Positions 1 through 64,000 of a stretch of 64,000 nucleotides of DNA are shown here, one piece after another. A program made the translations under genes and the position numbers. The notes under the pieces are model-generated. The model was given only the letters and a program-made list of their open reading frames with translations, was not told the DNA's origin and searched no databases. This stretch comes from Meloidogyne chitwoodi (lineage: Eukaryota > Nematoda > Chromadorea > Rhabditida > Meloidogynidae). Numbering within the stretch: the stretch's first letter is position 1; each line of letters starts with the position of its first letter. The stretch spans positions 1,426,001 to 1,490,000 of the forward strand of contig JACZZP010000004.1 in the NCBI GenBank assembly GCA_015183035.1, in the 5' to 3' direction.

Positions 1-66
1 TATTTTTAAAATTATTGACAGAATATTATATTTTCAATTTATTTTTATTTATTTATGATTAAATAA

Positions 67-3000
67 ATGTTAAGAAAAAAACTTATTTTTATATTATTAT
101 TTTATTTAATTGTGAGTTTCAAATATTTTTTAATAAATTTAAAAAAAAAATATTTATTTATTAAATTTTAATTATTTAAATTTAATTTGAGACAGTTTTT
201 AATGTAATATCAGGATCATTAAAAGAAATTGTAAAAAGAACATTAATATTGGAAGAATCTGCCGGAAATTTTAAAAAAGGAAATCAATATTTAGCTGAAC
301 GTGTTCTTTTTACTCTTAATGCCTTTTTTCCAATGTTTGTTTTTTAATTTAAAAATATTAATTAATTATTTTTAATTTAATTTAATTTTAAATTATATAA
401 AACAGAAAAAATTTAATTTTATTTATTTCCTTAAAAGTTATAAATTAAAGATTATATTACATTTTTAAATATAAAATTATATTAGTGTAAGTAAATGTTA
501 AAAAACAAATTTAAAAGTTTGCTCATAAATCAAAATTAATTTATTTATAACTTATTATTCATACACCCCTATAAAAAACTCTTAGAATATTTTATTTTTT
601 TTTAAGTTTTATCACGTTGGAATAAAAAAATGAAAATAAAAAATAATTATAATTAAAGGAGTCGTTTTCTTGTTTTATTATTTACTGATGGAGGGAATGT
701 AGCTTATAGAGTTGATCATTCTGAATCTGTAGAATATAATAAAATAAATGTTGTTATATATATTACTATTGCTGGTGATAGTTATTTAGGTAGTTTAAAT
801 TGTTATGGAGATCTTACTAATGAATTTAAAAGGTAAAATAATTTTAAAATATTTTTGTAAATATTTATTTATAAAAGATATAAAGTTTTGCTTTTTAAAA
901 ATAAATTAAGCAATTATAATATACTTATTATTTATTATTTATGTACTTATATCTTTTTTATGTCCATAACTTTTATTTTAATTTTTAATTTTATTATATA
1001 GTATAATAGGGACACGCCCGATTAGTCGCCGGCCGACTGGCCGCATGTAGTCTCTAGTTTCCATTATCTCTAATTCTCTTTGTTTCACATACTATTGCGC
1101 GGCCAATCGGCCCGCGACAAGTCGGCCGGCGACTAATAGGGCTGTACCCAGTATAATATTACAAAATATAATCAATTATTTTAATTTTTAGTTGTTATCC
1201 TCAAATGTCTATTTTATTAACTCGTATAGGTGAAATGTGTGGATCAGAAGGTGGATATAATTCAGAATCTGTAGGAGTTCGATTAGTTATTAAAAATAAT
1301 GATTTTGGTGTTGCAAGTTCATTACCTTCCTATGCTTTACGAGATGAATTATTTAATTGTGAAAATTCAACAGATAAACGTTTTCGTATTTTAATTGCTC
1401 TTTTTCAAGACTAGTTAATATTTACTAATTAAAATAATTTAAAAATATTATTTTTTTTAGTTCTTCTGCACAGGAAAAATTTTTGGAAAATTATGTGGGA
1501 AATTTTACAAGGTTAATTAATTAATTAATAATATATTTTAGTAAAATATATTAAATTTATTAAAGAATTAAATCTTTGGGAAATGGTTTATTTGTAACAT
1601 CAAAAAATGGTTCAATATTATCTGCATCAAAAGAACAAAAATTTAATAAAATATTAGAAGAGGAGTTTTTAATTCAAATAAATAGTGAAGATAAAAGTAT
1701 TTCTTTAAAATCAAGAATTAATCAAAAATATATAAAAGTTGATATAAATAATAAAGGAATTTTAATTCTTGGTAGTGATATTGTTAAAAATGAAGAAAAA
1801 TTTTTTCTTGAAAAAAAAGAAAATGAAGGAGAATATACAATTAAATCAAAAATTAATGGATTATTTGTAACTGTAAATTTAGAAAAGGAAGGAATTTTAA
1901 TTGCAAATAAGGAAAATATAACTGGACAAAATGAAATATTTCAATTTAGTTCTTTTATTTCTCTTAAAGAAAGAAATCAATTACTTGGGTAAATTTATTT
2001 TTAAATAAATTAAATTAATAGATTTAACTGATTATTTGTTAAGTTTTTTGAGAAATTAATTTATAATTATTAAAAGTGGAAATAAAACTGTATTCCTATA
2101 AGCTCACAATTAGGCAATTACCTAACAATAATTTTAAAGAGAACATAGGATCATCTAAAAGTTTACCTTTTGGATCATTAAACTAATCTCTCACTCATTT
2201 ATTTAATATTTTTTTTTAATTTTATGAAATTAATAAAAAATTGTTTAAAAGGAAAGGTCTCAATATTTTAATTTTAATATTTTTTTTCAAAATATTTAAT
2301 ATTAATAAAATTTAATTTTAGTTTTCCAAATGTTATTAATGAAAATAATGGTGTTTATATTCCCCCAATTCTTGCAATTTTTGCTATTTTTGGTACATTT
2401 GTTGGTTTTTCTGCTATTGGCTTAATGTATAAATTTAAATACTTTTTTTAATTTTTTTAATAAAATTTAAGGAGTTTTTCTATTTTTGTTATGTTTAAAG
2501 TTAAAAATGTAAAAGGTGGTTTAAGTCTTAGAAATCAAATTTATTGGTTTCTTAGCATTAGAAAAGGATTATTAGATAGAATTTTGGATTGTTCTGCTAT
2601 TGATATTGAATATTTAATTTATTCTGGTAAAAATATTTTTTTAATTTTTTAAACCTAATTTTCAATTTAAGTATCTTAATTTTAATTTTTAAATATAATT
2701 TTATTAAATAATTATTATTTAAGGTCCAAATTCTCGTGTTTATTTTGGTCGTTATCGTTATTTAGAAAATGAAGTAAAAGAAGTTGTTGTCAAAGTTCCA
2801 TCAAAAGAAGCATTTCGTTTAGATATGATAATTGAAGAAACAAGAATAAATGCTCAATTAAAAAATGAAAGAATTGTTGAATATATTGGTTATTATAGAG
2901 ATGCATTTAATGATATGAGAATTGTTAGTGAATTTATGTCTGGTGGTGATCTTCATTCATTTATTTGTTCGAGAAAAAATGTTAAAAATATATAAAATAA

Positions 3001-3754
3001 ATTATATTTATTTATTTATTTTTTAAAGATTTTAACTGTTGGACATATTTTTAATTTTATTGGTCAAATATCTGAAGGAATGGAATATTTATCTTCAAAA
3101 AAGATTATTCATAGAGATTTAGCTGCTAGGAATTGCATGTTTTTTTTAAATATTTTTTAATTTTTTATAAAATTTAAAAAGGTTAAATAAAGATTGTACA
3201 GCTATAAAAATTGCTGATTTTGGATTAAGTAGACATTTTAATGTTGATGCTAATTATACTTGTTCTAGCCCTGTTAGACTTCCTTTGAGATGGACAGCTA
3301 TTGAATGTTTGGGACAAAATGGAGAAATATTACCATTTAGCAAAGTAATTATTATTATTTTATTAAATAGAAATAAATTTCATTTTTCTAAAATTTAAAT
3401 TTATTTTTAGTTTTCTGAAAAAAGTGATGTTTGGTCTTTTGCAATTGTTATCTGGGAATGCTTTTCTCGTGGAGAAATGCCTTATGGCTCAGAAGAAATG
3501 AGAGATGTTTTGCCAAGATTAAAATCTGATTGGAGACTTCCTAGACCTTCACAATGTCCTGCTGCTCTTTAGTTAATTTTTATTTTAATTAATTAATATT
3601 TATATATATTTTTAGTGGACTTTTAGTTTTAAAATGTTGGGATATATTTCCAGAGAAAAGACCAAGTTTTTCTTCTATTTGTATTTCTTTAGAGGAAATA
3701 TTTAGTCTTTTAATTGCAGAAGAACCTGATATTATTGTTCGAGAAATTATTTAA
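67..3754 (+). CDS. Receptor tyrosine kinase with VWA-like and fascin-like beta-trefoil ectodomain
   Basis: A multi-exon gene that reads through as a single-pass receptor kinase. Exon 1 (ATG at 67) encodes a hydrophobic signal peptide and ends at a GTGAGT donor. Exons at about 192-336, 659-832 and 1192-1413 encode a VWA-like domain with the strand [10 protein letters not shown]; a clear DxSxS metal site is not visible. An in-frame exon (about 1567-1989) encodes a fascin-like beta-trefoil, with [25 protein letters not shown] and NGLFVTVN. Then come a membrane segment (about 2330-2500) and a kinase domain (2500-3754) with a degenerate glycine loop [13 protein letters not shown] lysine, [23 protein letters not shown] and [14 protein letters not shown] marks a tyrosine kinase. 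The ligand is unknown. The gene next door is a paralogue without kinase. A small inverted-repeat element sits in one intron. Confidence 0.8.
1009..1149. mobile_element. 141-bp MITE with 36-bp terminal inverted repeats and 9-bp target duplication
   Basis: A GC-rich island in AT-rich DNA, inside an intron of the receptor kinase gene. The left end begins GGGACACGCCCG and the right end, reversed, begins GGGTACAGCCCT; both continue with the same ATTAGTCGCCGGCCGACT block. Exact 9-bp direct repeats AGTATAATA flank it at 1000-1008 and 1150-1158. GGG termini with a 9-bp duplication resemble Mutator-like (MULE) elements, but the superfamily is an inference. It has no coding capacity. Confidence 0.85.
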
Positions 3755-4852
3755 GAAATATATAAATTATTTATTTATTTTTTAATAAAATTTATTTGTT
3801 TATTTATTTTTTAAATAAATTAATTTTAAAATTATCATAAAAGTTTATCAAAAGAATTTAATTATTTATTTGGTAATATTTTTTAGGAATAAAAGAGGTT
3901 CAATAAATTTTAATTCTTCTTGTAATTAACTAATTAATTTATTATTAATCTATTATTTTTTAATAAATTGGGTAAAATAATTACTAATAATAAGCAATTA
4001 TTATTATTTTAATTAGTAATAATTTTTACAGTTTTTTAAAATTCTTAAGAGAAAATATATTTTTGTTTCTTTAATATTTGATTAATCGAGGTGGTCTTTA
4101 ATTATTTTATTATATAAATAATTATATTTATTTATTTTCTAATAATTTTACTTAATAAAATCAAATATTATATCTAATTTAATTTATTTTAATTAATTTT
4201 AATTAAATAAAATTACATTTAAATTTTGTAAAAAAATTAATATAAAAATTTTTAAATGTTTTTTAACAATAATTTTAACAAATATAATCAACAAAAAAAT
4301 ATTAAAAAAAAATCTTTTAAACTAAAAAATATAAACTATACTTCAATTTAAAATTAAATTAAATAAATGATAAAAAAGTTTATTTGTAATTTTAAAATAT
4401 TTTTAATGATTATTTGTGATCTAATAAAAATGTTTGTGTGTTAAATAAAATAATTGTGGCCATATAACATTTTTTACTTACTAAGTATTTATCTATATAT
4501 AAACTCAAATAAAATAATAAATCAAACAAACAACCGCCGACGTGACTTTTATTTTAATTATTTAAAATTTATATTAAATAAGCTGTTAATTTTAATATTT
4601 TATTAAATTTATACTTTTTCTAGATTTAATTATTATACTATTATTTTTATTTATTTATTTTTTAATAATTCTTTTTTAAATTAATTAATTTATTTTTTAA
4701 TAATCATAAAATTAAAATAATTAAATTTTTTTATAATTAAATAATTCTGTATTTTTATCAAATATATATTTTTATAATTTTAAATATTTAAATTAACAAT
4801 TAAGAAAATTTAAAAATTAATAAATATTAATTATTATTTAAATAAAAAATAA
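3755..4852. other. Intergenic AT-rich stretch
   Basis: About 1.1 kb between the receptor kinase and its paralogue. I see no reading frame, RNA gene or repeat that I can support. It presumably contains the 3' end of the first gene and the promoter of the second. Confidence 0.5.
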
Positions 4853-6269
4853 ATGAATAATATTTTAATAAATTTGGTGTTAAAATATGTATTTATTTTT
4901 CTGATAATTGTAAGAATTTATTTATAAATTAAATAATAAAATTGACAAATTAATAAATATTTGGATTTAGGATATTTTTTGTTAAGATTGGGGTTTTTAA
5001 TTTAACAATATAAAATTTATTAAATTAATATTTGTGATTAAAAATAAATTTTTAAATTTAGACTATTAATATTGTTTTTTCTTCTTCTGAATTAATAACT
5101 GAAATTGCAAAGAAAGCATTTAATTTAGAAATAATTGCTGGTAATTTAACAAAGGGTAATCAACATATTGCTGAATCAATTCTTAAAATGCTTATTGCCT
5201 TCTATCCATTGTTAATTATTAAATAAATAAATTAAATTAATTTTTAATAATTTTTATTTTTTATTAAAGTCAACGTTTTATGGTTATTGTTTCACAAAAT
5301 GGAGGAGATATTGCTAGACGTGTTGATCATACTGATTGGTTTCAAAAAAATGATAAAAATGTTATAATATATACAACAACTACAAGTAATTATTATTTAG
5401 GTAATACAAATTGTTATGGAAATATTTCATCAGAATTTGAAAGGTTAAAAGAAATTTTTTCTATTTTAATATTTTTAAATGATTTACTAAAAAATTATAA
5501 AATATAATTTAAAAATATTCCCCTCTAATTCTTCTAGTTGTTATCCACAAACAAATAAATTACTTCAATATATTGGTGATATATGTGGAGAAGATGGAGG
5601 TTTTAATTCTGAATCTGTGGCTGTACGTGGAATTGTTAGGGCTGATAATATTGGAATGGCTACTTCTCTCCCTAAATTTGCTTTTCGAGATGAAATATAT
5701 ACCTGTCCAAGTTCAACATCTTCAAAACAACGTTGGCGTGTTATAATTGCTTTATTTCAAAATTAGTAAGTAAATTTTAGTTTAATTGTGAAACAGTTAA
5801 TTATGACAATATTAAATATATTTATAAAGGTTTTTTTTAATAATCTTTTAGTAATTAATTGGATTTTAATTTATTAATTTAATAAAATTAATTTTTAATT
5901 TTTTGAAGTGAAAAGGTACTCGATCAGTTTATTATTATTAATACTGATAATAATAGTACAAGGTAATAATTAATTTATAAAATATTAATTTAATTTTATT
6001 TATTTTTTAGTTTTCAACAAATCAATGAAAGCAATTTTATAGAAATTCCAAAGTTTATTGTAAATTCTGTTTCAAATTCTTTTGAGAAATTTACATTTAA
6101 ACCTGTTTATTTTGGTATTTCTGTATTATTTGGAATTTTAATTACTTTAATTTTTATATCAATAATGTAAGAAATTAATTTAAAAAAATATATTTTTAAA
6201 TTTTATAGTGCAGTTAGTATTTGTTTTATATTAAAATATCGACAAAAAATTTATTATGGCAAGAAATAA
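4853..6269 (+). CDS. Kinase-less paralogue of the upstream receptor (VWA-like ectodomain plus membrane anchor)
   Basis: Exon 1 (ATG at 4853) encodes a signal peptide and ends at a GTAAGA donor, in the same position as in the upstream receptor. The following exons repeat its ectodomain almost block for block: GNLTKGNQHIAES against [24 protein letters not shown] against [27 protein letters not shown] against [16 protein letters not shown]. The beta-trefoil exon is absent. One membrane helix follows (about 6100-6225) and the protein ends with a short basic tail, KYRQKIYYGKK. There is no kinase. Known precedents make a decoy or co-receptor role possible, but that is inference. The exon set agrees with a tandem duplication followed by loss or non-duplication of the kinase half. 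Confidence 0.72.
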
Positions 6270-6304
6270 AGTGCTTCACATAAAATTATAATTCCACGGC
6301 TCCC

Positions 6305-6455
6305 GGAAAATTGGGCAGTGAAGAAACATTAGAAAAACTTCCAAGAAAATATAAAAATACAAAGCCAAAAATATATAAAAAGATTTATGTATTTTTCATG
6401 TATTTTTGTATTTTCTTGGAAGTTTTTATACTGTTTATTCACTGCCTAATTTTCC
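6305..6455. repeat. Foldback element with about 57-bp inverted arms
   Basis: Left arm from GGAAAATTGGGCAGTGAA (6305) and right arm ending in the near-complement at 6455 pair along about 57 bp with a few mismatches around a loop of about 37 bp. No target duplication is evident. The arms share TTCCAAGAAAATA and its complement. It lies 3' of the kinase-less receptor paralogue. Nothing else is visible between 6270 and 6801. Confidence 0.7.
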
Positions 6456-6794
6456 ACTAACCTATTTTCCTAGCACCAATTTCACTAAATTTTCGCTAGT
6501 AAAATATTTTTTGATTAAATATTTTTAATTATTTTTGTTGAAAAATTAAAAAGAATAATTAATAAAAAAATATTTTATAAAAAATAAATAAAAATAATGG
6601 TGGAGCTATAAAATAGTATGTGGAGTATTGTATTATGAATACATATTTTTGACAGATGATGAAATTTACGACTACTTTTTATTAAATGGAAATAATGTAA
6701 AAAATCAATTTTAAGTATATTTAAAAAATAGAATATTTACTAATATTAAGAAAATATATCAGATTAATTTACTACAAATAAATATACTTTATTG

Positions 6795-9525
6795 TAAATA
6801 TTTAAATAATATTATCAAGTTTAGTTTGCCATTCAATTATAAAATTGTTAAATTTCCAAATTATAGGTTGTCCATAATGTAAAGTATTAATTGTTGTATT
6901 TGCCCAACTTTAAATTAATAATTAAATAAATAAATATAAACAAACTTAAAAGGAGGTAAATTACTTTGACCTCCATAAATTGGACCACCAATTACCTAAA
7001 AATAAATATTTTAAAAAATAATTATTTAAAAAAATTAAACTTCAAAGCTAAATTGATTAAAAAGTTTATAATTAGTTCCTTTATAATCAATAGTTCCTTC
7101 ATTTTTAAATCCCATATCTGGTAATTCCCAAATTCCATTTAATGGATTTAAATCACTTCTTGTAGAAATACCTCCCTTTTAAAATTAATTATTTATTTAT
7201 TTATTATTAAAAAAACATCTGCTGTATATGGTGGTTGACATTTACAACGAGAATATTCATCATTTTTATAATCATTATATCTATTTAAAAATATAAAATA
7301 ATAATATTATTTTAAATTAATGTGAACAAATTATTAATTTATTAAAATATTTATTTTTAAATAATTAATTAAATTCTTCTTTATTTATTTTTAATTAATT
7401 AATTAATTAATTAAATATTTTATTACCTCATTAATTCTTTTAATGTTTTCATATCTTTAACTTTATTATGATCTCTATGAAATATTTTAGCTCTAGGAGA
7501 ATAACCCCAACGATACCAATTATTAATATTTGCTTTTTGAGTAAATCCACCTAAATCAGATATTTTCTTTAAAAATGGAATATTATATGATGGCCAATAT
7601 CCATATTTTCTTAAAAACCAAGTCATATCTCTGCTTACTATTGTTCCACTTTTTTAAAAAATAAAGAATTATTTAAAAATAAATTAATATATATATTTAC
7701 GGAATTTGTTCAAGTATCCAAAATAAATTATTTTTAGGTAATTCTTGTTCTGGTTTAAATAATTTATAATCAAGAATCTGCAATTTATTTAAAAAAATTT
7801 ATTAAAAAAATAAACTTACCATCCATTGATTATTATATGTACCAGAATTATAACTAAAATAATAATTAGATATATTAAAGGTATTTAAAATTAAAAAATA
7901 AAATTATAAAATAATTAACCGTCCAAAAATTTGCACCCAATCATTTGATGTATTAGCCAATAAATTAGAAATAAAAGAACGAATCCAACAATGAAGTTGA
8001 CCAATTGGTTTTACATTAGAGTAAATAGATTCATTGGCAAGAATTATTGTTGTTTCAATAGAAAGCTAAATTTAAATAAAATATTTATTATTATTATTTT
8101 AATTAATATTTACTAATCCAGCACTAGTTATTGTAAAATCATCTTGTGATGCAACTGAAGCAGGATAACCAGCAAAGGAAAGAATATGTCCAGGAACATC
8201 TTATGAAAATATATAATTAAAATAATAATTATATTAACTATAGGCAAATTTGTAAAGTTTTAATATTCTGTTCATCGTATTAAAACCAGCCATTGTTACA
8301 TGAGACATTAAACTAAAAATGATTAATTATTATTTGATAAAATAACTATTAGAGTAAATATGAAATTATAAAGATAAAAACAATTTATTTAAAAAATAAA
8401 TAAATAAAACAAACATATCTTTATTTCCATCAAGTATTTTTATAAATCCAGAACAATGATTATTAGATGTATTATTATTATTAAATTTAGGTTTTTTAAA
8501 AATTCTATCCAAATCAAAAAAATCTCCAGCTAATTGAATTAATAAAATTGGAGTAATTGAATATCTAACTCTTGATAAATAAAATAATTTTTCTGGTCCA
8601 TAACCTTTAAAAAAATAAATATTTTAAAATATATTTAAAAAATATAAATAACCATCATAAATTCCAGTAATTTGTGTATAAGTCTATTATAAAATTAAAA
8701 AAAATTATTATTAAAAAATATTTAAATATTTAATTACTAAATTAACATAACGCCAATATAAATCTGTTTTATGTTTTGGCATAATAACCTTTTAAAATAA
8801 AATTAAAAAATAATAAAAATTAAAATAAATAAACTTGTGATTCAATCCATTCTAAATTAATATTTAAATAATTATATAATTTATTACAATATTTAATTGC
8901 ATTTTTACATAATTGACTAACTGTATTTAAATAATGATAATGAATTTGTATTTTTGTTAATAAACCTTTTTTTAATAAAATATTTATTTTTATTTATTTT
9001 ATTAAATTAAATACCCTCAACAAGTCCAGCAGCATATGCTTGCATTTCTACAGGAAAATTAGAAAAAGTTTCAATTTCAAGAATTCCCCATCTAAATAAA
9101 TAAATAATTAATTAATTTAATTATTTTAAATTATATTTACCCAGTTTCATTTTGTGCATTTCTATAATGTCCAACAGCAACAGTATTATTATTATTAGGA
9201 CATTTTTGAATACCTTCTAATTTATATAATAATGATTCTTTACTACTACAAATATAAATAGTTCTATATTCAAATATTTTTTTATTTATTAATTTTCTTT
9301 CTCTTTTTAAACCAATAATTGTATTAGAATTTTGTTGAAAATTACTAAAATTTAATATTTATTAAAAATATATTTAATTAATTTATTTATACCTTTCATA
9401 TTTTTTAAATTTAAATATATCATTATTATTATTTATATCTTCAAATGTGTGTACTAATGTTGTAATAATTAATAAATAAAAATAATATAATCTCATTTTT
9501 TTTAATTAATTAATTTAAAAAATAA
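6795..9525 (-). repeat. Left arm of an inverted duplication carrying the phospholipase B-like gene
   Basis: The reverse complement matches 16,118-19,003 at near base-for-base level, including introns, from just upstream of the start codon to 8 bp beyond the stop codon. The exception is an internal block (about 7811-8381 here) that is clearly diverged from its partner. Outside 6795 and 9525 the similarity stops abruptly. Confidence 0.85.
6802..9496 (-). CDS. Phospholipase B-like (PLBD/lamina ancestor family) protein, copy A
   Basis: A multi-exon gene with an N-terminal signal peptide (start MRLYYFYLLIITTLVHTF). Recognisable family blocks in order: GVIEIETF-like GWGILEIETFSNFPVEMQAY, KTDLYWRYVNL, YGPEKLFYLSRVRYSI, HCSGFIKILDG, QDDFTITSAGL, KPIGQLHCWIR, DMTWFLRKYGYWPSYNIPF, STRSDLNPLNGIWELPDMG and FGQPIIWKF-like LHYGQPIIWKF. 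PLBD proteins are secreted or lysosomal Ntn-type hydrolases; the cysteine of HCSG aligns with the family's nucleophile as I recall it. The substrate is not deducible. The usual GHNTW after the nucleophile is replaced by SHVTM. The region encoded at about 7811-8381 differs from copy B, and this copy has the less canonical version (FAGYPASVAS in place of SSYPGSVSS). Confidence 0.85.
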
Positions 9526-9968
9526 TTAAATGAATTAATTAATTATAAAATAAAAACAATTTTTATATTTAATAATATATTTTTATCAATAACTGAATCC
9601 ATCCATATATTACTTATTTGTGCAAATATTGAAAAAAATTATTGAACTAATAATAATAAAAATTTTTTAATATTTATATATTTATTTTTATCGTTATATG
9701 ATAATAATTATCAAAATATTTTATCAATTAATAAAAAGGAACAGGAACATTATTATTCAAATGAAAATACTTAATAATTATTAATAGAAAAAAATCCCAA
9801 AATAATTTAAAATTTATTTTGAAAATAAATAAATACAAATTATTTATAAAATCAAAATAAAGAAAAATATTATTATTATATGTAAATTAGAATAAATATA
9901 TTTATATCTAATTTGGAAAATACATACATATATCTTTTATTTAAATGATCATTTCATTTTTTTACATT
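9497..9968. other. Intergenic spacer
   Basis: About 470 bp between two minus-strand genes; it contains the end of the inverted-duplication arm (to 9525). I see nothing else that can be supported. Confidence 0.5.
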
Positions 9969-12332
9969 TTATTTTTTATTTATTTTTTGTTTAATATTTA
10001 AATTAATTTTTTGTTCATTAAATTCATTAATTACATTATTTGCTATTTTTGCAGCAATATAACATTGATAATTAGCTGTTTTATTTAATAAATTAAATTT
10101 TTCATCTCTATCTTTTAATGATTTAACAGTTAATAATTCAATATCTTTCCAAATTATTTTTTTTTGTTTTTCTACTTTTTTTAAAAAATATTCTTTACAA
10201 TCATTTCCTTGTTCTAAATTAAATTCTCTTCCTAAATTACATAAATAACTGGCTAAACAATTTAAAGTTATTGTTCCATAATATTTAATTCTTATATAAT
10301 CTAAAAAAGAATTATTTATATTTTCAATTATTTTTTCTATAATTTTTTGCATTAATTCATCAAAATCTTCTTTTAAAGGTTTTGATTTTCCTTTAATTAT
10401 TGATATTACTTTTTTCCATAATTTAGCTTTTTTATTTTTTTCAAATCTTTTTTTACCAATAATTAAAGACCAAAGGTCAAAAATTCTTTCATAATCAAGC
10501 AATTTATTAATTCCAAACAATTCATTTGTTTCTATATTAAATGGACCTAAATTATATTTTTTTAGTATTTTAATTTAAAATATAAATAAATAAAAACCAT
10601 TATATTTTTTATTCAAAAAATCATTATTAGGTTCATAATTTAATTTTATTGGATATTTTCTCAAATTTATCAATTCATTTTCTTCTAATTTTTTCTTCAT
10701 TTCTTCAACAAATTTATAAAGAATATTTATTCGATTATCAATATATTTAATTTTTTTATTTTTAATTTCATTATTATTATTATTATTATTATCTTCTTCT
10801 ATAATTTCCTCAATTTCATTAATTTCTTTTAATTTATTATTATAATTATTTAATTCATTATTTTCTACAATAATTACTTTTTTACCTTTTTTATCATTTT
10901 GATTTAAATAATAATTAATATTATTATTATTATTTAAATATCCTTCAATTTGAAAAAATTGTTCAAGTTGAGGAATATTTAAAAGAGGACCTTCAAAAAA
11001 TTGAATTAATACTGCAAATAAATAAATATCTGCCTGAAAATTAAATTAATTAAATTTAATATAAATTAATTTTATAATAAAAAATATATTTTATTTAAAA
11101 ATAAATTTATTACATTTGTTGGTTCATCTCCAAAAAGAAAATTATTATTATTATTAAAAAACATTTGAGTAATTTGTGTCAAATAATAATCAAATTTATT
11201 AATAATATAATTAATTGTTTCATTATTTAATAAAATTTGTTGTTGATTTGACTAAAAAAATAAATAAAATAATTAATTAATTAATTATTTTAAAAAATTA
11301 CCTTAAAATCTAATAAATGTTCTCCTTTATAAAAATATTCTTTTAAAATTGATTCAATCCATTTATTTTTTGTTTCAATAAATATAGCCCAATCATCTAA
11401 ATTTAATAATAATTTATCTTCTTCTTTTTTAGAAGAAGAAGAACTTTCTTCATTTTTAATAATTTTAATATATTTATTTAAAAATATTATTATATCATTT
11501 TCATCTTTTTCAATATTTTTAATTCCTTTTTCTAAATTAAATAATTCTGTCCAAAATTCTAAATTATTTTCAAAAATATATGTTATATTTTTATTTTTAT
11601 TATTTAATAATTTTAATTCATTATTTTTTGAAATTTTAATTTTAGGTAAAAGTTGTTCTTGTAATGATTTATCATAAGCTAAAAAGTCTAAACCACCATT
11701 TCCATATTCATCTCTTGTCATTCTATCTTTTATTAAAATTCTTAAAAAATATATAAGATTTTATTAAAATAAATTTACGGGTAGAATATATTTTCTATAA
11801 TTTTAATTATTTTTTCTTCTTTATTATTTTCTAATAAAGGTTTTCCAAAATGTTTTAATTCATTTATAATATTTTCTGAACCTTCAATAAATTTGTCATT
11901 AAATTGAATAAATGGAACAATTCCTTCTTTAGGAGAGCCAATTTTAAATTGATTATTAATTATCTTTTTTTTTAATTAAATTAAAAATATATTATTTTAT
12001 TTAAAATTTAATTTAATTTATTATAAATAAATTATTTAAAAAAAAAATTACATAAAATTGAATATTTTTTAATTTTAACCAAATTTCTATTTTAAAACAA
12101 TTAATTGATAAATCAGGTAAAGAAGTAATTTTTGGATATTTAACTAAATAAACAACATTTTGTTTCCAATTTTCAACTAAAAGTTGTTTTTGATTTTCTA
12201 TTTCATTTGGATATTTTAAAAGATTAGTACCTAAAAATTATTTATTTTATTTTAAATTAATAAAAAAAACATACAAAAAACATTCAAATTTAAATAATTT
12301 ATAATTATTATAAATAAAATAAAAAATAACAT
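9969..12332 (-). CDS. Fax/CDR-like (GST-fold, metaxin-related) protein with an unassigned C-terminal extension
   Basis: Start ATG at 12,330-12,332 encodes a hydrophobic N-terminus (MLFFILFIIIINYLNL). Then comes the thioredoxin-fold part of the failed-axon-connections / cadmium-responsive family: VVYLVKYPKITSLPDLSINC, FKIEIWLKLKNIQFY and GIVPFIQFNDKFIEGSENII. The GST C-terminal part includes DWAIFIETKNKW and FLFGDEPTNADIYLFAVLIQ. Low-complexity Asn/Glu stretches are inserted. The last exon (to the stop at 9969) adds about 190 mostly helical residues, beginning NELFGINKLLDYERIFDLWS, that I cannot assign. Family members act in membrane-anchored or detoxification settings; no specific activity can be claimed. 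The gene lies between the arms of the inverted duplication. Confidence 0.7.
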
Positions 12333-13146
12333 TTTTTATTTTAATTAAATAAATAATTGCTTAATTATTTTAATAAAATTTATTTTTTAAAATTAATTCA
12401 AATGTTTTGAAAATAATTATAAAAATAATTTTATTATTTATTTATATATTTACATTTTATTTTTAAATTTTCTCATAAATACAATAAAATGGAGTTTGTA
12501 TTTTGTTATTTTACATAAATATGTCCTCTGACATGTGAACAAATACAGCCTTAAATAAAGTTATTTAAAATTAAATTTCTTTGAATAAAAATATTATTAA
12601 ATTGATAACAATAAAGAAATTACTTTTACAAGAAAATTTTGTAAATATTAAAATTAAAATAAATTATAAAAATTGAAACAAAATTTAAATTTTCAAAAAA
12701 TATTTCTGTCTGTTGGTTATTTCTTTTATTTTTTAAAATAATTAAGAAATATCTTGTGAATGGATAGTATTTTTTAATATATTTTATTAAAGTGCATTAT
12801 TAGTATATTTATTTAATTATTATATTCCCATATTTCCACAAATACTAATTTAATTAGTAATGTTTAATTTATTAAATAAATTACATCATTAAATATTATT
12901 TATTATGAAATAAATAAATTAATTAAATTAAATTTAAAATTAATTTTATAATAAAAACAAATAAATATTATTATAAAAATAACTTTTTAAAATTATCTGA
13001 TAAGAAATTATCAGTAAAAATTATTTATCTTTAACAAACTTTATAATATAAATTAGTTACATATATTTAAGAGTAATAATAAATAAATATTTTAAAAATA
13101 ATAATATTTTTTAATACAATATTTTGAATATTATAAATAATATATA
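12333..13146. other. Intergenic AT-rich stretch
   Basis: Promoter side of the Fax/CDR-like gene, up to the 8-bp target duplication of the hAT element. No feature seen. Confidence 0.5.
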
Positions 13147-13180
13147 TTTATTACCAGTGATTGGAATTTTCGATTTTGCT

Positions 13181-13370
13181 CATACTCATACTTCATACCG
13201 GTTAAAAAAATTGCTCATACATCATACTCATACTTCATACCGACTCATTTTTTCCCTCATACTCATACATCATACCTGCTAATTTTTTCCTTCATACATC
13301 ATACTCATACTCATACCTGCTCTTTTTTTGGCCTCATACCTCATACTCATACATCATACTTTTCATACAT
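13181..13370. repeat. Left subterminal repeat array of the hAT element
   Basis: Irregular units built from CATACTCATAC, CATACATCATAC and TCATACCG/TCATACCTG, separated by short T-rich linkers, occupy about 190 bp just inside the left terminal repeat. In hAT elements such subterminal motifs are known transposase-binding sites; that role is inferred here. Confidence 0.85.
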
Positions 13371-13413
13371 TGAAATATTTTATGCCAGTTTTTCCTTGAA
13401 AAAAATTTTAATA

Positions 13414-15713
13414 TTAAATATCTAAGTAATTTTTGTTAAATGACATTAAAATTCTATTTTTAAGTCGTTTATCTCCGGTTCTTGATTTATGACCAATTGA
13501 ATGAAGTGTCATCTGACTAAACATCCGCTCTACAGAACCTGTTGTTGCAGGAATTGCAAGAATGGATTCTGCAACTTTTCCAAGTATCGAAAACTTCTGA
13601 AAATGTTGTATTATTTAAAAAAAACTTTAAAATACTTTTTTGTTAGCCTGCCAAAATTTAAGAACATCATCACTGTCCAACTCTAAGGATTCAATAAATG
13701 TTAAATATTCATTATATTCCTTAGAAAGTCTGTCCTCAGAAGATTTCGTAATATTTTCAAAATCATGTTTTCTAAAAGATTTAAAAGAAAAATTTATAAA
13801 AAAAAACTTGTAAACAATTTTCATTCCAAATGGAGATTTTTTTGTTTGTAAAGGGGCAGGAGAAGAAACTGAATCGCAAGGTAGCTCATCATATTCTTCT
13901 GGGACGATTAATTTTACCTAAATTATGGAATATTTTTATTATCAAAATTTCTTACTAATTCCTTCATTGCAAATAGCCCTTTCTGTTTTTTTTTCTGCAG
14001 AAACTAAGTAAAAGACACTTGGATCCAATATCGAAGCACATAAAAATACAGGATCTGAATAACGTTCACCTGTTAATTAAATAATTTTAAATGAAACAAG
14101 GCTAAATACCAGATTCTAATATATCACTAAACCGAAATTTAATTCTTGAAATTAAACCAATGCACACTTCAGTTAACGATTTTTTTGCAATAATATTAAG
14201 CGTTTCGATCAAATTTTCCAACCCAGGTAAAAGCAAGGAGATTGTTGGACTTTTTTCTCTTTGAAGTGCTTCAGTAAAACCTATATTTGTGTAAATTATA
14301 CTAACTTCTAACAAACCTTTAAACGGCTCAATAATTTCAATTACTTTGCGCAATAGCTCTGCATCAGCTTTAGAGATCTGACCAAAATCTAGATCAAATG
14401 CAACTTGATTAAGTGAAGGTAGAATATCCAACACACGCTTGTAGGTTAAATGTAAGCTAGACCATCTATATTAAAACAATGATAAAATTTGAGTAAAGAT
14501 ATTATAATATAAAACCTTGTATTTGAAGGAAACAATAACTTCTTTCCAGTAAGTTCCTTTAGCTGCGAAGTTCCAATATGACTTCTCGAAAATTTTATAA
14601 TAACCAAAAAAACCCTCTTACGTAATTCCTTCATTTCTTCATTTTTTTCAAAAATATCTTTTAGCACTAACTGTATTCTGTGTGCTCCACAATAAAAGTG
14701 CTTATTAAATTCAAATCCCATGTTTATTTCCATACAATCACTATAAACTGAGCCTTCATCTGAAAATTTGAACTGTTTTATTTAAAAAATATTTTACAAG
14801 ATTTCATTTCCAATTCTATGTTATTGTCATCAAAAAAAAATTCATTGTCCGAATCATCATCGTGCTCATCACTTTCCACTCTTTCTAATACGTATGGACA
14901 ACTAAACATTTAAATTTTTAGAATACGACTTTAAAAAATTATACAAAAATGCCGATTTCATATTAGCGCCTCCATCGGTAACTTTTCTAAAGATTTTATC
15001 AGTTGGGAATTTAATTTCATCTAAACGATCAAACAGCATTTGTGAAATGTATTGTGACGTATGTGATTCTGACATTTTAATTACGTCAAGACCTAAGAAT
15101 TTTTATAAAAATTCGAAAAATAGTTTAGAAAAACCTATGCAATTAAGACGGCCATTATTATCTACAAAATGAGCAGAAACAGCCATAAAGGATTTCTCCA
15201 TACCCTTAGTCGTGCCAATGTCAATACCAATTGAAAGAAAATTTGGACATGATTTAACCTCAGAAAGTAAACGATCTGTTAGATTCCTCATTTCATCATC
15301 TATTTGTATCGCAAGAGACTTTGAATTTGGAATTGTAAATCCGGGGATCATTTTAAGAAGACGCTTAAGTTAGAAGTTTTAATGAATTATCATTTTAAAA
15401 TAACCTGTAAATATTCATTTTGAAGGTGAAAAACTGGAAAAGTTGAAGTCGAAACATACAAAGCAAAAAGTCTGTTAGACTTAATATTCCTACTTTGAAA
15501 TGGAATAAGACTTTGTTTTTTCTTCTGTTCCTCCTCTTTCTTTTTTATTTCATCAGAATGAACTTTTCTTAAATGTTTAGCAAAATTTGGAATAGATATT
15601 TTTTTAAGACAATAAGGGCATTCTTTTTTTTCTTTTACTTGATCGAATTTTCTTTTTGTAGGCGGTTTATTTAATAATAAAAGATCATCCTCTTCTGACG
15701 ATTCGTCAGTCAT
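13414..15713 (-). CDS. hAT-family transposase
   Basis: Begins at 15,713 with an acidic leader, then a BED-type zinc finger (CPYCLKKISIPNFAKHLRKV). The catalytic core shows SIGIDIGTTKGMEKSF (first Asp), VTDGGANMKSAF (second Asp), CGAHRIQLVLKDIF and TRWSSLHLTYKRV. The C-terminal dimerisation region has FWQANKK and AESILAIPATTGSVERMFS with the third acidic residue, and ends near RILMSFN. It is split by about nine introns of 38-60 bp; all exon joins I checked keep frame, and I saw no premature stop. It moves the surrounding element by cut and paste. The coding sequence looks intact, so this is a candidate autonomous copy. Confidence 0.88.
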
Positions 15714-15830
15714 TTTAAAAAAATATTTAAAAATGATAAAATATAATGAAAGTAAAATAGAAATGATAAATTTTATAAAATATAATTAAAACACAATGCC
15801 AACAAAATGTCAATTTTGGGAAAAACTGCT

Positions 15831-16060
15831 CATACTTCATACTCGTACTCATACCTCATACCGACTAATTTTATCATACTCATACTCATACTTGCACTTT
15901 TTTAGGCCTCATACTCATACTCATACATCATACCGACCATTTTTAGACCTCATACATCATACTCATACTTCATACCTGCCATTTTTTTCCTTCATACTCA
16001 TACTCATACTTCATACCGAGGTATGAGTATGAGTATGAGGTATGAGTATGATTTTGGTAT
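15831..16060. repeat. Right subterminal repeat array of the hAT element
   Basis: The same CATACTCATAC/CATACC units as at the left end and in the same orientation on this strand, except that the last 45 bp switch to the complement (GGTATGAGTATGAG). This makes a local hairpin at about 15,990-16,055. A 76-residue reading frame over the array is a by-product of the repeats. Confidence 0.85.
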
Positions 16061-16117
16061 GACCTTCCAATCACTGTTTATTACTAGGTATATTGATAAA
16101 AATAACGTTCTTTTATT

Positions 16118-19003
16118 TTATTTTTTAAATTAATTAATTAAAAAAAATGAGATTATATTATTTTTATTTATTAATTATTACAACATTAGTACACACATTT
16201 GAAGATATAAATAATAATAATGATATATTTAAATTTAAAAAATATGAAAGGTATAAATAAATTAATTAAATATATTTTTAATAAATATTAAATTTTAGTA
16301 ATTTTCAACAAAATTCTAATACAATTATTGGTTTAAAAAGAGAAAGAAAATTAATAAATAAAAAAATATTTGAATATAGAACTATTTATATTTGTAGTAG
16401 TAAAGAATCATTATTATATAAATTAGAAGGTATTCAAAAATGTCCTAATAATAATAATACTGTTGCTGTTGGACATTATAGAAATGCACAAAATGAAACT
16501 GGGTAAATATAATTTAAAATAATTAAATTAATTAATTATTTATTTATTTAGATGGGGAATTCTTGAAATTGAAACTTTTTCTAATTTTCCTGTAGAAATG
16601 CAAGCATATGCTGCTGGACTTGTTGAGGGTATTTAATTTAATAAAATAAATAAAAATAAATATTTTATTAAAAAAAGGTTTATTAACAAAAATACAAATT
16701 CATTATCATTATTTAAATACAGTTAGTCAATTATGTAAAAATGCAATTAAATATTGTAATAAATTATATAATTATTTAAATATTAATTTAGAATGGATTG
16801 AATCACAAGTTTATTTATTTTAATTTTTATTATTTTTTAATTTTATTTTAAAAGGTTATTATGCCAAAACATAAAACAGATTTATATTGGCGTTATGTTA
16901 ATTTAGTAATTAAATATTTAAATATTTTTTAATAATAATTTTTTTTAATTTTATAATAGACTTATACACAAATTACTGGAATTTATGATGGTTATTTATA
17001 TTTTTTAAATATATTTTAAAATATTTATTTTTTTAAAGGTTATGGACCAGAAAAATTATTTTATTTATCAAGAGTTAGATATTCAATTACTCCAATTTTA
17101 TTAATTCAATTAGCTGGAGATTTTTTTGATTTGGATAGAATTTTTAAAAAACCTAAATTTAATAATAATAATACATCTAATAATCATTGTTCTGGATTTA
17201 TAAAAATACTTGATGGAAATAAAGATATGTTTGTTTTATTTATTTATTTTTTAAATAAATTTATTTATAGATTAATATCACATGTAACAATGCTTGGATA
17301 TAATTCAATGAATAGAATGTTAAAATTATACAAATTTGCTTATGGTAATAAATATAAAAATTATTTTAAATTATTACTTTTTTGTTTAAAGACCCAAAAG
17401 AAGTACCAGGACATACAATTTCAATTTCAAGTTATCCAGGCTCAGTTTCTTCGCAGGATGATTTTACATTAACAAGTAGTGGTTTGGTTAGTTATTTATT
17501 AATATATTTAAATATATTAATTAATTTTATTTAGAATTTTTTTATTTTTTTCAGTTAAGTTTTGAAACAACAATAACTCTTTTTAATGAATCTATTTACT
17601 CTAATGTAAAACCAATTGGTCAACTTCATTGTTGGATTCGTTCCATAATTGCTAATCAATTGGCAAATACAACAAATGATTGGGTGAAAATTTTTGAACG
17701 GTCAGTTTATTTATTTATTTTTTTTGCTATTTTTTAAATAATTTTGAAATTACAAATTCCTGAAATAAAATTCTAAAACTGTTGCCCAAAACTTGTAAAA
17801 TTTTTGAATTATTTAGTTATAATTCTGGAACATTAAATAATCAGTGGATGGCAAGTATTTTTATTTTTTAGATTTAAATACAGCATAGTCACTGTTACAA
17901 AGTTATTTATTTGTAACCAGTTAATTAAATCATTTCTATATCATTGCTAATGATTGTTTCTAAATAAATTTAATAATTATAAAATATTTTTTTAATAAAT
18001 TTTTTTTAAATAAATTGCAGATTCTTGATTATAAATTATTTAAACCAGAACAAGAATTACCTAAAAATAATTTATTTTGGATACTTGAACAAATTCCGTA
18101 AATATATATATTAATTTATTTTTAAATAATTCTTTATTTTTTAAAAAAGTGGAACAATAGTAAGCAGAGATATGACTTGGTTTTTAAGAAAATATGGATA
18201 TTGGCCATCATATAATATTCCATTTTTAAAGAAAATATCTGATTTAGGTGGATTTACTCAAAAAGCAAATATTAATAATTGGTATCGTTGGGGTTATTCT
18301 CCTAGAGCTAAAATATTTCATAGAGATCATAATAAAGTTAAAGATATGAAAACATTAAAAGAATTAATGAGGTAATAAAATATTTAATTAATTAATTAAT
18401 TAATTAAAAATAAATAAAGAAGAATTTAATTAATTATTTAAAAATAAATATTTTAATAAATTAATAATTTGTTCACATTAATTTAAAATAATATTATTAT
18501 TTTATATTTTTAAATAGATATAATGATTATAAAAATGATGAATATTCTCGTTGTAAATGTCAACCACCATATACAGCAGATGTTTTTTTAATAATAAATA
18601 AATAAATAATTAATTTTAAAAGGGAGGTATTTCTACAAGAAGTGATTTAAATCCATTAAATGGAATTTGGGAATTACCAGATATGGGATTTAAAAATGAA
18701 GGAACTATTGATTATAAAGGAACTAATTATAAACTTTTTAATCAATTTAGCTTTGAAGTTTAATTTTTTTAAATAATTATTTTTTAAAATATTTATTTTT
18801 AGGTAATTGGTGGTCCAATTTATGGAGGTCAAAGTAATTTACCTCCTTTTAAGTTTGTTTATATTTATTTATTTAATTATTAATTTAAAGTTGGGCAAAT
18901 ACAACAATTAATACTTTACATTATGGACAACCTATAATTTGGAAATTTAACAATTTTATAATTGAATGGCAAACTAAACTTGATAATATTATTTAAATAT
19001 TTA
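16118..19003 (+). repeat. Right arm of the inverted duplication carrying the phospholipase B-like gene
   Basis: Inverted partner of 6795-9525. The sequence is near-identical except for a block at about 17,260-17,987, which is both longer than and diverged from its counterpart. The arm starts 34 bp inside the hAT target duplication, so the transposon lies in the spacer of the inverted repeat. Confidence 0.85.
16147..18996 (+). CDS. Phospholipase B-like (PLBD/lamina ancestor family) protein, copy B
   Basis: Mirror copy of the minus-strand gene at 6802-9496, with the same signal peptide, exon order and stop. The central exons encode the canonical SSYPGSVSSQDDFTLTSSGL, as in typical PLBD proteins, and the nucleophile region HCSGFIKILDG is kept. 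Introns in the diverged block are longer than in copy A, for example before LDYKLFKPEQELP. It is probably a secreted or lysosomal hydrolase with unknown substrate. Whether both copies are expressed cannot be judged from sequence. Confidence 0.85.
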
Positions 19004-20200
19004 TTTTATTAATTTTTATTTAAATTTTAACAAATTTAATAAAAATCAACAAATTATATTATTTTCAAAGTAAATCTATTTCTTCTTTGTACATCTTTCT
19101 GTCTTCAATCATTTGCCATTTTATTTAATTTAATTTTCAGAGAAAAATAAATTCTTTTTTTAAAAGTTATACAAATTATTTTAAATATTTTAATTATTAG
19201 AATTGAATTATTTTTTTAAATTTAATTTTAATAATAATTTTATGTTGGAGGAGGAAAAAGAATAATAATTACTTCAATTTCTTCACAATTTGCTCCAAGT
19301 CCATTTATTGATGTAATAAACATTATTTTTGAAGAAATAAAAAAATGAAAAAAATTTAACTATTTAAACTATTTTTTAAATTTTTTTAAAATTTTTATTG
19401 CTTTATAATTATAATATAATTTTTATAAATTGAATTAATTATAGGTATATTACCACACATTTTTACTTTAATAAATAAATAATTAATTATGTTTTACCTT
19501 TTCTTTTAATAAAATTTATTATTATTTTTTCAAAATACACCTACTTAAATTTTGGATTTAATTTAATTTAAAATTATTATTTACATACCTTTGCAAAAAA
19601 TAAATTATTTATTTAACTATAGCAATAAGACTAACAGACAAAAATTAAAAGTGACGTTTATTTATATTTTTTTTGCGTTTAGGTTTAAAATTTTAATTTT
19701 TTAAAAATATATTGTAAAGTTCAAATTGTAAAATAAAATAATATTTTCTTATAAAATAAATTTATTATCTATTTATTATTTTTTGCAAAATCTTAACAAA
19801 TAGGTAAAAATTAAAATAAATATCGGTTTAAATTTTTTTATTTTTTTTTTAACAATCATTTTTCCGGAATTTCTTTTTAAAAATATTTGTTCTAAAGAAA
19901 TTACAAATTTGTAAAAAAATGACGTGAGGTGATTGTTTCCGTTTTTTATTCATTGCTTATTTTTAAAGGAAATAAAAATACCTAAAAATTAAATGTTTTA
20001 TTACTGAGCAAAATAAAATGTTTCAACAATGCAAAGGACAAATAAGTGAAAAAACAGGTGATTACTAAGGATTTTTGGATGAGACAAAAAAAAAGTATTA
20101 GAGATCATAAATATATAAGGGTATATATATATATAAAAATAAATAAAAATAAAAACAAAAAATTATTTTAAAAATAACAATAAAAATAATATTTAAAAAA
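18997..20200. other. Intergenic AT-rich stretch
   Basis: About 1.2 kb after the phospholipase B-like gene. A 100-bp open stretch at about 19,245-19,348 (GGGKRIIITSISSQFAPSP) has neither a start codon nor a splice acceptor and is not called. A TATATAAGGG sequence near 20,113 may be the promoter of the first micropeptide ORF. Confidence 0.4.
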
Positions 20201-20284
20201 ATGTTTTTTTTTAATAATAATGGAAATGTTGAATATTCAGAACTTGAAGCAATGTTATTAGCTAACTTTCCACCCCCTGTATAA
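20201..20284 (+). CDS. Micropeptide ORF 1 (27 residues, FPPP family)
   Basis: A 27-codon ATG-to-stop frame, MFFFNNNGNVEYSELEAMLL..., ending ANFPPPV. The second half matches two other tiny ORFs at 21,063 and 41,515 (pattern: acidic, ELxx[ML]LL, two residues, FPP, then two residues and stop). There is no signal peptide or membrane helix. A poly-A-rich leader precedes the ATG, and a TATA-rich stretch lies about 70 bp upstream. I know of no family with this motif; function unknown. Confidence 0.55.
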   Translation: MFFFNNNGNVEYSELEAMLLANFPPPV

Positions 20285-21062
20285 TAATTATATATTTTAT
20301 ATTTATTATTGAAAATTAATTAATTAACAAAGTAATCTCTTAAAATTTATGCTTTTCAAAATTATTGAAAAAACAACAACAACAATTATTATTATTTATT
20401 ATTATTTACAAAAAAGTATAAAAGATGATGATGAAAATATGTAATTTTGTGCAATAATAATATTTTGTTTTTATTATTTATTTAACAATCGAATAATAAA
20501 TATATATTGATCTCTATTATGTAAATAATATTTAAAATAAAACTTTTTTAATTAAATAAAATATATTTTAATATTTATAACATTTAAAAATTAAAATATA
20601 ATATATATTTTTAATTAATAATTTATCTTAAATTTAAAATAAAAATTTTTAATTTTGTATTTGACGTTATTTAATTAAACAAATAGGTTAAATGTTCTAT
20701 TTAATTCGTTTGTTTTAATTCTTTTTAAGTACAAATTTATCAATTAATTATTTACTAAACTTTCTTTTTAAAGTTTAAACGGAAATTTAAAAGAATTACG
20801 CAAATTGATAAAAAATAGGTTAAAGGAAATGAGTAAGAAAAAAGAGAATTTGATAAAAAATAAGACAAATTTTGCAAAAGAAATCTAAAAAAAGAAATAA
20901 AACAAAAAGTTGACAAATTTTTTATTATTAGTAAGGATATAAGGATATTACTATTTATTTTTAAATTAAAATTTTATTTAAATATATAAATGAATTAAAT
21001 TTTTAAAATAAATATTATTTTATATAATTCACATTTATTTTAATAAAATTTAAAAAATAAAA
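20285..21062. other. Spacer between micropeptide ORFs 1 and 2
   Basis: About 780 bp of AT-rich sequence. I see no further feature. Confidence 0.4.
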
Positions 21063-21137
21063 ATGAATTCTTCTTTTTGTCTTAGCGCTGAAGAATTAAG
21101 AAATATTTTATTGGCTGATTTTCCTCCTCCAACATAA
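21063..21137 (+). CDS. Micropeptide ORF 2 (24 residues, FPPP family)
   Basis: A 24-codon frame, MNSSFCLSAEELRNILLADF, ending PPPT. The core EELRNILLADFPPP aligns with SELEAMLLANFPPP of ORF 1 and EELEALLLSLFPPL of ORF 3. The N-termini are unrelated. It lies 430 bp left of the Polinton insertion point. The conserved acidic-leucine-FPP tail at the very C-terminus is the evidence that this is a gene; no function can be assigned. Confidence 0.55.
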   Translation: MNSSFCLSAEELRNILLADFPPPT

Positions 21138-21563
21138 AAACAAAAATGTTTTTTTTTATTTTAACTACAAAAAATAATTAAAAAAGAGTTATTGTTATAA
21201 TCATTAAAGTCTTCTTATAATTTAAATTTTAAATGAAAAGACTACTAAAAATTGATTTTAACGACAAATTAAAGAAAAAATATCTGAAAGAATTAATTGA
21301 AGAAAATGAAATAAAATGATAAAAGAAAATTAAATTATTTATTTTGATATTTTAATTATTTTTATTTAATATATGTCTGTACATAATAAAAAAATAAAAA
21401 ATAAAATGCTTTTATTTATTTTTAAAAATAGATACATATCTATGATGGCATTTTATTTATTTAAATAAAATGTACATTAAAATGTTTGTATTTTAATACC
21501 ATTTTTTATTAAAAATAAAGTGAAAAATTGAATATTTGAGTAAATTTAATTATGTTTAATATA
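21138..21563. other. Spacer between micropeptide ORF 2 and the Polinton target site
   Basis: AT-rich, no feature seen. It ends at the Polinton target duplication TTTATT (21,564-21,569). Confidence 0.4.
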
Positions 21564-21569
21564 TTTATT

Positions 21570-21603
21570 AGTAGTATATAGTCTACTTTTATGAACATTT
21601 TTT
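21570..21603 (+). repeat. Polinton left terminal inverted repeat
   Basis: Thirty-four bases beginning AGTAGTATATAGTC and ending in six T; the exact complement is at the right end. It directly follows the TTTATT target duplication. Confidence 0.92.
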
Positions 21604-21639
21604 AAATTTAGAATTTAAAAAATATTCATAAAAGTAGAC
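21581..21639. repeat. Near-perfect palindrome inside the Polinton left end
   Basis: GTCTACTTTTATGAA (from 21,581) and its complement ending at 21,639 form about 29-bp arms with one mismatch and essentially no loop. The left arm belongs to the terminal repeat; the right arm is an extra inverted copy absent from the right terminus. Confidence 0.85.
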
Positions 21640-23031
21640 AAAAAATAAATTTAATATTATAAAATAATTAAATATTTTTATTTTTAATAAATTAAATAAA
21701 TTTACTTCTACATAATAAGTGTCGGCAAAGAATGATTAATTAAATGAAGAATTTATTGTTGGAGAAGAAATAAACAAAAATTAAATTAAAAAATTATTAT
21801 CTTGTAAATAAATACTTATTTTTAATTTAAATAAAATATATATTTACAAAATAATTATCTTTAATTTAAAAATTAATTTTAATAAAATAAATCATATTTA
21901 AAAAATTTGCAGCCAATTTTAATAAATTAAATTAATTTAATCATAAAAATTCCACTATATTCTAATTAAAGTTATAATGGGAAAAATAATAATTAAATAA
22001 CTTTTCATTTTTAAATAAATATGTTAATTAATAAAAAAATAATCAGGCAAATAAATCAACAAATATATTGTAATTATTTTTTAAATATTTTAGATTATAG
22101 GGGCTAACTATTTAGTTCAAAATTAGGTAAAAAACACAAAAAAAATTAAAAAATGAAAATTTAATATTAAATAATACAGAAAAAAATAAAATATTATTTT
22201 ATATATATAGTCAATTTTTTTAGAAAAAAATGAAACTTTTATTAAATGATATATAAAAATGCGCAAATTTTTACAAATTACTCGAGAAAAGAAACCTGTA
22301 CAAAATATGTAAAAGGAAAAATTAAAAAAAAATAAATAAAAAATGGTCAAAAATATAAAGATTTATATATATAAGTACATATATATCTGAAAATAGACAA
22401 GAATATAAAATTTTATATTTTACAAAAAATTAAAAATAAAATTTATATATTTATATTATTCAAAAAAATTATAAAGAGAAAGCGGATATAAAGATGTATA
22501 TTTAAACGAGTAAATTTAAACAAAATTAACATTTTTAAAAAATATTTATAAATAAATTTTTATTAATTCCTAATTAATATAATAATAAAATAAAAATTAA
22601 TTTCAATAAACAATTTTATAATATATATTTTTTAAATTTTTTCAAAGCAAATTTTAAAATAAATTTAAAAAATTTAATTTATCTAAATTTAAAATGACAA
22701 GAATTTTCGGAAAAAGGTATAGCGATAAATGTTTAATAAATTCCAAATTTGATTTATATTAAAATCTTTGAGTTTTTTTAATCATTTTAAGAATACCAAT
22801 ATATTTCATTGTTCATAAACCTGGTTCTCGAATTCTAATCATTATATTTTTAAATAAATAACAGATTCGATTCAGCTTTTCGAGCTCTTTCGAAAGGTAC
22901 CAAATTCAGTATAATTTCTCAGAGGGACAAAAAATGTTCATTATTAATAGAAAAGATTAATATATAAATTTTGACTTTAAATATTTAATTTAATTAAGAC
23001 GTCTTGGCAAAGTGCAAAAAGAGGAAATAAA
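21640..23031. other. Polinton interior with no confident gene
   Basis: About 1.4 kb, AT-rich. An open stretch at about 22,864-22,975 (FDSAFRALSKGTKFSIISQR) could be an upstream exon of the zinc-finger gene, but no in-frame splice to it was found. Long A/T runs make the minus-strand hydrophobic frame at 22,123-22,350 meaningless. Confidence 0.4.
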
Positions 23032-23536
23032 GATGAAAACTGCAATTACAAAGCTAGTAGATGGCTCTAGCTGTCTACAAATTACAAAAGGCTACAAAAA
23101 ATTTTGTAATATGTGTAATAAAATTATTGAGAAAAATTATGTAACTCATAGTTACATGCACTTACAAATCGATATCTTTGAATGCAAAACCTGTTACATA
23201 GTTTGATCAAAATATAGAAATTATAATAATATAACATTTTTTAGGGTGGGAATGATATAAAAATTATAAAAAAACACACTGAGGAATTTCATGGGAAAAA
23301 AAGTGAGCTTTACGACAAGCGCTTTTTCTTTTTTGAGGAAATTAAAGTAAAAATTAAATTTAATTAAAAAAAATATAAAAAATTTATTTATTAAAAATTA
23401 TACAAAAATATTAAATTTAATTAATATTATATTTTAAAAATTATTTTTTTAGAAAAATTTGAAAAAATGTTATCCTAAATCATTTATTGACTGTCAAATT
23501 CCAACAATAGAAGTTAAAAATAATAAAAAAAAATAA
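23032..23536 (+). CDS. Small two-finger C2H2 zinc-finger protein
   Basis: Three exons (23,032-23,200; about 23,244-23,347; about 23,453-23,536) join in frame to about 117 residues. Two C2H2-like fingers are visible: C25-x2-C28-x10-H39-x3-H43 and C51-x2-C54-x12-H67-x4-H72, the second split by an intron. The C-terminus is KNLKKCYPKSF...IPTIEV. The start is uncertain because the frame is open for seven more codons upstream. It lies inside the Polinton. The target, nucleic acid or protein, is unknown. Confidence 0.5.
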
Positions 23537-24307
23537 ATATTAATTAAAAATTTAAAATTAAGGATATTTATCAAATCGAAGATAAATTTACCAAATTTTA
23601 TGTGAAATATACTGTTGATAGCGCAAACAGAAACTGGAAAAAAAACTATAATAAAATAAATAAAAAATTTAAAGAAAAGAATGCAATAAAAATTTAATTT
23701 AAAAAAATCGTAAAAAAAACTTAAAATTGTAAAAAATTTATGTTTTTTAATTTTTATTTGTACATAATAAATAAACTTAAATAAAATATTTTTCAAAAGG
23801 TAATTTTACTCTTTTTCCACCTCCACTTTTTTTAAAGTTTATAAAGGTTTTAATATAAAAATTTTTAAATAAGTTCAAATAGAAAATTTTTTAAAATGCT
23901 AATTTATTTTAAATATTTTTGCTTCTAATTTTGTTATTATATGTATTATATATTTATTAATAGTACTTTTTAACTTTTTAATTAAATATATATTATTTAA
24001 TAAAATTTATTTTTTCTATTTTCCATAAGTTATTTCCTTTTAAAGAAAAATAATAATAAATATAAAATTAATTTTTTCGAAAAAAAATGTCATCTAATAT
24101 TATTTTTAATATTCTTAATTTATAAATCAGCTGCTTCTAGTACTTCTATATTAATAATAATTTTACTTTAAAAATATTTTTCTACTATTTTTTGCCTTTT
24201 ACAATAGGTTATATTTTTATTTTAAAAAATAATTGTTTTGAATATTTTTAACTTTTTAAAATATTTTGAAAAAAATTATAAATAATTGTACTTTTTTAAA
24301 AAAATAT
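23537..24307. other. Polinton interior, no gene seen
   Basis: AT-rich filler between the zinc-finger gene and the receptor-like fragment. The apparent minus-strand frame at 23,494-23,796 is low-complexity Phe/Ile/Lys. Confidence 0.4.
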
Positions 24308-24921
24308 GTAAGAATTACTTTAGTTGTTGATCCTCATTTTGTTTATGCATTTAAAGGTAAAAAAAATAAATTAATTAAAGATAGATTTAAGTATTTATTA
24401 GAAATTGGAATTTATTAAAAAAAAATATTTAGTTGATGAACATTCGAGATGTTCAAAACTTGAATTTCTAAATAATCCAACAATAAATATTGAAGGTCTA
24501 AAAGTAGTAAGTAAAAATATTTTTCTTCTTAAAATTAAATTTAAAATTGAAGTCAGGTCCTTGGTTTCCCTGTGAAAGTAAAATATTTGAAAATAAAAAA
24601 GAATTCTTTTGTTGTAGTGGAATGGCTGTTGAATTATTATTTTTAATATCAAAAGGTTCAAAAAGAAAAGAAGAAAATTAGAAGAAGAAGAAATATTTGC
24701 TGATAATAGTTTTTAGTTTTGAATTAAAATTAAATGATTCTTATGGATCTGTTTTACTATTAGAAGAACAAGAAGGAAAAGAAAGAGAAGGAGAGGGATT
24801 TAAATTAACTGGAATGGTAATTATTAATTAATTTAATTTAAAAATAATATTTATTTATTTATTTAAATAGGTTGGTGAATTAGATGCAGACGGATTCTCC
24901 TTTTTTATTTATAATTTTTAG
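24308..24921 (+). pseudogene. Fragment of an ionotropic glutamate receptor (NMDA-type S1 ligand-binding lobe)
   Basis: Exon-like blocks separated by plausible introns: VRITLVVDPHFVYAFKG (24,308-24,355), KKKYLVDEHSRCSKLEF...NIEGLKV (about 24,413-24,510), SGPWFPCESK...EFFCCSGMAVELLFLIS (from about 24,554), SFELKLNDSYGSVLL...FKLTGM, and VGELDADGFS to a stop at 24,921. The order and spacing follow the S1 lobe of NMDA-type subunits: EPFVY, a CTGP-like turn, CCxGxxxDLL, FTYEL...DGxxG, GMxGEL. The first two blocks do not join in frame and everything after GMVGEL is missing, so this is a relic. Intron remnants imply capture as genomic DNA. The assignment rests on motif order only. Confidence 0.5.
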
Positions 24922-27056
<2,135 letters not shown>

Positions 27057-28490
27057 CTAAATTGAAAATAAAAAAGGGTAGAAGAATTTGGCTAATTTTC
27101 AAAATAGACTAAAAATCATGAGTACAAGTATTATAAAAACGAAAGAGATAATCAAAAACATTAAAATCGTTCAAATTTTAATGTTTGAAATATTTAATAT
27201 GCTTTAGAAATAAAAAATAATTATTTTATATTAATTTGTGTTGATTTGACTGAATTTGAAAAAATATTTAAATAATAATGAAGGAATTAATAATAATATT
27301 GAATTAATTTTTGTATTAGGAAAAAAACATTTTATAATAATGATTTTTGAATAAAATTGATAAAAATTGTTTGTAAAGTATTTTTTCGATTAATTACCCC
27401 ACCTATATTAATTAACCCCTCCAACGATAGGTTGAAACATTAATTACCAAGAGTAACTATTCGAAGAAATACGGTATTTTAAAATAAAAATAGATATATG
27501 TGGGATGGTTGAGTGGATAACAACCGTGTCGATCCCATACAATTTTTTGCAATTTTCTGGGATGTGTTCGGTCTCTTATCGAAATTTTTATTTTAATTAT
27601 ACAAAATTAATTAAATTATTAATTTAAAAATAAAAGTGATATACAAAATGAAAAGCTAGTATCTTTTATAAGCACATTTATAAATTATTAAATGCAATAA
27701 AAAATTAATAAATAATGAAATAAAAAGCATGATTTAAAGATCATTAAAAAAATCCTGTGTAAAGAATTAAAAAATGGAAAACTTGATTTTTTCAAAGTGA
27801 TTTTAAGGGTATTCTAAATAAAAGAGTAAGGTAATAAAAATAAAATTCAATTTTTTAATGTTGTTTATGTATAGCAATTAAATTTTGTCAATGAAAAAAA
27901 CATGATTTTATTGTATAAATATGTAAGTTTTATTATTATGGCAGTCTTACTTGATAAAAAAACAATTTTTTGTTATTGAGCATCAATAAAACATTTTTTC
28001 TGAAAATAAAATCTAGTTTTATGACATGTATGATGCATATAAAAGCCTAAAGTTTTCATCGAAAAATATCATTTCTCATATTTTCTTAAGTTTTATTCAT
28101 TAAGCATTTAATTGTTATATTTTAAACTCCTTAATATATAATTATTTTGTGGGTATACTTCATAATATATCCTCTTTTTTATTAAGCATTTAATTTTTAC
28201 ATTTTGAACCTCTTATAAAAAATTAATTACTTCTCTAAATATCCTTTTTTTATCTATCCCTTTTTTTTATTAATTATTTAAACTTTTAAACCTCAATAAT
28301 AAATTATTATTTCTGTAATAATAAAAAACAACTTTTAGGAATCTATTGCCATATAAAACCTTAAAGACTTTAAACTAAAAAATATCATTCATCTTAGGAT
28401 TTACTAAATTTTTTACTATACTGCCATCTTTTTTTTTTAATTTAACAAAAATAATTTTCTAGGATTATTCACATTTTTTAAAAAGAAAAA
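27057..28490. other. Polinton interior, non-coding, with promoter-like motifs
   Basis: Apart from the tRNA-like stretch, no gene is seen. Two similar blocks about 310 bp apart each join ATATAAAA to a TAAAG and an AAATATCATT motif (about 28,036-28,080 and 28,351-28,393). They may be duplicated promoter modules for the gene at 28,491. Confidence 0.35.
27499..27593 (+). other. tRNA-like / SINE-like sequence with Pol III A- and B-box resemblance
   Basis: TGGTTGAGTGGA (near 27,507) resembles a tRNA A box, and TGTTCGGTCTC (near 27,564) resembles a B box about 55 bp downstream, as in a tRNA. The acceptor and anticodon stems do not fold convincingly, so it could be a decayed tRNA, a tRNA-derived SINE head or chance. 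Confidence 0.3.
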
Positions 28491-29115
28491 ATGAAAGCAA
28501 CTAAAAATGGCAAGTTAAATTAAATTATTAAAAAAATTAATATTTTTCATTAGTAGACTCCATTGATGAAACAAATAATTTTGAAGAGGATAAAGGTTGG
28601 TTAGATTTTAAATATTAAATTATTTTTTTAGGAAAAAAAACCGAGGATAAACATGAAAATATTGACGATATTGAGGGTAAGAATTCTTTAGAAAATATTT
28701 AAATATAGAAAATTAGAGTCCTTAACTAATGGCGAACTTCAAGCTATAAGAGAATTTATTATTGAGCAAAAGAATAAAAAAGATAATGCGAGACGAAGAT
28801 CACTAACTAAATCTAATTCAAGCTCTGGGTCCTGCAAAACACCTGTACCTAAGAAGACCAAACCATCAAATGCTAAAAATTTAAATAAAAAAAATTGCCT
28901 TGAATACTCTAATAAGGTACAATAAAATTATTTAAATAATAGAAAATAACAATTTCATTTTTAAGCAAGAAAAAGATGAGGATTATGAGCTTCACCAGGC
29001 GATTATGGAGTATGTTGAAGAGGATAACTCTGACGAGCCAGAGTCAGATGATATCATAGATCTTGGTGAAGATGAAGCGGACTATAAGAAGCTTAAACTT
29101 GAGAGTAGTTACTAA
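28491..29115 (+). CDS. Acidic, intron-containing Polinton protein of unknown function
   Basis: Five exons join in frame from MKATKNG to KLKLESSY and the stop. The protein is about 150 residues: an acidic N-terminus, a basic Ser/Lys-rich middle (ARRRSLTKSNSSSGSCKTP) and a strongly acidic C-terminus (EEDNSDEPESDDIIDLGEDE). The first intron uses a GC donor (G|GCAAGT). No domain is recognised. It sits immediately upstream of the polymerase gene on the same strand, where it might be an accessory replication protein; that is a positional guess only. Confidence 0.55.
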
Positions 29116-29228
29116 TTTAATTAAATTTTTAAAAAAATTTGTAATAATTAAGTAATTATGACTACAAATTACTTTATTTTTCTTTTATCCTAGACTCATA
29201 ATAAATTTTTTAAGAAGAGAGATCAAAA

Positions 29229-31060
29229 TTGATTCCGGAAGGTTTGCTTAAACGTTCGATGGTGCTTAAAGAAAAACGTTCTGGACTTTTCTTTTTTCAA
29301 TGTGCCAAATGTAAAGATAATCACAAAAGAAGAGAAAGTTTTATGTTTAAATCAGGACATTCAAGGATTTCCATTTTAACTTTGGAACTTTGTCCAGAGT
29401 GTTTAGATAAGAATATACAGCTAGGAACTTTTTATGCGGGTCATTTGGGTTAGTGGTTATTTTCTAAAATAAAAATAAATTTTATTATAGTTAATTCAAG
29501 AAAAGAATATGTTTCTGGAGCACAAGCTTCTAATTTTGAGAATGGTATGAATACAAATTTTAATTTTATTATTTAATTAAGTTGCGGGAGTTCTTCACTT
29601 TCGCCGTGGTGAGAGCAATAGTGTTATTCCGGAGCGTATATATGGAAAATTAGTAAGTTTAAACGAATTTTTAAAAAATATTTTATAGATATTTCATCTT
29701 TGTCATCAATGTGCAATAGAAATGGAGCCAGGTATTGCAAAATGCAAAGAAAATAAATATAGTAGAAAAAATGGTCATACTTGGTGTCAGCATAATGATC
29801 AACAACGTGGATTCATTAGCACAATATGTTCAGTAGAACTCGAGCTTGCGCTGAGCAAAGGATACAGAGCTACAAAAGTATTTAGTATATATCATTGGGA
29901 TGAATGGTCTAACACCTTACTAAGACCTTATGTACAGGACATGATGCGTTTAAAAATAGAGGTTAATATTGTTATTTGTGTAAAAAATTTTTATCTAGGC
30001 AAGCGGTTGGCCAAGTAGTGTTCTTGCTCCTGAAAATCCAAAATTGGAACAAAAATTAAAAATGGAATTTATTGAACGAAACCAGAGAGAATATGGAATT
30101 CAACTTGAGTCTTTAAGAATTGAAAAGAATGATGGATTGCGCTATTTAGCTAAAACTTGCAATAATTCTATGTAAGAAAATGTTAAATATTTATTCATTA
30201 TTTTCAGGTGGGGAAGATGGGCATTACGGTGTAATTTAACTCAGGACTGTATTACAAGCTCTCCTGTTAAACTACATACCGTCCTCAATGATCCAAAATT
30301 GGAAATCGGAGCTGTTGAAATGTTGTCTCCAAATCTTTTTGCTGTACCTTTTCGCAACAGAAAAGAATTTGTTCGACCACACGAAAAATACAATATTGTA
30401 ATAGCACTTATTACTACTGCAACAGCTAGAATGATGCTTTATGACTATATGGAACGAATTGTAAAAGACAAAAGATGTAAACTTCTCTACACTGACACAG
30501 ATAGCTGCTTTTACGTTCATAAACGTAATATGCTTCCACCTTTTTGTGTTGGAGACATGCTTGGAATGATGGCTCGAGAATATGAAGAGTGGTCTATAAT
30601 TGCATTTTTCACTGGAGGATGCAAACAGGTGTACCAATAAAAATTTTTATCAATTTTTTATTTATTAGTATGCGATGAAAATGAAACATAAGGAAAGTGG
30701 AGAAATTAAATATATTGTCAAGTGTCGAGGTTTTTGGGAAAAAGTTGACTCGCCTTTGGACTTTAACCAATTCAAGGTTACATATTTTTTAGCGAGTTGA
30801 AAACCTTTTTTTTAAGAAAATGGTGGAATCATATGGGGATGATCAAGAACCAGTTATACTAGAGAGAACACATTTTCGACCGAGCTGGCGTCATGGGGAA
30901 GTTACAAGTCGATCACAAAAAAGGTATTTTTTAAATATTTTTTAAATAATGATATTTAAGACGTTATGCTCCAATTTATGATAAGGGACTGGTAGATGCA
31001 AATTTTGATTGTTACCCATATGGTTACAGAGGAGAACCGATATCTGATCCGACGAAATAA
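29229..31060 (+). CDS. Protein-primed type B DNA polymerase, C-terminal part
   Basis: About eight exons encode the palm/thumb part of a Polinton-type DNA polymerase B: IPERIYGKLIFHLCHQC, TWCQHNDQQRGF, VELELALSKGYRATKVFSIY and EASGWPS. Motif B follows (TCNNSMWGRWALR, split by an intron), then motif C YTDTDSC (30,488-30,508) with both catalytic aspartates, and FWEKVD. The 3'-5' exonuclease, the protein-priming segment and a proper motif A (DxxSLYP) are not found. The N-terminal exon instead has two CxxC pairs, and a VNSRKEY stretch sits roughly where motif A should be. There is no good ATG (frame open from 29,214; first ATG at 29,259). It is probably 5'-truncated and non-functional. Confidence 0.8.
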
Positions 31061-31175
31061 TTTTTATTTGAATAAATTTTTATTTGAATTCTTTTTTATT
31101 TTTTAATTTGTTTTTACATCATATATATATATTTTAAAATTATTTAATAATTTTTTACAATTTAGTTAAGGCAAT

Positions 31176-31840
31176 ATGATCAGTGACATGGGTGATAAAT
31201 CATATTTTTTAAAATATCAATTATAAATTTCAGAAATTACTACTCGTATGCTTGAGCGCCTTCAGCTTGAACATGAAGCAAAGTGTATTCCTCCTGAGGA
31301 AATAATAGGAGAACATAATCAAACAATATTTGTGTTTCATAATCAAAGATGTGGATTTGATAATCGATTTAAAACAACTTTTACAATACTAAGCCGCAAA
31401 TTTAGTTCTATTGAGCAATTTTACATCTGGCAAAAGGCACGCTTTTTTGGAGACATTGAAATTGCTTTTGAAGTGCTATCTATCGATAATCCAATTGCAA
31501 TTCGTAGAATTGGAAAACGTATTCGCAACTATAAGCAAGAAGAATGGAATGCTGTACGCAACAAGGCAAATATTTATATTTTTTAAAAAATTTTTTATAT
31601 CTTTAGATAATGTATACGGGATTATGGGCTAAATTTACACAAAATAATCAATTGTTCAATCAATTGCGTGCGACTGGAAATGGACTTATTTCTCAGCTTT
31701 CTGCCTCAGAAACGTATTGGAGTAGTGGTGTAAGTCCATTTAGTCCATGCTTAAAGAATCCGAGTCAATGGGGAGGCGAAAATTATCTTGGACGATTATT
31801 GATGGAATTAAGAAGTGAAATGAATAGAAGTATTTATTAA
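31176..31840 (+). CDS. NADAR-domain (YbiA-like) protein
   Basis: Three exons give about 195 residues covering a full NADAR/DUF1768 domain: FSSIEQFYIWQKARFFGD, NPIAIRRIGKRI, EEWNAVRNK, MYTGLWAKFTQNNQLFNQL, LRATGNGLISQLSASETYW, PSQWGGENYLGRLLMELRSE. NADAR proteins include plant and bacterial N-glycosidases and enzymes linked to ADP-ribose metabolism; the family signature residues here look intact. The second intron uses a GC donor (AAG|GCAAAT). The stop lies 3 bp from the stop of the convergent TBP gene. A NADAR protein is not among the standard Polinton genes, so it is probably cargo. Confidence 0.83.
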
Positions 31841-31843
31841 TTT

Positions 31844-32454
31844 TTATTTCACAAATGTTAATATAGTATCGTAAATTTTATGTTGAACGTAGTAAATTTC
31901 TTTTTCTGAGCGCGCACCTGTTATTATACACTTTCCTGTTGTGAATACTATAACAACAGCACGTGACTCTTTCATTCTTAGACACATTCCTGGGAAAAAT
32001 TCAGGGTTGTATGATATATGTTTTGCGAGCCATTCTGGTCGTACAATTCTTAGTGAATCATATAGAGCTAAAAAAGTTTTAAATAAGTTAATATTAAAAA
32101 TATACCTGGTAAATTTAAAGATCCATGAAAAGAAAAAGATGCAACCACGTTTTGTATTCTAAAATCATGCATATTTATGGGCGAAAATGTTCCGTCGGAT
32201 ATAATTTTTACAAAATGTTTTATTGAAAGTTCAGAGTCTCTGACTGATTTTGTTCCGACACAGACAATTCTTCCGTTTGAGAATATTAATGCTGTAGCCC
32301 GAATTGGTTCTTTAATTTTTATTATAAGTGCAGAAAACCGATTTGGTGTATATTTAGAATTTTTAATATGCGATGAAAGACTATAAAGGTCTAGCTTTTT
32401 ATCTAAAATCTTCCAAGTAGAAACTACATTTTGAATAATAGCTTTAGCAAACAT
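31844..32454 (-). CDS. TATA-binding protein (TBP) core, both repeats
   Basis: Two exons (32,454-32,106 and 32,067-31,844) join in frame to 190 residues that span the whole bipartite TBP fold and nothing else. Repeat 1: IQNVVSTW, LDLYSLSSHIKNSKYTPNRF, EPIRATALIFSNGRIVCVG. Repeat 2: FRIQNVVASF, NPEFFPGMCLRMKESRAVVI, VFTTGKCIITGARSEKEIY. The pseudo-symmetric DNA-contact pairs are kept: Asn9 and Asn102, and the intercalating phenylalanines F40/F58 and F141/F158. The frame is uninterrupted while neighbouring element genes are broken. There is no N-terminal activation region. The gene is head to head with the packaging ATPase and tail to tail with the NADAR gene, within the Polinton. It would bind TATA DNA; the role in the element is inferred. 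Confidence 0.9.
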
Positions 32455-32500
32455 CTAAAAAAATATTTTTATATAAAAAATTATTACAAATAATTTAAAA
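32455..32500. promoter_or_regulatory. Bidirectional TATA region between TBP and ATPase genes
   Basis: The two start codons are only 46 bp apart. The interval holds TTTTTATATAAAAAA (32,466-32,480), nearly its own reverse complement. It can serve as a TATA box in both directions, 22-31 bp before the ATPase ATG and about 12-20 bp before the TBP ATG. Confidence 0.55.
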
Positions 32501-33103
32501 ATGTTCAAAGCGCCCTTTACTATGGTTATATCAGGAGCCACAGGAAGCGGCAAAACCCAGTGGCTATTACGTTTTCTTAAAAATACGGACCAACTTGTCG
32601 ACCCTCCACCATTGAAGATTTTATATAGTTTTGGAGAAATGAATGAAACAGTTTTCAAACTAAAAGAAATGGGTATCACCACATATAATGGGGTACCTGA
32701 AACAGAACTAATTAAACAGCATCAGCTTTTAATTTTGGATGACTTGATGCTTAATATTCCTAGTCAATTTTTAGATTTATTGTTTACTCGTGGGTCGCAT
32801 AATTGGGGTGTAAGTGTAATTTTTGTCACACAAAGCTTATACGGTAAGGATATAAAGACAGCGCGTGCAAATGCTCATTATATTCTTTTAACTAAAAATC
32901 CTCAAGGATTATTGCAAGTGCGTACACTCGGGTCTCAGCTTTTTCCAAAAATGCTTAATTATTTTTTAGAGGCATATAGAGATGCTACTGCAGAAAAATT
33001 TTCTTATTTGTTAATTAACATGCATCCGAATGCTGACGAAAATTTTCGGTTATCTACAAAAATATTTCCTGGAGAAAAAACTACTATATATTTGCCACTA
33101 TAA
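32501..33103 (+). CDS. Polinton packaging ATPase (A32/FtsK-HerA type)
   Basis: A 200-residue intronless protein. Walker A GATGSGKTQ is at residues 12-20, the Walker B strand LLILDDLM near residue 80, then FTRGSHNWGVSVIFVTQSLY with the sensor-like glutamine, and LLTKNPQGLLQVRTLGSQL. Length and motifs match the genome-packaging ATPases of Polintons, adenovirus-like and virophage elements, which drive DNA into capsids. All key residues appear intact. First gene of a tight rightward cluster. Confidence 0.92.
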   Translation: MFKAPFTMVISGATGSGKTQWLLRFLKNTDQLVDPPPLKILYSFGEMNETVFKLKEMGITTYNGVPETELIKQHQLLILDDLMLNIPSQFLDLLFTRGSHNWGVSVIFVTQSLYGKDIKTARANAHYILLTKNPQGLLQVRTLGSQLFPKMLNYFLEAYRDATAEKFSYLLINMHPNADENFRLSTKIFPGEKTTIYLPL

Positions 33104-33111
33104 TATATAAG
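33104..33111 (+). promoter_or_regulatory. TATATAAG box
   Basis: TATATAAG begins 33 bp before the ATG of the 33,137 gene, just after the ATPase stop codon. The same octamer occurs at matching distance before the capsid gene at 39,123. Confidence 0.5.
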
Positions 33112-33136
33112 CGTTCAAAAATATTTCATATTTAAA

Positions 33137-33493
33137 ATGCATGCGTATAACTATAGTCCATACGTTAAAGAAAATTTTGAATTTCTCCAACGTTTAGCAA
33201 AAACATCCTCCGATAAAAAGAAAAACGCGTTGATATTATCGGCTAATGCTGATCAAATTTTAGCAATTGTTGAAATTTGTGCTAATATCTTAAAACATAA
33301 TTTCACACTAAGTCGAAGGCAGCGAAGAAAATTAGTTCAGTTTGCAGATTACTATAGGTCTATTGCCAGAACACGTACTGAAAAAAGCGCACGCAATCGT
33401 ATTCAAAAAGGAGGAAGCGCAGCTTTGGCAGCTATACTTATACCTGTTTTAGGCGCATTAGCAGAGCATATTATTCATAAATTCACACAATAA
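33137..33493 (+). CDS. Small basic Polinton virion-type protein
   Basis: 118 residues: a helical N-terminus (ENFEFLQRLAKTS), ANADQILAIVEICANILKHN, an Arg-rich stretch LSRRQRRKLVQFADYYRSIA, then QKGGSAALAAILIPVLGAL, a GG-hydrophobic C-terminus. Proteins with this layout (LSxRQRxKL plus QKGG and a hydrophobic tail) recur in Mavericks and are thought to be minor virion or core components; I cannot name the protein. The stop overlaps the next start as TAATG, as in a translationally coupled pair. Confidence 0.7.
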   Translation: MHAYNYSPYVKENFEFLQRLAKTSSDKKKNALILSANADQILAIVEICANILKHNFTLSRRQRRKLVQFADYYRSIARTRTEKSARNRIQKGGSAALAAILIPVLGALAEHIIHKFTQ

Positions 33494-34296
33494 TGAAGCA
33501 TACAAAGAAAATGATAATGGTGCCTGAGGCCGAATATGTTACACTTTTAAATATGATCAAAGGTGGGGATTTTTTACAAACAGAAAAGGCAAAAACTGAT
33601 TTAGACATAAAACGAACATTAGATGATCCTAAATTAACCGAGGATGTACGGGCAAAAAAGTATAACTTGCTATACAAAAAAAGAAGACAATTAAAAGAAA
33701 AATTAGAAAATCGACCACAAAAGGTAATTATAGAAGAAAGAAAAACAAATTCTGAGGCGGCTCCGTATTTAAATGTAGGCACAAATAAATCGAGTTTAAT
33801 TGTTGATAAAGGTGAACCAAAGCCTGATCCTCAAACTACATCAGAAACAAACCTTCGAACTCCTAAAATAAAAAGATCAACTCCTTTCAAAGGAATTATA
33901 GCAAAGAAATTTTCAGATGAGATTGAAAATTATGTCAAAGATCATTCAAAAAAATTTAAAATTCATGAGGACGGGAGTTTTGAAACATATGTCAAAGGAA
34001 GACGTGTAAATAATAGTAACTTTAATCATGTACTTGAATACATAACTGGAGATAGATCTTCACCTCCAAAGGGTTTTAAATTTCTATTTAGTCGTCTTGC
34101 TAAGGATCCCTTAGTTATGGATTTTATTCGTAAAACACGTGGAGACAGCAGTACAGAAAAAAGTTCTGAAAGTAAAGAGGAGAGTTCTGGAAGTTCAGAG
34201 GAAAGTTCTGGAAGTAAAGAGGAAAGTTCTGGAAGTAAAGAAGAGAGTTCTGGAACGCAGTCAGGAACGGAAAAAAGGGGAAAAGAGTACTTGTAA
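33493..34296 (+). CDS. Polinton protein with MVPE-type N-terminus and Ser/Glu repeat tail
   Basis: 267 residues. The N-terminal KKMIMVPEAEYVTLLN is a common beginning of a conserved, uncharacterised Maverick protein. The middle is coiled-coil-like and Lys/Arg-rich; the region KFKIHEDGSFETYVKGRRV...VLEYITG is a compact domain of unknown role. The C-terminus has four 21-bp tandem repeats encoding SKEESSG/SSEESSG (34,170-34,255). It begins on the last base of the previous stop codon. Function unknown; virion association is inferred from gene order. Confidence 0.7.
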   Translation: MKHTKKMIMVPEAEYVTLLNMIKGGDFLQTEKAKTDLDIKRTLDDPKLTEDVRAKKYNLLYKKRRQLKEKLENRPQKVIIEERKTNSEAAPYLNVGTNKSSLIVDKGEPKPDPQTTSETNLRTPKIKRSTPFKGIIAKKFSDEIENYVKDHSKKFKIHEDGSFETYVKGRRVNNSNFNHVLEYITGDRSSPPKGFKFLFSRLAKDPLVMDFIRKTRGDSSTEKSSESKEESSGSSEESSGSKEESSGSKEESSGTQSGTEKRGKEYL

Positions 34297-34306
34297 GGAT
34301 CCCAAC

Positions 34307-34313
34307 TATAAAT
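34307..34313 (+). promoter_or_regulatory. TATAAAT box before integrase
   Basis: TATAAAT about 45 bp upstream of the integrase ATG, in a 60-bp intergenic gap. Confidence 0.3.
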
Positions 34314-34357
34314 TCACCTGGGTTTGTTCGAAGAAAAAATAAATTTATGCCACAAAT

Positions 34358-35452
34358 ATGGGAAAAGCTATAGACAACTTATTAGAGAAAATATACTATT
34401 CTCTCAATTCCTCTGCTTCCTATTCTGGAATAAATCGTGTCTATGAAGAAGCGCGAAAGAAAAATCCAAAAATAAATAAGAGGGATGTTGTTGATTTTCT
34501 TCTAAAGCAGAGGGTTTATACGATGCATCGTCCTGCAAGAAAAAGATTTGAAAGATTAGTAACGCGACCAAGCGGGCTACATACAGATTGGCAAGCAGAT
34601 TTGGCAATTTTTGATCAGTTAGCAAAATACAATGATGGATTCAGGTACCTTTTAGTATGCATTGATGTTCTCAGTCGAAAGATTTTTGCTGTACCTGTAA
34701 AAACTAAGAAATCTGAGGATATGATTGAAGCATTTGAAAAGATTTTCAAAATTTCGAAAGGAATCTTGCCCCACAAAATATATACAGATCGTGGCTTAGA
34801 ATTTGAAGCTAAGAAAATGCATGAATATTTTAAAACAAAGGATATCGATAAACGTGTAGTTTATAGTCCAGATGTACATGCTTCAATGGCTGAAAGGGCA
34901 AATCGAACCATTAAGGAAAGATTATACCGATACTTTAGTGAAAAAAATACACAAAGATGGATAGAAGCTGTGCAGAAGATTGTACAAGGAATAAATTCTA
35001 GTATTAATCGCATTACAGGTGTGACTCCGAATTCTTTTACATTTAAGAATGCAAGGAATATTTTTGAAAGACTATATAAGGATCCCAAAACTCCACTTAA
35101 AAGTTCATCAATACTCGGACGAGGACAAATTGTTCGAATATCTAAAGAAAAAGGTAAATTTGAAAAAGGATATTTGCCAAATTATACTGACGAATTATTT
35201 CGCATCTATATAGTAAACGACTCACAACACCCTATAACATATCGTTTAGAAGATTTAGAAGGAAATTCAATTAAGGGGGTATTTTATAGGGAAGAATTAG
35301 TTCCCACATCTGAGGATACCACACATAGAATTGCAGAAATTTTAAAAACACGAATTACAAGTTCAGGCATAAAACAACATTTTGTGCGTTGGATTGGCTA
35401 TACAGATATTCATAACAGTTGGATTAACGATAACGATATAGTTAGACGTTAA
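34358..35452 (+). CDS. Polinton integrase (retroviral-type DDE, with chromodomain-like C-terminus)
   Basis: 364 residues, uninterrupted. The core shows D81 (DWQADLAIFD), D144 (IYTDRGLEFE) and E179 (ASMAERANRTIKERL), a D-62-D-34-E spacing typical of integrases. Other support: LVCIDVLSRKIFAVPVKTK and VTPNSFTFKN. The C-terminus HRIAEILKTR...FVRWIGYTDIHNSWI is a chromodomain-like fold that often guides chromatin targeting. An N-terminal HHCC zinc finger is not obvious. It joins element ends to target DNA, generating the 6-bp duplication. The penton-like gene begins two bases after its stop. Confidence 0.93.
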   Translation: MGKAIDNLLEKIYYSLNSSASYSGINRVYEEARKKNPKINKRDVVDFLLKQRVYTMHRPARKRFERLVTRPSGLHTDWQADLAIFDQLAKYNDGFRYLLVCIDVLSRKIFAVPVKTKKSEDMIEAFEKIFKISKGILPHKIYTDRGLEFEAKKMHEYFKTKDIDKRVVYSPDVHASMAERANRTIKERLYRYFSEKNTQRWIEAVQKIVQGINSSINRITGVTPNSFTFKNARNIFERLYKDPKTPLKSSSILGRGQIVRISKEKGKFEKGYLPNYTDELFRIYIVNDSQHPITYRLEDLEGNSIKGVFYREELVPTSEDTTHRIAEILKTRITSSGIKQHFVRWIGYTDIHNSWINDNDIVRR

Positions 35453-35454
35453 TA

Positions 35455-38226
35455 ATGGATTCCTTCTATGTAATTTTGCCATCAAATACTAACAGTGTTG
35501 ATGGAAATACTACATCAAAGTTCACAGTTCGTATGCCTGATACTCTAGAACTGGACTCAAGCTGGACAGTTGCGCTTTCTAACATCATCTATCCATACTC
35601 TTTCTCATTACTTGGTGGTTCAGATGAACAAGAATCGATAACAATATTTCGCCGATATGGCGAAGAACTTTTACCTATTCGTATCGAGGTACCTGATTTA
35701 TCTTTTTCATCTGAAGAGGCGTTAGAAAAAGCTATAAATGCTATTTTACATGATTCATGGGTAAAAGAAATAGAAAGGGAACGCAAGGAAAAGGATGAGA
35801 AACTAGAAAAATATTTATTATTTGGCGAAGTTAGAAATAAACGAGAGGTAGAGTTAGAATCTATCAAAGAACATTTTGTTACATATGGTTATTTTTACTT
35901 GTCGATAGAGGAAGAAAAAGATTTTATAAAACTTTTATCAGAAAAAGAAGTAGCAATTGACCCTAAAGTTTTACCTTTATCTAAGGAGGAATCAGCATCT
36001 AGTGGAAAAAATTTTAAAATAATACCTCCACAAAAAGAAAAGAATTTTTATATTATGTTATTAAGTGAATTTATCCAAGCTCAATTGAAAATTTTGCTAA
36101 TGCCTTTTTCAGAACAACTTGATAAAAATAACTATTTCGATATGCCAAAAGATACATCTTTTAATTTTATAAGATTTTTGGGCAAAAAAGGTATAAGATT
36201 ACCCCGAATAAGCCCTTCCCCTTATTCTGCGGGTCTAAAAAGGGTTCGATTTTATCCTAACAATGATCAAAAAGAAAAGGTCCGACAGGCGGTCGACGAA
36301 TTTATGCTTCCTCCAGAGTCTCAAACACGAAAACCTGAATTACAAAGCGAAGAACCTGTTGAAGTACCTAATCATATAGAGGAACCTAAAGTTGTTGAAT
36401 TAAATACTCATATCGAGGAACATAAAGTTGTTGAAGTTCCTACTCATATCGAAGAACAGCAACCTGGGAATCAACAAGAAGATCATGATGATTCTAAAAT
36501 TGATGAGTCTTTAATTGATTACTCTATAGAATCCATACAAAAATTTGAAAAGGAGGGATATATAGATTTGCCGAAGAAAATTGCATATAAATTTATAAAA
36601 TTTTTAAATGAAAAAATTGAAGGTGCACAACTTCCGAAAGTGCAGAATGTTCCTGAATCGTCATTAGTTCGTTTAAAACCACAAGCTGATCAAAATGAAC
36701 TTATTTTGAATTCTTTTAAAACTTTTGCTTCAAAAAGTCAACAAGAAAATGCTGAATCAGTTAAACCTTCCATCGAAACAAAAGATATTATTCCGCCTAT
36801 AACAAAGATAACTGAAGAGTCTGTCATATTACCAAAGAAAGATATTACTACACCAACTAAAACTGATAATGCTATACCTGAAAAATTAGATAAAAAAGAT
36901 GATACCCATGAAGCTGATAAACCAGAAGTATCTAACGAAGGTGTAACTATTGAAGTTGAAAATTTATTCGCTTTGCGTGAAAAAGTAGAAATTAATGAGC
37001 AAGATAAGCATGAAGAAACATTATCTAAAGAAGAGATTTCTCAAGGCGCGTCACAAACAGAAAAACTTTCATCTATTTCTGAAATACCTTCTAATTCTGA
37101 AATCATGGACGATTCTGTTCAAGAGGAAAAAATTCAAAAAGAAAACGAAAAGATTGATAGAACGCCTCTTGATGGAAAAATAACATCTTTTTATCATGTA
37201 GATATTCCTGATAAACAACCCATCTTAACTGAGGAGCAAAAGAACTTGATTACTGTGGCTGTTCGTGCTGCTAAAAATGCTTGGAGAGAGAGTGTAGATT
37301 TAGCGACGAAATCTCAAGAAAATATGGAACAAGCCGAAGATTTGTGGTGGAAAGCTCGCTTTAAATATTCAGCTAATGATATGCAAATAACTATAAAGAA
37401 AACAGGAAAAGTTGTAAATTTGAGAAAAACACCAGAACATATTGTTCCTTGGGTCCGCGCACAGGTAAGATTATTAACTAGTCGCAAAATAAATATCGAT
37501 GATTGGACTCAGGAATGTTTAGAACTCGCTAAAAGAGCTTCAGTTGCTCACCGTGATGCAGAAACGGCTGAATTGCGGGGAGATGTTTTTGAAGCAAGAA
37601 AAGCCTCGGATCGTGCAAAAGCAGCGTTAAATAAAGTTAAGGAAGCTGCAAAGCAGGTTGAAGAATTATTTACAGGGCATAAAAATCTTGGACTAGAAAT
37701 TATTAATAAAGTTGATGAGGCTTTTAATAATCAAAATGAGCAAAACATAAATTCTCACCATGAATTTAGCCTTCCAATAACAGATGAAGAAGATGATTTT
37801 GAGCCATGGGCTCCAGATGAAATTATTATTGAATCTAAAGTTAAACCTAGTGAAATACATGAAAAATCACAATCATTTCCTCTAACTATTATTGAAGAAG
37901 ATGATAACGAGCCTTGGACATCACAACCGTCTTCTAAAGAACAAAACTTTCAAACAATAATTGAAGACGAAGAAAAGCCAGCCCTTGAATTACCTAAAGC
38001 AGAAGCACTTGTAGCGAAAGAAGAACCATCGTTTTGGAGTAAAATATTTGGAGGCAGTTCAGAATCAAAAGAATATCAAACTAAACAACCATCTAATGAA
38101 CCAAGAGCAGAAGCCCTCATTGCCGAACATCCTTCAACAAATGATTCAAAAAAAATGCATTATGCTAAATATGCATATCCGTCTGAATATAAAAAATGCT
38201 TTTGGACTTTTCTAATTTACAGTTAG
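35455..38226 (+). CDS. Penton/minor-capsid-like Polinton protein, N-terminal and central part
   Basis: 923 residues. The first 50 (FYVILPSNTNSVDGN, TSKFTVRMPDTLELDSSWTV, ALSNIIYPYSF) match the conserved N-terminus of a large Maverick virion protein. The long middle is charged and unusual: imperfect repeats around THIEEHKVVEVPTHIEE, a helical stretch VRAAKNAWRESVDLATKSQE...EAAKQVEELF, and repeated acidic EEDxxEPW and PKAEALVAKE/PRAEALIAEH motifs. The conserved C-terminal domain of the family lies in another frame at 38,196-38,678; the frame breaks at an A6 run near 38,195. Whether this is a mutation, a sequencing error or slippage is open. The structural-protein role is inferred. Confidence 0.75.
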   Translation: MDSFYVILPSNTNSVDGNTTSKFTVRMPDTLELDSSWTVALSNIIYPYSFSLLGGSDEQESITIFRRYGEELLPIRIEVPDLSFSSEEALEKAINAILHDSWVKEIERERKEKDEKLEKYLLFGEVRNKREVELESIKEHFVTYGYFYLSIEEEKDFIKLLSEKEVAIDPKVLPLSKEESASSGKNFKIIPPQKEKNFYIMLLSEFIQAQLKILLMPFSEQLDKNNYFDMPKDTSFNFIRFLGKKGIRLPRISPSPYSAGLKRVRFYPNNDQKEKVRQAVDEFMLPPESQTRKPELQSEEPVEVPNHIEEPKVVELNTHIEEHKVVEVPTHIEEQQPGNQQEDHDDSKIDESLIDYSIESIQKFEKEGYIDLPKKIAYKFIKFLNEKIEGAQLPKVQNVPESSLVRLKPQADQNELILNSFKTFASKSQQENAESVKPSIETKDIIPPITKITEESVILPKKDITTPTKTDNAIPEKLDKKDDTHEADKPEVSNEGVTIEVENLFALREKVEINEQDKHEETLSKEEISQGASQTEKLSSISEIPSNSEIMDDSVQEEKIQKENEKIDRTPLDGKITSFYHVDIPDKQPILTEEQKNLITVAVRAAKNAWRESVDLATKSQENMEQAEDLWWKARFKYSANDMQITIKKTGKVVNLRKTPEHIVPWVRAQVRLLTSRKINIDDWTQECLELAKRASVAHRDAETAELRGDVFEARKASDRAKAALNKVKEAAKQVEELFTGHKNLGLEIINKVDEAFNNQNEQNINSHHEFSLPITDEEDDFEPWAPDEIIIESKVKPSEIHEKSQSFPLTIIEEDDNEPWTSQPSSKEQNFQTIIEDEEKPALELPKAEALVAKEEPSFWSKIFGGSSESKEYQTKQPSNEPRAEALIAEHPSTNDSKKMHYAKYAYPSEYKKCFWTFLIYS

Positions 38227-38678
38227 CCGATCCTCGTTATGAATGGGTCTCTTTTCATTATGATAAGTTGCATCATCGTTTCTGGGTTAGCTTAGAAGGA
38301 AATGTACAATATATTCAACTAAGCCGTCAACTAGCCTATACATTGGGCTTCGATTCAGAAAAACTCCATAATGGTCATGTCGCAAAGTATATGCCAGACC
38401 TCTCTGGAGGTGTGCGTCAATTTTTAGTTTATGCACCGCGACTTGTTGAAAATAGTATAATTGGAAATGTTACCGCTCCATTATTACGTGTTGTAAATGT
38501 TAATGGAAAACCAGGAGATTGTATTTCCGAGGTATATATGACCGAGCATCATCATCGTTTATTAGGAAAACGTCATCCTGATATAACAATTGAAATACGA
38601 AACTTAACTGGAAATTTAGTAAAATTTCATTGGGGAAATTGTATAGTAACACTTCATTTTCAACGCTCATTGTTTTAA
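38196..38678 (+). CDS. C-terminal domain of the penton-like protein, out of frame with its N-terminus
   Basis: 160 residues: VQYIQLSRQLAYTLGFDSEK, PDLSGGVRQFLVYAPRLVEN, GNVTAPLLRVVNV, DITIEIRNLTGNLVKFHWG and TLHFQRSLF. This is the conserved C-terminal beta-rich region of the same Maverick family whose N-terminus is encoded at 35,455, so the two frames are one broken gene and not independent genes. An ATTTACAG acceptor-like site precedes the domain, but no GT donor gives a continuous frame. Confidence 0.75.
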   Translation: MLLDFSNLQLADPRYEWVSFHYDKLHHRFWVSLEGNVQYIQLSRQLAYTLGFDSEKLHNGHVAKYMPDLSGGVRQFLVYAPRLVENSIIGNVTAPLLRVVNVNGKPGDCISEVYMTEHHHRLLGKRHPDITIEIRNLTGNLVKFHWGNCIVTLHFQRSLF

Positions 38679-38681
38679 ATT

Positions 38682-39083
38682 ATGACACACATAGCCATTG
38701 ATTTGGATAAAATTGACTGGGGACCCTTTTTAAATGCCCAAGAGGGTAGTGGCATGCTAGAAGGAAACCGATATTTTCAAGGAACAAGGTACCAAAGGGG
38801 TTTTGGTGTACTTGGTGCTGTAGGTCGTTTTATTATGCCTATTGTCAAAAATTTAGCTACAAGTGCAGGTCAGGAGGCTGTAACTGCAGGAAAAAATATA
38901 CTTGAGGATGTTTCACAGGGTCGTTCTGTTAGTGAAGCTTTGAAACAACACGGCACTGAAGGTCTTCAAAAGGTAAGTAAAAAACTTCAACAATGTGGAA
39001 AAGGTAGAAGAAAAACTAAAATAGTCGAAAAGAACAGTCGTCGCCGACGCTATAGAGATCAACTTAGTTTAGAAGGACTCTAA
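38682..39083 (+). CDS. Small basic Polinton protein with YFxGxxYQRG motif
   Basis: 133 residues. NRYFQGTRYQRGFGVLG is a hallmark of a short, conserved Maverick protein; it is followed by a glycine/alanine hydrophobic helix (AVGRFIMPIVKNLAT), AGKNILEDVSQGRSVSEAL, and a basic tail (GKGRRKTKIV...SRRRRYRDQL). It is probably a DNA-condensing or membrane-active minor virion protein like adenoviral core proteins; that comparison is inference. It begins 3 bp after the preceding stop and ends just before a TATATAAG box. Confidence 0.75.
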   Translation: MTHIAIDLDKIDWGPFLNAQEGSGMLEGNRYFQGTRYQRGFGVLGAVGRFIMPIVKNLATSAGQEAVTAGKNILEDVSQGRSVSEALKQHGTEGLQKVSKKLQQCGKGRRKTKIVEKNSRRRRYRDQLSLEGL

Positions 39084-39084
39084 G

Positions 39085-39092
39085 TATATAAG
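39085..39092 (+). promoter_or_regulatory. TATATAAG box before the capsid gene
   Basis: TATATAAG begins 38 bp before the ATG at 39,123, as before the gene at 33,137. Confidence 0.5.
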
Positions 39093-39122
39093 TTCTCGCA
39101 TTGGCTAAATTTCCAAACAAAA

Positions 39123-39734
39123 ATGGCAACGATCAAAAAAATTGATAAAGATAGTTCTGAGGGTGTTGATAATCGTCTAACTTTCTTTACTATTCCTTCA
39201 ACTAATGTAGGTATACAACGTTCGGCTTTCAAAGAACTACTACCTCTTAATGCTCTAAATCAATCTGCAGGTCCATTTATTTTTCGTTATTTTGGAGATT
39301 CACTTTATCTTGATTTGAGCAAGACTTATTTTAGTTTAGTTTTATCACTTGAAAGAAAAAATAAAGATGGTGAATGGGTTCCAATTACAAACGGTACAAC
39401 AGAAGCTTTTGTGGGCGATAAGCATACAAGCGTTGCACAATATTTAGGTTTAACATGGATTCGTCGTCTTACTCTTTCTATTAATGGAGTTCAGTGTTAT
39501 GATTCTGGCATTCATTATTCATATAGATGTATATTTTTACATGAACTTGGAGCTAATAGAGAAATTAGTAAAGGCCTTTATGAGGCAGGCCTTTATTATA
39601 AAGATGCCGTGGACAAGAATGATATTAATGGTTCTGGATTTAAGGCTCGTGCAGTGGTCCTGAATCTCTTAATCGTGAACTACGCAAAAAATACAATGAA
39701 AATATTCAATTCCTTCAAACTCTTACAACTATGA
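39123..39734 (+). pseudogene. Polinton major capsid protein, N-terminal fragment
   Basis: Residues 1-175 follow the N-terminal half of the Maverick capsid family: FFTIPSTNVGIQRSAF, AGPFIFRYFGDSLYLDLSKT, WIRRLTLSINGVQCYDSG, YSYRCIFLHEL and GLYEAGLYYKDAVDK. Typical proteins of this family are several times longer. Here family similarity stops near GSGFKARAV, and the frame runs into unrelated residues and a stop. The downstream sequence belongs to a PAZ-like fragment in another frame. The element therefore cannot make a full capsid from this locus. Confidence 0.78.
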
Positions 39735-40042
39735 CGAATGAAGATGTTACTAATACTGGAATTGGGCAGAGAGAATTTAGAGAATTTAGAAATAAAGCAC
39801 TTGTTACCAATCATCTGAAGCATGTTCAAATAGAAGTTTATCCTACCAAATTAACGAAAATGGGTGCAGACCGCATATTTGCATTAAGAGGATACTTGAG
39901 TGTTACAATAAGACAATATTTTTATGTTCGGCATCGTGTTGATCTTGTTTATCCGAATTTGCCGTTATTATGTGTCTTTGGAGGACGACGCCATCAATAT
40001 TTCTACCCACTTGAATGTATTGACGTCATAGAAATTGATTAA
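39644..40042 (+). pseudogene. Argonaute-like fragment containing most of a PAZ domain
   Basis: A frame open from 39,644 (first ATG 39,731) to the stop at 40,042. The C-terminal 90 residues fit a PAZ domain, closest in feel to worm-specific Argonautes: LKHVQIEVYPTKLTKMGADR, IFALRGYLSVTIRQYF, VDLVYPNLPLLCVFGG, YFYPLECIDVIEID. YPNLPLL and YPLE match the YPxLPxL and PLE signatures of the 3'-end-binding pocket. The segment between LRG and LSV is shorter than usual. The N-terminal 40 residues (ELRKKYNENIQFLQTL) are unassigned. It is fused out of frame to the broken capsid gene. Whether it is expressed is unknown. Confidence 0.6.
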
Positions 40043-40069
40043 ACAAATGTGAATTGATTTTGAAAAAAC

Positions 40070-40078
40070 TATATAAAG
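40070..40078 (+). promoter_or_regulatory. TATATAAAG box
   Basis: Lies about 45-53 bp upstream of the ATG at 40,123 and 28 bp after the PAZ-fragment stop; supports 40,123 as the true start of the last gene. Confidence 0.4.
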
Positions 40079-40122
40079 GATTTATTTTAATTATCTATTT
40101 TTTATTTTATCTATTCATAAAC

Positions 40123-40689
40123 ATGTTATTCGCTTTTTTATTTTTGATTCTGGCTGTGCCATCATTAGTTGCATATTACACTAACGGTAGGAATCCTGTC
40201 TGGGTAGAACCCTGTACCTGCCTTCTTCCACTTGAAAAAGGTAAAAACCTTTGTGCATTCAATGTATGCTACCCTGATTATGTAGAAACACCTGTTTGGA
40301 AATTAACTGACGCTAAAGAAACCTTATTTCGGCGGACTCCAGCACCACCCATAAGAAGAACTTTCATAAAAGATATTTTATTTTGGAATAATGAGAATTT
40401 ACCTTTGAACACTACATTTCAAAATAAAACAACATATAATATAGGACACTTAATGTTTGATTTGGACAAATGGAACGAAAAGCTTAAAAGTTGCAATCTA
40501 TCTAATGTAGAGTACCCCGGAAAGCCTGTAGACATATCAACTTATAATTCAAGAAAGCCAATAGAAATAACAAATAATGAAACTGATTACATAATGTATT
40601 CTAGATGGCGCTTCTTGAAGGAATCTCCTATTTCAGATATCATTGATTTTTTTACAAATGTAAAAGATAACGTTGTTGCATTTTTTTAA
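40123..40689 (+). CDS. Predicted secreted or membrane protein at the Polinton right end
   Basis: About 188 residues from the first ATG; the frame opens at 40,054 without an ATG. An N-terminal hydrophobic segment (MLFAFLFLILAVPSLVAYYT) is followed by a cysteine cluster (WVEPCTCLLPLEKGKNLCAF, NVCYPDYVETP) and a polar region with possible N-glycosylation sites (NTTF, NKTT, NLSN, NETD). The C-terminus ISDIIDFFTNVKDNVVAFF is amphipathic. I do not recognise the family. Nematode Mavericks can carry envelope-like proteins, and this would be a candidate by position only; a captured host secreted protein is equally possible. Confidence 0.55.
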   Translation: MLFAFLFLILAVPSLVAYYTNGRNPVWVEPCTCLLPLEKGKNLCAFNVCYPDYVETPVWKLTDAKETLFRRTPAPPIRRTFIKDILFWNNENLPLNTTFQNKTTYNIGHLMFDLDKWNEKLKSCNLSNVEYPGKPVDISTYNSRKPIEITNNETDYIMYSRWRFLKESPISDIIDFFTNVKDNVVAFF

Positions 40690-41514
40690 TTTAATTATTG
40701 TTTATAATTTTTATAAATCATTTATTTAATATTAATTTTAAAAACTCAAAAAAAAATATAAAATAATAAAATCCTAAAAAATTAAAAAATATAATTTTAT
40801 TGTACATAATTTTTAATCTTTTTTTATTTTAGTAATTTATTTTTTACAAATAATTTTTTCACTCGTAAAATAAAATAATAAAAAAATGTTCATAAAAGTA
40901 GACTATATACTACTTTTATTGAAAAATAAACAAAGGGAAAGGAACAATTTTGCAGTACTTATATAATTAATTAATTAATTAATTATTTTATATTTATATT
41001 TAAAGCAATTATAATTTAAATTTTAATATTAATATTTAATTAAAATTATAATAATAAATTTAAAAAATATGAAATAATTGTTTGTAATGTTGCCAAATAT
41101 GTAAAGTTGAATCATTGTTTAGTTTTTTAACTAAACAAAAATATTAATAAAATCATAGAAAAATATTTAGAAAAAAAACATTGTAAAAATATTTATTAAT
41201 AGAAAATAAATATTTTTATTAAAAGGCAAATATTTAATCATTTTATTATTTTGACCAATAATCAAAAGAGGAATGAAATAATTAATCATAAATAAATAAA
41301 TAATTTAAAAAAATATGGCAAGTTTTGAAATCACGAGGAATTTAATAAATTTTTGCATTAAACTACTTCCTATTTTTATAACTATAAATACTACTTTAAT
41401 TTTTAAAAAATAAATTTAAAATTTAATAAAATTCCAATTAATTTTCTACAATTATTTTTTATAAATATATTATTATTATATTAAAAAAATTAAAAATAAA
41501 AAGATAATAAAATA
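40690..41514. other. Polinton right end and flank
   Basis: 190 bp of AT-rich sequence, the right terminal repeat (40,881-40,914), the target duplication TTTATT (40,915-40,920), then about 590 bp of AT-rich flank without a visible feature before micropeptide ORF 3. Confidence 0.5.
40881..40914 (-). repeat. Polinton right terminal inverted repeat
   Basis: Exact complement of 21,570-21,603, ending TATATACTACT, and followed by the second TTTATT. Confidence 0.92.
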
Positions 41515-41598
41515 ATGATTGAAAATGGATTATATGGAGCTCAAAATGTTGAAGAACTTGAGGCTTTGTTACTTTCACTATTTCCACCTTTAATATAA
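41515..41598 (+). CDS. Micropeptide ORF 3 (27 residues, FPPP family)
   Basis: A 27-codon frame starting MIENGLYGAQNVEELEALLL and ending SLFPPLI. It shares the C-terminal pattern with ORFs 1 and 2. It lies 595 bp right of the Polinton; without the element it would lie about 1.1 kb from ORF 2, in the same orientation. Function unknown. Confidence 0.55.
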   Translation: MIENGLYGAQNVEELEALLLSLFPPLI

Positions 41599-42376
41599 TT
41601 AAATAATTAATATTTTCAATGTTTTTTTAATTAATAAAAATAAATAATAAATTGTTAATTATATTATGTTAAAAGAATAAAAAATATATATATAATAAAT
41701 ATTTTATTTTAATATAATTTAATTTAAATTATAATAGGATTACTATTTATTTTGTATTTATTAAAATATAATTCTTTAAATATATTTTGTATAAATAATA
41801 AATATTTACCAATACATATACTCAATCGATTTTAAATAAATAAATAAATGTTCAAATTTTATTCTTTTCCCTTTTTAATCTGAAAATATTTTTATTTGAA
41901 GAGACGATTTAAATTTTGATTTTACATACATATACCTATTAATAATAATAATTTTACTTTTTAATATTTATTTTAAATATAAAAATAACTTTTTAATTAA
42001 AAAAAATATTATTATAATTTAATTATTTAACAAAAATTTAAATTAATTTTTTTATTAAAATAATTAAATCATTGCTTTAATTAAATTAATAATTTTTATT
42101 ATAAAATAATAATATTTTTATTTATTTTTTCTGTTATAATTTTTGATGTATTTAAGTAAAATTATTATTTTTTCAAATTTAATTTTATTACCAAAAAAAC
42201 TTATTAGTAAGTAAATGATCAGACAAATTTTTTTTCTTACTAATAAAAATTAAATATATAAATAAATAATATTTATAGTATTTATTTATTTATTCACTTT
42301 AATTTCTTCACATATAGTAAAAGTATTTAAATTAAAAAATAATATAATAATAATATTATTAATTTATAATAATAAA
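41599..42376. other. Intergenic AT-rich stretch
   Basis: Spacer before the JNK-like kinase gene; no feature seen. Confidence 0.45.
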
Positions 42377-44114
42377 ATGGCTCATTGCTTCACAGCTAAT
42401 GGAACAGATAATTCAACAGAATCAACTACTCCTCTTGAAAAAAAGGATGATGATAATTGTGATAATAAATTAAAAAAAGATATGAAAAGTCAGCGTAAAA
42501 TTGACTATAAGGATATAATATTAATTACAAGAAGTGGACAAGGAGATGCTTGGAAAGCGTTAGTTTTATTTGAAAATTTTAAAATAAAATAATTAATTAA
42601 TTTAATATTAGATATAATTGTATAAATTAAATTGTTAATCCTTTTATGATTTATATTTTTTAAATTAATTCTTTTAAAATTTAAAAATATATTTATTTTT
42701 AGAATATCTAAAGAAAAAGATGGAAACACAAAAGTTGTTGTAATCAAAGCACTCCGTGCCCCTTTTCTTTCCCCAGCTGCAGCTAAATATACTTTACGTG
42801 AATTAATTTTACTTTCTTCTCTTAAACATCCTAATGTATTATTAATTTTAATTTAAATAAATATAATTTTATTTTTTAAAGTTAATTTCTCTTTATGATA
42901 TTCGTATTCCAACAAAAATAAAACCTTTAAAAAAATTTGATGAATTACATTTTGTAACAGAATATTTTGGAAAAACTTTAAATGAAAGAATTGCAGAAAA
43001 GAAAAGACAACAAAAAGTTTGGACACATCAAGAACTTTCTTATTGTATAATGCAAATACTTTGTGGGGTTAAATATTTACATGAATCAGGAATTGTACAT
43101 AGAGTAAATTAATTAATAAATATATTTATTTATTTATTAAAATTAAAGGATTTAAAACCAACAAATATAGTAATGAATGAAAGAGGAAATGTTAAAATAT
43201 TAGATTATGGAATTGCTAGAGATATTTTACCAGAAAATTTAACTCCAGATGCTGGTACTCCTTTTTATAGAGCACCCGAATTATTTCTTGGAATAAATAG
43301 TTATGATAAAAAAGGTTTTAAAAATTAAAATTAATTATTTATTTATTTTTTAAAGTTGATATTTGGTCAATTGGTTGTATTTTTGCTGAATTAATTTCTG
43401 GTAAAATTATTTTTACTGGTATTAATCTTTCTAGTCAATGGAAACAATTTATTGAATTATTGGGTTGTTCTTCTTCTGATTTAGAATTTATTAGTAAAAC
43501 ATTTAATATTAAACAACCACAAAGAATAATTATTGAAAATATTGGTGAACATTCTCTAATTGATTGGAAATGTTTTATTTCTGAAGAAGCTATTCCCCGA
43601 TTAATTAGTGAATTTCTTACAAGTACGAGATTTTATTTATTATTATTATTTAATTATTATAATATATTGTAGAGTATTTTATTTTCTCATAGATTATAAG
43701 TAAAATTAACAGTTTTGTTGAAATTAATTGGATTATTTTTTTATCGTTATTATAAAATATTTTCCCAAAAATAATAAAATTAAATTAAAATTCAATAATT
43801 AATTAATTTAAAATAGTTGAAAATGTTCGTCAACTTATTTCTTCAATGCTTATTTTAAATCCATTAAAAAGAACAGATGCAAATATAGCTCTTTCTAATA
43901 ATTATTTTGATATTTATAGAGGATATCTAAGTACTAATTTACTTGCTAAACCTGAAAAGATTTATGATTTTCAAGCAGAAATTAAAAATCTTCAAAATAA
44001 TGGAAATAATATAGATAAATGGAAAGGTTTTTTGTTTAATTTTAAAAAAATAATTTTTATTATTTTTTAGAAATTATTCTTGCTAAGGTGGCTGCCTTTA
44101 AAAAGTCATTTTGA
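42377..44114 (+). CDS. Divergent JNK-like MAP kinase
   Basis: About six exons. An acidic/Thr-rich leader precedes the kinase: glycine loop GQGDAWKAI, VVVIKALRAPFLSPAAA (Lys of beta 3), YTLRELILLSSLKHPN, HFVTEYFGKTLNERI, IVHRDLKPTNIVMN, KILDYGIAR (DYG in place of DFG), GTPFYRAPELFLG, VDIWSIGCIFAELISGKIIF. LSSQWKQFIELLG resembles the JNK HIDQWNKVIEQLG, which is why I place it near JNK/KGB. The activation loop (DILPENLTPDAGTPFYRAPE) has no TxY motif, so regulation must differ from a canonical MAPK. Stop at 44,112-44,114. Confidence 0.8.
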
Positions 44115-44599
44115 TCTCAATTAAAAAAGATAATAAATACCTAATAATTAATTTATATTAATTTTTTATAATTTAAAAACCCTTGTCTTTTAAATTAAAT
44201 TTTAATTATTTTTGCCTTTACATTTTTTTAAATAAAGAATTAAATATTTATTTGAACTTTTTAATTTATTTTATTTTTTAAAGTTAAATTTGATATAAAT
44301 ATTATATTATAAGTACTTATATATTTAGAAAATATAAATTATAATAATTAAATAAAATAATATTAATATTTATTTAAAAAAAGTAATTATGAGTAATATA
44401 TTTATTTATTTTTAATTATTCAATTATAACTTTCACTATCAAATGCATAAATCTGATAGTAAAAGTAACGGTTATAATTAAATATTTATTTAAAAATATT
44501 AAAAAAATATATTTATTAATTTTTATATTTTAATTATTTAATTTTTTAAATTTTAAGAAAATTATTTATAAATAATAAATCTATTTAATTTATTTAAGA
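44115..44599. other. Intergenic stretch with an imperfect hairpin
   Basis: At about 44,417-44,485, AATTATAACTTTCACTATCA and its approximate complement form a stem of about 27 bp with one bulge and a 9-base loop. It could be a small RNA hairpin, but nothing else supports that. The rest is featureless. Confidence 0.3.
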
Positions 44600-47500
44600 A
44601 TGATTATTATTATTATTTTATTATATTTTATTATTTTTAATAATTCATTTCAAGAAGAAATTCAACAGAAAATTAATAATGAAATAATTTGTAATAATAA
44701 TGAAAAGGAAAATGAAATATTAAATTTTAAAGACCCGTAAGTGTTATTTTTTATTTGAATAATATTTTTATATTATTAAAAAAAAAAAGAGTATTTCTTA
44801 CAAATATGTGTAATGGTATTTATTTAATTGATTATTTAATATCTGATCAATGTATTCAAAGACAAGATTATGATAATGTAGAATCTTATAGTTTACATTT
44901 TCATAATAATAAAGGATATTCTTGTGATAGAAATGGGTATATATTTATTTAAATTAAATTAAATATTTAATTATTAAATAAAGATTAATTATTTGTTTTC
45001 CAAGTCAATTAGATGGAAATAATAAACAATCTGGGATTACTTCAACAATTAAATATCGTATTTTAAATTTAAATAAGGTAAATTATAAATTAATACTTTT
45101 AATTTACTAATATTTTTAAAGAATATAATTGCTGAAAAATGTGAAATTTATAGAAAAAGACTTTGTCAAAAAGAAAAAAATATGGAAAAAATTAATTTAT
45201 GTAAAATTGGAGGTCCTGGTAATTCTATTTGGCATGGAATTCAATTAAAAACTAATAAATCTAATAATAATTCATTTATTTTAGGTCTATCAGTTACAAA
45301 TAGAAAGTTTATAAAATTTTAATTTTTTTTTAATTTTAAAAGTTAAGATATAATATTGATAATATAGAAGATTTTTTTATTGAATTTGGGTCAAAAGAAA
45401 ATGTTTTCACAAAAATAGTTACTCGTTCTGATAAAGGTAAATTTTAAAAAAATATTTAAAAGTCCCATTTATTTAAAATTTATTTTTTAAAACATATAAG
45501 GTAATTAAAATATAGGTTTTGATTTTTTTATTTTTAATTTTTAGAAAATAAAAAAATAAATAAAATTGATGAATTACTTCGTAATGAATTCTTAGAAAAG
45601 GCACATTTGGGTGCTTATTTACTTAATTATACGGGAATATGGACATTGGGTATAGATTTATTACCAACTTTGGCAAAACAAAAAATACATTTATTTGTAT
45701 ATAGAGGATGTAGTTGTTCTATTGATGCTTGGGTTAATAAATTAATAAATTAATAATTAATTAATTAATAATTTAATTTTATAAAAAATAAATTAAATAA
45801 TTTAATTTTATAAAAAATAAATTAAATAATTTAATATTTTTAAAAAAAAGTTTAAAAGACCATATAATAATAATCCTCGTCCTTCTTCTATTATTGGTAT
45901 TGGTAGCAAACAATGTCCAGCAAAACACATTGAAAAAAATATAATTAAATTAAATGGATTTGGAGAAAGAAAGAGTATTATTATTAAATTAACAACAGAT
46001 AAATATGCAAAAAGAGCTGAATTTGCTTTACAAAATAAAAATGGCAATAATATTTTGGATATTTATATAAATAATAATTCTATATCTTTTGGACCTGGAA
46101 ATGTAAATTTAATTTTAATTTTTTTGAAAAATTAATATTTATTTTTTTAGGCTGAAGGTCACTGGTATCCAACTAAAATTGTTTTTTTATCTGAAAAAGA
46201 AAAAATATTAGTTTTTGGTAAAGAAATTAAAATTACAATACAAGCATTTAAATATCATTTAATTATATTAATTAATAATTTTAAAAAAATGGTTAGCACA
46301 TTTTGGCCATTTTTTTGGTGGAAACAAATGCCTTATAATTTAATAAATTATATAGCAATAGCTGGTGATTTTGCTCTTTTAAGATCAATTGAAATAGTTG
46401 ATTTTAATGTTTAGTTTCTTTTAAATTAAAATTAATAAATATATTAATAAAGAATTTAAATTTTAAGAATACTGAACATATTCCTTGCCCTTTTTCTTTT
46501 CATCTTAATCAAGTAATAAAAAATAAAACGAGAATAGTATTTCGTGGTATTGTTCATCAAAATGTCAAACGAATTTCTTTTACTCTTTTACATGATGCAA
46601 CTAAATGGCATAAATATTGTAAAACAATAATTTAATTTTAATTAAATACCTATTAATTATGAGACTTTTTGTAAATCATTGAATATTTTATAACTTTTAG
46701 AGTTTATTATTTTAATTTAATAATAATATTATTTATTTTTTTATAATAAATTAAATTTAAAAATTAGTGGGAGCAACTGTAATGCGCCTTCACGTCAATT
46801 TTAATAAAAATTCAATAAACTGGTTGTCTTATTATGTATATACATTAATTAAATTAATTAATTTATTTTTAATAATATTTTAGGGAAGTGAAGTACAAAT
46901 ATTAAGAAATATTTCTAAAATTATTGGATTTAAACGGGGCCAACCATTTGAGTTAATTATTGTTGTTACTGATCATTCAATTAAAGATAGTGGTATTATT
47001 AATTCTAAATACTCTGCCTTTGTGAATGGTGAATTTATTGGTAAAGCTTTTGGTAAACTTCCTTTATGGACTATAAATTGGATTAGGGTAATATTTATTT
47101 TTATTTATTTATTTTTGTTATATATTTTTAGGTAAATGGACAAATGACTCTTCTTCAAGAACCTGTCGTCGATTATTATTTATGTGTAAATAAGTGGAAT
47201 TAATCAAATTTTTATATTTTTTTAATTTTTAATAATTAAATTTTATTTAAATAATAATAATATTATTTTTCTATTTTTAGGGAGAAACATCTAATTTTTA
47301 CAAATTACAATTAAAGCATTTGCCATATTATGGATCAAGATATTGCTTGGAAGGAACAGTTTTACCTTTTAATGAAATGTCTGAAAGGAAAGGTTTTGAA
47401 ATTAATTTTTTCCATGAAGCTACAGAATTTGATGAAAATAGTAAATATTTTTTAAATTAATATTATTTATTAACTTTTTTTAAAGTTGGTGATACAGTTT

Positions 47501-48999
47501 TAAAAATGAATTTTATTTTTGATATTCAAAATGCTTCTAATGATATTTTATTACTTAATAGTTATCAACATAATAATAAATTTTGGGATAAAAATGAAAT
47601 TCATCCAAATCCTATTGGTAAGAAAATAAATATATTTAATTAATTAATTTAGTATTTAATTTACAGGACGTTCTGGAGTTACTTTTGATATTCGTATTTA
47701 TATAAATTCATTTAAATTTCAAATTAGTATAAATAATGGAATTGATTTAATTAATTATAAATATCGTTTACCTCCATGGGCAGCAAATTATATTACGGCA
47801 AATTATAATATTTAAATTAATTATATTTTTTTAATTACTTTATACTATTTTAAATTTAAAATTTGATTAAAAAGAGATTTTTAATTATTTACAATAATTA
47901 ATCTAAAATATATAATTAATATTAATTAGTAAACCAAAATTAAATATATTTATAGGTATAATTATAAAATATTATTAAAGTAATTTTATTATATTAATTA
48001 CATAATATATTTTCTTAAAATAATATTTTTATTTTATTTTTAATATTTTTATAGGTTAATGGTGATATTAAAGATGTTTATTTTGATAATGAATCAAATA
48101 GATGTAAAAAATATTATAAAGAAGAAAATGAAACAGAAAGAGAAGAACATCCCTTTCCCAAAAATATTTACCAGGTTAATCCTGACCATCCTTTAAATCC
48201 TGGTGATTTAATTAGCATACAAGGAATTGTTAAATTAAGTGAAAAAGTTAATGAAAATGGAATTAATATTTCTATAAGTTTTTATCATGAAGCACTTGAT
48301 TGGCATTTTATTGGTAAATATATTATTATTAAAAATATTTTTTATAATTAAAATTAATATGTAAAAGAGAATTAATCTGAATATTATTTAAAAAAATATT
48401 TTAGGTTTTTTTAATAATATTTAATAATTTTCAGTTGGTAGAACTATTTTCCAAGCTAATTTTACTGAAAATAAAGTTTCATTTAATACTTATTTGGTAA
48501 TTAATATTAAATTATTATTATTAATTTTTTTAATTTTAAGGAAGACTGGAAATTTAATAAATCGAATGAGCCTAACTTTAAAATAATTCCACCTTTAATA
48601 ATTGGTCATTTATTTAATTTAGAAGTAATTATTAATAAAAAAGAATTAAAAATTCATTATGGAAGAATACAAGAAATGACATATTTATTAAATGAAATAC
48701 CACCATGGACTATTCAATATATTAAAGTTATTTATTATTAACTTAATTTAAAAAGATAAGGAATTAATTTTAAAAATTATATATTCTCATAAATTATTAT
48801 CTCATCACTAATTGATGAATATTCTTTTTATTAACTAAAACTTTAAAAAACTTTACCGAATTTAAAATATTTTAACAAATAAATTTTAATTATATTTTTT
48901 ATTAAGTTTTATAAATTAAAGGTTGATAGTGAAGCTTTGTCACTTCCACCTAGAGGAAATTATGTTAAAATTGAAAGAGGTATTAATGAAGAAATGTAA
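44600..48999 (+). CDS. Secreted protein with about four galectin-like domains
   Basis: Signal peptide MIIIIILLYFIIFNNSF at the ATG, then a Cys-containing N-terminal region (DQCIQRQDYDNVES, GYSCDRNG). Four galectin-type beta sandwiches follow: (1) KLNGFGERKSIIIKLTTDKY...YIAIAGD; (2) RIVFRGIVHQNVKRISFTLL...SAFVNGEFIGKAFGKLP...WIRVNGQ; (3) YCLEGTVLPFNEMSERKGFE...INNGIDLINYKYRLPPWAAN; (4) DLISIQGIVKL...SFYHEALDWHFI...PPWTIQYIK. The canonical sugar contacts HxNPR and WGxE are not preserved, so binding specificity is unclear. Domain 3 to 4 needs a GC-AG intron near 47,795; otherwise the gene ends at YNI and a second gene follows. The last exon (48,924-48,999) ends GINEEM. Confidence 0.68.
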
Positions 49000-49139
49000 T
49001 ATTTATAATAAATATATATTTTTTTAATTAAATAATATTTTGTAAAATTCTTTCTATTCAATTTAAAAAATATAAAAAACAATTATAAAATTTATTTTTT
49101 AAAAAAGATTAAAACAAAAATTATTATTAATTAATTTAT

Positions 49140-52100
49140 TTAAATAATTAAATTATTAATATATTCCAAATTAGCATCAATTCTAATTTGTTCACTTTTT
49201 GGTATTATAGACAATTCACTTTCACTAGATAATCGAATATCTTCAACACTAGGTAATGGAATGCCAATATTAAGTGAAGATTTAAAAATAGCTTCAAGTA
49301 TTGGAACACATAAAAGAGAAAATTTATGAAGAAATCTAAATTAATTTTAATTAATTAATTAGGTAATTATTATATTAATAAATTTACGTTTCAGAAAAAT
49401 TGCCAATTGAACTATTTATTTCAGAAAATTTAACCTAAAAATTAATAAATATTAAAATTAATTAATTTACTTGTAAATCTTTTAAATTTCCTTTTATTCG
49501 AGTATTTTCAAAAAAAGGTTCAATAATTGCTGTTCCATTAAAATCTAAACGTGCCAAAATCTAAAATAAAAATATAGAATCTTTTTTTTTAATTAATTTT
49601 TTAATTACTTTTGAATTATTTTTCCAAGGTGAAATATGTAAATCAACAAAAAATTTAGTATCTAATAAAATATTATTTTCATTATTTAAAGAAATAAAAT
49701 ATAGAATAGGAGGATTCATTGAATGAAAATGAAAATCAATATGATTATTAGGATATTCTTTTGCCAATTTAGGAAAGAATGTACCCAAACAAATCTGATA
49801 AATATGACAACTGAAAAATAAAATATAATTTTTAATTAAATTATTTTTGAATATTATAAGTAAATAAATAATTAAATTAAATAAATCTATAAAAAACTAA
49901 CCTAGTTTGAAGATATCTCTTTAAGTTTTCACTTGTAAAATTAGGACCAATTGTAATTTGGAGAATGTTTGCATTATGCATTGACCAAAATAAACAATTT
50001 GGAACACTACTATGTATCCAAATCTTTAAATATTTTTTAAATTATTATAAAAATTATTAAATTACAGATGTCATCCATTTACGTCCTGATTCTAGTACAT
50101 CCAATTCTGTTTTTGGTCCAAATGGACAGATATCTGAATTATTTTGAACTAAAACATCTGTAAACATTGTTGATTCAATAAATGTACTGAAAAATTTAAT
50201 TAAATAATTTTAAAATAAATAAAAAGTGTAACTAGTTGTTTGAAAAATAACCTTAACCTAGGAAAAAATTTAAAAATTATTTTTGTGAAATAATAAAGAA
50301 AATTATTATTTATTCAATTTAAATTTTATTTAATCTTTACATGCCTTGTAACTTGAGGATCATTATCAAAAGCATAATTTAAAAAAAGTGTATCACCCAA
50401 AGCAAATGTAGTTGGAAGAGAAATAAGTAAATTATTTAATTGACCAAGTAATGTTGAATGAACAATTTGACAAAACTTTTTTTTTAAATTAAATTAATTA
50501 TTATTAATAATTAAGTTAAAAAAACTTGTTCATTTAATTCTTGTTTTAAAGCATTACTTAATTGTGTACGAAATAAATTAACAATCCACGGAATAACACC
50601 TCCACCTATTTCCATTTGTATATTATCTACTATTAATTAATTTATTATTATTATTAAAAATAAATAAATAAATAAAATTTAGATAAAATTTAAAATTATT
50701 CTCTAATAAATAAAAAATTAAATAATTATTCATGGATTTAAAGCCCATTAAATAATAAAATAAAATATAACTTTAGATAGCTATATTTTTTTAAATTTTA
50801 AATAATTTTATTATTTAAAAATTAAATAATTTCTTAATTTAATAAATATATTTTTTCTGTACTTTTATTTTAAAAAATGTATTAGTCATAAAAAGTTGAA
50901 AATTTCGGTGTTATGCTTTAACCATAAAATATTCATGTGAATAAAAAGGGTAAATATGAGGTTTTTTTATAATTATTTTAAATGATGTAATATTTTAAAT
51001 TTGTACTTTTTAATAAAATTATTTTTATTTATTTTATAAACACTGAGAAAATGATGTTTTTTTAAAAATTAAGAAATATTTTAAAGAAATTAAAAAATTA
51101 ATTTTAGACTAAATTATTAAATGTAAAAGTCAGCATTATGAAATAATGAATATTTGTCTGAATTAAAAAATATATAAAAAAGATTTGATTTTAATTAAAA
51201 TTAAAAAAGACAAATATTATTAACAAATATGTATTATAATAATATTATTTTAATTTTCCTTACTTTATTACCTATTATTTATAGCAATGATTATTATTAT
51301 GAAGGAATAATAATTAAGTTAATAACAGCTACTACTAATCCTGAATTTAAAGCAAATGATTATTCAAAAGATTTTATTTTACGACTTAAAAATTCATGGC
51401 CTGGTTGTTCTATTGAATTAAATGGAGTAAAAATAACAGATAATCCAGATGAACCAAAAGAAAAAAATAAAAAAAAATTTAATAAAGAAGTAGAAAATAA
51501 AATGAATGCAGAAATTAAAATTGAATGTAAAGGAATTAAAGTCAAAGGGCAATTTGAAAAAACACAATTATTTTCAGGAAATGAATGTAAAGTTTCTGTT
51601 GATTATATTGATGAAAATGAAAAAAGTTTTTATTTTCATATTAATGATATTCCATATCAACTTGATTATTCAATTGATTATAATAATAAGAAAAAAGGAA
51701 ATGGAAGTAGTAGTAGTTTTAAAAATAAACATTAAAAGAAAAAGAAAAATAAAGATATATTTAAAAAATAATCCTTTTCATTTTAAAAATTATATTTTAA
51801 ATAAATTTAAAATTTATTATTTTAAAATTCCACAAACCATTAGCTGCGTAACAACTAAAAACTTCAAATTGGGGTCTTGAATTACTATGTAAAATTCCCA
51901 ATTCCAATGCTGAATTAATATTTTCGGCAATTAATTCAATCCAACCATTTGTTGAAAACTTTATTTAAAAAAATAATTAATTAATTAATTAATTAAAAGG
52001 AATATTATTTTACTCTAAAAATATTAATTTATAAATTAAAATTTCAAAATTTGAATAATTTTTTAATTTACTAAAAAATAAATAAAATAAAAATAGTTAT

Positions 52101-52584
52101 ATTTATTAAAAATAACTTTAATTCCAGCTATCCAATAAAAAGCACTCCAAAGACCTCTAATTGGAATAATTCCATTATTTGAAATAAATCTTATTGCTTT
52201 TGGAGGAGCAAGTTGGAATTTAAATTTAGGGGAAATAAATTGAGAGGGAATTATATGTAAGCCAGAAACGGTTACTTGACCTTATAAATTTATTTAAAAA
52301 ATAAAATTAATATATATTATTTTAATTTAAAAATTAAAAAAACCTGATCCAGGTCCACTGTTAATTGGAAGAGAAATATTTGGAAATATTGCTTTAGGTA
52401 ATTCTTTACTGACCAATTTATGGCCAATTAAACCAAAAAAGTCAATACCTCGATTACTTAATCTACTAACCAAATTAGGCTTTTGTTTATAATTAAATGA
52501 AGAAAAACATTTATTAATTGTTAAAAATAAAATTAAAATAAGTACAATAAATTTAAAATAAATTATTTGAGATTGTTTTAACAT
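49140..52584 (-). CDS. BPI/LBP/CETP-family lipid-binding protein
   Basis: Signal peptide (MLKQSQIIYFKFIVLILILF) at 52,584, then RLSNRGIDFFGLIGHKLVSK, VTVSGLHIIPSQFISPKFKF, FISNNGIIPIRGLWSAFYWI and NGWIELIAENINSALELGIL in the N-terminal barrel. The C-terminal barrel has VIPWIVNLFRTQLSNALKQE, SGRKWMTSVIIW, ILARLDFNGTAIIEPFF and the typical last segment GIPLPSVEDIRLSSESELSI. Members bind lipids or lipopolysaccharide extracellularly. About 13 exons with short introns, except one of about 1.2 kb (50,640-51,830) that contains an oppositely oriented ORF. The family assignment is solid; the ligand is unknown. Confidence 0.8.
51229..51735 (+). CDS. Intronless secreted protein nested antisense in a BPI/LBP intron
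   Basis: 168 residues with a clear signal peptide (MYYNNIILIFLTLLPIIYS, then ND). The mature protein has three cysteines (SWPGCSIELNG, IKIECKGIKVKG, SGNECKVSVDYID), a Lys/Glu-rich middle and a Ser/Lys tail (KKGNGSSSSFKNKH). Spacing suggests a small beta-sandwich, but I recognise no family. It is single-exon in a genome where most genes have several introns. It is on the opposite strand inside the large intron of the BPI/LBP gene. Small, signal-peptide-bearing and orphan: an effector-like or lineage-specific secreted protein is possible. Confidence 0.6.
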   Translation: MYYNNIILIFLTLLPIIYSNDYYYEGIIIKLITATTNPEFKANDYSKDFILRLKNSWPGCSIELNGVKITDNPDEPKEKNKKKFNKEVENKMNAEIKIECKGIKVKGQFEKTQLFSGNECKVSVDYIDENEKSFYFHINDIPYQLDYSIDYNNKKKGNGSSSSFKNKH

Positions 52585-53359
52585 TATTATAATTTTTTTA
52601 TTAATTTTTATAAAAAATTTCTTAATAAAATATTTTTTAAATAATATGCTGCGTCATAAGAATTTTTAAAAGAAAGATAAGAAACTAAAAAATATAATAT
52701 TTGGTTACAATATTAGATAAAAAGAAATTATAAAAAACTGATAATAATTATATAATTACAACAAATATAGAAAGGATGGACAAAATTTAGAAATAAAATA
52801 CGAAATCCGAAACTTGCCCATCCCTGAAATATAATTTAATAAAATAATGTTTGTTATTTATTGTTTATTATTATTATTGTATTATTTTCTATAGAAGTTA
52901 TGAAACAAAGGGCGAAAGGTTATCAAATGATTTTTAAAATTTAAATAATTTCTTTTTTAATATAAAACAAATATTTATAGTAAAATAAATATAAATAGAA
53001 GAATAAAAATTAGCTTTTTTATCCCCTAATATTTGTTAAGACATCTTTTTATATCTCCTAACTCCCTTTCTTATTACTACCTATTATTACTACTATTTAC
53101 TTATTATATAAAAAGAAGGAAAAGCTTTTATAGAAAAAAAGTAAAAATATAAAATAAAAATAGAGACTTATCCGGCACAGACTTATAATCCTTTCCTTTA
53201 TATTTTTTTATTTTCTTTCTTTTTATTTTTTAAAAAGTTATGCTTTTGGCTATTCATTTTTTTATAAAAATTTCTTTTCATTTGTCAATAATTTAGTATT
53301 TTATTAAAATTGTTCAATTCTTTCTTTAAAATTACTAAACTTTAAATTAAAAAATATAA
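52585..53359. other. Divergent intergenic region
   Basis: About 775 bp between the divergent starts of the BPI/LBP and channel genes; presumably both promoters. No specific motif is claimed. Confidence 0.4.
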
Positions 53360-55767
53360 ATGTTTAAACAAATTATTTTAATTATTTTAATTATTTTATT
53401 TTTTTTAACATCAATTTATTCAATTGGAACACGTAAACGAAAAATAAAAAATTGGTTAAATTAATTATTTATTAAAAAATTAATATATTTTTAATTATTT
53501 AAAGTAAAAGAACACCTTTTAATAGAAAAACAACAAATTATAAAGCATGGAGAGAACAAATGACTATTTGTGATTTACTTGAAAATTATGATCCAGCAGT
53601 ACGACCTTTAGGTCAAATACCTAATGCTGAAAAACGTGGTCCTGTAATTGTAACGACTTCTTTATTTGTTAATTCAATTAGTGCTGTTAATGAGAGAAAT
53701 ATGGTTATTTTATTTCAGTTTTTTATTCAAATAAAAATTATAATATTTATATATACATATTCAATCAAAAATTAGTTATTTACCTAATATTAAATAAAAA
53801 CTTGTTTTATTTTAAGTTTTGGCATGAATATTTTTATTTTTATTATTTTTGTTTAATTTAAAAATTAAATTTGAGGAATATGTTGCACAGTTTCGTTTTC
53901 AACAGCAATGGTTAGATGAAAGATTAGCCTTTAATCTGAGTGAAGCAACTGATTTAGAACAAATTAATCTGGCAAGAGATCAACCTATTTGGATACCTGA
54001 TAGGTTTAAAAATAAATTAATTAATTAATAATTTATTTTTAAAGTTTTTTTCAAAATGAAAGAAGTGGACATTATCATATGTTAGATCAAGAAAATAAAT
54101 TTATACAAATTAATGTTGATGGATTTGTTACTTATAATAGAAGATTAACTTTAACATTAGCATGTAATATGAATTTACTTAGGTAATTAATTATTAATTA
54201 ATTATTAATTAATTTAAAAAAGGTATCCAATGGATATACAATTATGTTTAATTGATTTTGCTAGTTGTATGTTTATTTTTTTAATATTTTACATATTTTT
54301 TAATTCGTAAATAAAGATAAATTTTAATAAATTAATTAACTATAAATAAATAAATATTCATAATTAATAATAAAATAAAAAAACAAATCTATTAATTAAT
54401 ATTTAGATGCATATACAACAAATGATATTATATATAAATGGGATGATATTGGTATAGAAATATCTGATACAGCAAATGGAGCATTACCTAATTTTGAAAT
54501 TACTTCATTAAATAGTTCTAAATGTGATTCTGTTACAAATACTGGTTATTTTTTTAATATTTTAATTTAAAAAATAAATAAATATTTTTTAAAAGGTAAT
54601 TATTCATGTTTACGTGTTCAACTAACTTTACAAAGGGTATTTTCTTTCTTTTTACTTCAATTATATATTCCATCAGCTATGTTAGTAGGTAAAATTATTT
54701 TTTTCATGATTTTTATTAATTTAAAAAAAACAATAAAAAAGGTGTTTCTTGGGTATCATATTGGATAGATTGGAAATCAACTGCTGCTCGTGTACCTCTT
54801 GCTATTGTTACTTTATTAACAATGATTACCCAATCTCATGCAATTAATTCTAATTTACCTCCAGTTTCTTATGCTAAATCTATTGATATTTGGATTGGTG
54901 GTTGTGTTGTAAGTAAATATTTATTTTTTATCTTAAAATTTATTTTATTTTTATAATTAAAAGGTATTTATTTTTGCTTCATTAATTGAATATGCAATTG
55001 TTAATTATATGGGAATTCTTGAAGAACATAAACAAATACGTAAAATAACAATGAATAGAACAAGATTAAGTAATGTTATTGATAATAATCAAATTATTCC
55101 AGAACAACAACCATTTAAAAATTTAAATTTTCGAAATGAAAAAAGAGTTATTTTATTAAAATATTTTTTTTAATAAATTTTTTAGAGTTTATTAAGAAAA
55201 CAAAAAAAATTACAAGTAAATTTACATTTTGAAGAGGAAGAAAATCAAACATTTGAATTAACCAATTTAAATAATTCTACAGAACATAATCAATTTTTTC
55301 AAAATGTAGAACCAATTGGATGGAAGGTTTTTTATTTATTAAAAAAATATATTTATTTATTAAATTTTGATTTAATTTCTTAAACATCCTAAAATATTTA
55401 AAATTTAGAATTATTTAAAGTTTAATATTTTTTATAAATTATTTTCTTTTAAGGATATCACCGATTTAGTTTATTTAGGGCAAAGAAAACGTGTTGAGGT
55501 AATTTTGAATTAAATTAAAAAAAAATAATTATTATTTTAAAGATATATTTAAAATTTATTTTTATATTAAAGTTAGTACGTTGGTGTTCTTTACTTAATG
55601 AACGTGGTCGTGCTGAACGTATAGATATTATTGCTAGAATTTTATTTCCTTTTGCTTTTGCTCTTTTTAATTGTGTTTATTGGAAGGTTAAAATTATTTT
55701 TAAAATATTATTTAAATAAAATTCTTTTTAGGTTTATTTAACTGATGAAATGATGACAGACTTATAA
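53360..55767 (+). CDS. Glutamate-gated chloride channel-type (GluCl) Cys-loop receptor subunit
   Basis: Signal peptide exon, then the ligand-binding domain: [35 protein letters not shown] and [11 protein letters not shown]. The Cys-loop is [15 protein letters not shown] (13 residues between cysteines). A second disulphide pair in [16 protein letters not shown] is characteristic of GluCl/glycine-type channels. TM1 [16 protein letters not shown]2 [17 protein letters not shown] (Ala-Arg at the cytoplasmic mouth indicates anion selectivity); [21 protein letters not shown]3 [16 protein letters not shown]; intracellular loop; TM4 [19 protein letters not shown]. About 14 short-intron exons; all parts are present. 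In worms such channels mediate inhibitory glutamate signalling and are the macrocyclic lactone targets; the drug response of this subunit cannot be read from sequence. Confidence 0.88.
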
Positions 55768-55942
55768 ATTTATACAGCCAGATTTTATTTATAGTTACCT
55801 CTTTTAATTTATTTATACTTTTAAATTGAATAAAATATTAAAAAAAAATATAAGTTTGGGACTATCTGTTTATTATTTTAATTTTTTTTTATTTTTTCTT
55901 CATTAATTTTTAATCTTTTCTTTTCCTCTACATATTCTTATT

Positions 55943-56691
55943 TTAATTTCTACATTTATAGAGTAAATTACTAGGTGGTGAATTTACTGCAGGAAGACTA
56001 GGCCCAACACGTATTAATGTTCGTCTATATGGAGCTACAGTGATTATTGTAACCAAAGGATTTAAAACTGGTATCCAATTAATTAAAGGGCCCATAAGCA
56101 TTGTTAAACAAATAAACCAATCACTTGTAAATCCAGTTATAGAAGCAAATGTAATAAATAAAAAGACAAGAATATCAAGTAAAGGAATTGATGCCTAATC
56201 GAAATTTTTATATTTTTATTTATTCAAAAGGATAATACTTATAATTAATTACTTAAAAAATAAATAAATATTTAATTTATTAACCTGTATTGCCATATTT
56301 AAAGTCATTTGTTTATTTAATTCTGTTACTCGAGGACAAGAACTGCTTTGTTTTAAATTTTTTCTAATATATTTAATAATTTTTATAAAACAAAACCAAA
56401 TAATTAAATAACAAAATATTCCAAAAAGAAAAAAACAAAAAAGCCAAATAATCCAACGAATATCTGACTAAAAAATAAAAAATAAATATAATTTAATTAT
56501 AATTACTTTATTTCCATAAAGTGTTGGATGCATTAATGTATTATTATTATTATTATATTCTCCTAATATTCTAAGTATTTGTTCATTTTTAATTTTAGAA
56601 TTATAAGGCGGATATCCAATCCAATAAAAAAATAATAATAAAATACTTTCTGTAATTGCAGCTATTGTTAACATTAAAAAATAAAGAAGTG
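55943..56691 (-). pseudogene. Truncated nematode seven-helix chemoreceptor (TM4-TM7 only)
   Basis: Three minus-strand exons encode four membrane helices: LTIAAITESILLLFFYWIGY; IRWIIWLFCFFLFGIFCYLI; PLLDILVFLFITFASITGF; and LINWIPVLNPLVTIITVAPY followed by RRTLI. PVLNPLVTIITVAPYRR is the TM7 end of str/srh-type serpentine receptors, and TELNKQMTLNMAIQ the loop before TM6. The first three helices are absent: 40 bp upstream of the first exon lies the opposite-strand metallo-beta-lactamase exon. Remaining exons are open, so the truncation may be a rearrangement at the 5' end. Confidence 0.65.
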
Positions 56692-56729
56692 CTTAGGGAT
56701 AACCGATAATTACCATTTTTAATTTTAAG

Positions 56730-57820
56730 GAGATATTTTTGAATATGAAAATGATTGGTTAGGAGATGAAATGTGGAAAAGTTCTTCATTATTACCAGAC
56801 CGACAATCATTAGCTAGATATCTTTGTTGGAATAAAGCAGATTTTATTATTCCTGGCCATGGACCTGGATTTTTAAAAAATAAAAAAGAATCGCCTTCGC
56901 AAAAGCCTATTTTCGGGAAAATATTTGTTTGTTTTTTTTATTTAAAATTTTTTAAATTTCAAATTTATAATAGATAAAGAAATTCTTATTTAGTTATTTT
57001 ATTTAAGTTTGATTCTAAAGATCGTCAACTTTCACAAAAAACTGACAAAAAATTAAACCAAGTTGAAGAGATTTTAACATTTTATGTTGATGGAATAAAA
57101 AATCGTTTATTTTCTATAAATTTAATTAAATCAAATAATTTAAACATTTTAATAAATACTGGAGGTAAAGAACAAAGAAATGATTTAATTAAAGGTTTTC
57201 TTTAATAAATTTAAATAAAATTTATTTTTTTTTAAATTAAGCACTTAATTTAAGAAATCTTTCTCCTTTTTTAATTAATTTTATAATAATTAATTATCCT
57301 GGAGAATATTTTTGTTCAAATTTGGGTGATTTTCCAACATCAACAATATTTATGTGTACAGATATTGCTATACCTGGTCCATTTTATGCAACATTTGATC
57401 ATGTAAATATTTTTTTAAATATAATTTTGTGAACATTTATTAATTATTTTGATCATGTGGAAATGAATTTAATAAAAAAAATACAAATAAGAGTTTCAAT
57501 CCAATAATATCTTGAAGATGATTTTATGTTTTTATATTTATACTTTTCTGAATTTTTTTAACATTTAAAATTCACTACCCTTATGAAACATTAAATTTAA
57601 GTATTTTACTTTTTTGGATGATGACAGACAAATAAGTGTTTGGCGTGATTTAAGAACTGACTCAAATGATCAATGTTTATTATCAGTACTTGTTGCTGGA
57701 GAGGAAGAAGGACATTTTACTTTTATTGGAATTCAAATTGATGAATTTCTTCTTGCTCGTTTTAGTTTAAATAAAAAGAATATTAAATTAAAAAAGATTT
57801 TTGATGAATTTCCACAATAA
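56730..57820 (+). CDS. MBLAC1-like metallo-beta-lactamase-fold protein, 5'-incomplete
   Basis: Exon 1 begins directly after a splice acceptor without ATG: GDIFEYENDWLGDEMW, then ARYLCWNKADFIIPGHGPGF. The GD(L/I)F aspartate and PGHGP histidine are metal ligands near the C-terminal side of the MBLAC1/SWIP-10 fold. Downstream exons look like the N-terminal half of a second copy of the domain: KSNNLNILINTGGKEQRNDL, LSPFLINFIIINYPGEYFC, SNLGDFPTSTIF. There the HxHxDH metal site is replaced by NYPGEYF. The protein ends IGIQIDEFLLARF...IFDEFPQ. So two consecutive domains may exist, the first lacking its start and the second metal-dead, or the locus is scrambled. Confidence 0.55.
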
Positions 57821-60624
<2,804 letters not shown>

Positions 60625-61119
60625 TATACAAGAATTTGAAGTAAAAAATGAAAATTTTATTATTTAGGAATTTGTGTATTCTTTGAGAAAAGTATTCGTT
60701 ATAATATTTTATTTCAACATAAAAAAGTTGTTCTACTTATATGTTTATAATAAAATAATTTTATTAAAAAATAAGTGTTAAAATATAATTTGTTAAAAAT
60801 TCAAGAAATAATAAACTATAAAATTTATTTTAAAATAATAAATTAAAATATTTTATATAAAAAGTTATTTATTTTTTATTAACAATTTATTAAAATTTAG
60901 GTCAATTTTTTACAATAACCCATATACATATATTTTATTATAACAAAAAAATACTACACAAAATTAAATCAAGGTCATTCAATTAAATTGATATACATCA
61001 TTCTTTTCATTATAATCATTAAAACTAGTAATTTTAAACAATTTTTTTTTAATTTTTAAAATCAAAAACAGTTAAACCAATTCCTCTTTCAGAATAATAA
61101 ACTTTAATTTATTAAAGAG
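60625..61119. other. Spacer between collagen genes
   Basis: About 500 bp, AT-rich. A CCTCTTTCAG acceptor-like site ends at 61,091, 28 bp before the second collagen ATG, suggesting leader trans-splicing. Nothing else seen. Confidence 0.45.
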
Positions 61120-62841
61120 ATGCTTTATAAAATAATATGTGGTGCTACAATAGGTATTTCTTCTATTTGTGTTCTTGCTCAATTATTTTTACTTCCATGG
61201 CTACATCGTTATACTGTTAATTTAAAAAATGATTTTGAAAGCCGTTTAAGAAAGTTTCATGTGAAAAATTAATATATTTTTATTTAAAATTTAAAGAAAT
61301 TTCAGCATAATACACGTCAATTTGATGAACAATTTCAACGGTTAAGACGTTTAACTGGAAATAATAATTTATTTAATGGAAAAGATAATCGGTTAAAACG
61401 TCAATTACAAGAATGTCCACCACCACGTATTGGCCAACCTGGAGCTCCTGGGGGAAGTGGAGAAGATGGAGAGCCTGGAACCTCTGGAGAAGATGGAACG
61501 GCTGGTTTAGATGCAATTACACTTTTATTACAAGAGGCACAGAAATGTGTTATTTGTGGGTTGTTTTTAATAAAAAAATATTTTGCAAAAAATTAAAGGT
61601 CCTCAGGGTCCATTAGGACCGATAGGTGCACCAGGACAGCAAGGATTGTCTGGCCGAAAAGGAGAAAAAGGAGAAACTGGAGAACCTGGGACAGATGGAA
61701 TTGATGGTGAACAAGGACCTGAGGGAATGCCTGGACTTCCTGGTATTGCAGGAAAGCCTGGGAAAAAAGGACAGTCTGGAGCTCCAGGGTATGGTGGCAC
61801 CGGACCGCCAGGGCCGCCTGGAGTTAAAGGTGGGATTTTTCTTTGGAATTTTTGAAATATTTTAAATAGGTCCACCTGGTCCTACTGGAAAACAAGGAGA
61901 AACAGGCAGGCGTAATTTTGTTGTTGGAATGGCTGGATTGGATGGGCGACATGGCAAACAAGGATTGGATGGATTAGAAGGAAAGCCTGGAATTAGGGGT
62001 GAAAAGGTTAAAAATATTTTAAAAATATTTAAAAACATTTTTATACAAAAGGGACCTTCCGGAGAAGATGGTGCCGATGCTCGTTTCTGTCCATGTCCAT
62101 CAGAATTAAATAAACTCGGGGGAAATAATGACAAAGTTTGAAAGAATAAAAAAATATATTAAAAAAAATTTTTAAGGTTCGTTCACATTTGGCATTAAAT
62201 AATAATCCTTCCCCTCCTCCTATCCAAAAAGTGACAACAACTACAACAATGACAGCATTCAATAAAGACCAATTACAATTAATAGAAAAGGAAGAATTAA
62301 CGAAAAAAGGGATTAATGAACGTAAAATTAATTTTAAATAACAAGTTAAAAAATTTTTAATTTTTAAGAAAAAATTGAAGCAAATAATAATTCAACAAAT
62401 GAAAATTCAAAAATAAATTTAAAGATTTCACATTTACAATCTGGAGCTAAACCAACAACTAGAGAAGAAACTGAAGCAAAAATAAATAGTTACGATAATT
62501 AAAAATTAATTTTATAAAAAATACCTATTTCAGAAAATTCAGAATATGAAGATGTTGCTTATCCAAATTATGAAAATGAGGGAAATGAAGCAGAAGAAAA
62601 TATAGAAAATTTAATTAATAAGAAAAAGTTTCAAAAAATAAAATTTGATAATGTTGAATTGAATTTGGATAGTGAAAGAATATTTACTACAAAAAAAGTT
62701 GAAACTGAAACAGAAGAAAATAATAATGAAGAAAATGAGGATATTACAACATTAGCTACAAGAAGGTTGGGAAAAATAATAAAATAAAACATTTGTTTCA
62801 GATTTGTTTATGTTACCAAACGACCGAGGCCTAAACTATAG
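61120..62841 (+). CDS. Cuticle collagen 2, with long acidic C-terminal tail
   Basis: MLYKIICGATIGISSICVLA gives the membrane/secretory N-domain; KDNRLKRQLQ contains a subtilisin-type basic site before ECPPPRIGQPGAPG. Gly-X-Y blocks include GPQGPLGPIGAPGQQGL and GMPGLPGIAGKPGKKG, interrupted around RRNFVVGMAG, and end GPSGEDGADARFCPCPSE. Unlike collagen 1, about 200 non-collagenous residues follow: Thr-rich (KVTTTTTMTAF), then acidic, with NSEYEDVAYPNYENEGNEAE and ETEENNNEENEDITTLATR, ending FVYVTKRPRPKL. Tyrosines there could take part in cross-linking; that is speculative. About nine short-intron exons. Confidence 0.88.
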
Positions 62842-63389
62842 AAGCATATGAAAAAATAATTCTGATTTCGTTTTCTAAAAATTCCGTTTTTCAGTTTTTT
62901 TTGTTTCAAGTCCATTTTTAATTGTTTTCAAATTTATTTATTAAAAAATTCCGACTATTTTGCTTCAAGTTTATTAATTCAAATTCTGTTTCCAAGTTTT
63001 ATTAAATAAATTCTTATTTCAAGTATTAAATAATTAAACCTCTTTTATCAGCACCGTATCATTTCTCTGTTTAGTTCTTTTCGCATTCAAACTTCTTAAT
63101 TAAAAAAGAACGGCTGATTGTCTGCCGTCTTTCATTTTAACCGCTCTATTTTTCAGGCCTAATTTATTGAAAAATCCGCTGTGCAGGATTTGGATTGGTT
63201 TAAAAAATTTCATGATTTACATGGCACCTTTTATAAATTCTGTTCTTACCAATCATTTAAATCCTAAAAGTGCCACTTTATAGCTGATAGAGATGAGATT
63301 ATGTATAAGTAAACAATTTTACCGTCCTTAATTTTTCTGCGATATTTAAATTTTTTCATGTAAAATTAATGCATCAATTTTAAGTCGCT
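62842..63389. other. Intergenic region
   Basis: About 550 bp, somewhat less AT-rich than elsewhere; presumably the promoter of the ABC transporter gene. No specific element identified. Confidence 0.4.
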
Positions 63390-64000
63390 ATGTTCAATAA
63401 ACTTTTCGACTGTAAATTGCATCTATTATCTTTAAAACTGTTCAAAATCCATTATTGTTTGAAAGCAAAACAGCTTCCGATTATTTGCTTACGACAAAAT
63501 TTTCACTTTGAAATTTCAAAATTTTTGTTCACTTCTAATGAAATCAATCTATCAAAATTGATTAATAATTTCTTACATATTGCAAAAAAATCGAGAAAGC
63601 CTTTGCGGTTGTTTTCATTTTCAATTGCATTTATTCATCCATTGAATAGGTTTGTTAGAAATAAAATTTTGTCTTAAATTTTACTTAACTGAATTTACTA
63701 TAATTGTCCTTTAATATATCGCTAGAGTTGCCGTCCAAATTTAAAAGATCTGATTATGAGGCCTTTTAATATTTAGGCTTGCACAATGTAAAGGACAAAT
63801 AACTACTTCAATTGACCATTCCCAGAAGCATCAATTTATTGCACAGCCAACAGTCAGTTGGGCTGAATTTTTGGCATTGATTAAACCTTATTTTCACTGG
63901 TTATTTTTTGCGGCTGTGGTATTTCATATTATTTGTGTAATTTAAATTTTAACAAAATTTTAACTTAAGGCTGCTGGTTTTGTTGCTGCCTTAAACATTC
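63390..64000 (+). CDS. Half ABC transporter, mitochondrial (ABCB8-like), 5' part only
   Basis: Exon 1 (ATG 63,390) encodes a Lys/Arg/Leu-rich, acidic-poor N-terminus (MFNKLFDCKLHLLSLKLFKI) like a mitochondrial presequence. Exon 2 (63,775-63,920) continues LAQCKGQITTSIDHSQKH, SWAEFLALIKPYFHWLFFAA, and exon 3 begins AAGFVAALNI. This fits the entry into the first membrane helix of ABCB8/haf-type exporters (F..L+..P....F...AL.AA.LN+). The gene runs off the window, so no ATPase motifs can be checked. The assignment is tentative. Confidence 0.55.

What the first reader, a model, noticed from the sequence alone, without database searches (positions are those of the whole stretch)
31844..32454. Intact TATA-binding protein encoded by a Polinton
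A 190-residue, two-repeat TBP core with all four intercalating phenylalanines and both central asparagines lies within a Polinton defined by terminal repeats and target duplication. TBP is not a standard Polinton gene; TBP-like proteins are known from some large DNA viruses. The frame is intact while polymerase, capsid and penton-like genes of the same copy are broken. An element-encoded promoter-recognition factor would let the element direct its own transcription. Seen: sequence, motifs, location. Inferred: function and capture.
Basis: partly seen in the sequence, partly recalled or inferred. Interest (0 to 1): 0.87.

Follow-up and report, generated by a model that had tools for sequence, protein, structure and literature searches.

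The report
Virus-like transposon carrying TATA-binding protein
In root-knot nematodes, one family of large virus-like transposons carries its own intact copy of TATA-binding protein, the master protein that marks where genes start being read, probably taken from a host long ago and probably used to switch on the transposon's own genes.

Summary
Confirmed, and larger than reported. Window 31844-32454 (minus) encodes an intact 190-aa two-repeat TBP (PF00352 E=3.5e-42) with one predicted 38-nt intron. It lies inside a 19.3-kb Polinton (21570-40914, TSD TTTATT). Two sibling copies end at the same bases with their own perfect 6-bp duplications. The host is most likely Meloidogyne chitwoodi Race 1 (assembly size and contig number).

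The gene is not a one-off. All 16 loci of this lineage found (clade A) carry an intact TBP divergent from the packaging ATPase. A second Polinton lineage (3 loci) has a more distant TBP; about 40 other Polinton ATPase loci have no PF00352 match. Clade A proteins also occur in three other Meloidogyne species. Purifying selection acts on the gene. Its intron matches a host TBP intron in site and phase, which points to capture from a eukaryotic genome. A recent host copy and a viral-TBP origin are not supported.

Most likely role: TATA-dependent transcription of element genes. GTATATAAG precedes the capsid-like gene in 6 of 6 clade A representatives and 0 of 18 other Polintons sampled. Function is inferred, untested.

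The parts
21570..40914 (.). Polinton/Maverick element, this copy 19,345 bp
   Evidence: TIRs; siblings C1:818773-840182 and C28:1137402-1163180 start and stop at the same bases; 6-bp TSDs in three of three copies examined
21564..21569 (.). target-site duplication TTTATT, left
40915..40920 (.). target-site duplication TTTATT, right
21570..21616 (+). left terminal inverted repeat
   Evidence: 47 nt, 87% complementary to the right arm
40868..40914 (-). right terminal inverted repeat
32106..32454 (-). TBP gene, exon 1 (repeat 1 and start of repeat 2)
32068..32105 (-). predicted TBP intron, 38 nt, GT-AG, phase 1, same site and phase as an intron of the host TBP gene
   Evidence: alignment
31844..32067 (-). 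TBP gene, exon 2 with stop
32455..32500 (.). 46-bp spacer between the divergent TBP and ATPase start codons, holds TATATAAA (32470-32477)
32501..33103 (+). packaging ATPase (Pox_A32-like P-loop), intact
   Evidence: 16 of 16 clade A copies without internal stop
34358..35452 (+). integrase (rve; chromo below cut-off), intact
39084..39092 (+). GTATATAAG, TATA box upstream of the capsid-like gene, conserved in clade A
39123..39734 (+). capsid-like gene, shortened in this copy relative to siblings (capsid identity recalled, no library match)
   Evidence: no match
31248..31586 (+). NADAR-domain ORF next to the TBP
   Evidence: PF08719 E=3.3e-10
30176..30640 (+). remnant of DNA polymerase B (DTDS motif recalled, no Pfam match); broken
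   Evidence: sibling PF03175 hits
25324..27209 (-). captured piece of a host PKN-like kinase gene, with introns
   Evidence: 97.0% identical over 1895 alignment columns to C3:914203-916083; Pkinase E=9.7e-16; the name PKN is recalled

Best explanation
A Polinton lineage of root-knot nematodes long ago acquired a eukaryotic TBP gene as genomic DNA, keeping one of its introns, and has kept it as a working element gene since. The protein is made from a divergent gene beside the packaging ATPase. It binds TATA boxes in element promoters, above all the GTATATAAG box of the capsid-like gene and the TATATAAA box of the ATPase, and recruits host TFIIB and RNA polymerase II. This gives the element a private supply of promoter-recognition factor whose TFIIA/TFIIB contact sites have drifted from the host's, so its morphogenesis genes can be expressed with less dependence on host TBP regulation. 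Shown: identity, fold of an orthologue, location, synteny, intact frames, purifying selection, intron homology, conserved TATA boxes. Inferred: DNA binding, use of host TFIIB/Pol II, effect on element transcription.
For: PF00352 match with both repeats; human TBP by sequence and, for orthologue P0001, by fold (1cdw, TM 0.84/0.91). 16 of 16 clade A TBP loci sit beside the element ATPase and all 16 are intact with one predicted 37-43 nt intron at one site. TBP and ATPase protein distances correlate, r=0.93. Purifying selection: pN/pS 0.22, Fisher p=1.6e-7 for L020/L025; NG86 dN/dS 0.14-0.36 between families. Mean identity to host TBP is 68% at 20 DNA-contact sites against 32% elsewhere. GTATATAAG precedes the capsid-like gene in 6 of 6 clade A representatives against 0 of 18 others; all 9 bases are invariant while 4 of 31 other spacer columns are. 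ATPase TATA box: 5 of 5 clade A families (shuffle mean 1.68, 0 of 500 shuffles as high) against 7 of 22 TBP-less loci. A paper passage states that a virus-encoded TBP and TFIIB can redirect host RNA polymerase (PMC12085832).
Against: No expression or binding data. The TATA-to-TBP association is phylogenetically one event (clade A is one lineage), so the Fisher p values (7.4e-6; 0.0098) overstate it. 7 of 22 TBP-less elements also have an ATPase TATA box, so host TBP suffices there. Clade B elements carry a TBP but no such box at the capsid-like gene (L068, L069; L067 and L070 are like them by sequence). One DNA-contact Thr is Val in all 22 clade A rows and a TFIIB-contact Glu is Asn in 19 of 22, which could weaken DNA or TFIIB binding. 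No TFIIB match lies beside a TBP locus, although PMC7221094 (passages) reports that viral TBPs usually come with one. TBP is less constrained than ATPase or integrase.
Confidence: 0.6

Rival explanations
1. Decoy or host-directed factor: the element TBP competes with host TBP or captures TFIIB/TFIID parts, reprogramming or shutting down host transcription during element activity, rather than serving element promoters.
For: TFIIA/TFIIB contact residues have changed in clade A while DNA-contact residues are kept; viral proteins that interfere with host transcription are common (recalled).
Against: The conserved TATA boxes at element genes are better explained by use in cis; clade A keeps the second TFIIB Glu in 20 of 20 ungapped rows.
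Confidence: 0.15
2. Integration or replication helper: the TBP recruits the integrase to host promoters, or bends the element's DNA during replication or packaging; transcription is secondary.
For: TBP-containing TFIIIB guides some retrotransposon integrases (recalled); the gene is adjacent to ATPase and near the integrase.
Against: The three target sites read (TTTATT, GCAGAA, CAGGTA) share no sequence; no direct evidence for an integrase contact.
Confidence: 0.08
3. Passenger cargo: a host gene that was captured by chance and hitch-hikes, possibly benefiting the host (a spare TBP), without a role for the element.
For: These elements do take up host DNA: a kinase gene piece with introns, 97% identical to its source; a meeting report describes cargo genes in nematode Mavericks (PMC10680173, passage).
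Against: All 16 copies intact and at one place, purifying selection across diverged families, relatives in three further Meloidogyne species; none of the 22 PF00352 loci is a clade A TBP away from an element ATPase.
Confidence: 0.12
4. Recent copy or misassembly of a host TBP gene.
For: Host TBP genes exist in the genome (L027 on C10, paralogue L026 on C29).
Against: 16 loci plus relatives in other species' records; orthologue P0001 is only 39-40% identical to the animal TBPs aligned; clade A is one group with 100/97 and 100/99 support, apart from nematode TBPs in the best trees; TSDs in three copies.
Confidence: 0.02

Closest known systems
Polinton/Maverick transposons (nematode members with cargo genes, e.g. 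wosp proteases and krma kinases)
   Same: TIRs, 6-bp TSD, PolB, rve integrase, packaging ATPase; captured host genes have been described in nematode Mavericks (passage of meeting report PMC10680173)
   Different: Cargo here is a general transcription factor kept by a whole lineage, with relatives in several species; no such case in the searches listed in the report
Beta/gamma-herpesvirus TBP-like proteins (EBV BcRF1, MHV-68 ORF24), viral pre-initiation complex
   Same: Element-encoded TBP relative linked to capsid and other late promoters (works-like; passages of PMC4893493)
   Different: Those bind TATT and are only distantly TBP-like, with several partner proteins; here a clear TBP and canonical TATATAAG boxes, no known partners
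Mirusvirus TBP
   Same: A TBP gene in a DNA virus of eukaryotes; reported in 59% of mirusvirus genomes (passage of PMC10132985)
   Different: Placing clade A with five IMG/VR viral TBPs is rejected (p-AU 0.0006); whether those contigs are mirusviruses was not tested
dsDNA-virus TBP-TFIIB pairs (e.g. giant viruses)
   Same: DNA-contact sites kept, TFIIB and regulator contact sites drifted, as described in passages of PMC7221094; TBP with TFIIB in CpV-BQ1 (PMC12085832, passage)
   Different: No TFIIB match beside any of these TBP loci
Host TBP paralogues (TLF/TRF2, nematode TBP)
   Same: Same family, shares one intron site and phase with host TBP
   Different: No N-terminal extension, resides in a mobile element, separate clade in the best trees

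Membership tests
TATA-binding protein (TBP) | two PF00352 repeats over the cut-off | tested here: met
   142.6 bits, cut-off 22.9, 2 stretches
TATA-binding protein (TBP) | four intercalating Phe and two central Asn (sites recalled) | tested here: met
   window row has all six; every clade A row without a gap at a site keeps it
TATA-binding protein (TBP) | saddle fold | tested here: met
   on orthologue P0001, not on the window protein: (1cdw TM 0.84/0.91, rmsd 1.4)
TATA-binding protein (TBP) | binds TATA DNA | not testable with these tools
   needs a binding assay
TATA-binding protein (TBP) | TFIIB-contact glutamates (recalled; compare C.L3.2/C.L3.4 in PMC7221094) | tested here: inconclusive
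   first Glu is Asn in 19 of 22 clade A rows (1 Cys, 2 gaps), second Glu kept in 20 of 20 ungapped rows
Polinton/Maverick | TIRs and 6-bp TSD | tested here: met
Polinton/Maverick | rve integrase and packaging ATPase | tested here: met
   rve E=2.6e-10; Pox_A32 E=3.5e-7, both over cut-off
Polinton/Maverick | DNA polymerase B (DNA_pol_B_2) | tested here: met
   PF03175 hits 3.5-4 kb from the TBP in siblings C1 and C28; broken in the window copy, which gave no hit of its own
Polinton/Maverick | jelly-roll capsid proteins | tested here: inconclusive
   gene 39123 has no match; assigned by recall of motif, size and position
Mirusvirus-like TBP | groups with viral TBPs | tested here: not met
   p-AU 0.0006, using five IMG/VR TBPs
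Nematode host TBP | lies inside nematode TBP clade | tested here: inconclusive
   best trees place it outside; inclusion not rejected, p-AU 0.09

The most novel reading that the evidence does not exclude
Two Polinton lineages of root-knot nematodes independently took a TBP gene and turned it into a private general transcription factor; in one of them the gain went together with a new TATA promoter in front of the capsid-like gene. These animal virus-like transposons would then hold a simple, self-made late-gene switch, convergent with the herpesvirus TBP-like system.
Probability: 0.33. Interest if true: 0.88.

Novelty: new variant of a known kind. Interest (0 to 1): 0.78.

Why it matters
TBP is the entry point of nuclear transcription (recalled). 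I know of no transposon that carries it, and the literature searches listed in the report found no Polinton case. If the element uses it, this animal genome holds 19 element-borne TBP loci, most of them under selection, beside the essential host gene. It offers a small natural system to ask how a captured general transcription factor is insulated from its host. It also suggests that some Meloidogyne database entries named TATA-box-binding protein are element genes rather than the host's, an inference to be checked in those assemblies.

Tried and rejected
Recent host copy: not supported; strictly, a place beside Meloidogyne/Ditylenchus TBPs has p-AU 0.09. Origin with IMG/VR viral TBPs: rejected. 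Common origin of clade A and clade B TBP: neither shown nor rejected (p-AU 0.416). TATA-box tests that did not hold up: g33137 scored 5 of 5, but several hits lie in the coding end of the ATPase; NADAR 1 of 2; g33493, g35455 and g38682 0 of 5, 0 of 5 and 0 of 4. Integrase hits may be coding. In one search the start codon of the ATPase in L057, L058 and L066 is uncertain. A free virus in IMG/VR with this ATPase or with P0013: none. Rfam on the window: no match. PHROGs: matches for the integrase only, of five proteins. YN00 estimates mostly failed (nan), so NG86 is used; several dS values are saturated or undefined and some ATPase ratios are missing. In one search the L020 integrase row was dropped for an internal stop; L016, L017 and L023 were not in the integrase set and L016 not in the ATPase set. 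In one search four clade A rows identical to others were left out, and only part of the database hits was used (60 rows in all; 8 of 12 IMG/VR loci); four long-branch rows (three viral, P0190) were also left out. One young pair (L011/L012) has pN/pS 1.43 on 6 differences, not significant.

Full report
WHAT IS THERE. The minus strand of window 32454-31844 encodes a 190-aa protein once a predicted 38-nt GT-AG intron (32105-32068) is taken out. It is a TBP: PF00352 at 142.6 bits, E=3.5e-42, both repeats. The best solved relative by sequence is the human TBP core (1cdw, E=1.7e-32, residues 7-188). The four Phe and two Asn used for TATA recognition (sites recalled) are present. An AlphaFold2 model of the M. 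enterolobii orthologue P0001 (70% identical) has mean pLDDT 93.8; its best Foldseek match is the human TBP-DNA complex (E=5.8e-19, TM 0.84/0.91, rmsd 1.4), and the first 44 ranked chains are TBPs or complexes that hold one.

THE ELEMENT. TIR arms at 21570-21616 and 40868-40914 bound a 19,345-bp element with TTTATT on both sides. DNA searches with both ends find two siblings, C1:818773-840182 and C28:1137402-1163180, whose matches start and stop at exactly these bases. Each sibling has its own perfect 6-bp duplication (GCAGAA, CAGGTA): three insertions of three examined. Genes: ATPase 32501-33103 (Pox_A32 3.5e-7), integrase 34358-35452 (rve 2.6e-10), NADAR ORF 31248-31586, weak PAZ ORF 39731-40042 (25 bits, under the 28.8 cut-off), and a capsid-like gene at 39123. 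The name capsid-like is recalled; searches gave no match. PolB is broken and the capsid-like gene is shortened by an internal deletion relative to siblings (216 aa against 475). ATPase and integrase are open, so intactness is not peculiar to TBP.

THE HOST. The genome held has 47,477,280 bases in 30 contigs. A conference abstract gives 47.47 Mb in 30 contigs for Meloidogyne chitwoodi Race 1 (PMC9871597, passages), and all organism-named hits down to P0026 of the TBP search are Meloidogyne. The identification is by size, contig number and relatives, not by a marker gene.

HOW COMMON. The own-genome PF00352 search gave 46 matches, which I group into 22 loci: 16 of clade A, 3 of clade B, and 3 host-like (L027 TBP on C10, L026 paralogue on C29, and L029 on C28, which I take for TLF from its sequence). 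Counts are lower bounds by the tool's own statement; a 24-residue remnant of clade B on C2 turned up only with a protein query. In 15 of 15 fetched clade A loci (L011-L025), as in the window, TBP lies divergently beside the ATPase, with 45 to 1500 nt between the start codons. All 16 are intact, 189-193 aa, with one predicted intron of 37-43 nt at one site; the script chose splice sites by likeness to the window protein. The ATPase search gave 62 match rows: 16 at 81-100% identity (all clade A), 3 beside clade B TBP, and 43 further rows (about 40 loci) at 40-55% to which no TBP locus belongs. Clade B (L028, L030, L031): ATPase 44%, integrase pieces 42-47% to the window; TBP intronless, intact in L030 and L031, frame broken in L028. 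No clade A TBP was found away from an element.

OTHER SPECIES. Clade A relatives are in M. enterolobii, M. incognita and M. hapla, with metagenomic relatives P0013 and P0034 (45 proteins at E<=1e-3, not all of them clade A). Clade B relatives are also in Meloidogyne (34 proteins, same caveat). P0004 and P0013 carry short insertions at the intron site, consistent with a retained intron. Whether the genes sit in Polintons there could not be read. In P0166 (M. enterolobii) and P0175 (no organism named) a PAZ match accompanies the clade B TBP (P0175), which fits the neighbourhood in L030.

ORIGIN. The intron is phase 1 at the Ala codon of NLP^A; host TBP L027 and paralogue L026 have a phase-1 intron at the Gly codon of QLE^G, the aligned position. 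This points to capture of eukaryotic TBP as genomic DNA. In trees clade A is one group (100/97, 60 rows; 100/99, 56 rows) and clade B another (100/99 and 100/100). Placing A among nematode TBPs is disfavoured but not rejected (dlnL 11.7, p-AU 0.09). A with B is not rejected (0.416). A with five IMG/VR viral TBPs is rejected (0.0006). Long branches are in play, as the tool warned. The capture route is made plausible by a fresh example in the same copy: 25324-27209 is 97.0% identical over 1895 columns to an internal piece, introns included, of a host PKN-like kinase gene on C3 (Pkinase E=9.7e-16). It is present in the C28 sibling and absent from the C1 sibling.

SELECTION. NG86 dN/dS of TBP between families ranges from 0.14 to 0.36. 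For the pair L020/L025, Sd 26.5 of 124 and Nd 21.5 of 452, Fisher p=1.6e-7; four more distant pairs give p of 5.7e-13 or less; L021/L017 0.011. Young pairs are uninformative (L011/L012 0.78, WIN/L013 1, WIN/L014 0.078). TBP is less constrained than ATPase (0.03-0.13 between families where defined) and integrase (0.09-0.17). TBP and ATPase distances correlate at 0.93 over 16 copies, which fits inheritance of the TBP with the element.

SURFACE. At 20 DNA-contact sites (list recalled) clade A matches host TBP at 68% on average, elsewhere at 32%. One central Thr is Val in 22 of 22. A TFIIB-contact Glu is Asn in 19 of 22, the second Glu is kept in 20 of 20 ungapped rows; TFIIA-contact Lys and Tyr are mostly changed. 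PMC7221094 (passages) reports that viral TBPs keep DNA sites and lose partner sites, and that almost all such viruses have a TFIIB-like protein. Here the PF00382 search gave 3 matches at two places on C2, none next to a TBP locus, so host TFIIB would be used; a divergent TFIIB could have been missed.

PROMOTERS. The capsid-like gene has GTATATAAG with TATATA at -36 to -39 in 6 of 6 clade A representatives (WIN, L021, L024, L025; L085, L086) and in 0 of 18 others sampled (L067-L084; L078 and L079 have TATAAA at -48/-49). For the four, 1 of 500 shuffles did as well. All 9 bases are invariant, against 4 of 31 other spacer columns. GTATATAAG occurs once in the 64-kb window (0.71 expected), so its position and conservation carry the weight, not its rarity. 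ATPase: TATAWA at -46 to -25 in 5 of 5 clade A families and 7 of 22 TBP-less loci sampled. Other genes were negative or confounded by coding sequence. Clade A is a single lineage, so the link between TBP and box is one evolutionary event.

LITERATURE. Ten searches of the held library were made. Polinton with TATA-binding protein: 3 papers; Maverick with nematode and TATA-binding protein: 0; Polinton with TBP: 2; TATA-binding protein with Meloidogyne: 3, seen as a listing only; Maverick with Meloidogyne: 19, of which 10 listed. Of the five papers I saw passages: TBP there belongs to mirusviruses (PMC10132985), to mirusvirus-linked elements of an alga (PMC10675990), to a cited title (PMC7786948), and to giant viruses (PMC11464507, PMC12085832), not to a Polinton. 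Term searches in PMC11071308, PMC8288018, PMC11118728 and PMC7593179 found no word beginning with TATA. Papers not held, such as the 2023 survey of nematode polinton polymerases and the Science paper on nematode Mavericks (recalled, not looked up), were not seen.

VERDICT. A real, conserved, selected TBP gene of a Polinton lineage; the best mechanism is element-directed TATA transcription of morphogenesis genes, probability about 0.6.

Noticed in passing
window 25324-27209 (minus): Piece of a host PKN-like kinase gene with introns inside the element, 97.0% identical over 1895 columns to C3:914203-916083; also in the C28 sibling, not in the C1 sibling. A recent host-DNA capture.
   Followed up: partly
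window 39731-40042; P0166, P0175; L044:600-1211: PAZ-like ORF (PF02170 E=2e-5, below cut-off) in these Polintons, accompanying the clade B TBP in P0166 and P0175. The L044 ORF looks alike by eye and was not scanned. A small-RNA-binding domain in a transposon could relate to RNA silencing.
   Followed up: partly
window 31248-31586: NADAR-domain ORF (PF08719 E=3.3e-10) beside the TBP, with relatives at 46-64% identity in other clade A families.
   Followed up: no
L026 (C29:1699859-1700972): A second intron-bearing TBP paralogue of the host, long branch beside host TBP.
   Followed up: partly
window 22796-22938: About 139-nt stretch inside the element that matches arrays near several contig ends (such as C8:12-34 kb, C26:2.649-2.652 Mb, C27 first 1.5 kb), a satellite-like repeat.
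   Followed up: no
window 6795-19003: Nested long inverted repeats, 1149 nt at 100% and 1072 nt at 97%, around DNA with few ORFs; possibly another mobile element.
   Followed up: no
L044-L047: In four TBP-less Polintons a gene of 100-210 aa with a conserved CRxCKG-like motif lies upstream of the ATPase on the same strand, on the side where clade A has the TBP.
   Followed up: no
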